Positions 1-64,000 of a stretch of 64,000 nt of DNA are shown piece after piece (position 1 is the stretch's first letter; each line of letters opens with the position of its first letter). The stretch spans positions 32,730,337 to 32,794,336 of the forward strand of contig CM041780.1 in assembly GCA_023374045.1 (NCBI GenBank). Reading direction: 5' to 3'. Source of the stretch: Limonium bicolor. Lineage: Eukaryota; Streptophyta; Magnoliopsida; Caryophyllales; Plumbaginaceae. The notes beneath the pieces are model-generated. The model worked only from the letters and a program-made list of their open reading frames with translations. It searched no databases and was not told the origin of the DNA. The position numbers were made by a program, and so were the translations under genes.

Positions 1-86
1 TATCCTAACAATTTCTCTGTTAGCACCGGTGGTGTGTGATGGTGGTGGTGATGTTTAAGCTCTGGGTTCCAATTGGTGTTGTCGTA

Positions 87-178
87 GCAATTGTTGGAAC
101 CAACAATTGCCCCCAGTATTTTTCCCTTAAGACAATCTGAGCTAGAGTTCGTGGCAATCGATCGTTCCGATCGATTGC
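87..178 (-). repeat. Two palindromes flanking a TACTGGGGGC motif
   Basis: A perfect 24-nt palindrome lies at 87-110 and a near-perfect one (10-bp arms, 3-nt loop) at 154-178. On the element's own strand each is directly preceded by AATACTGGGGGC. A third copy of the motif without a clear palindrome is near 1272-1287. The first palindrome is identical in element B. A role as RNA stem-loops or in priming near the 3' end is inference. Confidence 0.7.
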
Positions 179-1660
179 CCCCAGTATTTTCTTTTATTAA
201 ACGTGCGAACGAGTCTCGTCCTCACAAGGTCAGGGCTTATGTTTTTATGTGGTGCCTCCAAACGTACACTCGGCGTGTTTGGTGCTTGCACTCGTTCCTC
301 ACCTACAGTCACAACTTCTAGACCACTGAATTCGATATTTGATGGATTTACGCATTTGATCCGTTACTTTCACGTGATTGGACGCACAACTATCAAGTCG
401 GAAGTCTTTAAAGCTTATAACGTGGCCACGGGGTGTGATAAAGGACAACGGGACCATGGAGGGATATTTGAGGTATGTGGAGCTTAAGTGGGTGACCAAA
501 GCTGCAACTTGCGTCTTCTCTCAGATTCATCTTCCTTGTCTTGAAGTCGTCTAACTGCTTCATGTTGATGTTGTTTTTGAGCTTCTAGACTTGGACTTTT
601 GAAGTTGTCCTTTACACCATTTCTCTTTTCGTCTTTTGGATTTCTTCGAGGCACTTCGGTTTTGCCTCTTTGTTTGATCCTTTCTTGACTTTGCCTTCGG
701 GGTTCATGTGTTTCCCGGTTTTGAGTTTTGAGAGCTATTTTGATGTGAGCTCTTTTGATCCTGTGTCACTTTGGGACCATTTACGGATCACTTCGTCATG
801 CTGATAGCGGCTTTGCTTCTCTGGACTGATGAAAACGTTATCTGAGAGTCAGGCTCCTCGCTTCCTTTGGTCACCGGGCTGGTTATTCATCACGGGCTGG
901 CTTGCTCTGTGGAGCTTTGCAACATCGAAAAGGGATATATGAAAGGCTCAGCGGGGGTGCCTAGAGTTTAATGTCAGGGTTTACAAGCTTTTAGCTATGT
1001 GGTGTTGTACCTAGGTGCTTCGTCATTCCTGATAGTTGTGTATCCGTTTGTTGTTACTTTTCGCAGGTCTAAGAGTAAATTTACAAATTATCTCCTTCGG
1101 TCAGAGTTATGCCGTTTACCTCACCTTTGAATGTGGTCTCACCGGAGTCGTGTAAAAATGACATGCTCGTTCACTCTTGGTTTTTCCGCTCAAGTCACTC
1201 TCGTGAATTCTCACTCTTAGACTTGTTCGCATATTTAAACGAAAGGTGGAAGATGACGAACTTAAACTCAGATTGCCCCCAGTATTAATCCAGGGTTTAT
1301 AACAACAATTTGACAAATGTAGACTTGAACCGCTTCGTGGGTTGCTTGGATGTTTTGGGGTGAGTAGTGGTGTTTGGTTGGACATGTTCATCTTCTTAGA
1401 ACAAAAGACAAGTCGTTTTGTTCAGTTGCCAAGAAATAACCGTTTCATGAACATTAGTTTTAAGAAAGGTTTGCTAATGACCAAGATGCAAGGTGAACGA
1501 ACACATTTCTTTTATTATCATTTTTGTGATTACAAACTGAAAAAGTCGAAAAAACTGAAATTTTCAAATCTAAACTTCTTTAAAAGAGAAATGTGATAAA
1601 CTTCCCACACAATTGAAATGAGTTAACAAAACACTGCTAGACTTTTGCCTACTCAACAAA
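179..1660 (-). other. Non-coding tail of Tat element A
   Basis: This 1.5-kb stretch lies downstream of gag on the element's strand. It contains only short chance reading frames and no pol motif in any frame. It is similar along its length to 36414-38068 in element B, so it is a family feature and not random flanking DNA. Confidence 0.6.
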
Positions 1661-2950
1661 CTAGAGTCCTTGCTCGATAAGGTCTTTGATCTTGTGCTTC
1701 AATGCTCTGCAGTCGTTAGTACTGTGTCCTGGTAGTTAATGAAACTGGCAGAACTGATGGAGATGTTCCCCGGCTTGTGTGATCCCAGGACTAGGTGTGA
1801 GAGGCTGTAGTAAGTCTAGCTCTTGTAGCTTCACGAGTGCTTGACTGAGAGGCCGGCCAATGTCGGTAAACTGTCTCGGTGCAGAGAACCTCTTGGATCG
1901 GGGTGAGGCCTTGACACTCTGTTTTGCAGCACTGGGTTTTTGTATGGTGCTCACTCGGTACGAAACTTGAGCTACTCTGGCCGGTCCTGACTTAAAGGTC
2001 TCGATACTCACACCCTAGGCTTTGGGTTGTCCCAGCTTCATCTCGCCTTTGTGAATCTTTTCTTCCATGACCCTTACCTGTCCCATCAGCATGTCGAAAT
2101 TAAGGAAGTATGTGCAACTCAGCTCGTTGTTGCATTGTCTCTGCATATTTTCCACAATCATTCGAATTTGTTCTTGCTCATCCATTTTTGTAGGCATAGC
2201 AGCGGCTTTCATCCTCCACCGTTTGATGAAGTCGGACATTGATTCAATATTTCCCTGCCGGGTACTGGCAAAGTCGGACCTGGTGACTTCAAGATTCTTA
2301 GCATACTCGAAATGGTGCAGGAAAGCCTCACAAACCTCTTCATAGGTTTTGGTGTTCATCCTCTGAGTCAAGTACCAACGTTGAGGTATTTCATCGAGAT
2401 AATGGGCGAAAACCTTGGCCTTCTGCATGTCATTCAACCTGAGGATGGACATTTCCCTATCGAACATCGCCAGATGGGCCTGTGGGTCTGAGGAACCCTT
2501 GTATAGAGCAAGTGTGGGTAGCTTCAACTTTAGAGGGAGATTAACCTCGGGGTACGATTCCATAGAAGAGTAATCGAAACCAGCTGGCTTTCTAGCTTTT
2601 TCCATGTGCTCAATCCTTTTCATGGCCTTCCTTAATTCTATAGTTAGTTGGCGGTCCGGGACGACTTGCCCTACAAATCTTTGTGCATCCTGGGCCTCAA
2701 CAGAGTTAACTTCGATGTAGTCACGCTCGTTCCCAGAGTCAGCAATCTTTCCTGGAATGTTTTCCTGATGACCAACCTCAAGGGAATTGATTTTGCTTTT
2801 CAGCTCTTCGATGATGGTGACATACTTAGCCTCCATGTCATTAGTGGTGGACCTATGTTTCTGTTCCATGGCATCAAAGGCAGCCATGTACCTTTGCTCT
2901 AAGGCTGCAAACTGGGCCTCCATGCTGACTGGATTTCCTCCCTCTGCCAT
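1661..2950 (-). pseudogene. gag: gag of Tat element A (two in-frame stops)
   Basis: The reading frame starts at the ATG ending at 2950 and encodes a Retrotrans_gag-type capsid protein. The N-terminal ~110 residues are polar and coiled-coil-like. The capsid core follows (YKGSSDPQAHLAMFDREMS, then YLDEIPQRWYLTQ). A C-terminal CxFHxxxGHxTxxC motif (about 1690-1745) is typical of Tat-lineage Gag. A TAG after residue 311 (about 2012) and a TAA inside the Cys/His motif (about 1736) break the frame; both stay in the same frame as the flanking coding sequence. The final stop is at 1661-1663, and element B stops at the equivalent codon, so the family's gag probably ends here and does not run into pol. 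Confidence 0.85.
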
Positions 2951-4175
2951 ACTTGGGATTCGGGCTTATCTGTTGGAAAACAAAAGTGGATTGAGCTAAA
3001 ATTCTGGACCGTGAAGAAGTTTTAGGTAAAAACTTGTTTGGGCTGCAAGAAAAGCATATGAGCTGGAATGTTTCGAAGATTGTGGGTAGGCACTGAGACC
3101 CGACATGGGCCGGAATGATTCATGAGCTGTGAACTAGTGCCTAGGCTGAAATTTTTGAAGAGCGTGATTCTTGAGCCAGAATGTTCTGAGAATTGGGCGC
3201 TTGGGCCAGAATGTGTTTGGGCTAGAAGTAAACCACATGGGCCGAAATGATTTCTAAACCATGTTCTGGATGTGAATTGGAATTTGGGCCGAGTGATTAC
3301 GATTGGGCCTGAAGATGATACCCATGTCTAGGATCGTGGGTCAAAACCTGAGTGAAAAAGTCTTCCTGGACTAGAATGGGCCTCAAAAAGGAAAGGCCTG
3401 ATGGATTTTTATGGATCGCTTTAGGTGGATTTGTTTTTTTTCATGGCCTGGAACTAAATTGATAATTCAAATTGGGCCGCACGAGAGAAATCACCTAAGT
3501 CTAAACTTTTGGGCCGAAGCCCAAATGTTTCACATATCAAACCAAACAGAGGCTCTGGGCCACAAACAATAAAGCCGTAAATTCAGGTTGGGCTGAGTTG
3601 ATGTAGGAAAAGTTCCTATCAATTCCTAGGATGGGTAGTGGGCCGATCACACAAGCAGACAAGGCCCATACAAATTCCACATGTCCTCCCTTGACACTTA
3701 TCCAATTCGGGTATGGATCGATCCGGAGAGGTGCTTGGGGCGTGGGCCCAGGTCACCGCAAAGGAATAGGGCTTGCACGCTATTCTCTTTGGGCTTCCCC
3801 ACTTTTTTCACATCACCTGAAGGTGTGTGTCTACGGTCGGGTCTTTGACTAACCAAACAATGGGCTAGGTAAGGGCACTGCCAGGAAAACGCTTGGGGCT
3901 AAAGCCCAGGTATTAAGGGGATGTGGTTAGACGACATCCTCCTCTTTTCCCTCGCTTATTCACATCACCTAAAAGGTGTGAGTCCCTGACAGGGGACCCT
4001 CAAACGGGTCCTGGGGTGGAGTAGGTTTGCGTGGACCCTCGCTCTCATATGATGCAAAGGTACAGAAATTTAAATTGCGCACAAAAGTAAACAAACAAAG
4101 AATTAAAGCCATAAATAAACATTTTCGAGTTAAGCCCTCTTTCTTAAAATTAAACAAGTTAAAATTAAGAAGTTT
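2951..4175 (-). other. Leader of Tat element A
   Basis: This non-coding leader lies between the primer site and gag. It is rich in GGGCC/GGGCT words, some within short inverted repeats (for example around 3890-3910). Its right part (3713-4000) matches 40530-40700 and 60501-60610 of element B, which made it possible to place the insertion in element B. Confidence 0.6.
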
Positions 4176-4194
4176 GTCCCTAGCAGAGTCGCCA
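4176..4194 (-). other. Primer binding site, tRNA-Arg type (element A)
   Basis: On the minus strand this reads TGGCGACTCTGCTAGGGAC, three bases inside the LTR end. It complements the 3' end of a plant tRNA-Arg, the usual primer of Tat elements, and fixes the element's orientation and LTR boundary. Confidence 0.8.
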
Positions 4195-4624
4195 GTCTGT
4201 GAGCCTCGATTTTAAACCCTATCCTATGTTGATGAAGTTGATTGGGATCTAGTCGGGTTTTAGGTCCACTTATAACCTAAGGTTAATAACTATGTCATAT
4301 AACAATAATTATTAAATCCTATGCTAGCTCACTGGAACCTATTGTGAGTCGCCACCTAATTTTTACCTAGGGTAAATTAGGAAAGGTAGAGTTCGGGTTC
4401 GGGGGCTTGATATTCGACTTAACTAGGGTTCAATTACTTTCATTACCCCTAGAAGTCGTTTTTCCTCTACTTAGTTTAATTACGGCTTATTACGAGTCGT
4501 TTTAACCTAAGTGCGCGAGCTTCTGTTTTTTTGTTTTTTAGCATTTTTTGACTGAAAATAAAAGTGAAAGTTGAAATTACCTAAACTAGGGTTTCGGAGG
4601 CAGAATTAGGTCAAATTTTGTTTC

Positions 4625-4880
4625 CGTCCGTAGCCACGGACCTAATGTCCGTAACCACGGACCCTAGTTAATCTATGTGAAAATTAAAGTCGAATTAAAC
4701 AGAAAACAAAAATTTGAAAAGTCCGGGGCAACGGACAGGATGTCCGTAGGCCCGGACACAGTTTAACAAAACCTAAATTTTTAAAATTTTAAAATCCCGC
4801 CGCCGTCCGTGGGTGTCCGTGGCCACGGACAACCCGTCCGTGGCCCGGACCATAGGTCCAGATCCCGGACCACCCATGGA
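4625..4880. repeat. GTCCGTGG/CCACGGAC inverted-repeat cluster in LTR A
   Basis: Several short dyads of the form GTCCGTnnCCACGGAC are packed into about 250 bp of otherwise AT-rich LTR. Relative to the TATA box they lie downstream, so they would be in the transcript. A diverged counterpart is at 61215-61475 in element B. Confidence 0.75.
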
Positions 4881-5451
4881 CAGGGTTTTATGGTGGTTCC
4901 CAAAGGTGTTTTCGGCTCAAAATTTTTGCACGTGTAGCCTGAAAGGTATACAATTCGTTAGTAATTGAAAGATTGCAGTTTGAAGTCGAATTATGTACGA
5001 AACTTGACGAACAAGTAACAAGGCAGAAACAAAGTAATTAGCAATACGAAGCGTAAAAAGGCTAGTTTGAACCCAAAATTTGACAGAGAGTTAATAAGGT
5101 CGTGGAGAGTTAGAAAAGTAGAATTGCAACCTGTTTTACCTTCGAATTTAGGAGGATTCTTCACGTCGGGATTCTTCGGAGGCTCCGATGGTGCCGGTTC
5201 CGGATTGAGTTCGACCCGAGCCTCTGGTTGTTGATTGTTGAAGGTGTTCTTCACGTTTTGGAGGTGGTTTGGTTGATGTTTGATGATTGTTGATGTGTTG
5301 GGAGTCGAAAAATGTGTTTAGATGGTGATTTCGGGGGATTTTTGATGTGATTTTGGTGCTTGGATGTGCAAAAACGTGAAGAGAATGAGACGGCTGCCTT
5401 CTTTGAGGGTCTAGGGTTCTTGAGAGTCTCCTTTGATCATGGGATAAGGTT

Positions 5452-5461
5452 CCTTATATAG
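5452..5461 (-). promoter_or_regulatory. TATA box of LTR A
   Basis: The minus strand reads CTATATAAGG. The same context is conserved in the LTR of element B at 62039-62048. Transcription toward gag is expected to begin about 30 bp to the left. Confidence 0.6.
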
Positions 5462-5949
5462 GCTTCCTTAAAGATAGAAAAATCGGTAAAAACCGAGATT
5501 TACCGACGTTTTAGCTTAAGGGCTTCCAAAAAGAATTTGATTATGAAATTTTACACATGGGTAAAGGATGATATTTCCGAATTTTCTAAAGTGGAATCGA
5601 ATTTTTTGGACATTGGAATATTTTTAAATTCAATTTCTCGTCAGATTCAATCAGAAATTGCTAGAAAATTATTGGAAATTCGAAAAATCAAAATTCCAGC
5701 GCCATTATTCTCAGATGTCATCCTCTATCATGGGTTAAAATTTCAAAGCATTTTGAATTGATTTGACCCTTATTTGGAGAGAGAGAAAGCCTATAGGGGG
5801 CTTAGGAGCCTTGAAAAATTACGAAAATGCCCCTGGAGATGACTAAGCTGTCCCTAGTACTCTGAAATGTGCCGATCGAATTGGGAACCCTCGCTACTAG
5901 CCTATTAGTAGAGACTCTCTTCCGGGGGGTTGAAATTTTGGGTATAACA

Positions 5950-8778
5950 CTATCTTAATGTTTTTGAAACAATGTAAAACCTAGGGTTTACAATGAGTTT
6001 AAGCTTGGAGCTTGTATACTCATTACATTGCTTGTATATTGTTTAGTAGTTGACAAGGAATCAAATACCTAGCCAATTTTAAACAAGGAAACAAGAAAGA
6101 AGTTTGTGTGAAAAAAAAGGTAAACATGCTAACCTAATGTGTTTAATGCCTTAGGAGAAATGAGCTTATAATGCTTGTTAAAACTACTTAAAGAGCTAAT
6201 GATAATGACCTAGTGAAATGTTCTCAAGGAGATTAGTAAAAGGACATATGTGTTGTTGTGTGTATTTGCAGGTCAAAGGCATATATATTGTGGAAATTCA
6301 GTGTTTAAGAGTTATGCACTTTAAGGGCCTAAGAGCCATGCATTTTAAGGGCCTAAGTGCCATGCAATTTAAATTATGCACTACATTGTGATGTAGTGTA
6401 AATTTGGTGAAACTTTGTGTGTGAGAGTGCTCTGGTGAATTTAGGTGTTCTTGTGTGCTTAATGGAGAAAACAATGTGTTTTGGTTTAGTAATGTTCTAG
6501 GAGAACCTATGTCAAAATTTAGGTAAGAACCAAGAAGCTCTAAGGGTTTAGAGTGAGTTTGGTAAGCTAGGAAATGTTTAGTATGGAAGGTGATCAACTA
6601 GTGGAAGAAACATGCATTGAGTTGTTTAAAGATGTAAAAAGGGCTTAGGCAATGTTTTAGAGGATTTAGAATGCAAAAGAATGTTTTGGACATTTCAAGA
6701 TCATGGTGAGATTGTATTTAGGACTTGTGCATTGTTGGTGAAAAAGGGATGAAGTGATTTGTTGCATGGGAGTTATAAACTTGTAAGGTGTTCAAGGGGT
6801 TGCTTAGAAAGGAAAAAATGCTTGGGAGATGATGTTGTAGTGGTGAGGAAACATTATTTGCATAGTGGTTATCATAGGTATGAAACACCACTAGGAAAAC
6901 TAAGGAGGAAATAACATAAGTGTTAGGAATTTCGGTATGAAATGGGTAAGTGTTTAAGGTGATAGAATAATGAGTTTCATGGATGTTGTATGTGGATATA
7001 AGTGTACCAAATGATGTTAGAAAACATTAGGAGGCCTTAGGAGAAGTTTGGAGTTGAATGGACAATGGAAAATAAGGGTCTGGAGCAGACCGACCTTGCG
7101 ACCGAACTTGCCAAGGTTGGTCGAGCTCAGTTTACCCTGCGAGAATTGGTTTCTGGAATGGACCGACCTTGGGGACCTGACTTGCAAGGTCGGTCGGGCT
7201 TGTATTTTGTGTACGAATTAAGTTTCTGGAATCGACCGAACATGGGACCGGACTTGGCAAGTTCGGTCGGGCCTGAATTTTCAAAGGGAAGAAACTCTCG
7301 GGAATGGACCGAACATGCGACCAAACTTACAAGGTCGGTCGGAGTAGAAAATTTTGACGGTAATATGTTCTAGAATGGACCGACCTTGTGTAAGGTCGGT
7401 CGGTAAGGTCGGTCGGACCTAAACTTGTAAAAAAAAAAACAAACAAGAATGGCTTAAGTAATAAACCCTAGGGGGTATAATTTAGGTAATCAAGTATAAG
7501 TTAAGACATTAAAACATGTCATATAGTCATGTTAAACATTTAGTGAATTTGAGGTTAAATAAATTAATTAACCGACGTTATTAATCATGTATAGGAGTGA
7601 CCTACGGTGGAAACAAATCGAAGCAGGGACCAAGGTATGGTTTTCTTGCAGTCTGTTGCCTACCTGTTTACACCGGCTTGTGTGTTGTTTGTTTTTCTGT
7701 GTGTTTATGACTTTGTAAGATTAAACCATGTAAAAAGTTTACAGTTTTTAAATATTAATATGTTGTTAAGTATGACTCTCTCTTCCCTTGTGTGTGACTA
7801 ACAAGTCTTGACCTATTATTGTGAATTGTGCATTGAGTTCAGTAATGAACTGCTAACAAGTGCTAACGGGGGAAGTGAGGAGTCCGGTCTGTTCCGGCCA
7901 TGCGTGTGAGCATGGGAGTCGATGTCATAACCGGTTCGATTCTCTTTGTATGTTATGGTTGTTTTCCATTTTGGTTTCCAACCTTCCCTTTAGCTTAACC
8001 AAGGCTATTTTACTGACTCACGTCGGGCCACAGGGGCATACTATGTGTTATTTCGGTGTGCTTGGATCACTATATCCGAGGCACCTTGTGTTAAGTTATC
8101 CGTTCAATCTAACAGACAGTAACGAGTTGTGTAATGAGCTTAGCATGAGCATGGCAACATTCTCTAGGCTCTCTATGGGGACTAACTGTGTTGGTTCTCT
8201 TCCTAAAAGGAATTGTTCTTGTGTGATGTGTGTGATGTTTTGTACAATACCCATGTTATGATATATGTATAAGTTGTGTGGTTTTGAAATGAATGCCATG
8301 TCACCATGACAATTAGTTGCGCGTATCCCGGTAGCCGATGGGCTGCGCGTTAACCATACCAGCCAAGGGTTGCTGACCCCCTCGGGGGCTCCATATTCCT
8401 TTTACTGCAGGATGAGGATCGAAGAAGCGGAATGGCTTTAAATTCTAGGATGTAGGTTTACTTTTGATTACTTTTGGATGTTGGGCCCTAGATGCGCCTG
8501 TGCTCCCGTGGCGTTATGTATTTGGGTTGTGAACAGTTTATAGTGATGGTTTACAGTGAAGGATGTAAGTAAATACTCGGTATTGTGTTTTTGTATATGT
8601 GGTTATTAGTTCTATGCTCGGGAGTCTGATCATCAGACCGGTACACTTGTATTTATTCAGCCTTGTTAACCACGTGGGTGGTTGACGGCGTTGTAGCACC
8701 AATCGTTTAGTTACTGTTTAGTTGTTTAAATTCCGCTGCGATTTCAAGTAATGTTATGTGCGTAGTAGGGGTGTTACA
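5950..8778 (+). repeat. 5' LTR of the chromovirus, left part missing
   Basis: This is collinear with 26336-29154 of the 3' LTR and ends in GGGTGTTACA just before the primer site. The first ~1130 bp of the LTR are absent because Tat element A is inserted at 5949/5950. It includes the GGTCGGTCGG cluster (7076-7415) and a GC-rich segment near 8320-8400. The short open frames here recur in the 3' LTR and are not protein genes. Confidence 0.9.
7076..7415. repeat. GACCGACC/GGTCGGTC inverted-repeat cluster, 5' LTR
   Basis: Five or more units of about 50-70 bp each begin with GGA(A/C)CGACC-like sequence and end with AAGGTCGGTCGG-like sequence, so each unit can fold on itself. The duplicate in the 3' LTR is at 27470-27810. 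Confidence 0.75.
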
Positions 8779-8782
8779 AAAG

Positions 8783-8809
8783 TGGTATCAGAGCGAAGTA
8801 TCGCTCTGA
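8783..8809 (+). other. Primer binding site, tRNA-iMet type, within a hairpin
   Basis: TGGTATCAGAGC begins five bases after the LTR end and complements the 3' end of initiator tRNA-Met, as in most chromoviruses. From 8788 the site forms one arm of a perfect 9-bp inverted repeat (TCAGAGCGA, AGTA loop, TCGCTCTGA). The non-coding element at 40700-60500 has a near-identical hairpin at its own primer site (57536-57560). Confidence 0.85.
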
Positions 8810-8996
8810 TGACTAGAATACCGAGCTTAGGAATATACCGAGTTAGGAAACCTAACTACAGTTACCTAAGTGAACAGTTATGGAAAGGTTAACCACTAAC
8901 TAAGTGTGGGAATACCTTATGGTCGGGAAAAGCGTTACAACCGTTGGACCGATAAGTGTGCAGGCATATTGCTAATGAATGTTCATGTGAATTCAG

Positions 8997-10331
8997 ATGT
9001 CAGGTTGACCGAGAGGTAGAGGCCGTGGACACGGTACTGATGATACGGGTGACCAGGGCGAGAATACTACGGCCCAGGTTATGGACGAGGTAGTAGCAGC
9101 CGTCGTAGCCCAGATGGTACCCCAGTTGGTAGCTGCGATGCACCAGGGGCAACAGCCCGGAGTTCAACCACCACCGCCACCACCACGAGAGACCAACTGG
9201 GTCAAGGCGTTGGCTGATCTGAGGCCACCATCTTTCAGTGGGGAGACCGACCCTCGTAAGCTGGAGGCGTACATCTCCGAGACCTTAGTGGTGCCTGAGA
9301 AGGTCAAGGTTCGACTTGCCGCATACTACTTGAAGGGTTCGGCACAGAGCTGGTGGAAGCTAGTACGGGAGGGCAGAGTTGCTGATCCGACCTTTCAGTG
9401 GAGGGAGTACACGACTCTGCTGCGAGCCAAGTACTACCCGATACATGTGCAAGAGGCCAAGCGCCTGGAGTTGGACAATCTAAGGCAAGGGGATAAGATG
9501 ACGGTAGATGAGTACTACTCAGCCTTCATCGGACTATCCACCTGCTAACCAGATCTGGGTTACTCAGACCGGATTCTTGTGAACCGTTTCTACAACGGAC
9601 TGAGCTACCGCCTACGCTATGGCATGGGGCCAACTGGATATACTACCTTGCAGGAGTGCTACCATGCCGCTGCAATTGTGGAGATCACCGTCCGCCTGAG
9701 GGACGAGGAGAGTGCGCTCAAGCGCAAGGCCATGAACGAGGGCAATGGGGAGGAAAGAAGAAGAAGTCATACCCCCAGTCCCAGAAAGGACAGCAACAGG
9801 GTGGCAAGGGCCAGACCCAGACCACCACTGCTGAGGAGCCTCTGCAGCTCACCTATGCGTATGCGGCCAAGCCCTTACGTTCTTACCCACGCAAGGGTAA
9901 TTAACAAATTTCAATACCGAAATCTAGTGTGTGTTATTAACTTGTGAAGTATGTACTGAGTGTGTGATGTGTTAGCAGCTAGCACGGGCTCTGGACCGGA
10001 GCGCCACTATTACTACAAGTGGTGTAACGGAGACCACCCCGGCAAGGAATGCAAGAGTAACGATGTGTAGTGTCGATACTGCAAAAAGATGGGTCACCGC
10101 GACTATGAGTGCTGGCAGAACCCGAACAGTAGAAGCTACAGGCCCAAGGGGCAATGGAAGGGTAAGGCCACTGCGACCACCGATGGCCCGAAGACGGCGA
10201 ATCAGCCACCCCCAGATCAGAGGTACATAGATTCCCAGAAGGGGAAGGGGTCGGGGTCCGGCAAGGCCGCCCTGAATGTGGTGGACCGGTCTGAGGCGCC
10301 AGGGCCCTCTTCTAGACCAGGTACCGCCTAA
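8997..10331 (+). pseudogene. gag: Chromovirus gag with double zinc knuckle
   Basis: The probable start is the ATG at 8997, followed by an Arg/Gly-rich N-terminus, a poly-Pro stretch and the capsid core (PPSFSGETDPRKLEAYI, then KGSAQSWWKLV). The C-terminal part has two adjacent CCHC motifs. The second is intact (CRYCKKMGHRDYEC); the first has lost its leading Cys. Defects: TGA at 9006, TAA at 9546, a frameshift near 9755-9770 and TAG at about 10068. Between the capsid region and the knuckles the frame is interrupted at 9897-9978 by a stretch with intron signals. After the knuckles the frame ends at 10331 unless an intron donor at 10321 is used. RNA-binding and particle assembly are the family role. 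Confidence 0.85.
9897..9978 (+). other. Candidate 82-nt GT-AG intron inside gag
   Basis: The donor AAGG/GTAATT and the acceptor TTAGCAG/CT bound an AT-rich 82-nt segment. Removing it joins the capsid frame to the zinc-knuckle frame in phase 1 with no stop at the junction. The same stretch unspliced ends the frame at 9902. The size is near the lower limit for plant introns. Splicing is inference. Confidence 0.45.
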
Positions 10332-10465
10332 ACTGTTGAGTGAAATAAGTGATTGCATACCGCATTTCATGCATGTGTGTTAGTAAGTTTAAGTAAACAA
10401 CCATGTGAGTAAACAATTAAAGTATAGCGTGAAAGTCACCTAATTAGGTAATTCTAAACTTAAAG
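10321..10465 (+). other. Candidate intron between gag and the AlkB domain
   Basis: The donor CCAG/GTACCG follows the gag knuckle region in phase 1. The acceptor AACTTAAAG precedes 10466, where the AlkB-like reading frame starts, also in phase 1. The same donor can pair with the acceptor GAGGCAG at 11433-11435 in front of the protease frame, again in phase 1, which would skip AlkB. The donor is not strong. Confidence 0.35.
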
Positions 10466-11205
10466 GGACCTTCAATATATGTTATCCAATTCCACCCACA
10501 CCAAACCCTGAAGAAACTACCATCGGCATCACCGACTTTCCAATGGAGCAATGTCAGGTCATCCAACCAGGTATGGTACTCTTAAATGGATACCTGACAC
10601 CAGAAGCACACAATCCATATCATCAGACGATGCGACGAACTTGGGCAAACCAGGAGGTTTCTACACACCCGAATACCCCGAGCGGATCAAGAATGAAATT
10701 GAAGATGATGTGCATGGGTAAGGACTAGAACCCTTACACCAAGACATATCAAGATGTGAGAGCTGAAGATGGAGCAACTGTACTGAGTGTACCCGAGGAG
10801 TTCCTTGTGGTCGTTAACCACGCCGTGGGAATTGCTCAACAAGTTGAAACGGATTCAATTCCAAGTGTGAAAGCAGATCTATGCATTGTGAACTTCTACC
10901 AGAAAGGTGGACGGTTAGGTTTACACCAAGATAAGGACGAGTCACCCGAGTCTCTAAGTGAGGGAGTACCCGTGGTGTCTTGGTCCATTGGTGATACCGC
11001 AGTGTTTATTTATGGCAAGCAGAAGCGTGCTGATCTCGCAAAGAAGCTAGTGTTGAAATCGGGAGATGTGTTAATCATCGGTGGGCAGTCAAGGATGCTA
11101 TACCATGGCATCAGGAAGATCAAACTGAATACCGCACCGTCGGTAGTGATCAATGCCACACACATGAAACCCGGACGTTTGAATTTGACCTTCAGACAGT
11201 TTTAA
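10466..11205 (+). pseudogene. AlkB-type 2-oxoglutarate/Fe(II) dioxygenase domain captured in the retrotransposon
   Basis: The predicted product resembles plant ALKBH proteins (2OG-FeII_Oxy_2), which oxidatively remove methyl groups from nucleic acids using Fe(II), oxygen and 2-oxoglutarate. The frame opens GTFNIC and reaches VIQPGMVLLNGYL, the start of the plant ALKBH core. Three single-base shifts (about 10600-10680) and a TAG at 10726 break this part. From 10756 an unbroken 149-codon frame holds the catalytic core: NFY (substrate/2OG contacts), HQD (His at 10924, Asp at 10930), YHG (second metal His, 11104) and RLNLTFR (two Arg, 11176 and 11194). All key residues are present. It lies between gag and protease on the same strand. 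Whether it served the element or is a captured host fragment cannot be told from one copy. Confidence 0.85.
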
Positions 11206-11435
11206 GCCTTGTATAATTATGTGATGTGATAAACCAGTGTATGTTAAGGATGTTGTAAGTGTTAATTATGGCGACAGTATAAGCCAACGAATGTTGTAAA
11301 AAGAGTGTGTTAATGAATAAAGTGGAGTTGTTTGAAGCATATAAACCGTGTTATTACCCAATACTTATTAGTTTTCCAATGAATTAGGCTGTGCACTCGG
11401 AACGGGAGGTATACTGAGTGTCTGTAATGAGGCAG
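11206..11435 (+). other. Non-coding spacer between AlkB and protease
   Basis: This AT-rich 230 bp has no open frame and includes an AATAAA word near 11318. It looks like the 3' untranslated part of a captured gene followed by a splice-acceptor-like GAGGCAG at 11429-11435. Both readings are inference. Confidence 0.4.
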
Positions 11436-12498
11436 AAGCCGGCAGGTGCGGCACAATCCTCACCGGTACCTTTCTAGTCAATGGCGTGGACGCTTCGATC
11501 TTGTTCAACTCCGGAGCCTCACACACATTTGTTTCGCTATCTTTTGTGAAGAGGCTGGGGTTAGACAGTGATGAGATGCCAAACTTCCTAGTCACTCTCC
11601 CGTCGAAAGAGCGGATCAGGTGTACCCGCTACCACCGAGATGTTGTTGTGAGAATCAGAGGTGAAGAATTTCTGATCGACTTGATAGAGTTCGACGGACT
11701 TGGTTTTGATGTGATTGTCGGGATGAACTGGTTGGAGCGGTACAAGGGCAGGATCCTGTGTGCCGAGCATCGTCTGCTTCTTCGGAGTCCATCTGGGGTT
11801 ACCATATCTTACCGCTAGAGACCCAGGGAGCCTTCGACTCAGATCATCACCGCCATGGCTATGAATCGTGAATTACGGCGAGGGAGTGATATATACCTCT
11901 GCTATGTCCAGGACATAGAGAGAGACCCAGAGTTTAGTCCTGATGTGCCGGTAGTGTCGGAGTTTCCTGATGTATTTCCTAAGGAACTGCCGGGCATGCC
12001 GCCAGCACGGGAAGTTGAGTTTGTAATTGATTTGGTTCCGGGCACCGGACCAATTGCGAAGGCACCCTATCGTATGGCTCTAGCAGAGATGACTGAGCTC
12101 AAGGAGCAGCTGAGATACCTACTCGACAAGGGGTTCATCCGCCCTAACGTTTCACCATGGGGAGCGCCGGTCCTCTTCGTGAAGAAGAAGGACGGTAGCC
12201 TCCACCTGTGTATTGATTATCGAGAGCTGAATGCAGTTACGGTGAAGAACTGTTACCCTTTACCACGCATCGACGATATATTTGATCAGTTGAGGGGAGC
12301 ATCAGTATTCTCCAAGATAGATCTACGATCCAGATACCATCAGATTGCCATCCGTGACAGTGATATCCAGAAGACAGCATTCAGAACTAGGTATGGACAT
12401 TATGAGTTTACAGTTATGCCGTTTGGGTTATCCAATGCACCAGCTAAGTTCATGGACTTAATGAACCGCTTGTTCCAAGATCAGTTGGACAAGTCAGT
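11436..12498 (+). pseudogene. pol: Chromovirus protease and N-terminal reverse transcriptase
   Basis: The protease frame (GTFLVNG, then ILFNSGASHTF) has Asn at 11507-11509 in place of the catalytic Asp of the D-S-G motif. A TAG at 11816 precedes the RT frame. The RT part carries [43 protein letters not shown] (usually LRSGYHQ) and [13 protein letters not shown], covering fingers and the first catalytic Asp region. It stops just before the IDD box because a CACTA transposon is inserted at 12498/12499. The remainder resumes at 22624. Confidence 0.9.
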
Positions 12499-13205
12499 GT
12501 GGAACGCGAGGCTTTAATGACGGTGGTTTAATCACGGCTTAAACAGACACCGTGATTAATAGGAAGGCCGGAATTTATTAGCGACGATGATTGATTAACC
12601 CGTAATCAATAATCGGAGGTTGGCGCGCCTTTTTTAGGAGGGACTTTAGATGACGGTTTTTAGTAAAACCGTAATCTAAAGTCCCGTGTTGACGCGCGCT
12701 TTACGGTCAACGGACTTTAGATTACGGTTTTACTAAAAACCGTCATCTAAAGTCCCTCCTAAAAAAGGCGCGCCAACCTCGTCAACGAAGTCGTTTTGAC
12801 CTGACGAAAAAATTTCCCGTATTATTTGATTTATTCGACTCCGCGCGTAATCTAAATTACAGTTAACGACGTCGTTTTAGCAGTGTATTTTAGATTAATA
12901 AAAACTTTATATTAATGTGTTACCTAATACCTATGTTTGAAACCCAACATATGGCAAATAATTATCGCGCTATTTTTTTAATTTCGTTACACTTTAGATT
13001 ACATTTAACGACGTCGTTTTACAAGTGTATTTTAGATTAATAAAAACTTTATATTAATGTGTTACCTATGTTTGAAACCCAACATATGCCAAATAATTAT
13101 CGCGTTTTTTTTTAATTTCGTTACACTTTAGATTACGGTTTTTGTGAGAACCGTCATGTAAAGTATGACTTTAGTTTACGGTTTACATGTAAACCGTAAT
13201 CTAAA
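12499..13205. repeat. Left subterminal inverted repeats of the CACTA element
   Basis: The terminal part has TTTAATGACGG- and TTAATCACGG-type units. A large inverted repeat of about 160 bp (12616-12779) is centred near 12698: GGTTGGCGCGCC and the DNA inward of it return in reverse at the other arm, each arm containing ACTTTAGATGACGGTTTTTA. Two near-identical ~125-bp blocks with AACGACGTCGTTTTA follow (about 12850-12985 and 12998-13110). The last dyad ends at 13205. These are probable transposase binding sites by analogy with other CACTA elements. Confidence 0.8.
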
Positions 13206-14952
13206 GTCCATTTAAACATTTGCCTATACTCTGCACACTCTACTCACACTAACTCTTCTTCTCTTTCGCGCTATCTTCCTCACTGAAATTGCCTCCTCTC
13301 TCCCGTCACCTTGCTAACGGCCATCGCCGCCGTCACTCCCATTGCCGCCGGTCACCACCCATCTACCACTGGTCTCACCGTCGACGTCTCTATCGCGTAT
13401 TGGGTATGCGATCGCGATTGATTGTCGTTTTTTTCTAACTTTGTTCATATACATGCATTTCGATTGCAAGTTCTAACCTCGTTTGTATCGAATCCTGAGA
13501 GTGTAATGGCAAATGTTCTAACCTTGTTCATATATTTGTGCCCAGATTCACAGTTAATTGCGACCTAGTTCGTGGGCTGATTTCTACACTACTTGCCCAC
13601 TTCGGTGCTTACTTACGGTAACTTTGCAAACCAATCTGTAAACTGCTGTATTTATTTGTTCTTAGCATTTAGTATTACAATTAATACATAATAGTGTAGT
13701 TTTAAAAATGCTACTACTTAAAACTGCCACAGGAAAGAAAGTAAGTTCAAGTATATCACCGATTCCTGAAAAATGAATGGAACAGAACTGTAGCATATCT
13801 CAGTTTCATGAATGGAACAGAACTGTAACAAGTTGTTTGAGTTTTGGTCTGGATTTAAAAGCTTAATGGAATATTTAAGTAACTGGGTAAGGTGTTAGGA
13901 GAAGTATAATCAGTTGAAAGGAAAAAAAACAGACAGGGAAGAAAGCAAGAACACAACTCAGTTTCTGTTTTGATTTCAGTTTGGATTTCAGCTTCAGTTT
14001 CGTATCAGATCAGGTTCTGACTAATTCTGCATCTGTAACAAAGTTGCCTTGGGTTTAGTTGAGTTAGAAACTTTATAACACACCAAATTGACAGGATCGA
14101 CAGTTTAGAAAGGTTTGAGAATTCAAACACGTGAACAAACAGAGAGGAGTCATACACCAGTCTCTGTCTGTCTGTTTCTAGCTTTTCTTTCAGTTTCTAT
14201 TTCTGTTTGAGTTCTGTGTGAATCTGTTCAGTAGAGGCAACAGAAAGATGTTGTCGTTTTTCTGTTTCTGTAAACTAAATTCATCAGTGAAGATAAGTTT
14301 ATGTATGTTACCAGTTCTAGATGGTGCGTGCGAATTTGACTTTGATAAAACTGATTTGGAGACGTTAGAAATATAGGGGAGATGCTGTCGATTTTTTTCC
14401 GCGGTTTAGCTAGCATTTAACCTTGATTTTTTGATGAATTCTAATGTTGTCGTTTTTCATTTATGCATCAGGACTACGACTTTATTTAGGCTTCCGACCT
14501 CAACCGTCTTAGCATCGGCTAATCGTCTACCAGCGGTAAGATTTATATATATACATATAATATTTGACAAACTACCAAACATAGTTATCCGCCCAAGATA
14601 TACCTAATAGAGGTATATCTTCGGCAGTCCCTGTCGGGACTGTCCACGATTGTTAAATCACACACCTAGGGTGTGAATGTGCTTTTAATATGTACTTTAT
14701 TGATTATTTCAGCAGTATCTCTTTATTGTTCTTCGAATGCATATATTATTGATTAATATCATAATATCGTGCATTTGAAGAACTGTAGGGAGATGCTGCC
14801 GAAATTTTCAATAAATTACATATTTAAAACACGTTCACCGGTGGGATTTAATACTCATGGATGGATTTAGGTTGATAAGATACAAAAGTGTAAAGACTCT
14901 GCCACGGGTGACGGTATGAAATGGCTGCCTTCATATAAATAGCTAGAAGGAG
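13206..14952 (+). promoter_or_regulatory. CACTA 5' region: CT-rich leader and intron-like DNA
   Basis: A CT-rich, ATG-free stretch at 13230-13400 looks like a transcribed leader, followed by AT-rich intron-like DNA. Short inverted repeats occur at 14594-14620 (AAGATATACC...GGTATATCTT) and 14632-14651 (AGTCCC...GGGACT). A longer hairpin is at 14728-14783. No coding frame of note is present. Confidence 0.5.
14728..14783 (+). repeat. 56-nt near-perfect hairpin upstream of the transposase
   Basis: The arm GTTCTTCGAATGCA pairs with TGCATTTGAAGAAC (one G-U pair), and the inner ATATTAT/ATAATAT and TGAT/ATCA segments continue the stem to a four-base loop. It resembles a small-RNA precursor in size. 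That function is not shown. Confidence 0.6.
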
Positions 14953-17900
14953 ATGGAACGTTCGTGGATTTACAGCGGAAATTTGGACGACAAGTTTTTA
15001 GAAGGAGTTGATAAGTTATGCACGGTGTTGGCGAACAATCTGAAGCCTACAGACAAGGGATACATATTTTGTCCGTGTATCGACTGCCAAAACAATCTGA
15101 GATATCGCGGCGTTGAAACAATTAAGGAACATCTGATCCGCCGCGGTTTTACAAAAGATTTCCAAGACATAATCCGATGGCATGGTCAGAGTGCGTTCGA
15201 TGTTATTAAGCCTGACGAAGGGGATAATGGTCAGGCAAACACGGAAACAGAACTTGGAGATGATACAGTTGCTGGTGATCCAGAAGACGTTACAGCGAAC
15301 GTTGTGCCGATTTCTGGGATGATGACATTGAGACTATGCTTGAAGATGTGGAACGACATTACTCTAACACGCCAGACAAGCATGAAAATTTGTTGGATTC
15401 ATCCAAAACACCGTTGTACCCCGGGTGTGACCCTACAAAGTTAAGCAAGTTGAGTGTCGTCCTCAAGCTATTCAACTTGAAAGCGAAACATGGCTGGAGC
15501 GACGTAAGTTTCACTGACCTCCTGGAACTATTGAAATACGTTCTTCCGGTGGACAACGTTTTACCAACGACTACGTACTCAGCCAAAAAAATGATGTGCC
15601 CAATGGGTATGGGGTACCAGAAAATTCATGCTTGTCCAAATGGTTGCATGCTGTTTTGGAAATCGGATGAATTTGCTGAAAGCTGTTCAGCATGTGGAGC
15701 GTCACGGTATAAGAAACAACAAACTCACATCAGCGGTAGTAAGAAAGGTTCACCAGCTAAGGTATTGTGGTACCTGCCCATCATTCCAAGGTTCAGACGT
15801 TTGTTCTCCATTGAGAAAGACGCAGAGAATCTTCGGTGGCATTCAGTTCACAGGAAAAAGGATGGCAGATTGAGACATCCCGCTGATGCACCACAGTGGA
15901 GAAACATAGACGTAAAATTTCCTGAGTTTGGTAACGAACCGAGAAACCTAAGGCTAGGCTTGTGCACGGATGGGATGAACCCTTACGGTACTTTGAGTAG
16001 CATACACAGTACCTGGCCTGTGCTTTTGGTTATTTACAATCTACCGCCGTGGTTATGCATGAAACCAAGACACATCTTGTTGTCTTTGTTAATATCTGGT
16101 CCAAAGCAACCGGGCAACAAAATTGACGTATTCCTACAACCTTTGATAGAGGATCTACAACTCTTGTGGAATGAAGGGGCTACGGTTTACGACTCATTCA
16201 GTAAAGAGGACTTCAATTTGCGTGCTATGTTGTACTGCACAATCAATGATTTCCCCGCCTATGGTAATCTTTCAGGCTATTCAATCAAGGGGGCGTTGGC
16301 GTGTCCGATTTGTGGTGAAAACACTTGTAGCATTCGCTTGAAACATAGTGGGAAAACCGTGTATATGGGCCACCGAAAAATGCTTCCTAAAGGACATAAG
16401 TATCGAAAGATGGCGAAAGAGTTCGATGGGAAAACTGATCACAGCATGGCGCGCCAGCCTTTGACAGGTACAGAGATTTACAAAAAGTTGGATAATATTG
16501 TGAACAACTTCGGGCCGCCAACCAAAAGTGGTGAAAAAAGTGTCTGGAAAAAGAAATCAATATTTTGGGAACTACAGTACTGGCAGCATCTGGAGGTTAG
16601 ACATTGTATCGATGGGATGCATGTCGAGAAGAACGTGGGTGAAAGTATCACTAGCACCCTTTTGAACATAAAAGGAAAGACAAAGGATCATTTGAAAGGA
16701 AGAAAAGATTTAATTGAGTTGGGCATACGCACAGAGCTTGGCCCGCAAGAACGTGGAAAACGCACATTCTTGCCTCCTGCCTGTCACACTCTGTCTAAAG
16801 AAGAGAAACATAGTCTATGCAGTACCCTTTACAACATCAAGGTGCCATCAGGTTACTCCTCAAACATAAGAAACTAGTGTCCATGACAGATTTCAAATTA
16901 GTAGGAATGAAATCTCACGATTATCATGTCCTACTTCAAGAATTTTTGCCAATTGCACTACGTGGGATCTTGCCGGATGCTGTCAGACACACAATCACAA
17001 ACGTCAGTGTCTTCCTCAAACACATTTCGTCTAAGGTTCTTGATGTGGACACTCTGTCTAAATTACAAAAGGATCTTATTGTGACAATGTGCCAGCTGGA
17101 GATGTATTTTCCTCCATCGTTCTTCGACATAATGATACATCTCCTCGTGCATCTTGTAAGAGAGATTCTGATGTGTGGTCCTTTGTACCTTCGCTACATG
17201 TATCCGTTCGAAAGGTACATGGGTGTCCTGAAGAAGAAAATGAAGAACCGTCGTCACCCAGAGGGTAGTATTATAGAGGGCACTATCACAGAGGAAGTTG
17301 TAGACTTCTGCACCAATTACCTAGAAGGTGTCGATACCATTGGACTTCCACGTTCTAGACACGAGGGCAGATTGAAGGGTGTTGGCACGGTTGGAAGGAA
17401 ACTGAAAAGAATTGATATAGACACTCTTAACAAAGCTCATTTAGTTGTGCTAAGTCATCTTGAAGATGTTGAACCATACTTTGATGAACACTTGTGTGTT
17501 TTAAGAGCACAATATCCAAACATGAGTGACGTCAGACTACAAAATGAGCAGAATAGGACATTTGTCCGATGGTTCAAAGAGAGAGTGTTGTCCGATCAGT
17601 CCACGAATGTGCCTGAACTGATTAAAGTAGTTGCATTTGGACCAAATCTGGATGTAATTTCTTATGAGGGGTACGATGTCAATGGATTCACCTTTTTCAC
17701 AGAACGTCAGGATCAGAAGTCAACGAATCAAAACAGTGGTGTAGAGCTTGAAGCTTATCAAAACTTATATGACGTCGGTGTCGTGGGTCATAGTCCTGTC
17801 TCAGTACAACAATCATATTTCGGTGTTATACAAGACATCTGGGTATTGGACTACAACAGCTACGAAATGTGTGTTTTCCGCTGTAACTGGGTTAACAACA

Positions 17901-18217
17901 ATCATGGCTACCGTGAAGAGGAGCATGGTATGAAACTGGTTGATCTGTCTAGAGCTACTCCCACGGTTGAGCCATTCGTTGTTGGGACGAAGGTTAAGCA
18001 GATATTTTATGTAACTGATCCCTGTAATCCTAGATGGTCTGTTGTGCTTAAAGGGAGAAGAGGAATAGTTGGTGTGGATGGTGTGGTTGATGAGGATGAG
18101 TATGATGCAGAAGATGAACCTCCAACTGTTCCTATTTCATTGGAAGAGGCTGAGGTCACAGGTCATCGTGAGTATATACGATCAGACCATAACGAGGGAA
18201 TGTGGGTTGAGAGATAA
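14953..18217 (+). pseudogene. CACTA TNP2-type transposase (two frameshifts)
   Basis: The start ATG opens MERSWIYSGNLDDKFLEGV, the Transpos_assoc domain (about the first 75 residues, with a Cys-rich FCPCIDCQNN motif). A one-base shift near 15310 leads into the Transposase_21 catalytic region (CPNGC and CSACGASR zinc motifs, LRLGLCTDGMNPYG, CPICGE, CIDGMHVEKNV). A second shift near 16873 leads into a DUF4218-like segment (VHLVREILMCGPLYLRYMYPFERYMGVLK) and then a DUF4216-like segment (FGVIQDIWVLDY, FRCNWV). The stop is at 18215-18217. The complete family protein is about 1,000-1,100 residues, which this matches apart from the shifts. It should bind the subterminal repeats and cut the element ends. 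Confidence 0.9.
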
Positions 18218-18339
18218 TGGTGTATGTAAGTTATTACTACAAAAATTTATATGAAATTAACACTCTTTTATTTCTTGCTTGTATATGACCATTATGAAAT
18301 GCTTAATTTAATTCAAATTGTATTTCAATCCTTGCAGGC

Positions 18340-21300
18340 ATGGCTGATCAGGACATGGATGATCAGGACATGGTTGATGCAGAGTTCGATTTATGTTGCC
18401 GTGAGTTCGACAATGAGCAGCAGATGGTACCGGTCCCATCTACATCTGCCGCTGCTGCTGTTGTCCCATCCACATCTGCCGCTGATGCTGTTGGCCCTTC
18501 CATGAGTGCACCTTCTACGAGTGCTACTCAGAGACCCAGAGGTAGAGGTCCGACCCGTGGGTTGAAACTGCAGAAAGAGGATCAGATTAGTCTTCTGTGG
18601 GACAAGTATGGGAGGTATGGTGGGGGCAGCAGGTCAGAGTTCGGTAGTATGCTAGGGACTCTGGCCAGATCACATTGCTGCATCAACCACACATGGAAAC
18701 AAGTCCCGCAAGAAGTTAAGGAGACCATCTGGAAGAAGGTGCAAGAACGATACAAGATCCCAGAAGAAGTGAAGCAGACCGTTCTTTCTTTGGTCGCCGG
18801 CAAAGCTAAATCATTCCGTCACTACTTGGTTGAGCATTGGATCAACCAAGTGCCCCCACGTGAGCCTCCGCCGTATGTTGTGTACAATGGCATGATCACT
18901 GAAGAGGAGTGGAAGGAGTTCGTTGAGCGGCACGCCACCCCCGAGTTCAGGGTATGTTTGTGTGTACTCTTTTCTTAATTAATGCTCATAATGCTTTATC
19001 CCTGATTTTCTAATTAATTTCCTGTTGTACTTTCTTAACAGCAAGTACAAGAACAAGCACGGCAAAACCGTCAAGCTAATCTCTACCCCCACACCATGGG
19101 ACGAAAGGGATATGTGGGCAGCCTCGAGGGATGGAAAGAAGCTGGTTTGCTGACACGGAGGAACGATGATGGAAGTGAATGCCCGATCGAGGATGTCTCT
19201 GAGGCGAGGAGGGTGCAGATGTACATACTGGGACGCCAGAAAACGACCAGCGAAGGTCAGAGGGTATTTCCTAATGCTGCGATGGAACAACTGGCTAACC
19301 AAATTGTAAGTATTTGAAAGTAGCTGTTAAATAATTTACTTATATACTCAAGTGTTTGTTGATCTTAAATTTAGTGTTAACTTCTTTGACAATTGGACAG
19401 TACGAAGCGGCACAGAGAGGAGAAGTAGACTTACACGCTCCTCCTTCTCAAGACGACGCGCTCAATCAAATACTTGGGAAGAAGGATCACCCAGGGCGTG
19501 TTAGAGGATTTGGGGGAGAAGTACGTCAGAAGAAAGTATTCCCGCCATCTGCTAGGAAGGGTCAGATGAGTGCTGCTGAAGTCGAGGCGATGGTAGAGCG
19601 TAAGTGGGCTGCTGAGCGCCAAGCTAATGAGGAGAAACTGGCTGCTGAGCGCCGAGCTTTCGAGGAGAGGCTGCAGGAAGCGTTGAATTCGATCGCACAT
19701 GCGACTACACAGCAGCAGCAGCAGCAGCAGCATGATCCTCCTCGACTGTCTTCCTCGTCTAGTTGTGCTCCTGCCGCTGACCCGTACCCATTTGCCAACA
19801 TCCGGGTTAGCTTTGTTTAACTATTTTTCTCCTAAAATAAAGTCATTTAAATAGTATTAGATTGGGTTCACTTATTTATTTCACGTATTATCTCTGTTTA
19901 TTGAAGGAGCAACAAAAATGCCGTCTCCAAATACCATTAGAAGGGCACCCTGTAGATGCGGCCTACGGGACAGTGTTGCCATCAGGTCCACTCACGCTCA
20001 TCAGTTTCGTACGTCTACCCCCATTCTACGCGCGTGTGACCTTGGACCTGATCATTGATGGATTTGAGCATGCATACCTTCCAATGGCGTTTGACAACAA
20101 ATGCACGCTGATCGAAGCAAAGGGAGACATATTGCCCTGGCCAGCATGATATTGTTGTCACCGATGAGGTAAGACTGTTTGACAACCATTTAGTATCTAA
20201 TAAAATGCATTATTTAGCATTAAGTGTCTAATCTAATCTATTATAGGTCCTGAGCTTCCTCGCCGCGTAACCCGGCCCAGACTAGAAGAGACCAGCGCGC
20301 CGGCGAATCCTGAGATCCCTGAGCTTCCTCGCCGCGTATCCCGGCCCAGAGAAGAAGAGATCAGCGCGCCGCGAATCCTGTCAGAAGTACAAGGGTATGT
20401 TCTAGATAAATGTTTAATGTTACTATAATAATCAATTAGTAATTATCTTTACATTTATGCTTTACTGTTTGTGTGTGAAGGGTAAGAATCCAGTGAGTCG
20501 GGGTGGGAAAGGTAAGAATCCAGCGCCCGTCCGGGGACGTCGCACCAAGACTTCTGAGGCGCCTAAAAATAAGCTCGAACTGCCAGAAAAACTTGTTAAG
20601 GTTTTGGGGGCCAAGCAGATGAATCTCTACGACAAGATCATATTGAAGTCATCTCAAACTAACAACTTCATGATGACGCTTCCAAAGTCGATGTTTCACT
20701 ACGAAGAAGATATGATCACGACAATCAACTTTGAGGACATCAGAGAGATGATGTGTGGAGATTATCTGAACATTAACATTATTCAAGCTTATCTATTGTA
20801 AGTGTTCTTTCCTCATACTGTAAAAACATATAGAATAAGTATCTATGAAGTTGCATTGGCTAACTTTTTATACAACATGTGATATAATAGATGTCTGCTT
20901 GAGAGATGTGCTGAGAAGGACATGACCTCCATTACTGCGGTGTGCCCGGAGCGTTTATCATACGACAATGTCACTAGGGACCCGGGGAGGTTTTGTAATT
21001 ACATGATTCATTGCTTCAATGTTGTTGATGAACAGAATAAATTGTTCATTCTAATGCCGTATCACCAAACGTGAGTTCTGATATAAAATTACATACTAAT
21101 TAGCTAACTTTTTTACCTTCATTTCTCATTTCTTTTGTATTTGACATTGTAGCCACCACGGGCTTTGTTTATATTCTGCGCTGCCACCGCTACTCTGCTC
21201 GTTCTAGATCCACTAGGGCAGTGGACAGAATTCCACACTGAAGACATAATCAAAGAGTAAGTTTTATTACTATTTAATTGTATGTAAGTTTTTTGAACCA

Positions 21301-21784
21301 AAATTAATGTACTTGTTCATTTTGCTAAACGCTTTTGTTAATATATGTAACAGTTGTTACAAAAAAACCCCACAGGGAGAGTTTGGTGATTTGACCGTCG
21401 ATTACATCAAGGTTTGGTAATTCATGTATTTCATTTGTGCTGCTATCTTTGTACAATTGTTTTACATTTTTGAATTTTGGTGATTTAGTGCCCTACCCAA
21501 AAGGACTCTAGGAGTTGCGGGTACTACGTGATGCGGTATATGTACGAGTTCTGCGCGTACTTCCCAAGTTTTAAGAATGATAAAGACAAGTAATAAGAAC
21601 GCTGTCTTGTATTTAATTGTTTCGGCAGATTTTTTGTGTCTTTATCTTAATCTCATTATGTGTTCCATTCCTTTTCTTGTTGCAGATTAAAGAGCATTTT
21701 GCCAGATTCTCGACTTACAGTGCAAACGACTTGTTGCATGTCAGAGAGAGCATGTCATCCATGTTTATGAGAATGGAGTGGTAG
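18340..21784 (+). pseudogene. CACTA second gene: Transposase_24 and Ulp1-like protease, 11 exons
   Basis: Exons inferred from GT-AG sites and frame: 18340-18951, 19042-19305, 19401-19805, 19907-20168, 20247-20394, 20481-20797, 20891-21070, 21153-21256, 21354-21411, 21489-21589 and 21686-21784. Exons 1-3 encode a Transposase_24-type protein (RSEFGSMLGTLARSH, then HTMGRKGYVGSLEGWKEAG) with a charged coiled coil and a Gln run. Exon 4 is a DUF8039-like segment ending in PWP. Exons 6-11 encode a C48/Ulp1-like cysteine protease: LVLDPL holds the Asp and CPTQKDSRSCGYYVMRYM the Gln and Cys. A base appears missing at the end of exon 4 (about 20149). Another is missing at the start of exon 8 (about 21155-21162), where the catalytic His-Trp should be, so the copy is non-functional. 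Exon 5 contains a ~65-bp tandem duplication. Confidence 0.82.
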
Positions 21785-22254
21785 ACTAGCTATGATGGAT
21801 TTTGTTTTTAACAGTTTTCTGCACCATTTTTGTACTGTTTTACACTTCTGTTTTATGCTATTTCTTGCTGGGAGTAATCCTAGCTGTATCTACCATGTAT
21901 AGGTTACACTGCTACCTTTGTAGCCCTCTGATTCTGCTGGTCTCTAGCTGCTGTAACAGATAATTTTTGTAATGAATTGCTAGTTGTTGTTGTATTGATA
22001 TATTTTTGTAATGAATTACTAGCTGCTATTGAATATTTTTTGTTGCTGTAACAGATTCAGCAGTAACAGATTTTCGATCTGGTGTATATTAGATGTTATC
22101 TTTGTTGCAATTGTGCGCAGAGAATGAATTTGTGTTGGTATTTGATTCAGGTGGTTCAATTGTGCAGTTTCTGCACATTTGTTGGTCTGATGCCTCTGTT
22201 GCTTCTGGCTCTATTGCGATTGTGTAGATTTGCAAAATAAAAAAAAAAAAAAAT
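21785..22254 (+). other. 3' non-coding region of the CACTA element
   Basis: This T-rich sequence after the last stop contains repeated TGTAATGAATTGCTAG-like and CTGCTGTAACAGAT-like words, ending in an A run at 22237-22252. It is consistent with a 3' untranslated region. No coding frame is seen. Confidence 0.5.
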
Positions 22255-22623
22255 TACACTTTAGATGACGGTTTTGACAATAACCGTCATCTAAAGTCTT
22301 TTACCGCGCGCGCGCCAAAGGACTTTAGATGACGGTTATTGTCAAAACCGTCATCTAAAGTGTACACTTTACATTACGGTTTTTGGTAAAACCGTCATCT
22401 AAAGTCCTTTGGCGCGCGCGCGGTAAAAGACTTTAGATGACGGTTTTACCAAAAACCGTAATGTAAAGTCTTTTACACGCGGGAATGAAAAGGGCCTTTA
22501 ATTACGGTTTTAAACCGTAATTAAAGACGTCACAATCTTTATTGACCCCCGCGTAGATTACGGTCCAGAACCGTAATTAATCAGGGTTTTGGACCGTAAT
22601 TAAAGGCTTCCGTTCCACTAGTG
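22255..22623. repeat. Right subterminal inverted repeats and terminus of the CACTA element
   Basis: Four ACTTTA(G/C)AT(G/T)ACGGTTTT-type dyads are nested: two hairpins flank GCGCGCGCGCC-rich centres, and the whole 22257-22475 block is itself close to an inverted repeat about a midpoint near 22363. Simpler TTTAATTACGG units run to the CACTAGTG end. Confidence 0.85.
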
Positions 22624-24909
22624 CCGGTAGTCATCATCGACGATATACTTGTGTACTCGAAATCGAGAGGTGAGCATGAAAGCCACCTAAGGAATGTCTT
22701 ACAAACATTGAGAAAGAACACGTTGTATGCTAAATTTTCGAAATGTGAGTTTTGGCTGAACCAAGTATCCTTTCTTGGTCATGTGATTTCTGAGGCCGGG
22801 ATCGCTGTTGATCCGGCAAAGATTGATGCAGTGCGCACCTGGCCTAGGCCGAAGACAGTTACCGATATCAGGAGCTTCCTCGGCCTGGCAGGTTATTATA
22901 GGAGGTTTGTGAAGGACTTCTCCAGCGTCTCGAAGCCGATGACTTCCTTGATGAAAAAGGATGCACCATTCGAGTGGACAGTCGACTGTGGGAGTTCTTT
23001 TCAGAGTCTCAAGGATGCTCTGACATCTGCACCGGTCCTGACTTTACCAGACGGTCCAGATGGTTTTGCGGTCTATTGCGACACATCAGGCAGAGGTATG
23101 GGTTGTGTGTTGATGCAACACGGGAAGGTCGTAGCATACGTCTCCCGACAGCTGAAGAAGCATGAAGAGAACTACCCTACCCACGACTTAGAATTGGGTG
23201 CCATTGTCTTCGCATTGAAGATATGGCGACATCACTTGTATGGGGTAAGTGTGACGATTTATTCTGACCACAAGAGTTTAAAGTACTTGTTCACTCAGAA
23301 GGAGTTGAACATGAGACAAAGAAGGTGGGTTGAATTTCTAAACGACTACGACATTAATCTGTAATATAAGGAGGGTAAGGCAAATGTGGTAGCTGACGCA
23401 CTGAGTCGCCGAGCACACTCTCTCCATTCGCTAGTCTCTCATTCTAGCTTGGTTGAAGAGGTGCGGAGTGCTCAGATGACGGATCAGTATATGATGGAGA
23501 TTAGACAGAAGCTTATTGATGGCACATTCGAGGGTCAGAAGTACGACTTCAGACTCCACGATGATGACCTGATTAGGCTTAATGGCCGATTGTGTATACC
23601 GAGAAGTAGCGCTGAGTTGAAGGAGCGCATATTGAGTGAACCCTATTGTTCTACTACTTCGATTCACCCTGGAGTTTCAAAGATGTATAAGGGTATGAAA
23701 AGATATTTTTGGTGGACTGGAATGAAAAAAGACGTGAATGACTATGTGTTGAGGTGTCTCACTTGCCAGAAGGTCAAGTTTGAGCACCGAAGGCCTGGTG
23801 GTATGGTACAGCCAATGCCAGTGCCTGAGTGGAAGTTCCATGATATTTCCATGGACTTCGTAGTAGGGCTTCCGCCTACAAGGGGAGGTCTGAATATGAT
23901 TTGGGTTGTTGTTGACCGACTGACCAAGGTGGCCCGATTCATTCCGATGAAGGACACCTCGAAAGTGGCAAAACTAACAGAGCTCTTTGATAGAGAGATC
24001 GTTCGGCACCATGGGGTACCGAAAACGATTGTATCTGACAGAGATACCAGATTCTTATCGAGGTATTGGAAGTCTACACGAGAAGCATTGGGTACCGAAC
24101 TGAAATTGAGTACAGCGTTTCACCCACAGACAGATGGTCAGAGTGAGCGCACCATCCAGACACTTGAGGATATGTTACGTGCATGTGCACTTGACTTTCA
24201 GACCAGCTGGATTGACAAGTTACATTTGATTGAGTATAGCTACAACAACAGTTACCATGCTTCGATCAAGATGTCTCCCTTCCCGGCCTTGTACGGTAGA
24301 CCATGCCGCACGCCATTATGCTGGGATGAGTCGAGTGAGACGGTCATTATAGGACCAGAGTAACTTGAACAAGTTCAGGCAGAAGTTCGCCAGATCCGGG
24401 CTAACATGAAGGCAGCTCAGGATAGACAGAAGTCGTACGCAGACGTGCGCAGACGTGACCTGGAGTTCGCCGTGGGCGATCAGGTATTCTTGAGAGTATC
24501 CCCCATGAAGGGAGTGTTTCGTTTTGGCCAGAAAGGCAAGTAGAGCCCGAAATATGTGGGGCCTTATGTTGTGACGGAGCGGATCGGCCCGGTAGCTTAC
24601 AGACTTGATTTACCCGCCGAGCTGGGCAAGGTACATGATGTATTTCATGTGTCCCGGTTGAAGAAATATATGTCTCATCTGTCTCATGTACTTTAGCCTG
24701 AAAGGCTAACCTTAGAGCCGACCATGCGATCAGTGGAGACTCCGGTACGCATTCTGGATACTAAGACTCGAGACACTCGCCATAAGTCTGTGAGACTGGT
24801 GAAGGTTCTCTGGTCTAACCAGGACGTTGAGGAGGCCACTTGGGAGCTGGAAGATAAAATGAAGGCGAAGTACCCGTCATTGTTTACTTCTAAGTGTTTG
24901 TATGTATAG
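22624..24909 (+). pseudogene. pol: Chromovirus reverse transcriptase C-terminus, RNase H, integrase and chromodomain-like tail
   Basis: This resumes at the RT active-site box IDDILVYSK, then [17 protein letters not shown] and [11 protein letters not shown]. RNase H follows ([31 protein letters not shown]). Integrase shows HPGVSKMY, CLTCQKVK, then SMDFVVGLP, VSDRDTRF and DGQSERTIQTLEDML, the D-D-E triad; the first His of the zinc motif is not evident. After [11 protein letters not shown] comes a tail with SVRLVKVLWSN and EEATWE, matching the chromodomain-like end of Tekay chromoviruses. In-frame stops lie at about 23362, 24361, 24541 and 24694. The final stop is 24907-24909. Confidence 0.9.
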
Positions 24910-25189
24910 GGTATGGGGCGTACCCCTATTTAAGGGGGGTAGAGTCGTTTCGGTTATGTGTGTACGACATGTATTTGGATACATTGTCTGTGTTGTGTTG
25001 TTATGTTGTTACCCCGTCATGTTACAGACCGCTGAGTCTGAATGATGTTGTGATGTTTTGTTTTTTGGACCTTGTGTCAGATGTTATGTAAAGATGTTGT
25101 TAATGTTGTTATGGAAGTGTTGTTGATATGTGTTCCCGTGTTCTAATATTTAGGATATGTAGAAGTATGAACTTTGGGGACAAAGTTCT
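24910..25189 (+). other. Region between pol and the 3' LTR
   Basis: About 280 bp of GT-rich sequence without a coding frame separates the pol stop from the polypurine tract. Near 25170 it has the GGGGACAAAGTTC word that commonly precedes chromovirus 3' LTRs. Confidence 0.6.
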
Positions 25190-25191
25190 TT

Positions 25192-25203
25192 TAAAGGGGG
25201 TAG
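25192..25203 (+). other. Polypurine tract of the chromovirus
   Basis: AAAGGGGGTAG lies two bases before the TGAAATACCCC start of the 3' LTR. It is the expected primer for plus-strand DNA synthesis and confirms the LTR boundary. Confidence 0.75.
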
Positions 25204-25205
25204 AT

Positions 25206-28200
25206 TGAAATACCCCAAACCTAGTTAGGTGGTTTAAACATTTAAATATGGTATATTAATACTAAAAAGAGTCTTAGAAGCATTAGTAAGCAATTTAAAC
25301 CATAGAAAACACAAAATGTGCTTTAAGGTCAATAAGAGCCAAAATGAGCTCTATGCTTGGGATAAGCTTGGTTAAGACCTAATGAACTTACCAAGACCTT
25401 ATTTATATACTAATGAACATATTAAACCAATTAGAAAAGAAAACCAAGCTTGAAAACAAGTTAAAACACAAAATGTGCTTTAAGGAGTCTTAAAGCACAT
25501 TTTTGAAAAATTGTCTTGTAAATGAGTTTTGAATGGCTAAATGTCGATCATTACTCTTTAATTAATATGTGTACTATATAGTATGACATTTGGAAGTCTA
25601 TATCAATGGGAAATCAAAAATTTCACTTCTATGTGCCTTGTTTTTATGAATAGTGACTTTTATAAGCTAGTTTGTAACATATGTTATCATAAGTAATTAA
25701 ATTGACAAATAAAGACTAAAATACCCCTAAGTACTATTGGGGGCCGGTTTTTAAGGTGAGGTGACTCACCACCCTTGTTAAAATGTTAAGTAAATAAAAG
25801 ATGACTAATTAGTTACTATTTACTTTATTAAGTACAAATATCTTCTAAAAAGCAAGACTTATCTCATTCTCTCTTTCCTTCTTTCATTTCCCACCGTCTC
25901 CAACACTTCACCTTCTCCATTCTCCCTCTCTCTCTCACGGTAATACACCACCACCATCAAAACTCCATCTTTGATCTCTTGTAATTCCTAGCTCACTTAA
26001 CCAAATCAAAAACAAACACCACCATTCTCTTCCTCTCATCAAGCTCTTCATTCCTATCTTCTCAAAATTCCAAGACCACCATTTCGGTGCCATGGAGTTC
26101 CACCATTGAATGAGCTTGAGCTTATATTTCTACATATTATTGTTCTCCCTTGCTTCTAGGTAAGGAATCTCAAATAAAAATTTCATTTCCTCCATGTTTT
26201 GTTGTTGACCAAAAATGCCCATTGAAGGTGCTCTTTATATGGCTTTGTTCTAGCTTCATTCCAACCTTTCAAGGACTTGGTGGAGTCCTCTCTTGATAGA
26301 TATTCAAACTCTCTTCAAATACCAAGGTAAAACAACTATCTTATTGTTTTTGAAACAATGTAAAACCTAGGGTTTACAATGAGTTTAAGCTTGGAGCTTA
26401 TATACTCATTACATTGCTTGTATATTGTATAGTAGTTGACAAGGAATCAAATACCTAGCCGATTTTAAACAAGGAAACAAGAAAGAAGTTTGTGTGAAAA
26501 AAAAAGGTAAACATGCTAACCTAATGTGTTTAATGCCTTAGGAGAAATGAGCTTATAATGCTTGTTAAAACTACTTAAAGAGCTAATGATAACGACCTAG
26601 TGAAATGTTCTCACGGAGATTAGTAAAAGGACATATGTGTTGTTGTGTGTATTTGCATGTCAAAGGCATATATATTGTGGAAATTCAGTGTTTAAGAGTT
26701 ATGCACTTTAAGGGCCTAAGAGCCATGCATTTTAAGGGCCTAAGTGCCATGCAATTTAAATTATGCACTATATTGTGATGTAGTGTAAATTTGGTGAAAC
26801 TTTATGTGTGAGAGTGTTCTTGGTGAATTTAGGTTTTCTTGTGTGCTTAATGGAGAAAACAATGTGTTTTGGTTTAGTAATGTTCTAGGAGAACCTATGT
26901 CAAAATTTAGGTAAGAAGCAAGAAGTTCTAAGGGTTTAGAGTGAGTTTGGTAAGCTAGGAAATGTTTAGTATGGAAGGTGATCAACTAGTGGAAGAAACA
27001 TGCATTGAGTTGTTTAAAGATGTAAAAAGGGCCTAGGCAATGTTTTAGAGGATTTAGAATGCAAAAGAATGTTTTGGGACATTTCAAGATCATGGTGAGA
27101 TTGTATTTAGGACTTGTGCATTGTTGGTGAAAAAGGGATGAAGTGATTTGTTGCATGGGAGTTATAAACTTGTAAGGTGTTCAAGGGGTTGCTTAGAAAG
27201 GAAAAAATGCTTGGGAGATGATGTTGTAGTGGTGAGGAAACATTATTGGCATAGTGGTTATCATAGGTATGAAACACCACTAGGAAAACTAAGGAGGAAA
27301 TAACATAAGTGTTAGGAATTTCGGTATGAAATGGGTAAGTGTTTAAGGTGATAGATAATGAGTTTCATGGATGTTGTATGTGGATATAAGTGTACCAAAT
27401 GATGTGTGAAAACATTAGGAGGCATTAGGAGAAGTTTGGAGTTGAATGGACAATGGAAAATAAGGGTCTGGAGCAGACCGACCTTGCGACCGAACTTGCC
27501 AAGGTCGGTCGAGCTCAGTTTACCCTGCGAGAATTGGTTTCTGGAATGGACCGACCTTGGGGACCGGACTTGCAAGGTCGGTCGGGCTTATATTTTGTGT
27601 ACGAATTAAGTTTCTGGAATCGACCGAACATGGGACCGGACTTGGCAAGTTCGGTCGGGCCTAAATTTTCAAAGGGAAGAAACTCTCGGGAATGGACCGA
27701 ACATGCGACCGAACTTACAAGGTCGGTCGGAGTAGAAAATTTTGACGGTAATATGTTCTGGAATGGACCGACCTTGTGTAAGGTCGGTCGGTAAGGTCGG
27801 TCGGACCTAAACTTGTAAAAAAGAACAAACAAGAATGGCTTAAGTAATAAACCCTAGGGGGTATAATTTAGGTAATCAAGTATAAGTTAAGACATTAAAA
27901 CATGTCATATAATCATGTTAAACATTTAGTAAATTTGAGGTTAAATAAATTAATTAACCGACGATATTAATCATGAATAGGAGTGACCTACGGTGGAAAC
28001 AAATCGAAGCAGGGACCAAGGTATGGTTTTCTTGCAGTCTGTTGCCTACCGGTTTACACCGGCTTGTGTGTTGTTTGTTTTTCTGTGTGTTTATGACTTT
28101 GTAAGATTAAACCATGTAAAAAGTTTATAGTTATTAAATATTATTATGTTGTTAAGTATGACTCTCTCTTCCCTTGTGTGTGACTAACAAGTCTTGACCT

Positions 28201-29154
28201 ATTATTGTGAATTGTGTATTGAGTTCAATAATGAACTGCTAACAAGTGCTAATGGGGGAAGTGAGGAGTCCGGTCTGTTCCGGCCACGCGTGTGAGTATG
28301 GGAGTCGATGTCATAACCGGTTCGATTCTCTTTGTATGTTATGGTTGTTTTCCAATTTGGTTTCCAACCTTCCATTTAGCTTAACCAAGGCTATTTTACT
28401 GACTCACGTCGGGCCACAGGGGCATACTATGTGTTATTTCGGTGTGCTTGGATCACTATATCCAAGGCACCTTGTGTTAAGTTATCCGTTCAATCTGACA
28501 GGACGGTAACAAGTTGTGTAACGAGCTTAGCATGAGCATGGCAACATTCTCTAGGCTCTCTATGGGGACTAACTGTGTTGGTTCTCTTCCTAAAAGGAAT
28601 TGTTCTTGTGTGATGTGTGTGATGTTGTGTACAATACCCATGTTATGATATATGTATAAGTTGTGTGGTTTTAAAATGAATGCCATGTCACCATGACAAT
28701 TAGTTGCGCATATCCCGGTAGCCGATGGGCTGCGCGTTTACCATACCAGCCAAGGGTTGCTGACCCCCTCGGGGGCTCCATATTTCTTTTACTGCAGGAT
28801 GAGGATCGAAGAAGCGGAATGGCTTTAGATTCTAGGATGTAGGTTTACTTTTGTTTACTTTTGGATGTTGGGCCCGTGATGCGCCTGTGCTCCCATGGCG
28901 TTATGTATTTGGGTTGTGAACAGTTTACAGTGATGGTTTACAGTGAAGGATGTAAGTAAATACTCGGTATTATGTTTTTGTATATGTGGTTATTAGTTCT
29001 ATGCTAGGGAGTCTGATCATCAGACCGGTACACTTGTATTTATTCAGCCTTGTTAACCACGTGGGTGGTTGATGGCGTTGTAGCACCAATCGTTTAGTTG
29101 TTTAAATTCCGCTGCGATTTCAAGTAATGGTATGTGCGTAGTAGGGGTGTTACA
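25206..29154 (+). repeat. 3' LTR of the chromovirus (complete, 3949 bp)
   Basis: It starts TGAAATACCCC after the polypurine tract and ends GGGTGTTACA. The 26336-29154 part is duplicated at 5950-8778. A CT-rich segment at 25860-25940 followed by intron-like AT-rich DNA probably marks the transcribed leader. The GACCGACC/GGTCGGTC cluster is at 27470-27810. Two copies of an ACACAAAATGTGCTTTAAGG word lie near 25308 and 25467. No genes are present. Confidence 0.92.
27470..27810. repeat. GACCGACC/GGTCGGTC inverted-repeat cluster, 3' LTR
   Basis: This duplicate of the 5' LTR cluster keeps the dyads largely intact. The open frame running through it is a by-product of the repeat. Confidence 0.75.
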
Positions 29155-31060
29155 ATCATACTTCAAAATTAATCCCCTATACTCACTCATCGAACACCCT
29201 TCAAATCCAATCTTTCTCATGCTCCAATATCAAACACACTTCAAAGCAATCCTTCTCACACTCACTCATCAAACACTCTTCATACACAATTCAAAATTCA
29301 TTCCATTTCAATGTCAATCCCAACTGGAATTCATCCAATTTGAGGCCCAACAATCATTTCAGTTTGAGACCCAATAATCAAATTCAATATGGCCCACTGC
29401 CAAACATGGCCCACATTTCTAGGTCCAAACCTCGGCCATTTTCCAAGGCCCAACCCGGCCCACTTTCCAAGGCTCAGCCCGGTTTATGTTTCGAGGTCCA
29501 AACCTGGCCCACTTTCCAAAGCTAATTTCGGCCCACTTTTCCAAGGCCCAAACCTGGCTCATTAGTCCGAATTTGGCACACAATTTCAATTCAACCTCAA
29601 TTCATTTTCAATTCAAATTCAATCCAAAAACCGATTCAAACCCATCTCCAATCAAATCCAATTTCAATCTAAAATCAATTCATTTTCAATCTGATTTCAG
29701 TTCAATTCTTAATTCGACTCTGATTCAATCTCAATGTAAATCCAATTCAATTCAAAATTCTTTTCATTCCCAATTCAATTCAATTTCATTTCAATCCTGA
29801 ATAATTCCAAACATCATAAATCTCAAATTCCTCAAAACTTCGAACTCCTTGAAATTTCAAACTCCGTATAACTCAAGCATCTCAAATCTCTAAACGTCTT
29901 AGCAGCTCAACAGACTCGAACGTCTCAATAGCTCAATAGACTCAAACGTCTCAACAGACTCGAACGTCTCAAGGGCTCAACACACTCGAACGTCTCAACA
30001 ACTCAATAGATTCGAATGTCTTAACAGCTCAACAAACTCAAATATCTTCATAGGCTCAGCAAACTCAAACACCTCAAAAACCCTCAGCTTCTCACACCCG
30101 AACACCTTCAAAATTCATAACCCTTTCAAGCCTTGATTATCCTACATTCCCGAGCGTCTCATAGACTCCGTCATCTTAAGATTTTAAATGTCTCACAAAC
30201 ATGAGTGTCTCACAGACTTTTTGCACCTAAAACTTCAAAATGAACCCGACAATTTGTCAAACCTCATAAAATGACCACCAACCTCTTTCACCCTTCAAAG
30301 ACCTAAAAAGGTCAAAACCCTAAATTCCTTCAAAACCCCAAAACTCCCAAACCTCCTAAAACCCTAAACTACGTAAGGTCTGATCTCAACAAGGAGTTGA
30401 GTACGTAGGCAACCCACACAGGGTGCGACCCCGTTCAAAACAAAAAACCCTTTCCCCTCTCTAAGGTGGCTCTCATATCTCTTAAAACACACAAACCTTC
30501 TTCGGCTCTCACAAACTACAAACCATCAGGATCCAAGTCTTGTCTATTCACTCAACCCCACACTTTCCCAAATCTTCATTCTATACTCATCCGAATTCCC
30601 CAATTTCCTCTTCTAGGAGTTAGCTTGGTAGAAAAGCTCGCCTCATCCATTCTCTCTCTTCTCATCCTAATCTTATCCTTGGCTCTTAAATGAATCTCTC
30701 TAAAAGGTTTTGAAAGAAAAAATTCCAACAATTGGAGACCAAGGTTTCCTCGGACACCAATCCGAAGTCGCGGTCGTTGCCACTTATATGGGGTGTAACC
30801 TAGTGTGAACCTACAATAGAATCTCTGACATGACCAGATAAGTCCTATCCATAGGCAACAATCTCATAGTCAACTAAAGGTTCTTAGAACCCTGTTTCTT
30901 TCCTTCCTAGTTCATTTAGGTCAAACTAGGTGGCGACTCTAGTCAATTTTCGCCCTTAGGGCATAAGTCCATGTGGTGCCCATCGAGAGCGGGTGTAGTG
31001 TACACTTGCACTCCCCTTTATGCTTTCTAGGAAAGACGGAAGTTGTAGTAGGTATTTGAG
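29155..31060 (+). other. Degenerate LTR-element remains, probably Tat-type
   Basis: C-rich, gene-free DNA follows the chromovirus. It has many GGCCCAA words (29380-29560), simple CAATTCAATTCAA stretches (29580-29790), and short degenerate CTCGAACGTCTCAACAG-type repeats (29880-30070). It then has CTACGTAAGG...ACGTAGGCAACCC (30370-30415) and AGGTGGCGACTCTAG (30935-30950). The last word also occurs near the ends of Tat LTRs A and B, which is the reason for the lineage guess. No open frame with recognisable protein similarity. Confidence 0.35.
29880..30070. repeat. Short degenerate tandem repeat (CTC AACAGACTCGAACGT type)
   Basis: Seven or so imperfect units of roughly 22-30 bp carrying (C/T)TCGAA(C/T)GTCT(C/T)AA and AACAGACTC variants follow one another. 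Confidence 0.5.
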
Positions 31061-32959
31061 GGATGCCAGAATAACGAGTTTTCACTCTTCACATAATGCA
31101 TTTTCTAGGATCTAGGCTTCTCAGTCAGACCATATTTAGATAGACCCCCCTCATACCGAAAAATCACCCTCCACGGATGCAGTAGGATTTCTTTGTATTC
31201 CTTGGTTAGGAATGAAGGTCTTTGTAAAACAAAGTTGATCAGTTAATAAAATTACAAGTTTCAACTTAGATTTTTGTTCTTGGTGAAAAGTAGATTAAGT
31301 TTTCTACTTATCTTCTTATCTTCAAAATTCTTCTTTTGTCAATCAAAACAAAGGCATAATAGGTTAAGAATTTCTAAGGAATCTTTGCCTTTGTCTTCTA
31401 TTTATTAGGATATGAAAATTATGATTTTGAATTGAACATTTTATTCACCATTGTCTGGTTCATTTATTGGCATAAAATTTACTAGATTCGACAATAAAAA
31501 GTGAGTGTGTGCTTCAGATTCGAAACTGAAAAACAATGTTGAACTTTTGGTCCTACCGGATCCATTGTCAGGTATCTAGTGTCCGGCGCATTCACGGTTC
31601 TTGAATGTCCCGTGCATCCTATGTCCGGTATGTCATCCGACATGCTTAGAAATTGGTTAGTTCAAGACTTGTCGATTTAAATTAGTGATCATATTTGTGC
31701 TTATGTGGGTAATTGTTCTGAATTGAGGAGTAGTTCGTTGTAATTAACCATTTAGTTATATTTTTAGGTAGTTTCCTTTATTTGAATCAATGTTCAATTT
31801 TCCCCTTATTAGATTTAGGTAATTACTAGGATTATGACTAATTTTCTACTAAGTCCCTAGGGTTCGATACTCTTAGTCGTAATTTACTTACATTATATTC
31901 TGACTGAGAATTTTTGCTACCCGTATTAGAGTTATAGGATTCTTTTATCAATTTAATCATTTTTTGTACATAGTTTTTTCCCTAAAAATATCTCGTTAGC
32001 ACTCACCTGTGGTAGATGAGTAACCAACTGGTTATACTTCAGCATAAGAAACTGTATTGAGTAACATTAAAATCATCCAGGAAGGATTGTGTGTTGCCTA
32101 AGGATGGAAAAATTCCATACAAGTGTAGATAAGAAGTGTAACCGTTGAACCAAGATGGTAATGATTAGGGTTAGAAACATTGCTTAAATGTTAACTCATT
32201 ATATTGAGCCAGATAGGACATTATGATCTTATAAAGTATCAAAAGTGAAGAGTGTAGCAAATACCAATTACTTGTTTAAGTAGGGATGACACAAAGTGAC
32301 CTTACTTGAGGTAGTAAGTAATATTCCTTTGGAATATGAGGTGAAAACGATAGACTGAGTACTCCAAGGATATAATAGAGTTTTGAGATCCAATCTTGAA
32401 TTGGAATAGACTAGCTATGTGATGTCGGATGTGAACTCTAAAGGGTATGGATGCAGTTACGAAGACGTAACTTCCTTTTAAGGGGGGTGGATAGAACCAC
32501 ACCTAAATGCTTATGGCTAGTGATTATGGCTTCATGAGGTATGCAAATTGTATAAGTTGCTTGCTGGTATTTATGTGGTATGATAAACATATGAGCTGTA
32601 TATCATTACAATCATGGAAGTCTTGCAGTAATGTGCATGACATGAGGTAAGTGTACTAGAAATGTCTGGTATGACATCATGGATGAAGATCTAAATAGAT
32701 ATTATGGTGATGGAACGAAGAAAAATGGTGGCATTATAGTAAAGAGAATCTTAGAGTAAAATCTTTTTGAATATCTTGGAAATCATTGAGATCTTGTCCA
32801 ATACAAGAACTTGATATTCCCAAAATTATTTTTTTTGCAAAAACCGTTGAGTTTTTCACAAGGATACCAGTAAGCTATGCTGACTTATTAGAAAATTGCC
32901 AGTAAAATTTTGTTAGGTTTAAGCTTCAGGGACGAAGCTTGTTTTTAGGGGGGAGATAG
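31061..32959 (+). other. Decayed internal retrotransposon sequence with two LTR-start signatures
   Basis: No protein similarity is readable. At 32468-32500 a CGAAGACGTAACTTCC...TTTTAAGGGGGGTGGAT block resembles the polypurine tract and LTR start of a chromovirus. At 32925-32970 a second block (GGGACGAAGCTT...AGGGGGGAGATAGTGAAATACCCC) clearly precedes the LTR described next. CCGG/TGTCCGG words cluster at 31555-31640. This looks like the 3' ends of one or two old chromoviruses. Confidence 0.4.
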
Positions 32960-34556
32960 TGAAATACCCCAAATTACTGACTCTTGAATTAGTGAGTTAA
33001 ATCTTATTTATATATTTATTTTGTAGTTTTGAGATGTATTTATGGAGTCAAAGCTCAAAGATAGTAAAGATATTCATTTAAAGCACATTTTGGTCTTAAG
33101 GGGCATTCTTTTAATTTTGTGATGTTTGAAATACCTTGACTTTTATAGGTGATTTCTAACCTCTAAATGAGTTATTTTATCATGTTATAAGGTTGGATAA
33201 TACATTTAAAAACAAAAACCAAGTTCGGGTTGAGTTTAGAGCTTTAAAGGCTTAAGGCAAGTTTTTGCCTAAAATGGCAAAAACGTGTCCTGTCCAAAAA
33301 TGGCAAATTATGGAGATTTTAAGTGAGGTGTTATTATACAAGTTGTTAAAATATATGGGGGGTCATTTTTTAAATACTTGAAAGGGGGTCACTAAAGGGA
33401 CATGTGCAAGTCACATGCCCTATTTCTATTTCCCCCCTTTCTTTGCTCTCTCTCCCCACTTTCCTTCTCCTTCATTCATGTTTTTTTTCTGGTTCTTCTC
33501 CCTCTCTTCATGTCAGCAGCAGCAGCAAGAACAACTCACCTTGCTCTTCATTCTTCTCTCCTCAAATCTTTATTTTTTCACTTAAATGCAAAGAGAAGCT
33601 TAGACAAAGGTTCTAAGGTGTTTTTCTCCTCTTTGGAATCAAATTTGAAGAGGTAAGAGAGCCTACATCCCCATGGTTACTATTCATCTGAATTTTTAGA
33701 AATTTCTTGATTTGAGCCTTTAAAAGCTTCTAGATATGTCATTGTGGTCCTTTTGAACCAAAAATATTGAGATTTGGTGATGTTTGGTCAAACCCATCTT
33801 AAGGGGCTGCTTGACAACGAATTTGAGTTGTAAAATGGGTATTTTTGGTAACTAAACCCCTTAGATCAATTACATTGACCTTTGTACCAATAATTAAATG
33901 ATGGGAACTCCAAATGAGGGAATCTTATGCATTAAAGAAATTCTAGGGTTTGAGATATCAAGAATGGAATAATTATAGTTGTTGGATGTTAACAATAATC
34001 ATACCTTTCATGTTAGTTTAGAAGCCATTGGAGGATCTAAGATTTGGAGTGTGGATGATGAAGCAAGGCAAGAGTGTGCTTCAAAAGAGGTAAGCCTAAG
34101 ACTATCTTCTTGTAAGCCCTAAGGGGATGAGTGATACTTATTACTTGTGTGGTAATTCCTTGTGAAGAGTGATTGGAGAAAGGAGTCATTAAATTACCTT
34201 GATGGGTGATGAGTGATAAAATTGTGAAATTTCTTACCTATGATGATTGATTTGTATGTGAGGGTGCTAAACCACCTGGTGTGGATATTGAATTGATGAA
34301 ATTACTTGAGAGCTTCCAAATTATTCAACGATGCGAAGTGTAGTGATAATGCTAGTAACTATGGAATGAGACTATTTGTGTCTTGCGAATGGTCTTAAAG
34401 ACCGAATGGTGTGAATGCCTAACGAAACTGGATTGGTTAGTGACAAGGAGATGATTATGGAAGTATAAATTAATTAATGTATTAAACTATAAGTAAATGG
34501 TCATAGGGGTTTCTTAAGAGGTAGCCCTATGGACCATGTGAATGTACATAAATTCT

Positions 34557-34848
34557 TAGGATCGAGTCCCGATGACACCTCCCTTAGGAGTGTGTGTGGT
34601 TAGCTTGGGATCGAGCCCCAATGACACCTCCTTTAGGAGTATGTGCGGTAAATGCTTGGGATCGAGCCCCAATGACACCTCCTTTAGGAGTGTGTGTGGT
34701 AAATGCTTGGGATTGAGCCCCGCTGACACCTCCTTTAAAAGTGTTTATGGTAAATGCTTGGGATCAAGCCCCAATGACACCTCCTTTAGGAGTGTGTATG
34801 GTAAATGCATGGGATCGAGCTCCGATGACACTTCCTCTAAGAAGGAGT
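34557..34848. repeat. 51-bp tandem array in the LTR
   Basis: Nearly six units of GGGATCGAGCCCC...ATGACACCTCCTTTAGG follow one another. Because 51 is a multiple of three, the array leaves a 103-codon open frame with a 17-residue period (CLGSSPNDTSFRSV). I regard that frame as spurious. Confidence 0.85.
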
Positions 34849-34867
34849 GTGTGTGTGTGTGTGTGTA
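34848..34867. repeat. GT dinucleotide microsatellite
   Basis: About ten GT repeats directly after the 51-bp array. Confidence 0.8.
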
Positions 34868-35712
34868 TGAAAGAGAGAAATAAATAAGAATGAGGATAAA
34901 GGTGAATTGAATAGAGGCTGAATAAAGACAATAGTGTATTTATGTGTATTATTGGTCGAGCAATTGAGTATACATTGATGTTGTTAAAATGTGATGTAGA
35001 TTGTATTAAGTATAAGGGCATTGAAGCCTTATGTTCGACTTATAATTGAGAGGGTCATGGTAGCAAAGTTAATAAAGTGAGGAAAGGTCGAATAAGAATT
35101 TCCCGAATGAAAACATCTTATCGAGTGCACTATATATTTTGTATCCTTAGTCTTTGATTATTAAAAGATGTTAGATTCATCCTTAGGGTAGCATAGGACT
35201 TACTTAGCTTATACTGACGGCTTTTCTTTGTGTGTGGTATATGTGTGTTCAACTTTGATGCAGGTTTCTAATGTAGAGAGAGTGGGCTTATGGGGGTTTC
35301 TTTTGTGTCTTGTACTTAAAGTTTTGGATGGATTTAGATTGTATAAATTAGAGAATAAATGTATGCCTTAGACTAGTTCTCATGTTGACATTTGTAAGGG
35401 AATTTAGTTGAGGATGAGTAACTCTCTTTTTATTTCTTGTGTGGGAATCCGGATATGGATTCCCGTGATTATTATATGGACAGGTTCTAAATTTATGTGA
35501 TTTGGAAAGTAGTTTTAGCAAAGGTCATGTCGAATATGACTTAGATATCTTATACCCTTTTTAAGTTTCTTTAATCAAATAAGCAATGTTTTTCTAAATT
35601 AGAATTAACACGTGGATGAGTGTGGCAGTAACACCAAGAGTTTTATGACTTCAGCTACTTAATAAAGATGATTTTAGATTAATCAATCGGTTTAGAAAAT
35701 GAGGGTGTTACA

Positions 35713-36255
35713 GTAAGGCTTATGACGGGCCAGAGGATGTTTAGTGGGGGTAGGGCTTATGACGGGCTAAGGATGTTTTGTGGAGGTAGGGCTTATGATG
35801 GGCCTAAGAATGTTTTCTAGAGGTAGGGCTTATGACAGGCCTGGGGATGTTTTGTGGAGGTAGGGCTTATTACAGGCTTGAGGATGTTTTTTGGAGGTAG
35901 GGCTTATGACGGGCCTGAGGATGTTTTTTGGAGGTTGGACTTATGACGGGCCTGGTAATGTTTTTTGGAGGTAGGGCTTATGACAGGCCTGAGGATGTTT
36001 TGTGGAGGTAGGACTTATGAAGGGCCTAAGGATGTTTTATGGAGGTAGGGCTTATTATGGACCTGAGGATGTTTTTGGAGGTAGGGCTTATGACGGGCCT
36101 GAGGATGTTTTGTTGAGGTATGGATTATGACGGGCCTGAGGATGTTTCATGGTGGTAGGGATTATAACGGGTCTGATGATGTTTTGTGGAGGTAGGACTT
36201 ATGACAGGCCTGAGGATGTTTTATGGAGGCAGGGCTTATGACGAGCCTAAGGATG
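35713..36255. repeat. 37-bp tandem array (about 15 units) at the 3' side of Tat element B
   Basis: The consensus unit is GGTAGGGCTTATGACGGGCC followed by TGAGGATGTTTTGTGGA. Units differ by point changes and occasional one-base indels. It begins exactly where the chromovirus LTR ends. Tandem arrays in the 3' untranslated part of Tat elements are a known feature of that lineage and can seed satellites. Confidence 0.88.
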
Positions 36256-36322
36256 TGGATATGTTAGTGCTTGAAGTCTGTGAGAGGCTTTAAGCTTTTG
36301 GGCTTTAATCAGTGTTACTATT

Positions 36323-36413
36323 GCAATTGTTGGAACCAACAATTGCCGCCAATATTTTTTCTTGAGGCAAGCCGAGTTTAGAGCTTATGGCAATCGATCA
36401 AAACAATCGATTG
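36323..36413 (-). repeat. Conserved palindromes of element B
   Basis: The 24-nt palindrome at 36323-36346 is identical to that at 87-110 in element A. The second, 36391-36413, keeps 8-bp arms with a 7-nt loop. The adjacent GGGGGC motif is mutated at the first and kept as CTAGGGGC at the second. Confidence 0.7.
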
Positions 36414-38068
36414 CCCCTAGTATTTTCTTTTGGTGAATTGCACAAATAGTCTTACCCTCACAGAGTCAAGATTGGATTTATATGGTGCTTCATATCCTAC
36501 ACTCGATGTGTCTAATATTTGCACTCATATTTTTTTTCCGCATAACATCTTGATCATTGAATTTGATATTTCTTTGATTTACGCTCTCAATCTGTTACTT
36601 TCACTTGATTGGATACACAACTACTAAGTCATAAGTCTTTAACGCTTATAATGTGGCCATGGGGTATGAGGAAAGACAATGGGACCATGAAGGAATGTTT
36701 CAAATATGTGAATCTAAAAGGGTTGCCAAAGCTGCAACTTGCTCCTTCCTTCAGATTCGCCTCTTCTCGTCTTGAAGTTGTTTGGCCACTTCGTGATGAC
36801 TTTACTGGTGAGCTTGGAACTTTGGACTTTGAAGTCGTCCTTTACATCATTCTCTTTTCTTTTTTTGCTTGGAGGCTTCTCATATTTGCCTTTTGTTTAT
36901 CCTTTACATTTCTTAGGATTTTTATGTCTCCCGATTTTAAGAGTTGTTTTGGTATGTGCGCTCTTTGAGTCCTGTGTCACTTTGCGACCATTTGCGGATT
37001 AGTTCGTCATGCTGGTGGTAGTTTTACTACTTTGGACTTGTAAAATTGCTATCCAAAAGTCAGGCTCCTTGCTTCCATTGGTCACCTGGTCAGTTATTCA
37101 TCATGGGCTAGCATATTTTGTGAAGCTTTAAATGTACTGAAATGGGGAAATATATGAAAGCTCAGTGAAGGTGCCTAGGGTATAATGTGCAAGCTTTTGG
37201 CTATATGGTGCTGAACCTAGGTGCTTCATCATCTCTAATAGTTGGGTATCCATTCTTTGTTACTTTTCACAGGTCTAAGAGTAAATTTACAAATCATCTC
37301 CTTTGACCAGAGTTATGCCATTTCCCTCACTTTTGAATGTAGCCACACCGGAGTTGCGTAAAAATGACATACTCATTCTCTCTTGGTTTTACCGCTCAAG
37401 AAACTCTCACAAAATTTTCAATCAGAGACTTGTTTAAGCATTTAAACAAAAGAATTTGAAAGTCGGCGAAGCTGAACTTAGATTGCCCCAATATTGTCTT
37501 GGGGTTTGTTCAACAACCCCTTGAATGCCCTTTTGTTTGTGAAGGTGATATGTTGTTTGTGAAGGGGTGACTATGTGTGAGGAGGTAAATGGTGATGGAT
37601 GATTTGTGAATGGATGTGTTTTTTTTTGTGAGGTAGTGTTGTGGTGGAATGACGGAGTGGTAAGACACATTGAGGATTATGGTGAATGTATGTGAAATGG
37701 TGGCTTTGTATAGGAGAACTTATGAAAACAATGGTTCCGTTTTATGATTCTTACCAGAATGTTTCATGAGACGACCTTATCATTTTCTTTGCATTTTTTT
37801 CCTAAGGTGTATGAATGTAAAAGTACAAAGTTCAAGCTTAACATAAAAAACTTTGGACAAGAGGGTAAAATGAATACTTCTTTTATTAATAACCAAAAAG
37901 AATAACATCAACATTGAGTATCATTTGAATTGTCTTAAAAGGATAAACCAACTAAAAACTATAAAAGAAAAACTACTCCGAATGACTAAAGAAGCAAAAA
38001 GAAAAAAGAAAAACAACTCATAGTGGTGCTCAGAAATTGGATTCCCAAAAATATTCCCACGCTCCAAA
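36414..38068 (-). other. Non-coding tail of Tat element B
   Basis: Similar to 179-1660 of element A over most of its length. Only chance frames occur. A third GATTGCCCCA(A/G)TATT motif lies near 37481, at the position matching 1271 in element A. Confidence 0.6.
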
Positions 38069-40005
38069 CTAAAATCTCTGGTCAATCAAGTCTTGAATCT
38101 TATGCTGCAAGGTCCTGCAATGGTCGGTGTCATGGTCGGGCAACTAATGAAAGTAGCAGAATTGATTTAGATTCTTGCCTAATTGGGAAATTCCTTGCCG
38201 AGGTGGAAGCAGTTATAGGATATTCTGCTCCTGAAGCTTCTTCAAAGCCTGACTTAAAGGCTCGCCAATATCCGTGAACTCCCGCTGGTGGAAATCCTAC
38301 CTCCAAGGTGGCACTGCCATATAATTCCGCCCTTGGCCCCTTAGCTGTTGGATTGCATTCACCTCATATTGCCTCACGTACTTCTGTGGTGCACCCTGAG
38401 TGTAGGCTATCGCCAAATAGGAAGCTTTCACCGGTCTAAATTTTGGGAACTTTGAATTACCCCCGAACCCCCGAGCATATCTAAGTTTCAAATCCCCCTT
38501 GTGGATTTTTTTTCTCCTCTAGCACGCCTCCTTAGCCTATGATCATGTCAAAGCTTGGAAAGTACATGTACTTTTGCTCATCATTATATTGCTTTTGCAT
38601 GTTCTCAAGGATCATGCGAACTTTCTCTTGTTCATCCATTCTTGTGGGCATACTGGTAGCCTTCCTACTCGATCTTGTTATAAAGTCGAACATAAATTTG
38701 TTTCCCATTTGGTGAGTGCTAGCGAGGTCAAATTGAGTGATCTTCAAATTCTTGGCATACGCAACGTGGGTCAAAAAAGCTTCATATACTTCCTCATATG
38801 TCTTAGTGTTCATCATTTGAGTTAAGAGCTTCGCTTTAGTGATTACATACGAGGGCACCCTCATTTCCAGAGAGAAAATCAGGCTGCACAGAAGGGGAAA
38901 AGCCCTCCTACTGAGCAAGATCATTAATGAATAAGGAAGCACTTAACTTAGGGCAGCCAGTCTCACTTCAAGCTGCAAAGAGCCTTGCTATTTGCATTCA
39001 TCCTTGTAACTTACCGATGTGAGGAAAGCCACATTGGGGATCGCGAGTCGGGAGGGTGGCGAAAATCTAGTGTGTGTCAGCGAAGTCTTTCCGGGGTTGA
39101 AAGCACGGGTTGGGCTAGGTTTTGGTCAGCTCTGAGGAAAGCCCTTCTCTTGATTTAGGAGCGAAAGAAGATGGATCCGTTTAAGAAGAATCATCAGCCA
39201 TTTTATCCACTATAGTTCAACTTGTCTGGTCTTTCGGTGACTGAGTAAGGGCCAGCCAACCAGACAGAACGAAATTACTAAGCTAAATGACCACCGTTAG
39301 GGAATTTTGTCTAGGTACCGAGCGAAAGCCTTAGCTTTTTGCATGTCATTGAGTCTTAGGATAGACATTTCCTGATCGAATGTGGCCAAATGAATATGAG
39401 GGTCAGTAGAGCCTTTGTAGAGAGGTAGAATGGGGGGGCTTCAATTTTGGAGGTAGCTCGACATCGAGATAAGATCTGATGGAGAGATAGTCAAAACCAG
39501 TAGGTTTACTGGCCTTTTCCATACGTTCGATACGTTTCAGGGCCTTCTTAACTTCTACGGCTAATTGATTCCCAGGGGCACCATCCCCGCAACCACCTTG
39601 AGAGTCATATCCTTCCACGGAGGTATTGTCCAAACCATACAAAGGATTGACAAACCCTTGCATGGGCCTCTCCTGTCTTGCCGCCTCTAGGGACCTAATA
39701 TTCTCATAAAGTTCATCTGTTGCTGCCGCATGCCGAGCCTTCAAGGCCTTAATGGCATCTTAGTGTTTCTGCACCGAGCTAGCTACTTGGTCCTGTCCCC
39801 CTACTGAAGCTCTGGTGGTCCCGCTTTCAGCTACCATCTCTAATGCGGCCAACTTTTCTTTTAGCTTAGCTATTGTGTCTACATACTTGTTTTCGATTGC
39901 TTGGGCCACCTCTTTCTGTTTTAGATCAAAGGTCTTCATGAGTTCCTCGATGGAAGCAGCAATCTATTTCCCCCCTCTATTATCATCATGGATTTGAGCC
40001 GACAT
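38069..40005 (-). pseudogene. gag: gag of Tat element B (stops, frameshift, 462-bp insert)
   Basis: The frame starts at the ATG ending at 40005 and matches the gag of element A: coiled-coil-like N-terminus, RIERMEKASKPTGFDYLS, YKGSTDPHIHLATFDQEMS, NTKTYEEVYEAF and a C-terminal CYFH...DHDTDHC motif. Damage: an early stop near 39967, TAA near 39761, a one-base shift in a G run at 39432-39438, an inserted segment at 38828-39289 between the two halves of the capsid core, and further stops at about 38531, 38295, 38220 and 38153. The last codon aligns with the stop of element A. Confidence 0.82.
38828..39289. other. Foreign 462-bp segment inside gag B
   Basis: The segment is absent from gag of element A, where the flanks GAGTCAAGT and ACCAACGTT are adjacent. 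It has no target duplication, no terminal repeats and a more balanced base composition than its surroundings. The style (GAGCGAAAGAAG, GGATCGCGAGTCGGGAG) reminds me of organelle DNA, but I cannot match it to a known gene. Confidence 0.6.
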
Positions 40006-40699
40006 GTCGGATGAAATGGAAGCGATTTCAACTGAGATTGGTGAAGGAGGGAGAGTTAGGTAGTCGGATCAAACGGCCGGAACTTCTATCCCAACACTTT
40101 TCCTAAATTTGACTTACAACTGTAAAAGAAGACAAAGTGAGGTAAAACTTGTTAGGGCATGGGCTATCGTGGGGAGAATGGACCTGAAGAGATCTCTTTT
40201 GAAAGCAAATGGGTCCAGGTCACAAGATATATGAGACTATCTGGGGCCGAAATGGCTGAAAATTTTAATGTAGAGATTGAGCCGATAATTTTAAGGGAAC
40301 TCATTTTGAATTAAGATTTTTTTTGGATTTATAAGGTGTACATGTATTGAGAAAAATTCTTGTGGAAGTGGAAATACTAGGGTTGTAGGAAATTTTGGAT
40401 GATTTACTTGAGCTAAACGAGATTGAAGTTTTAGTACAGTTATTGGACCTAAGGCCTAGAAAAATACATAAAAAAGAGACCATACAAAAGGGATTATGGA
40501 AATTTCCTCACAAAATGATTTAGTCCACAGGGTATGGATTGATCCAGAAAGGTGCTTAGGGCTTGAGCCCAGATCACCACAAAGGAATAGGGTTTACGCG
40601 CTACTCTCTTTGGGCTTCCCCACTTTTCTAACATCACCGTAAGGTGTGCTTCTATGGTCGGGTCTTTGACTAACCAAACGTAGTGCTAGGTAAGGATAC
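40006..40699 (-). other. Leader of Tat element B, left part
   Basis: Non-coding. 40530-40699 matches 3713-3880 of element A, which establishes that the sequence after 40699 is an insertion. Confidence 0.65.
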
Positions 40700-42677
40700 T
40701 GTAACACCCCAACCGTTAAACTCGTCATTACCTCTTAAACTGTCACAGATTGTCCTTACTCACGCAGCAGAACTCTACTACAACGAAGGGTGATACAACG
40801 CCCTTAGCCACCCTCATGGCTAACAAGGCCTAACTCAATTACAGTAACGGTCTGATGGACTGGAACAACCGAGTACTTATTACAAACATTACTTATTCAT
40901 TTCTAACCGAGTCTCATATACAAATATCAATCCATTCTTTACTATACCGAGTCTACAATATACGGATGCCGATAACATATTCGGTCTTACACCTCATTGA
41001 AATACATAAGTAATTACAATCTAACTACCCATGCTAACCACCGTCCCCGTCCTACTCTCGAACGGTATCGTCTACGGTGTACCTGAAAAATAAAAACGAT
41101 GCCCCTAGGGGCTCAGCTTATGCTGCACCCCGCGTGCGAACCGGGGTACGCCGACTACTTTTGTCGAGAGCATGGAGTTCATTTTAATTCATTCTACATG
41201 CATATAGTAATACATTATATATGTACACTACATAAAGATTAGACAATCAATCATGGGGTACAATCCCTGACTAACATAACAAGGTTGTTAGTTGTATCAT
41301 TTTACTCTTAGGCCTTGAGGGTTATACCTCACTATGCCTTGGTTACTCATTCGATAACTCACCCACTCTCTCGGGTTACTTATTCTTATTCTCACCCATT
41401 CTCTTGGGTTACTCATTCTTATACTTCCCATTCTCTTGGGATACTTATACTTATCTCACGCAAACTCTTGGGTTACTCTTACTACATCTCACCCACACTC
41501 TTGGGTTACTTACACTCAAGCTCACATAGTTCTTACGACACTGCCAGTCTCCTATGCTCTTCTCGCTTGTATCTCTTAATACATACTTAAGCCAAAACAC
41601 ATGGCTCTCGAGAATAGTTCGGCTAGCTCCCGGAACTCTCTCATTGTTCCTACTACTTTCACATAGGTCCGACTACTCTCGGACTACTCACATTCTCATA
41701 CACTCCTCTCTCGGAGTTATACTATTATTATGAACATTAGTCTAGAAGCATCACTCACGATGTTTCTGATGACTTTGGGAACATTACTTAAGTTCGGGTA
41801 ATCTTAGGTTTAAGGGTTACCCTTACACTTCATATGCTTATACTTTCGGTTATTTACTTATACTGGGTAAAATCCTCGTATAGGAGGTCGACCATGTCTC
41901 AAGGGAGTTAAATGGTCCCTTAGGTCTCTTACTTTTCTTATAAGTTCACATCATTGGACTGACTTCAATCCACTCGATGAATTGTTTCAATACGGTTTTC
42001 TAACCATTATCGGGTATTTACTCAACCCGTACATCTCCTCACATTCTAGGGAGTACATATGTTTGCGTTATCGTTATACTTTAATCGATAGCTTGTGTGT
42101 TTGCACGTTTCCATTATTTATGCAACTACCTGATCTACGAGTTTCTAGTCAATCGCTACTCACTATGAGTCAGTCTATACACTACGTTAGACCACACCGG
42201 CATACAAGTATGTTAGCTCATACAACATACAACAAGACATACATAATCAAACAATGGATTATTTTCATGCTTTAGTCTTGATTAAGCCGGCACACAAACA
42301 CACAAATCTACGTAACACGGTTAGCATATGGGGCATGAGAAAATCATACCTTTCACCGGGGTTTTACTTTTTACCGTGTCATCTCACCAAGCTTGGTTCA
42401 CCCACACGATCCTCTGATAATGTTCCAGACATTATTATTAATACTAAGCTCATACGGTACATAATTAAATGCTACTCCCGTACTTACCCTGTTGTCCCGT
42501 TAACTCGGTTTTACTCTTGTTAGTTTGAGTTCTTACTTCACATTGACTCCTAGCACTTGTTTACACTTCTCAGGACCTTTAAATATCCCCAAACAAGGCC
42601 TAAACATCATCTAAAACCATTACCATTCTCTTCCATTCATTAGGACACTTTAAAACACTTGCTGGTAAGTTTTTACA

Positions 42678-42872
42678 GTTGGTCCGGGTTTGTGTACAGG
42701 GTTACAAACCCGGACCAATCACGGTTTTAAGTTTTTGGACACTTTTACATGTGGTCTGGATTTGTGTCCTGGGATATAAACCCGGACCAACCCCTGGATT
42801 CACTCTCTGGTGCATTTTTGATGTGGTCCGGGTTTGTGTACCGATTTGCAAACCCGGACCACCCCTGGAACT
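42678..42872. repeat. GGTCCGGGTTTG/CAAACCCGGACC hairpin units, LTR 1
   Basis: Three successive units of about 70-80 bp are present. Each has GGTC(C/T)GG(G/A)TTTGTGT and AAACCCGGACC arms around a short loop. The copy in LTR 2 is at 59563-59757. Confidence 0.85.
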
Positions 42873-44129
42873 GTCAAAATTTACAGTTTTTGACCAGTTT
42901 TTAACCCCTAAATCACCTCTAATCATTCCCTAATCTTTCCACATGTTATCTACATATTTAAACACCCTAAAAAATGCTCCAAACCTCTTCAAATCATAGG
43001 TTTAATCCTTACTCAAATTCTTGCTCAAATTCATGAATTTTTCATTCTCATTTTGCACTAATGCACACTTGTGCATTTTCTAACCTCTCTTGTCACTTAC
43101 ATTATTTTTCTCACCCTATTTGACCATTGCAAATACTCCAAGACAATGCACTTCTCATGCCAAGGTTCATGCTTCACTCTTAAAGCCTTAAATCTTCTTT
43201 GTTACCTAAACTCCTAAGGCACTTAACCAACTCTTTTTGCTACAGATTTTTGCACAAAACTACTACCTCAAAACAAGCATTCCCAAAGTAGTCCACAACT
43301 CAAATCATTCTCCATCCATACCTAGGTAACCCTAGATTATTCTTCACTCAAAACATCACTAAAATCACTTAGATTTCTACCGGAATTTTGCCATAGTCCG
43401 GCTACTTTTCTAACATTGCCCAAAACTCATACCACATTTTAATCATCCTAAAACTAGCCAAACCTCAAGGGTTCTATCAGCACACAATATTTCCTCTTTA
43501 CTCAAGCAAAATCTCATTAAGCACCGCACAAGGCGATAACTTAAACACTTAGCACTTAGGCCCTTAAATCAAGCATTAATTTCACAAATGTTTTCTCACT
43601 TGCATTATTACCATACAAGCACATTATTACCACAACTCAAGTGGGGTTCATTTATTTTATTAACCCATCCCAAATTCTAATACATATAGAATATATATTA
43701 GGGTTGGTTTCTTACCTTGAATTCTCTTAAGTTTCCTTTAAATACTCTTCTCCTCTTCTCTTCACTCCAAAATCGGTCAAGGCAAAACTCTTGCCCAATT
43801 CTCTAGACCAATATATCGATGGATATAAGGAGTACCAATTAGTTCTCCTAGTTGTGAAAACAACTCATGAATTCAAGAAGATGGCTTAAGGTATAAAATT
43901 TGAACATTACCTTTGGAAACCCAAGAATTGATTTGCCAAGAATCAAAGGAGGAGCTCCAATCCATCATTGGAGACTTGAAGAATAGCTCAAAACAAGGAG
44001 AATCAAGGCATTAAAATATGCCAAAATCGGCCAACACTAGAGGGTGAAGAAAAATGTATTTTTCTTTGGATATTTTTACCTTAGGTGAAAGAGGAAGCTT
44101 CAAGCTTCAAGATGGTGTGCTTTTCTCTT

Positions 44130-45643
44130 TGCAGAAGGTTATTTCTGAGTGGTTAAAATGGTGTAAAATTAAAAAAAAGGAAATTAAAAACTCAAATTAT
44201 AAACGTCGGGCTGCAAACAAATCCCGGTCGTAGTTGGTAAAACGAGTGTCGTATCCACAGGGAGATTGTTCAATTTATCCTAGTCTTGGTAGTTACTTAA
44301 AAACTGTAAAAAGGGGTTTAGCCGGAGGCAAGCTTGATTTGTTGTTAAATTAATACAGAAATAATAAAAACAGTTAAAAGGTGAATTAAGTGATGTGGAT
44401 GGAAAAATGTATCCTAGGATAGCGGGGGAATTTCCTAAATTACTTAAACATATTTATAACCATGTTTCAATTATTTATTGCCTATTAGAGTTAATAATTG
44501 TCAGTTACGAACTCTTAATAAAAGCCTTAATATTTTCCTGCTCAGTCCGGAGTGTAAATATCAAGATTAATTCCTTTGTGGTACCTAGACTATCTCAAAA
44601 TCATATGTTGATAGTTACCAAATAAATGTAGTCGTTTGTCGCGCAAAACATTTAGCAATATTAGTTGAAAGGAATTAAAACAAGTTAAATGAGAGAAACA
44701 GGTGATAAATATTAATTTACGTAATATTAGAAATCAAACCCCCATCCTAGGATACAAAAGAAAATTACTCAGACATTAACGGAGATAAGAAGATTACACA
44801 GATAGATTTTGACATTAATTCAGAGGAAGAACTGGTCTGTTCTCGCTCTCACTGCTGCTCTTCTATTTCTTTTGTTACTGCGTGAGTGTGGACTGATATG
44901 GTGTTACGGGAGGAGAATAAGTGGAAGGGAATGGATGAGTGTGGTGAGCGAATTCTTCAGACTCCCGTCGTGTGTGGTGTGTCTTATGCAGTTAAGATGG
45001 TGGGTTTATATAGAGGTTTGGATCCGTACGAATTTGATTGCAGATGAAGAAGAGCATTGATTGCTTCCTTCATTGATTGCAGGGGACAGAGCGTGTGCAG
45101 AGTAGATGGATAAGTTGCGGGCGAGTCGGGCGAGTTGCAGAGGACGACGGCGCCAACAAGATACTAGTCGTGACTGATAATTAGTCATTGGTGTCCGCCT
45201 GCTAGTTCCGCCCAATAAGTGGCGGTTTCATGTCTCTCGTCCGCCTCCTTAACCGCCCGTTAAGAGGCGGTTGCCTCAGCCCTGTCCGCCTGGCGGTTGT
45301 CCGTGTGGTGACCGCGAGTTAAGAGGCGGTAGCCTCTATGTTGACCGCGAGGCGGTTGCCTGTGTGGTGACCGCGTGTTATCGCGATGTCAAGCTTATTT
45401 CTTCTACTAGCTCTACATTCTTCGTTTCGGCTCCGTTTTCTGAGCCGTCTGCGCCTATACGTTCGTCTCTTAATCTACTTCACTCCCAGCTTGGTTTTCC
45501 TCATGTTAAACCAATAAATTTGTGAGATAAAAAATAAAACATAAACTAGAGGAAAACTAACCGAAGTGGAGAAATGAGCAAGAAAAGTGCTAATATTATA
45601 TATGAAATACACCTATAAATCATGCTCATTTGGACACTTATCA
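44130..45643 (-). repeat. 3' LTR of the Athila-type element (1514 bp)
   Basis: Direct repeat of 50165-51691. It includes a TATA box (TCTATATAAA on the minus strand, about 45005-45014) and the AACCGCC/GGCGGTT cluster at 45190-45390. Confidence 0.93.
45190..45390. repeat. AACCGCC/GGCGGTT inverted-repeat cluster, Athila LTR
   Basis: Repeated TAAGAGGCGGTTGCCT, TTAACCGCCCGTTAAGAGGCGG and TGACCGCG words form overlapping dyads, in the U3 side of the LTR. The second copy is at 51238-51440. Confidence 0.8.
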
Positions 45644-45656
45644 CACCCCCACACTT
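45644..45656 (-). other. Polypurine tract of the Athila-type element
   Basis: The minus strand reads AAGTGTGGGGGTG directly before the TGATAAGTG start of the 3' LTR. Confidence 0.8.
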
Positions 45657-46856
45657 ATCTTTTTGCTTGTCCTCAAGCAAAACTACGTACCTAAGTAGGG
45701 AATGCTCAATATTAACAAATATTATTATGAAGGGTAGGATAAAGAACTCAATAGTACATGATCTTAAACTTTTTAGAGGAGTGTGATCCATCACCTACTG
45801 GTGGCATAGGTGTACTCAGGGCAAAAATAAAAATAAGAGTTTCGGGGTATGATCCGGAGTACTTCAATGCTTCTTGATTTAAGGTGACTTTGAGAACTTT
45901 TACCATGGCCAACTTCTCTCAAGAATGGGCATTGAGGAGAAAACAAAAGGAAAAATAGATTTATGCATTTGTTTCACTTTTGCATAAGAGATGAGAAGAT
46001 AATATGTAGGCATCAAGCCTTTGTATTTAAGAACACTCAACTCTCTTGTTGGTTACCAATGGTGTCTCACAAGTCCCTTATTTATTTTATTTTTTCCTTT
46101 TTGACAGAGAAGCACCCCTTAGCAATCCCTAAGAAAGAAGACAGAAAGAACCCCTGAGTAATAAAAATCCAACCATTTCAGATCATTTGGTCACACCGCA
46201 TAAAAATGCTCCTCAAAAGTAATCAAAATTTTAAAATTTTTGTACATTTTTGTACCATTTATCCCACAATTCATAACAATATTTATTCCTAAAGAGAACA
46301 ACCCACATATAAAGGGTCCACGATATTGAATTTGAACAAACGCAAGATAAGCAGAGAGATTAAGCATTTAAGCACAAAATGTCACCGAAAAGGGCACACT
46401 CCCCCACACTTAATTTGAACAATGTCCTCATTGTTCACCAGAAAAACAAGGGAAAGCCTCAGAAGGCCTTTTCGGTAAGTAGATAAAATAGAGAGAACAC
46501 GAAGCTCACGAATATTCATTTAAGCATATAAATTCTCCTATGCATATTTTATTTAAATAAAAGCAAGTTTAAAGAAACTGGTACTCCCCTGATTTTATTT
46601 TTGCTAGCGTGTTTTGGACTTCCCCCACACTTGAGCTTCAGCCTCAAGTAGCGTAGCTTGGTTGCGGTGTAGACATGAAATTGCACCTGCATAAGACACT
46701 AGAAGCAACCATACTATAAACGGGGTTAAAGTTAGCAAAAACAAAATTTAGGGAAACTGAAATTAAAACAGCATAAAGCATATAAACGATAAGTTCGTCC
46801 GGGTTGCCTCCCAGAAAGCTGCCCTTCTTTAACGTCTTTAGCTAGACGCTTTTTCG
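45657..46856 (-). other. Region between gag-protease and 3' LTR, Athila-type element
   Basis: Non-coding. It contains the GGGAGGCAACCCGGACG word (about 46797-46813), which in related plant elements lies downstream of the coding region, and stretches with CCCCCACACTT. Its position right after the protease suggests that polymerase and integrase were lost by internal deletion in an ancestor. Confidence 0.6.
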
Positions 46857-49613
46857 TTAGATCGATCCTGGGGGGTGGTTATGAGGAGTAGATCCAAAGC
46901 ATGACTCGATGGTTTTTTTGAGAGTCCACCTGGATGCATGTTTTCTTTTCTTATCCCGCTCTTCGTCCGGGATTGGTGGTGGTATCTCTGTGATAGACAT
47001 GCCGTCTGGAAGGGTAATAAACAGAAGTGGGGATGATGATTGAGTATCCCTAATGAACTTGAGATCTTTGGATTTGCTATCTGGAGATCTTCCTGATGCA
47101 AACTCCAGCTTTTCGTTATAAGCCTGAAGGGTGATTTTCCCCTGGGCTACCCAAATATGCACATCGGCTGTGGCAAGGAATGGTCGTCCAAGGATGAGAG
47201 GTGTAGTGGAGTTCTCTTCGATGTCTAGAATGACAAAATCGCATGGGAAGTATAAGTGCTCCACTTTGATGATAACATCCTCCACCACTCCGCTTGGGTA
47301 TGTTACCGAACCATCTGCCAGTTGCAGGGTCATCTTAGTCTTTTTCATCTCTCCAATTCCCAGCTTTTTGAAAGTGGAGAGGGGCATCAAATTAATGGAG
47401 GCACCCAGATCGCATAGGGAGTATGGAAATGAGGTGCTACCAATTGTGACTGGAATGGTGAAGCTGCCTGGATCATTGCATTTTGATGGTAGTGGTTTTT
47501 GTAGAGTAGCTGAGCAAGCTACATTGAGAGGTACCGTACCGACTTCGGCCAATTTAGTTTTGTTGGATACGAGGTGTTTGAGGAATTTGGCATAGTTTGG
47601 CATTTTGGCAATGAGGTCTACGAACTGTATATTGACGTTTAGTTGCTTCAGCATTGCCAGAAACTTACCATATTCATTATCCAATTTCTGCTTCTGGAGT
47701 CGGCGAGGAAATGGTATAGGCGGTTCTTGTGAAGAAGGTTCTGAAGCTGATGGAATAGTGAGGACGCTTGGAGATGTCTTTTCTGCTGGGACCTCAGCTT
47801 TTTCTTCACTATCCTCTTTGGATTCTTCTGATTGTTGCGGGATGTGAATCTCGTCGGTTTTCTTACCGCTTCTCAAGGTTATTGCCTTAACCTCTTCTCC
47901 TTCTTCTTCAAATTCGAGCTTCTCATTTTCATAACCGGCTACCAAGTGCTCAAGGTAGGTATTCTCAGATTGAATACGATTATTATAGACTTTGTCGGTG
48001 CCTTCAAGTTCAGCTACATTCCTTTTGGAAGTTTCGATTGCTACAACCCACTCTTGGAGGGAAGGGTGTAGTTCTAGAACTTTAGCTGTTTTAGCCACCT
48101 CCATCTTTTCTTCATCGTGCTCCTTCACATAGATGCACTTGGCTTGCTCTCTTGGATTTGGTTCATTTTGGCTGGGGAGAGCCCCTGGCGGTCTTCGAGC
48201 AAGATGTTCTGCAAGCTGATTGAATTTACCTTCGATTTTCTGGTTGAAGGCTTCTTGTGCAGAGAGCTGGTTCTGAGTTATGGACATGAAACCCTTCATC
48301 ATCTCTTTGAGTTCTGCATTTGGATCAGAAGAGGATGAAGATGGTTGTTGTTGTTGTTGTTGTTGTTGTTGGAAACCTGGAGGGGCACCTTGTGCTCTAT
48401 AACCCATATTAGAGTTTGGTTGGGGTCGGTTACCCTGATAGGTGTTGGAGTTGTTGTTCTGCCCTCCTTGGTTCTGATCATTATTCTTCCATGAGAAATT
48501 TGGGTGATTTCTCCATGGATAGTTGTTGTTGATGTTATTGTTGTAGGAATTACCGGGGCGGTTTCCTATGAATTGAACTTCCTCGTACTGGCCTTTGCCT
48601 TCGCATTGATGAGTTTCATGAGGACCGGCGCATATGACACATCCTTCTGTAGGTGGAACTGGTGGTGAACTTGTAGGTGGGGTAGCTATTGTCTTTACAA
48701 TTTCGTTCTGTGATGTTGTTAGCTTTTCCACCATCTTTGCAAGGGACGAGATCTGAGCTGATAAATGATCTGTAGGCTCAACATGGAGTAGGCCTGCTGC
48801 TCGTGGCGTTCGTCCTTTGGATCGCATCCACTGTCTTGTATTGCTCGTCATGGTTTCGAGAAGATCCATTCCTTCCTTAGGAGATTTCATCATGAAACTT
48901 CCTCCTGCAGAGGAATTGACGAGTCGGTTCCCATCATCCAGACCGTTGAAGAATGACAGGCAGAGGGATTGATCGTCAAGACCATGGTGGGAACATTTCA
49001 TTAGCATATCTTTAAATCTGTCCCATGCGTGGTACAACGTCTCTCCCGGCTCCTGACAGAAAGTGTTGATTTCACCGATCAATTGCCTTGTTCTACTGGT
49101 TGGGTAGTATTTGGCAAGGAATTTTTGGGCCATTTGAAGCCATGTGGTGATTGATCGGGAGGGAAGGCTTCGGTACCACCGGTTTGCTGAATCCGATAAT
49201 GAGTGAGGAAATAGTTGTAGTCGGATTCTTTCTTTGACATTGCCGGTTTGGCCAAAGGAATTGCAGAAGTCTAGGAAGAGACTCAGATGATTTGGGGCTT
49301 CATCTGGGTTCGCTCCACTAAACTTGCCTAGATCCCGGACGGCGGTGATGTAGTGGGTTTTGAAAACCCAACGTCCGGCTTCTTCTGGTGTTAGTTCGGG
49401 GAGAACTATAGCTGATGCTCTTCCTTCGGTGTTAGGTTGGTGATAATCAGATAGGGCACGGTGTTCTGGTTGAATTGCATGGTCTATTTCATTTATAACT
49501 TCGTTATTGGCCATGACTTGATTTCTCAGGTTTCTCTGCGCTTGAAATAAAGTACGCTCGGGTTCGGGGCTCGGACTGATTGGTGGAGAGCCTCGAGTTC
49601 GAGTATTTGGCAT
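46857..49613 (-). CDS. gag-pro: Athila-type Gag-protease polyprotein, 918 aa, intact
   Basis: The frame from the ATG at 49613 to 46857 is unbroken. Residues ~70-250 are the Retrotrans_gag capsid core (LSLFLDFCNSFGQTGNVKER, ANRWYRSLPSRSITTW, FLAKYYPTSRTRQLIGEI). A zinc knuckle CVICAGPHETHQC is near residue 325. An Asn/Gln-rich linker with a nine-Gln run is near 418. A charged acidic middle follows. The aspartic protease is at ~710-840, with CDLGASINLMP (the DLG form usual in Athila elements) and TTPLILGRPFLATADV. It should form particles and cleave itself. The C-terminus ends ~50 residues after the protease without RT. The initiator choice is supported by the PNTRTRG N-terminus common in this family. 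Confidence 0.93.
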   Translation of the reverse strand: MPNTRTRGSPPISPSPEPERTLFQAQRNLRNQVMANNEVINEIDHAIQPEHRALSDYHQPNTEGRASAIVLPELTPEEAGRWVFKTHYITAVRDLGKFSGANPDEAPNHLSLFLDFCNSFGQTGNVKERIRLQLFPHSLSDSANRWYRSLPSRSITTWLQMAQKFLAKYYPTSRTRQLIGEINTFCQEPGETLYHAWDRFKDMLMKCSHHGLDDQSLCLSFFNGLDDGNRLVNSSAGGSFMMKSPKEGMDLLETMTSNTRQWMRSKGRTPRAAGLLHVEPTDHLSAQISSLAKMVEKLTTSQNEIVKTIATPPTSSPPVPPTEGCVICAGPHETHQCEGKGQYEEVQFIGNRPGNSYNNNINNNYPWRNHPNFSWKNNDQNQGGQNNNSNTYQGNRPQPNSNMGYRAQGAPPGFQQQQQQQQQPSSSSSDPNAELKEMMKGFMSITQNQLSAQEAFNQKIEGKFNQLAEHLARRPPGALPSQNEPNPREQAKCIYVKEHDEEKMEVAKTAKVLELHPSLQEWVVAIETSKRNVAELEGTDKVYNNRIQSENTYLEHLVAGYENEKLEFEEEGEEVKAITLRSGKKTDEIHIPQQSEESKEDSEEKAEVPAEKTSPSVLTIPSASEPSSQEPPIPFPRRLQKQKLDNEYGKFLAMLKQLNVNIQFVDLIAKMPNYAKFLKHLVSNKTKLAEVGTVPLNVACSATLQKPLPSKCNDPGSFTIPVTIGSTSFPYSLCDLGASINLMPLSTFKKLGIGEMKKTKMTLQLADGSVTYPSGVVEDVIIKVEHLYFPCDFVILDIEENSTTPLILGRPFLATADVHIWVAQGKITLQAYNEKLEFASGRSPDSKSKDLKFIRDTQSSSPLLFITLPDGMSITEIPPPIPDEERDKKRKHASRWTLKKTIESCFGSTPHNHPPGSI

Positions 49614-50143
49614 GCACAGAAGATAACTTGTGGTTTGTCAGAAGCTGCAAAATTAGTTAGTAAATAAAATAAGAAAGACAGAAATATTGGTTAGGCTGAT
49701 AAACGTTAGGAGTTAGTATACTGGAAATTATAAGTTAGTAGTTAGAGACAATGGAAAGAAATGACAGAAAATTGAAATGACAATGGAAAGAAATGTTAAG
49801 GACAATGGAAATGAAATGTTAAGGACAATGGAAAGAAAGGACAATGGAACGAAATGACAGGAAATTTAAAGTTAGTAGTTAGAGACAATGGAAAGAAGAG
49901 ACAATGGAACGAAATGACAATGGAACAAAATGACAATGGAACGAAATGACAATAATATTAAGATGTTAGGAGTTAGATGTCCAAAGTCCGAAGTCAAATG
50001 TCCAAGTCAGGTCAGAAGTCCGATGTCCAATTCAGATTATAAGTCCGATGTCCAAGGTTAGATTATTAACAAGATAATATTGACAGTTTATTATAATAAA
50101 ACAGGTGAACTACCGGAAACTAGGGAAATTGATGGAATCAATC
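49614..50143 (-). other. Leader of the Athila-type element
   Basis: About 0.5 kb between primer site and gag. It carries degenerate GGACAATGGAA(A/C)GAAATGACA repeats (49750-49950) and GTCCGA(A/T)GTC repeats (49980-50060) and is free of genes. Confidence 0.7.
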
Positions 50144-50161
50144 TCCCCGGCAACGGCGCCA
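50144..50161 (-). other. Primer binding site, tRNA-Asp type (Athila-type element)
   Basis: The minus strand reads TGGCGCCGTTGCCGGGGA, three bases from the 5' LTR. This is the usual Athila primer site. Confidence 0.88.
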
Positions 50162-50164
50162 ATT

Positions 50165-51691
50165 TGCAGAAGGTTATTTCTGAGTGGTTAAAATGGTGTA
50201 AAATTAAAAAAAAGGAAATTAAAAACTCAAATTATAAACGTCGGGCTGCAAACAAATCCCGGTCGTAGTTAGTAAAACGAGTGTCGTATCCACAGGGAGA
50301 TTGTTCAATTTATCCTAGTCTTGGTAGTTACTTAAAAACTGTAAAAAGGGGTTTAGCCGGAGGCAAGCTTGATTTGTTGTTAAATTAATACAGAAATAAT
50401 AAAAACAGTTAAAAGGTGAATTAAGTGATGTGGATGGAAAAATGTATCCTAGGATAGCGGGGGAATTTCCTAAATTACTTAAACATATTTATAACCATGT
50501 TTCAATTATTTATTGCCTATTAGAGTTAATAATTGTCAGTTACGAACTCTTAATAAAAGCCTTAATATTTTCCTGCTCAGTCCGGAGTGTAAATATCAAG
50601 ATTAATTCCTTTGTGGTACCTAGACTATCTCAAAATCATATGTTGATAGTTACCAAATAAATGTAGTCGTTTGTCGCGCAAAACATTTAGCAATATTAGT
50701 TGAAAGGAATTAAAACAAGTTAAATGAGAGAAACAGGTGATAAATATTAATTTACGTAATATTAGAAATCAAACCCCCATCCTAGGATACAAAAGAAAAT
50801 TACTCAGACATTAACGGAGATAAGAAGATTACACAGATAGATTTTGACATTAATTCAGAGGAAGAACTGGTCTGTTCTCGCTCTCACTGCTGCTCTTCTA
50901 TTTCTTTTGTTACTGCGTGAGTGTGGACTGATATGGTGTTAGGGAGGGAGGAATAAGTGGAAGGGAATGGATGAGTGTGGTGAGCGAATTCTTCAGACTC
51001 CCGTCGTGTGTGGTGTGTCTTATGCAGTTAAGATGGTGGGTTTATATAGAGGTTTGGATCCGTACGAATTTGATTGCAGATGAAGAAGAGCATTGATTGC
51101 TTCATTGATTGCTTCCTTCATTGATTGCAGGGGACAGAGCGTGTGCAGAGTAGATGGATAAGTTGCGGGCGAGTCGGGCGAGTTGCAGAGGACGACGGCG
51201 CCAACAAGATACTAGTCGTGACTGATAATTAGTCATTGGTGTCCGCCTGCTAGTTCCGCCCAATAAGTGGCGGTTTCATGTCTCTCGTCCGCCTCCTTAA
51301 CCGCCCGTTAAGAGGCGGTTGCCTCAGCCCTGTCCGCCTGGCGGTTGTCCGTGTGGTGACCGCGAGTTAAGAGGCGGTAGCCTCTATGTTGACCGCGAGG
51401 CGGTTGCCTGTGTGGTGACCGCGTGTTATCGCGATGTCAAGCTTATTTCTTCTACTAGCTCTACATTCTTCGTTTCGGCTCCGTTTTCTGAGCCGTCTGC
51501 GCCTATACGTTCGTCTCTTAATCTACTTCACTCCCAGCTTGGTTTTCCTCATGTTAAACCAATAAATTTGTGAGATAAACAATAAAACATAAACTAGAGG
51601 AAAACTAACCGAAGTGGAGAAATGAGCAAGAAAAGTGCTAATATTATATATGAAATACACCTATAAATCATGCTCATTTGGACACTTATCA
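50165..51691 (-). repeat. 5' LTR of the Athila-type element (1527 bp)
   Basis: Near-identical to 44130-45643. It is 13 bp longer, mainly through one extra GATTGCTTCATT-type repeat near 51098-51125. TATA box on the minus strand at 51041-51050. An inverted-repeat cluster lies at 51238-51440. Confidence 0.93.
51041..51050 (-). promoter_or_regulatory. TATA box of the Athila 5' LTR
   Basis: TCTATATAAA on the minus strand, upstream of the intact gag-protease gene and preserved in both LTRs. Confidence 0.55.
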
Positions 51692-52594
51692 CTCTTAAAA
51701 TGGCCAATACCCATGAAAATGAACTTCATCCTTTTCCAATTTTGAAAAGAGAGGATGATAGCGCTTGATGAGAGGAACACAAATATGTGCTTATTTTTTA
51801 GTTTGGAGCTTAAATAAAGCTTGGCCATGACAAGAAAGGCTTGAGTAGACATGGGAGAAGAAGAGAAATCGCAGCCATGGAGAAAGAAAGATAGAACGGC
51901 TGGGAAGGAGAAAGAGAGGAAAGAGAAAAGGAAGAAAGGGAATGAGAGGAGAGAGAGGATCACTCACGTTTTCTACTTTTTCACTTTTTCCCTTTTCTTT
52001 CTTCTTTTCTTTCTTTCTTTACTTATTAAGGGTCAATTGGAGAGGGATGTTCAACAATAAAACTGGCCCCCTTATAGCATGTGGGCTGGAGCGTTTTTCG
52101 TCTTTTACAGAAAACGCTCGTTTATTTACCCGGTTTTAGCACTATTCACTCACCAGGCCCGTTTTTTCAGAGTTTTCTCACTTCTTTGATTTTAATGGTT
52201 CTTAAGCTTCCATTAATACTTAATTATAGTTATTTAGTCAACTATAATTTTTACGGGTCTATTTGACCACTTAAAGTCACGTTTTTGGGTTTTCTCGAAA
52301 AACGTGTTTTAAAACTCCATTAGCGTTTTAATCCATTATTTGGATCCGTTTTCTTCGGGAATCATTCCCATACACTAATTAGGCCTTACTAAGCCTAAGG
52401 AATCCATCTCGGACCCTAACAAGGTCATATACCTCCTATACTCATTTAACGCGCGTTTTAGCGTTTTTCGCTTTTCAAGCGTTTTCTCTTTTCTTTTGGT
52501 TTTATTCTCTTTACCAATACTATCTATGCACCATTAGGCCTTTAATAATCACATTAGGATAGTTTAATAACCATTTTAAGTCCGGGGTATTAAA

Positions 52595-55500
52595 ATCTAC
52601 CCCCCTTAAGAACATTGTCCTCAAAGTTGGTGAATCTAAGATGGTTAGTCTCATGGCGTTCTATGCCAAGGTTATAATACACGTATAACATTACAGACTC
52701 CACAAGTCAATCTCATTTCACACTACACATACCACACACATATAACAGCATGTATAGCAATCAAAAATACTCTGTGTACTCTCTCCATGGAATCGGTTCG
52801 AAGACAAGAAGGCACTACAGTCCTCGAATCCATATCGAGTAATACACTACTGATCCCTCAGGTACCGGTCACGTTGAACACTTACGCTCTCTGGTCCACG
52901 GCCGTTTCATGACAAATGGGCACTTACTCTCTCAGGCCCATGGTCCCTTCGGTTCTGATCAAAACGTTTCACATATTAATATCCTCAGGCACACTGGTTG
53001 ACTCACTCGACACAAGACATTCTCAGGGTACTCTCCCCGTCCCACTACCTTTGGAAAAATCACACACTGTCACCGCCCCAACCGGTCACTTAGGACCGCC
53101 GCACGTACAGTGCAATGGTTTCAAAACCATTTTTCGCCTTCATGCTCGAAGGAAGATCCTTTTTCAAATTCTGTTTGAAAATTCTTTTTAAAACATCACA
53201 CAACTCCAAATCCGGTTTATGGTAGCTGTATCTTTTCTTAGCAGGTTTACTTGTGACCACTTATAGGGAGCTTCAAGAATCATCCAACCCTGATGTGATC
53301 AGCATCAGTGTTGAGCTATCCATTCACCCCAATTTGTGTTCGGTATCCCTCGATCGCTAGCAGATCAAGTTCCACCTCCCATGTCAATTTCAAACAATCA
53401 GATAGTCAAACATTTTGTTTTCTATCTTTTACTCTTTGTAGTCATATTCATAAAACAATCCATTTTAACTTATCTCGAATTCCTAGAACTTAGGTCATTC
53501 GTCATTCTCAATTTACTTTGCTTACTTTCCCTAAGCAACTCATGGGTCATTTTCTCAAATTGTTACGCGATTTAAAACATAAGATACAACTCCAAAGGAT
53601 GGAACTCACTCCTTCAATCATTCTCAATTATCATTACCTAGGGAAACTCACTTCCCACTAGGTTACACATCGGTTTCATACCGATTCTTACTCATCATAC
53701 TCATGTCTAATGTCACTGGACATATACTATAGGGATTATCATTCCCGAGGAGTTTCTCTACTCCTCTTTTCATACATTATTATATACACATTACTCGCGT
53801 CTCTCACGCACAATGACCATAATTACATAATGAATGGGTACACATGTTTATGTAACATGAGTTCCAATCATCAAAACAATTTCTTTTGTGCTATGCACAT
53901 AGTAGTTTACGCACATATACGTAAAACATACTCTAAGCCGTTTCTCGCCCTACCCCCCCCCCCCCCTTAAAAGGGGTTACGCCCATGTAATCGACCATAT
54001 GTTATCACTGAACATTGGTTCACTAATTCAGGCATCATGAAGTGTTTTAACTTCGATGCGGTTAATTAACTCTTAACCAGGTTCAATTCTAGCCTCTAAG
54101 GCTTCAAGACGTTTATGATTAGCCATTTACTCACATTTGTCAGGTATTCTTAACCTTTGAATTACGGCCCACTAGCTACTACTACTTGACATAATAACTA
54201 GAGCTTAATTAACTCTTTTTTATATTCTCAATGCGTTATCCACTCCCTTTTCATCCCTTTTTGTCTTGGGAATAAGGGTTTCTCAATCGTCGCTTGGTAT
54301 CTCTTACCGTATGCGAACTCGATGAGTTATAGATTTTCTCTCCAGTTCTCTGGAAATCTATTTCGTATAGCATTGTTGACCTTTGTGATTATTCACTTAC
54401 TTTTTCCGACTTATTGTCGGTTGAGGTCAAGCTACTACTTAGTATGTAGTACTTCCTCGTTTAATTTTTTTATGTTTGTTTACTTGTTTCTATACAAGAA
54501 TTCTTCATTAATACTACTCTGCATTTACCAACATTCGGTCCTGGGACTGTGGGTTACTGCCCACGTTCTTTGTGCATCTTTGGCCAACGGCCGCACGGTT
54601 ATGTCTCTAGGTTTTCGCACAACAGGCTTTCCTAGCTATCCCACTAGATCATTACTGCACCAGTGCAATACCAAAACACTCAGTCCTACAGAGTGTAGAG
54701 GCGTAAACGCTTGGCAGTAAATCTCTTATGAGATTGCAATAGGAATGGACATCTTTCCTTTACCATCTTTTCTCATGAGCTTCATTTCATTATCTGATTA
54801 TACTCTTACAACGGTCGCTTGCTGCGTACCATGTTCTTACTCATTACACAACATTTTTTTACATGGCATCCGCTACAACTTTAGCTTTCGCTCATGTATT
54901 CCCCCCATTTATACTATGGTTTGCCACTCACTTGGCTCAATAGAATATACTACTCTAAAATCTCTACACTTATTGCGCATTGTTTACTCTGCAATTCATA
55001 TTGCACACATACAGTATTTACTACTCATCCGATTACTCTCTCGGTTTCCGACCATTGCTATCAAAGCCCTTCTAAATACTATTTTTGTTCAAATTACTTC
55101 TTGGCAATAAACTCATGCTCAAGTTTCACCATACCGCTCTATCAGTTACACATTACATACTTAGGTGGTAGCCTTTCTCTGGAGGATTCATGCAATTGCC
55201 GCTCCCTAGGCCCCACAATAACAAGGATATTCCCATGATTCCTTTTATGCCTTTATGCATAGGTTGCAACGTTTGGATCTACTAGTTATGGTTGGTTTTC
55301 CGGCCTACAAGCCACATTGTCTCGAGCCATGCTTTTAGCGGGTTGCTTATACAAGTTTCTTCTTCTCCGTATACCATTAAATGGTTTGGAGGTAGTGCTG
55401 GCTCTTTGATATTGTTGTCTCATCACGCTTCTGTACATGGAAGGCCCTTTAAGTATATTGCTATGAATTCCTGGCCACGACTGGATAATTAGGGTGTTCC

Positions 55501-57546
55501 CTTGTTACGTGGGATCCCTTCAGGGTTCTACCCGAGCGTTCGCTCTAACAGTTATGTTCTCAATACGATATCTCATTCAACTACTGTTGACTCTGGCACC
55601 CTTCACGGATTGCTCATGGGTGTTACTGAGTTACGCCATTACATCTGGCTTGAACTCATGGTTATGTTCAGTTTCTTACCCCGCCTAACGGTTATATATA
55701 TTTGAACTATCTCATTTAGGGTTGTAACGTCTCCCATTCTCGGGTAGACCATTGATTCTTTCTCCTTTACCATCTTGGTCAGGTCGTTATTCCCTTCAGT
55801 GAGGTATCCTGTGGGAATTCTATCCCGTTTATCAAACATTGATATGATCATTTTAGGCCTTCGCCGTATTGTTTACGCTGGGTATTCATTCCTGTTATCA
55901 TGTGTTTCCTTCAGGATTCCTAAGACACATCCAATGTCTATACTTAATACTCTGTGATTCTCGCACTTCTTAACGCTACATCCTTAGGTCCGTCATCTTA
56001 CTAGGTTCTTTCCCTTGATCATTCGAGGTGTCTAACTATCTTGGTTTGAATCGGCTCTTTCGTCTGTAGTATGGAGTCGACTACTTCCCGTGTTCCATAC
56101 TCTACATGTATACATACATGCAATATATTATTGATACGTTACCACTTACCTAACTAACTCATAACTGGTCTGTCAGGCCCACAAGCTCCTTCGGAGTGCG
56201 GTCGTTCCATGTCTCGTTTGTGTACACTTATAGTGTCAGTCACACGCCTAGGTGAAGTATTATGTTGCCAACTCCTCTTATATCGTCCTATGATAACGTA
56301 CCGTGGTTCCCTGGTTTGGTCTTAAAATTTGGGGGTTTTTGGAAAATTTTACGTTTTGAAAGAAAAATTTGAGTTTTGAAAATAAGAATCTTCACGGCAT
56401 TTCAATGCTGGTTGCTTCTTACAAGATCTAGCTTCTCACCGACTGGTATGCTCTTCAATACAGTGGTCAGGCCGTTAGGCCTTTCCAAATTTTCAATTCA
56501 AAATTCTTAGGGTTATCTTGCCATATTGGCTTCTCTCGCCATCTTCGCACTCTACTAAGTACTTCTTGCTTGTTAAAGTTCCTCCTAATGGTCCTGTTAT
56601 TACTGCACTTGCCGTGGCAAGTGCGTGGTACAGGCGGTTTTTGGAATAACTCGTACCGATTTCGGTATTGTTTACATTATATTTCGTAGCCTTGTCGGCT
56701 CTTCCTTGATCCTTTAGTTGGATAATTACTCCTTAGAGCTGCTTCTCATTCATCTTGACATGACTGTCATCCCTTTAGGTGCTTCTCCACTCTCAGAGTT
56801 CCTTATTTACTTAGTTCTGTGTTCCACCTCGTTACTCGTTCCCACATCTTTACTGTAGTTACCGGGGTTTAAGTCATTGAGGCATTAGTTCAGTAGTCCT
56901 ATTCGGGTGTGTCCCGTAAATATGCTTGTAGCTGTCTAAGCGATATCGGCTAGGTATATCAACCTTTCTGGGTTTGGTAGAGTGGGTGTACCTACACTTG
57001 ACTAGCTTCTTAGTCGCTTAGTATACCGTTGGTGGTATTACTTAACTATGGCGGTCCATGGACTTGTGTCCCGGTTTAGGTTACTTCATCTATCCCGCCT
57101 CGTTACAAGGTTGGTGCTTCCCTTCTTGCTGCTGCTCGGCCGGCCGGGTTCTCGCGACTGCTAAGCATGTCCCCCCAAGCTGCCACAGATTCCGGTCTCC
57201 TTGGATTAGGATTTCTCGATCTCCCGCCATTAGATGCGGTTATTGTCGTTCCAGCAGGATCCGTCTCCGGGATTTCCGGTTCTCGGGATCTACCGCATGA
57301 CAGGTTCTGGTTCATATTGAAATATTTAGCTACTGCCAGATCGGGTTTCCCTGTCTCTCTGGCGTTCTACCCGAGCGTTTAACACGGGGTTTGTGGAGGG
57401 CGGGTTTGGTATTGTAGGTATCTAGATCATACTGGAAGTTCCTATCTAGCGTATCTCTCACGCTATCACTCAACCCTTAGCCTTAAGCCTCTACTTCCCA
57501 ACTCGGTGTTCCTAAGCTCGGTATTTCCAGTCATAAGAGCGATACT
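52595..57546 (-). other. Internal region of the large non-coding element
   Basis: Five kilobases with many short frames but no recognisable retrotransposon protein on either strand. The polypurine tract is at about 52595-52606 and a 16-base C run at 53952-53967. Near the primer site a 70-codon minus-strand frame (57103-57315) is Arg/Pro-rich, as gag N-termini of chromoviruses often are; it may be a remnant. The rest may be long-decayed gag-pol or sequence that was never coding. Confidence 0.6.
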
Positions 57547-57560
57547 TCGCTCTGATACCA
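57536..57560 (-). other. Primer binding site, tRNA-iMet type, with hairpin
   Basis: The minus strand reads TGGTATCAGAGCGAAGTATC, followed by the returning arm of a hairpin, the same arrangement as at 8783-8809 with one changed base pair. Confidence 0.82.
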
Positions 57561-57564
57561 TTTT

Positions 57565-60500
57565 TGTAACACCCCAACCGTTAAACTCGTCGTTACCTCT
57601 TAAACTATCACAGATTGCCCTTACTCACGCAGCAGAACTCTACTACAACGAAGGGTGATACAACGCCGTTAGCCACCCTCGTGGCTAACCAGGCCTAACT
57701 CAATTATAGTAACGGTCTGATGGACTGGAACAACCGAATACTCAGTACAAACATTACTTATTCATTTCTAACCGAGTCTCATATACAAATCTCAATCCAT
57801 TCTTTACTATACCGAGTCTACAACATACAGATGCCAATAACATATTCGGTCTTACACCTCTTTCAAATACATAAGTAATTACAATCTAACTACACATGCT
57901 AACCACCGTCCCCGTCCTACTCTCGAACGGTATCGTCTTCGGTGTACCTGAAAAATAAAAACGATGCCCGTAGGGGCTCAGCTTACACTGCATATGAAAT
58001 TCGCATACCCCGCGTGCTAACCGGGGTACGCCGACTACTTTTGTCGAGAGCATGGAGTTCATTTTAATTCATTCTACATGCACATAGTAATACATTATTT
58101 ATGTACACTACACAAAGATTTGACAATCAATCATGGGGTACAATCCCTAACTAACATAACAAGGTTGTTAGTTGTATCATTTTACTCTTAGGCCTTGAGG
58201 GTTATACCTCACTATGCCTTGGTTACTCATTCGATAACTCACCCACTCTCTCGGGTTATTCATTCCTATACTTCCCATTCTCTTAGGATTCTTATACTTA
58301 TCTCACCCACACTCTTGGGTTACTCTTACTACATCTCACCCACACTCTTGGGTTACTTACACTCAAGCTCACGTAGTTCTCGAGACACTGCAGGTCTCCT
58401 ACGCTCTTCTCGCTGGTTTCTCTTAATACACACTTAAGCCAAAACACATGGCTCTCGAGCATAGTTCGGCTAGCTCCCGGAACTCTCTCTTATTTCCTAC
58501 AACTTTCACATAGGTCTTACTACTCTCGGACTACTCACATTCCCATACACTTATCTCTTGGAGTTATACTATTATTATGAATATTTTTCTAGAAGCATCA
58601 CTCACGATGTTTCTGATGACTTTGGAACATTACTTAAGTTCGGGTAATCTTAGGTTTAAGGGTTACCCTTACACTTCATATGCTTATACTTTCGGTTATT
58701 TACTTATACCAGGTAAAATCCTCATATAGGAGGTCGACCATGTCTCAAGGGAGTTAAATGGCCCCATAGGTCTCTTTTACTTTTCTTTTAAGTTCACATC
58801 ATTGAACTTACTTCAATCCTCTCGAAGGAGGTTCATTTATCTCTCCACCCTTATTTATTTCGTGGATTGTTTCAATATGGTTTTCTAACCGTTATCGGGT
58901 ATTTACTCTACCCGTACATCTCCTCACATTCTAGGGAGTTCGTATGTTTGCGTTATCGTTATACTTTAATCGATAGCTTGTGTGTTTGCATGTTTCCATT
59001 ATTTATGAAACTACCCGATCTACGAGTTTCTAGTCAATCGCTACTCACTATGAGTCGGTCTATACACTACGTTTGACCACACCGGCATACAAGTATGTTA
59101 GCTCATACAACATACAACAAGACATACATAATCAAACAATGGATTAATTTCATGCTTTAGTCTTGATTAAGCCGACACACAAACACACAAATCAACGTAA
59201 CACGGTTAGCATACGGGGCATGAGAAAATCATACCTTTCACCGGGGTTTTACTTTTTACCGTTTCATCTCACCAAGCTTGGTTCACACACTGATCCTCTG
59301 ATAATGTTCCAGACATTATTATTAATACTAAGCTCATACGGTACATAATTAAATGCTACTCCCGTACTTACCCTGTTGTCCCGTTAACTCGGTTTAACTC
59401 TTGTTAATTTGAGTTCTTACTTCACATTGAGTCCTAGCCCTTGTTTACACTTCTTAAGACCTTTACATGTCCCCAACCAAGGCCTAAACATCATCTAAAA
59501 CCATTACCGTTCACTTCCCCATCATTAGGAAACTTTAAAACACTTTCTGGTAAGTTTTTACATTGGTCCGAGTTTGTGTCCGGGGTTACAAACCCGGACC
59601 AATCACAGTTTTAAGTTTCTGGACACTTTTACATGTGGTCCGGGTTTGTGTCCTGGGATATAAACCCGGACCAACCCCTGGATTCACTCTCTGGTGTGTT
59701 TTTGATGTGGTCCGGGTTTGTGTACCGATTTGCAAACCCGGACCACCCCTGGAACTGTCAAAATTTACAGTTTTTGACCAGTTTTCAACCCCTAAATCAC
59801 CTCTAATCATTCCTTAATCTTTACACATGTTATCTACATGTTTAAACACCCTAAAACATGCTCCAAACCTCTTCAAATCATAGGTTTAATCCTCACTCAA
59901 ATTCCTGCTCAAATTCATGAATTTTGCATTCTCATTTTGCACTAATGCACACTTGTGCATTTTCTAACCTCTCTTGGCACTTACATTATTGTTCTCACCC
60001 TATTTTTCCATTCCAAATTCTCCAAGACAATGCACTTCCCATGCCAAGGTTCATGCTTCACTCTTAAAGCCTTAAATCTTCTTTGTTACCTAAACTCCTA
60101 AGGCACTTAACCAACTCTTTTTGCTACAGATTTTTGCACAAATCTACTACCTAAAAACAAGCATTCCCAAAGTAGTCCACAACTCAAATCATTCCCCATC
60201 CATACCTAGGTAACCCTAGATTATTCTTTGCTCAAAACATCACTAAAATCACTTAGATTTCTACCAGAATTTTGCCATAGTCCGGCTACTTTTCTAACAT
60301 TGCCCAAAACTCATACCACCATTTTAATCATCCTAAAAATAGCCAAACCAGAAGGGTTCTATCAGCGCACAACATTTCCTCTTTACTCAAGCAAAATCTC
60401 ATTAAGCACCACACAAGGCAATAACTTAAACACTTAGCACTTAGGCCCTTAAATCAAGCATTATTACCATACAAGAACATTATTACCACAACTCTAGTGG
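57565..60500 (-). repeat. LTR 2 (5' LTR) of the large non-coding element, truncated
   Basis: Collinear with 40700-43636 of LTR 1, with a few percent differences and several small indels. It breaks off at GTGGGG (about 60500), where Tat element B resumes. The promoter half of the LTR is therefore missing and the copy cannot be transcribed normally. Confidence 0.85.
59563..59757. repeat. GGTCCGGGTTTG/CAAACCCGGACC hairpin units, LTR 2
   Basis: The same three units as in LTR 1. The arms differ at single bases between the copies. Confidence 0.85.
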
Positions 60501-60784
60501 GGCCGAAGCCCAGGTATTAAGGGGATGTGGTTAGACGACATCCTCTTCTTTTCCCCCACTTATTCACATAACCTTAGAAGGTGTGAGTCTCTAACAAGGG
60601 TCACCTAATGCGGGTCCCAGGGTGAAATCGGTTTGTGTGGACCCTCACTCTCATATGATGCAAGATTGCAGAAATTTAAATTGTGCACGAAAGTAAACAA
60701 ACAACATAATAAACGCCAAAAATAAACAATATTCGAGTTAAGCCCTCTTTCTTAAGATTAAACAAGTTAAAATTAAGAGTTTGT
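60501..60784 (-). other. Leader of Tat element B, right part
   Basis: Matches 3896-4175 of element A, starting GCCGAAGCCCAGGTATTAAGG. Non-coding. Confidence 0.75.
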
Positions 60785-60803
60785 CCCCACCAGAGTCGCC
60801 ATT
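60785..60803 (-). other. Primer binding site, tRNA-Arg type (element B)
   Basis: The minus strand reads TGGCGACTCTGGTGGGGAC, a closer match to plant tRNA-Arg than the site of element A. Confidence 0.8.
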
Positions 60804-61214
60804 TTGTGAACCTCGGTTTTTGAACCACTATCCTATGTTGATGCAGGCTGATAAGGATCTGATCGGGTTCTAGATTAACCTAAGTTTAATAACTAAGTCA
60901 TAAAACTATAATTATTTAAACCTAAGTAGCTAACTGGAACATATTTAGAGTCACCACCTAATATTGACCTACAGTAAATTAGTAAAGGAGAGTTCGGGAT
61001 CGGGGGCTTGGCATTCGACTTTTTCAGGGTTCGAATTACTTTCATTACCCCTGTAGGTTGATTTTCATCTACTTAGCTATTTACGGCTTGTTGCGAGGTC
61101 GTATTAACCTAAGTGCTCATGTTTTTGATTTTTTTATATTTTTAACAATTTTTGACAGAAAATTAAAATGGAAATTAAAGCTGCCTAAACTAGGGTTTCG
61201 AAAGTCAAAATTAA

Positions 61215-61475
61215 ATTATGTCCGTGGCTACGGACTTAATATCCAAACCCGCGGACACTAATTATACTAGGTGAATATAAAAGTTGAATTATAAAAAAAA
61301 CAAAATTTTGAAAAGTTTAGGGCCACGGACTTGGCAACTATGAGCCTGGACATAATTTGGGAAAAACCTAAATGTGGTAAAATTTTAATTACCGTTGTGG
61401 TCTGGGGGTGTCTGTGGCCTCAGATGGGCTGTCCAGGACCCCGGACAAGCCGTCCGAGGGCACGGACTAGCCACG
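61215..61475. repeat. GTCCGTGG/CCACGGAC-type cluster in LTR B
   Basis: Diverged counterpart of 4625-4880. Several arms are partly destroyed by C-to-T or G-to-A changes. Confidence 0.6.
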
Positions 61476-62038
61476 AATAGTGGCGTTCATGCGTTTCCCG
61501 GTGGTGTTTTCGGCTCAAAATTTATAGGTAGATAGCCTAAAAGATTCTCAACATGTTAGTGATCGAAATATTTCAATTTGAAGTTGAATTTAACACATAA
61601 CATAATGCACTAGTTACTAGGCATAAACAAAGAAAAACGCTAATTCGGGAGTCGAAAAAGTTTGGTTCGACTCTAAATTTCAACAGAGAGTAATTAAATT
61701 CTACTAGAGTTAGGAAATAATATTTCAACCTGTTTTACCTTCACAACTGACAAGGTCCTTCACGTTAAGAATCTTTTGTTGCTTCGTCGGGATTAGTTTT
61801 GGGTTGAGTTTGTTCCGAGCTTCTGGCTACTGATGCTTGAAGGTGTTCTTCACGTTTTTGTGGAAATTTGATGGAGATTTGATAAGCATATAAGCAATTG
61901 GAGTTAGAAAACTTGATTTGATGATTATTTTGGTATTTGATTATGGTCCAGGAGTTTAAAACGTGAGTGGAAGAAAACGATTGAGTACTTTAGTGATTTA
62001 GGGTTCTTGGAGTTGTATCTTGCTTAAGGGTTAAGGTT

Positions 62039-62048
62039 CCTTATATAG
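62039..62048 (-). promoter_or_regulatory. TATA box of LTR B
   Basis: CTATATAAGG on the minus strand in the same context as in LTR A. Confidence 0.55.
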
Positions 62049-62149
62049 GCATCACTAAAAAAAGAGTAAACTCGGTAAAAACAAAGGTTTACTGAGATTT
62101 GGACAAGTGATTTCTGGAGTGCGTTTGGCTAAAATGGTGAAACACAAAC

Positions 62150-63163
62150 CAATTAGAAGTTAAATGCTAATTAATCAAATTTAATAATAATAATTATTAT
62201 TATTGTTTTAAAGTTTTAATTTGGTGATATAAAATGGTCCGTCTTGTTAAATGGGACAGCTTGTCATGAACGACATGAAAAACAGATATAAAACGAGCTA
62301 GAAATGACATATAAGTTTAACGTTGTAAAAAAAATTGGCCGACCAACCAAATGTATGGGCCAGCCCAGTCTTCATACGCTAAGAGTAATTACCCCAACAC
62401 ACCCTCTTAACTAACCCAAAAAAACACAACACCCAGCCCTTCCTTACTTACTGTTTTGCAAACCCTTACCCTCCTCCCTATTCTGCTCTCCTAACTCACG
62501 GTGATATTCAAACCTGAACTGGTAACATATTCGCTCCTCTCCCTCTTCTTTATTCTTCTTCTCCTTCTCTACATTCAACCATAAACATGAATAAGGAACA
62601 TCTGCGCCTCTATTCCCTTTATGTCGTACCAGATTTGTGAGGAAATCTGGAAAAGAAATCAAAATCTAAGAGGGAAGCACAGTCCGAAAACTAGAGGTAA
62701 AATCAGTCCCTATTCTTTTGTGTTCTCTTGGTTTCCTTCTTATTTCCGAAACCCCAATCTCACTTCTCTTCACCTTCTCCTCTGTTTCACAAGTGGGAAT
62801 CGACCGAGACTTGTTCTTCTTGACCAGATATGGGGGAAAACCAACTGAAATAGCCCAAGTTAGAGCTACCACTACTGGATTTTTCAAAGGTGTACATGAG
62901 TTAAGATTAATGTAACTATTTTGTTATATAAAAAATGGCGATTTGGTGTCGTTAGTTCTAAAATGTTGGGGTTTCTGATGGTTTGCTCAGTGCGAATTTA
63001 TAGGTTAGATTGGTGTGATATGAATCAAAAAATTAGGGACTTTTGTTGTTATTGAATCGAAGGATTTGAGTTGATTATGGCTGCAAAAATTACGGATTTT
63101 GGCATCTGTTTTGAGTGCGAATTCAATTTTAGGGTTCTGGAAATTGATAATCAAATTGGGGAA
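62150..63163. other. Low-copy-looking sequence, possible 5' part of a host gene
   Basis: No similarity to any other part of the window. A CT-rich stretch (62450-62580) followed by AGGTAAAATC (about 62695) and T-rich intron-like DNA (62900-63160) resembles the leader and first intron of a plant gene on the plus strand. Open frames are short and I recognise no protein. It ends where an LTR of the large non-coding family begins. Confidence 0.3.
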
Positions 63164-64000
63164 TGTAACACCCCAACTGCTAATCTCGTCATTACCTCTT
63201 AAACTGTCACAATTACCATATGGCTAACCAGGCCTATCTCACATACAGTAACGGTCTGATGGACTGGAACCACCGAGTACACAATACAAATACTTTACTC
63301 AAATCATTTCTTTACTATACCGAGTTTACAATATATGGATGCCAACAACATATTCGGTCTTACACCTCTTACAATACATAAGTAATTAAATCTAACTACC
63401 CATGCAACCCACCGACCCCGTCCTACTCTCGAACGGTAACATCTTCGGTGTACCTAAAAAATAAAAACGTTGCCCCTAGGGGCTCAGCTTAACGCTGCAT
63501 ATAAAATTCACATACCCCGAGCGCTAACCGGGGTACGCCGACTACTTTTGTCGAATATACATGGAGTTCATTTTAGTCAAACAACATGCATCATAGCAAA
63601 ACAATATATAGCTGTATTACTCAAGGAATCTACATCCAATCACGGAACACAATTCCTAACTAACATAACAAGGTTGTTAGTTGTATCAGTTTACTCTTAG
63701 GCCTTGAGGGTTATACCTCACTATGCCGCGGTTCTTCATTCAATAACCCACCCGCTCTCTCGGGTTACTTATTCATATACACACCCATTCTCTTGGGCTA
63801 CTCATTTTATACTCACGCATTCTCTTGGGATGCCGCGGTTCTTCATTCAATAACCCACCCGCTCTCTCGGGTTACTTATTCATATACACACCCATTATCT
63901 TGGGCTACTCATTTTATACTCACCCATTCTCTCGGGTTACATATACTCTTTATCTCACCCACACTCTTGGGTCATTCATACTCGTTATCTCACTCACACT
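63164..64000 (-). repeat. Third LTR of the large non-coding family (partial)
   Basis: Starts TGTAACACCCCAACTGC and follows LTR 1 and LTR 2, with small deletions early on (about 45 bp missing near 63215), to the window edge. The flank GGGGAA on its left is the presumed target side. A 109-bp tandem duplication is present at 63724-63941. Confidence 0.85.
63724..63941. repeat. 109-bp tandem duplication in the third LTR
   Basis: The block from ATGCCGCGGTTCTTCATTC to CTCTTGGG occurs twice in succession with one or two base differences. LTR 1 and LTR 2 have a single version built from shorter TCGGGTTACT repeats. Confidence 0.8.

Follow-up and report, generated by a model that had tools for sequence, protein, structure and literature searches.

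The closest described system is Gypsy_Pa_2799, AlkB-bearing Ogre/Tat elements of Phalaenopsis published in 2022. As described in excerpts of that report, the AlkB is ALKBH5-like, is encoded by a separate ORF2 of 565 amino acids and demethylates m6A RNA in vitro; the AlkB domain was undetected in consensus sequences from the other plant genomes screened, 121 in all (PMC9289625). Sections of a 2025 review mention the orchid AlkB case and no other (PMC12786077), and no published chromovirus or ALKBH1-type case was found by title or abstract start in the open-access literature. A gag-pol intron has been described for Ogre (PMC6317226).

The window, i.e., the whole stretch of 64,000 nucleotides of Limonium bicolor DNA analysed here, contains a Ty3/gypsy element with an AlkB domain of its own. 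The element has a chromodomain and, at 17 of 20 fetched loci as well as in the window, the primer binding site motif TGGTATCAGAGC, which we take to be of the initiator Met tRNA type; its AlkB is of the ALKBH1 type and is predicted to be an alternative exon in the gap between gag and protease. Gypsy_Pa_2799 is likewise a Ty3/gypsy element with a conserved and highly copied AlkB domain, but it belongs to Tat/Ogre, has a dual RNase H and a tRNA-Arg type primer binding site, and is described as encoding gag-pol in one ORF and the ALKBH5-like enzyme in ORF2 (PMC9289625). Neither a one-ORF gag-pol with an ALKBH5-like ORF2 nor a tRNA-Arg type site was seen in the Limonium element. Since the enzymes differ (ALKBH1-type versus ALKBH5-like), the acquisition appears independent of that in the orchid Ogre; judged by sequence, this is the second time that a plant Ty3/gypsy lineage has acquired AlkB, here in the form of an alternative exon. 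In plant RNA viruses the AlkB domain lies within the replicase; unlike the element, these are RNA viruses, and the two are likened here by description only. RNA viruses with AlkB domains are reported from the Alphaflexiviridae, Betaflexiviridae and Closteroviridae, and share with the element that a mobile genetic element has its own AlkB (PMC9289625). The gag-pol intron of Ogre, EVADE and BARE, reported to regulate the amounts of Gag versus Gag-Pol, resembles the predicted gag-pol intron of the Limonium element but is described without an enzyme exon (PMC12786077, PMC6317226), whereas in the latter the donor is predicted to serve a third product as well, Gag-AlkB.

The sequence-only reading had placed an AlkB core on the coding strand between gag and protease. 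This observation was confirmed and proved to be understated. The segment 10466–11205 corresponds to a degenerate AlkB exon in the gag/protease gap of a Ty3/gypsy chromovirus (Table 1): PF13532 (2OG-FeII_Oxy_2) was found on the plus strand, PF03732 (gag) upstream of it within 9081–9548, with the zinc-knuckle region reaching 10320, and PF08284 and PF00078 downstream. The start at 10466 given earlier is the exon start set by the acceptor. The core (10756–11205) comprises 149 open codons and matches PF13532 with an E value of 5.5e-35 over positions 75–194 of the 194 in the profile. It retains NFY, HQD, YHG and RLNLTFR and has the NxY, HxD...H (iron) and RxxxxxR motifs of the AlkB family; NCBIfam AlkB models matched below their cut-offs. 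One stop and frame changes are present in the N-terminal third (10466–10755), and gag and Pol are also disrupted by stops or frame changes, so that the window copy is dead. The order of protease (PR), reverse transcriptase (RT), RNase H and integrase (INT), together with a C-terminal chromodomain, is that of a chromovirus; the chromodomain match (PF00385) is marginal, at 25.2 bits barely above the cut-off of 25.1. The LTR pair differs by 61 substitutions and 8 gap events over 2825 aligned sites. The transposon that splits the RT is of the CACTA type, with a tnp2 transposase (PF02992), PF13963 and inverted repeats near its ends.

Table 1. Features of the AlkB-bearing retroelement, in positions of the window (a slash marks a junction between adjacent positions).
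Feature	Positions	Strand	Remarks
5' LTR, left part absent	5941..8779	+	97.2% identity with 26326-29155
Primer binding site TGGTATCAGAGC	8783..8794	+	directly after LTR
gag capsid part, broken	8999..9896	+	two exons joined at 9653/9654; PF03732
gag intron b, GT..AG, 82 nt	9897..9978	+	A+T 0.67
gag last exon with zinc-knuckle region	9979..10320	+	3' end is phase-1 donor CCAG/GTACCG
Intron c1, gag donor to AlkB acceptor	10321..10465	+	removal gives Gag-AlkB frame
AlkB exon, ALKBH1-type 2OG-Fe(II) dioxygenase	10466..11205	+	N-terminal third broken, 149-codon core open
Intron c, gag donor to protease acceptor, holds entire AlkB exon	10321..11387	+	removal gives Gag-Pol
Protease and first reverse transcriptase part	11388..12514	+	PF08284, PF00078
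Nested CACTA-type DNA transposon splitting RT, approximate borders	12515..22620	+	PF02992, PF13963; foreign to element
RT remainder, RNase H, integrase, chromodomain; several stops	22621..24906	+	profile matches
3' LTR	25207..29155	+	start inferred from polypurine tract

The source assembly (2.92 Gb) was searched for further copies. PF13532 gave 38,326 first-look candidates, compared with 38 for the low-copy family ThiF and 47,042 for the retroelement protease RVP_2; as first-look candidates are loose, these counts place AlkB in the copy-number class of retrotransposon domains and no more. All 150 scored matches were full length, and 149 had no internal stop. An oil palm ALKBH1D query gave 117 scored matches of 53–58% identity; the six of these that were read were all element copies, and host ALKBH exons were not located with this query. 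Thirty-four loci picked on AlkB were analysed: 8 from the first profile search, 20 of the 150 matches and 6 of the 117. The 20 were chosen from the best AlkB scores to span open-frame lengths, which favours intact copies. The 34 loci represent 31 distinct places (doubles L004/L012, L006/L029 and L011/L013). Protease and RT were found downstream of AlkB in 34/34 and gag or zinc-knuckle pieces upstream in 33/34; the order gag-AlkB-PR-RT was present in 8/8 of the first loci and 20/20 of the chosen ones. No gag piece was found upstream of AlkB in L062, one of the six loci of subfamily C (see below), in which PR-RT followed AlkB in 6/6 and gag preceded it in 5/6.

A second sample was blind to AlkB and consisted of every 14th of 150 RT matches, starting from rank 2 (n = 10). 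AlkB was at the expected place in nine of these loci and nearly full length in eight, with the whole frame of 253 codons open in three; the tenth locus was rearranged, with an inverted AlkB piece and LTR sequence. Among 10 elements for which the stretch expected to hold the 3' LTR was fetched, 8 had a 3' LTR matching their own 5' LTR (95.7–98.2% identity), from which it follows that these are separately inserted and fairly young. In L012 (subfamily B) the match lay further inside the LTR than foreseen, and for L029 and L030 no matching 3' LTR was found where expected in the stretch fetched. At 20 loci picked on protease and spread over 150 protease matches, AlkB was absent from the 720 bases upstream in 20/20. 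The proteases of these loci were 30–48% identical to that of the window, and no close sister element lacking AlkB was found among them.

The AlkB-bearing loci fall into three deep subfamilies, A, B and C, with the window in A. The AlkB identity is 90–96% (DNA) for A, about 72% for B and 62–65% (protein) for C. In a protease tree, 15 AlkB-bearing rows (the window, 5 of 14 A, 4 of 6 B and 5 of 6 C loci) formed one clade against 20 AlkB-less rows, with a support of 100/99.9. The AlkB tree was built from 14 element rows (the window, 5 A, 3 B and 5 C), the database proteins P0001–P0005 and P0121, and 17 angiosperm host ALKBH1-type proteins, and did not contain plant ALKBH9/10 proteins. Here, the element rows and the six database proteins formed a single clade (100/100) on a stem of 0.67, separate from the host ALKBH1C/1D proteins; the position of this clade next to the 17 host proteins had modest support (94/74). 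Both trees gave the branching ((A,B),C), and a single AlkB acquisition retained through the split of A, B and C is the best explanation of these sequence relationships. The six database proteins are scattered among A, B and C, and a tree that kept the genome's copies separate was rejected (p-AU 7.4e-5). The sources ena and lgn were the sole origin of these six, which fits repeats that annotation leaves out; most probably they belong to related elements of other plants.

The type of enzyme was assessed by sequence comparison and by a fold model of the relative P0121 (pLDDT 86.1). In the fold search, the best PDB matches of the model were AlkB-family structures: OsALKBH1 (5xoi/5xeg; E 5.6e-29, 51% identity) and E. 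coli AlkB (3e-16). ALKBH5 first appeared at rank 49 (7.8e-8), and it was absent among the 21 sequence matches of the window core, which itself matched OsALKBH1 (chain 5xeg) with an E value of 4.3e-41 over residues 3–148. By sequence and predicted fold the element AlkB is thus ALKBH1-type, of the ALKBH1C/1D (OsALKBH1) branch and not ALKBH5-like. It shares the fold and active-site motifs of plant ALKBH1C and ALKBH1D. The host ALKBH1C/ALKBH1D genes have introns, whereas the element AlkB is read from one exon and has no long N-terminal region like that of the host proteins. Candidate substrates would be 6mA in cDNA, m1A/m3C in RNA or primer tRNA, and m6A in RNA. The last of these, in the form that the main job is to remove m6A from element RNA and so let this RNA out of stress granules, in the manner of ALKBH9B and ONSEN, is in our view rather unlikely. 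The orchid element-borne AlkB is reported to remove m6A in vitro (PMC9289625), and ALKBH9B to help ONSEN (PMC12786077), which speaks for an m6A eraser; however, the Limonium enzyme sits in the ALKBH1/AlkB branch, and rice ALKBH1 is described in the corresponding report as acting on 6mA in single-stranded or unpaired DNA (PMC10469495). The eraser role of the sequence-only reading, which was modelled on ALKBH9B, is perhaps wrong in detail; neither the intron around the exon nor the published orchid element figured in that reading.

Introns and splice signals were determined in the window and in loci of the three subfamilies. The gag of clade A contains two short GT-AG introns, a and b. Sequence was present at the place of intron a in 19/19 comparable clade A loci, with GT..AG and a length of 93–104 nt in 17; the exceptions are L023 (25 nt only) and L031 (ending in AA). 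Intron b measured 79–84 nt in 19/20 comparable clade A loci; its donor letters are changed in L025. The window lacks intron a and L024 lacks intron b, in both cases exactly, from which we conclude that these copies were reverse-transcribed from partly spliced RNA. Intron c runs from the phase-1 donor at 10320/10321 to the protease acceptor at 11387/11388 and encloses the entire AlkB exon. Among the window and 26 loci, the gag donor pattern was found in 24/27 (not in L022, L030 and L062), and the AlkB acceptor, an AG located exactly 5 nt upstream of the [FY]xIC codon, in 25/27 (L020 has a broken motif, and in L031 the letters are AA). The window has the protease acceptor, as do 13/14 A and 6/6 C loci and, by eye, 5/5 of the printed B loci. 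The donor and both acceptors, worked out by hand, are all in phase 1 in A, B and C, and the unspliced gag frame meets a stop 3–15 codons past the donor. The AlkB exon is therefore predicted to lie inside a gag-pol intron and to be joinable to gag by alternative splicing.

Genomic DNA contains copies of each spliced form. The predicted gag/protease junction, produced by removal of intron c, was present at 13 genomic sites (5 exact, 7 with one mismatch, 1 with two), and the predicted gag/AlkB junction, produced by removal of intron c1, at 12 sites (3 exact, 6 with one mismatch, 3 with two). Reversed patterns, used as a control in the same whole-genome search, gave 0 sites for both junctions. Some of the sites may be duplicates of one event, since two site pairs are about 9–10 kb apart. 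One junction of each kind was read: in L078, gag is joined in frame to the AlkB exon (...SSRPG/TFNICYP...), with the frame broken further on, and in L079 gag is joined in frame to protease (...SSRPG/CALGT...). Both kinds are known from genomic copies alone.

With the anatomy, copy-number class, selection (see below), splice signals and genomic traces of the two spliced forms observed, we consider the following scheme, taken as a whole, highly probable. An ancestral chromovirus would have taken up a plant ALKBH1C/1D-type coding sequence as a single exon without interruptions, at a site downstream of the gag zinc knuckle and upstream of protease that is now intronic; the gene would then have been retained while the lineage split into three deep subfamilies, and its copies would have become very numerous. 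A single pre-RNA with one phase-1 donor could give three messages: without splicing at the donor, Gag that ends a few codons later; with splicing to the AlkB acceptor, Gag-AlkB; and with splicing to the protease acceptor, Gag-Pol. The Gag half of Gag-AlkB may carry AlkB into the particle, as in Gag-Pol. There, the enzyme may remove alkyl marks of the 6mA/m1A/m3C class from element RNA, primer tRNA or nascent single-stranded cDNA, which would shield reverse transcription or allow escape from silencing that relies on such marks. Beyond a putative AlkB-type demethylase joined to Gag, these functions are what we infer from the arrangement. ALKBH1 acts on m1A58 of initiator tRNA. More tentatively, and at slightly less than an even chance, we propose that a chromovirus lineage makes Gag, Gag-AlkB and Gag-Pol from one pre-RNA and packages an ALKBH1-type demethylase that clears alkyl marks on genomic RNA, on primer tRNA (e.g. 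m1A58 of initiator tRNA) or on single-stranded cDNA, which, together with the orchid Ogre, would mean that different AlkB enzymes have been acquired independently at least twice.

An enzyme acting on host RNA or chromatin, instead of on element nucleic acids in the particle, is unlikely: rice ALKBH1 is reported to remove 6mA from R-loops in chromatin (PMC10469495), but fusion via the final exon of gag would rather suggest the particle. A free-standing AlkB ORF with its own start, as in the orchid Ogre, with splice signals that serve Gag-Pol only, is improbable. Most clade A copies have an internal Met (codon 25 or 35) where the folded part begins or shortly ahead of it, which would permit a separate ORF in this clade, and P0001 and P0005 begin at such a Met; in clade B, however, the first in-frame AlkB Met is codon 75, inside the fold (6/6), A, B, C and P0121 all keep the FxIC start of the exon, and the gag/AlkB junction exists at 12 genomic sites. 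From the upstream stop to the AlkB exon, no ATG was present in 25/26 loci; L064 has one.

Selection on the AlkB exon was estimated by the Nei-Gojobori method for clades A and B, with clade C left out. The median dN/dS of AlkB between A and B was 0.105 (84 pairs; pN/pS 0.256), with synonymous sites near saturation (pS 0.70). Within clades the medians were 0.124 for A (91 pairs; pN/pS 0.04 to 0.87) and 0.13 for B (15 pairs); these values are biased by the 20 loci picked on good AlkB scores, to which the A-B differences are less exposed. For the other domains, the A-B values were 0.085 (protease), 0.053 (RT), 0.072 (RNase H), 0.045 (integrase) and 0.124 (gag). The data support purifying selection on AlkB with a constraint about equal to that on protease and gag, the A-B value being 0.105 versus 0.085 and 0.124. 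Constraint is weaker over the first 24 codons (A-B pN/pS 0.449). The many elements with AlkB at one place, the intact copies and the dN/dS below unity that the sequence-only reading had named as things to look for were found, the first of them in three subfamilies. Its suggestion that the 149 open codons hint at selection did not hold: with substitution and gap rates taken from the LTR pair and the time since insertion, the probability that the core stayed open by chance was 0.46 (0.20 at twice the rate), and the open core of the window copy is uninformative on selection. It had also named, as evidence against itself, a single AlkB-bearing copy matched by a host gene with near-identical introns and 3' end; the single-copy half of this failed, in favour of that reading, and the host gene was not located. 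Gene capture by plant transposons is common. A one-off or recent, functionless capture of a host ALKBH by a single element, with which the dead window copy and such captures would agree, is refuted by the copy-number class, the same place of AlkB in three subfamilies, the A-B dN/dS and the stem separating the element lineage from host proteins, and can be given virtually no credence.

Taken alone, the orchid element could be a chance event confined to a single genus. An independent second case, from a different Ty3/gypsy lineage and with a different AlkB subfamily, that has been kept under selection across three subfamilies suggests that carrying a demethylase pays; the packaging proposal above, if true, would point to nucleic-acid methylation as a general barrier to plant retrotransposons. 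Fusion to the capsid protein would be a natural route to deliver an enzyme into the particle apart from Pol. The splicing arrangement suggests the particle as the workplace of the enzyme, which makes it testable which mark, on which nucleic acid, limits retrotransposition. For annotation, this is a caution that transposon exons may be behind some of the AlkB/ALKBH1 genes predicted in large plant genomes.

The AlkB core had no tblastn match in phage records, and neither the core, the RT/RNase H piece nor gag1 had relatives among viral contigs, where an alignment query gave three distant matches only (33–37%). The Cinnamomum protein P0275, a gene model with gag and AlkB, was rejected as a candidate member; its AlkB is host-type ALKBH1C and lies outside the element lineage. 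With a gag domain in the same predicted protein, P0275 resembles a gene model that was fused with an element nearby. Three Smallanthus proteins (P0236, P0237 and P0238) have AlkB bit scores that are unusually high for their identity, perhaps reflecting several AlkB domains in a row.

Elsewhere in the window, the minus strand of 44128–51692 contains a young-looking retroelement, presumably Athila-like, with flanking repeats that are 98.9% identical and an open gag-protease frame of 918 amino acids at 46857–49613. It is surrounded by a repeat pair (40700–43578 and 57565–60463; 92–95% identical). The inner edge of the latter repeat (57495–57575) resembles the start of the AlkB element after the LTR (90% over 83 bases); tblastn with the gag, AlkB and pol pieces of the AlkB element found nothing there. 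A short tandem repeat array with a period of about 37 bases is present at 35713–36256.
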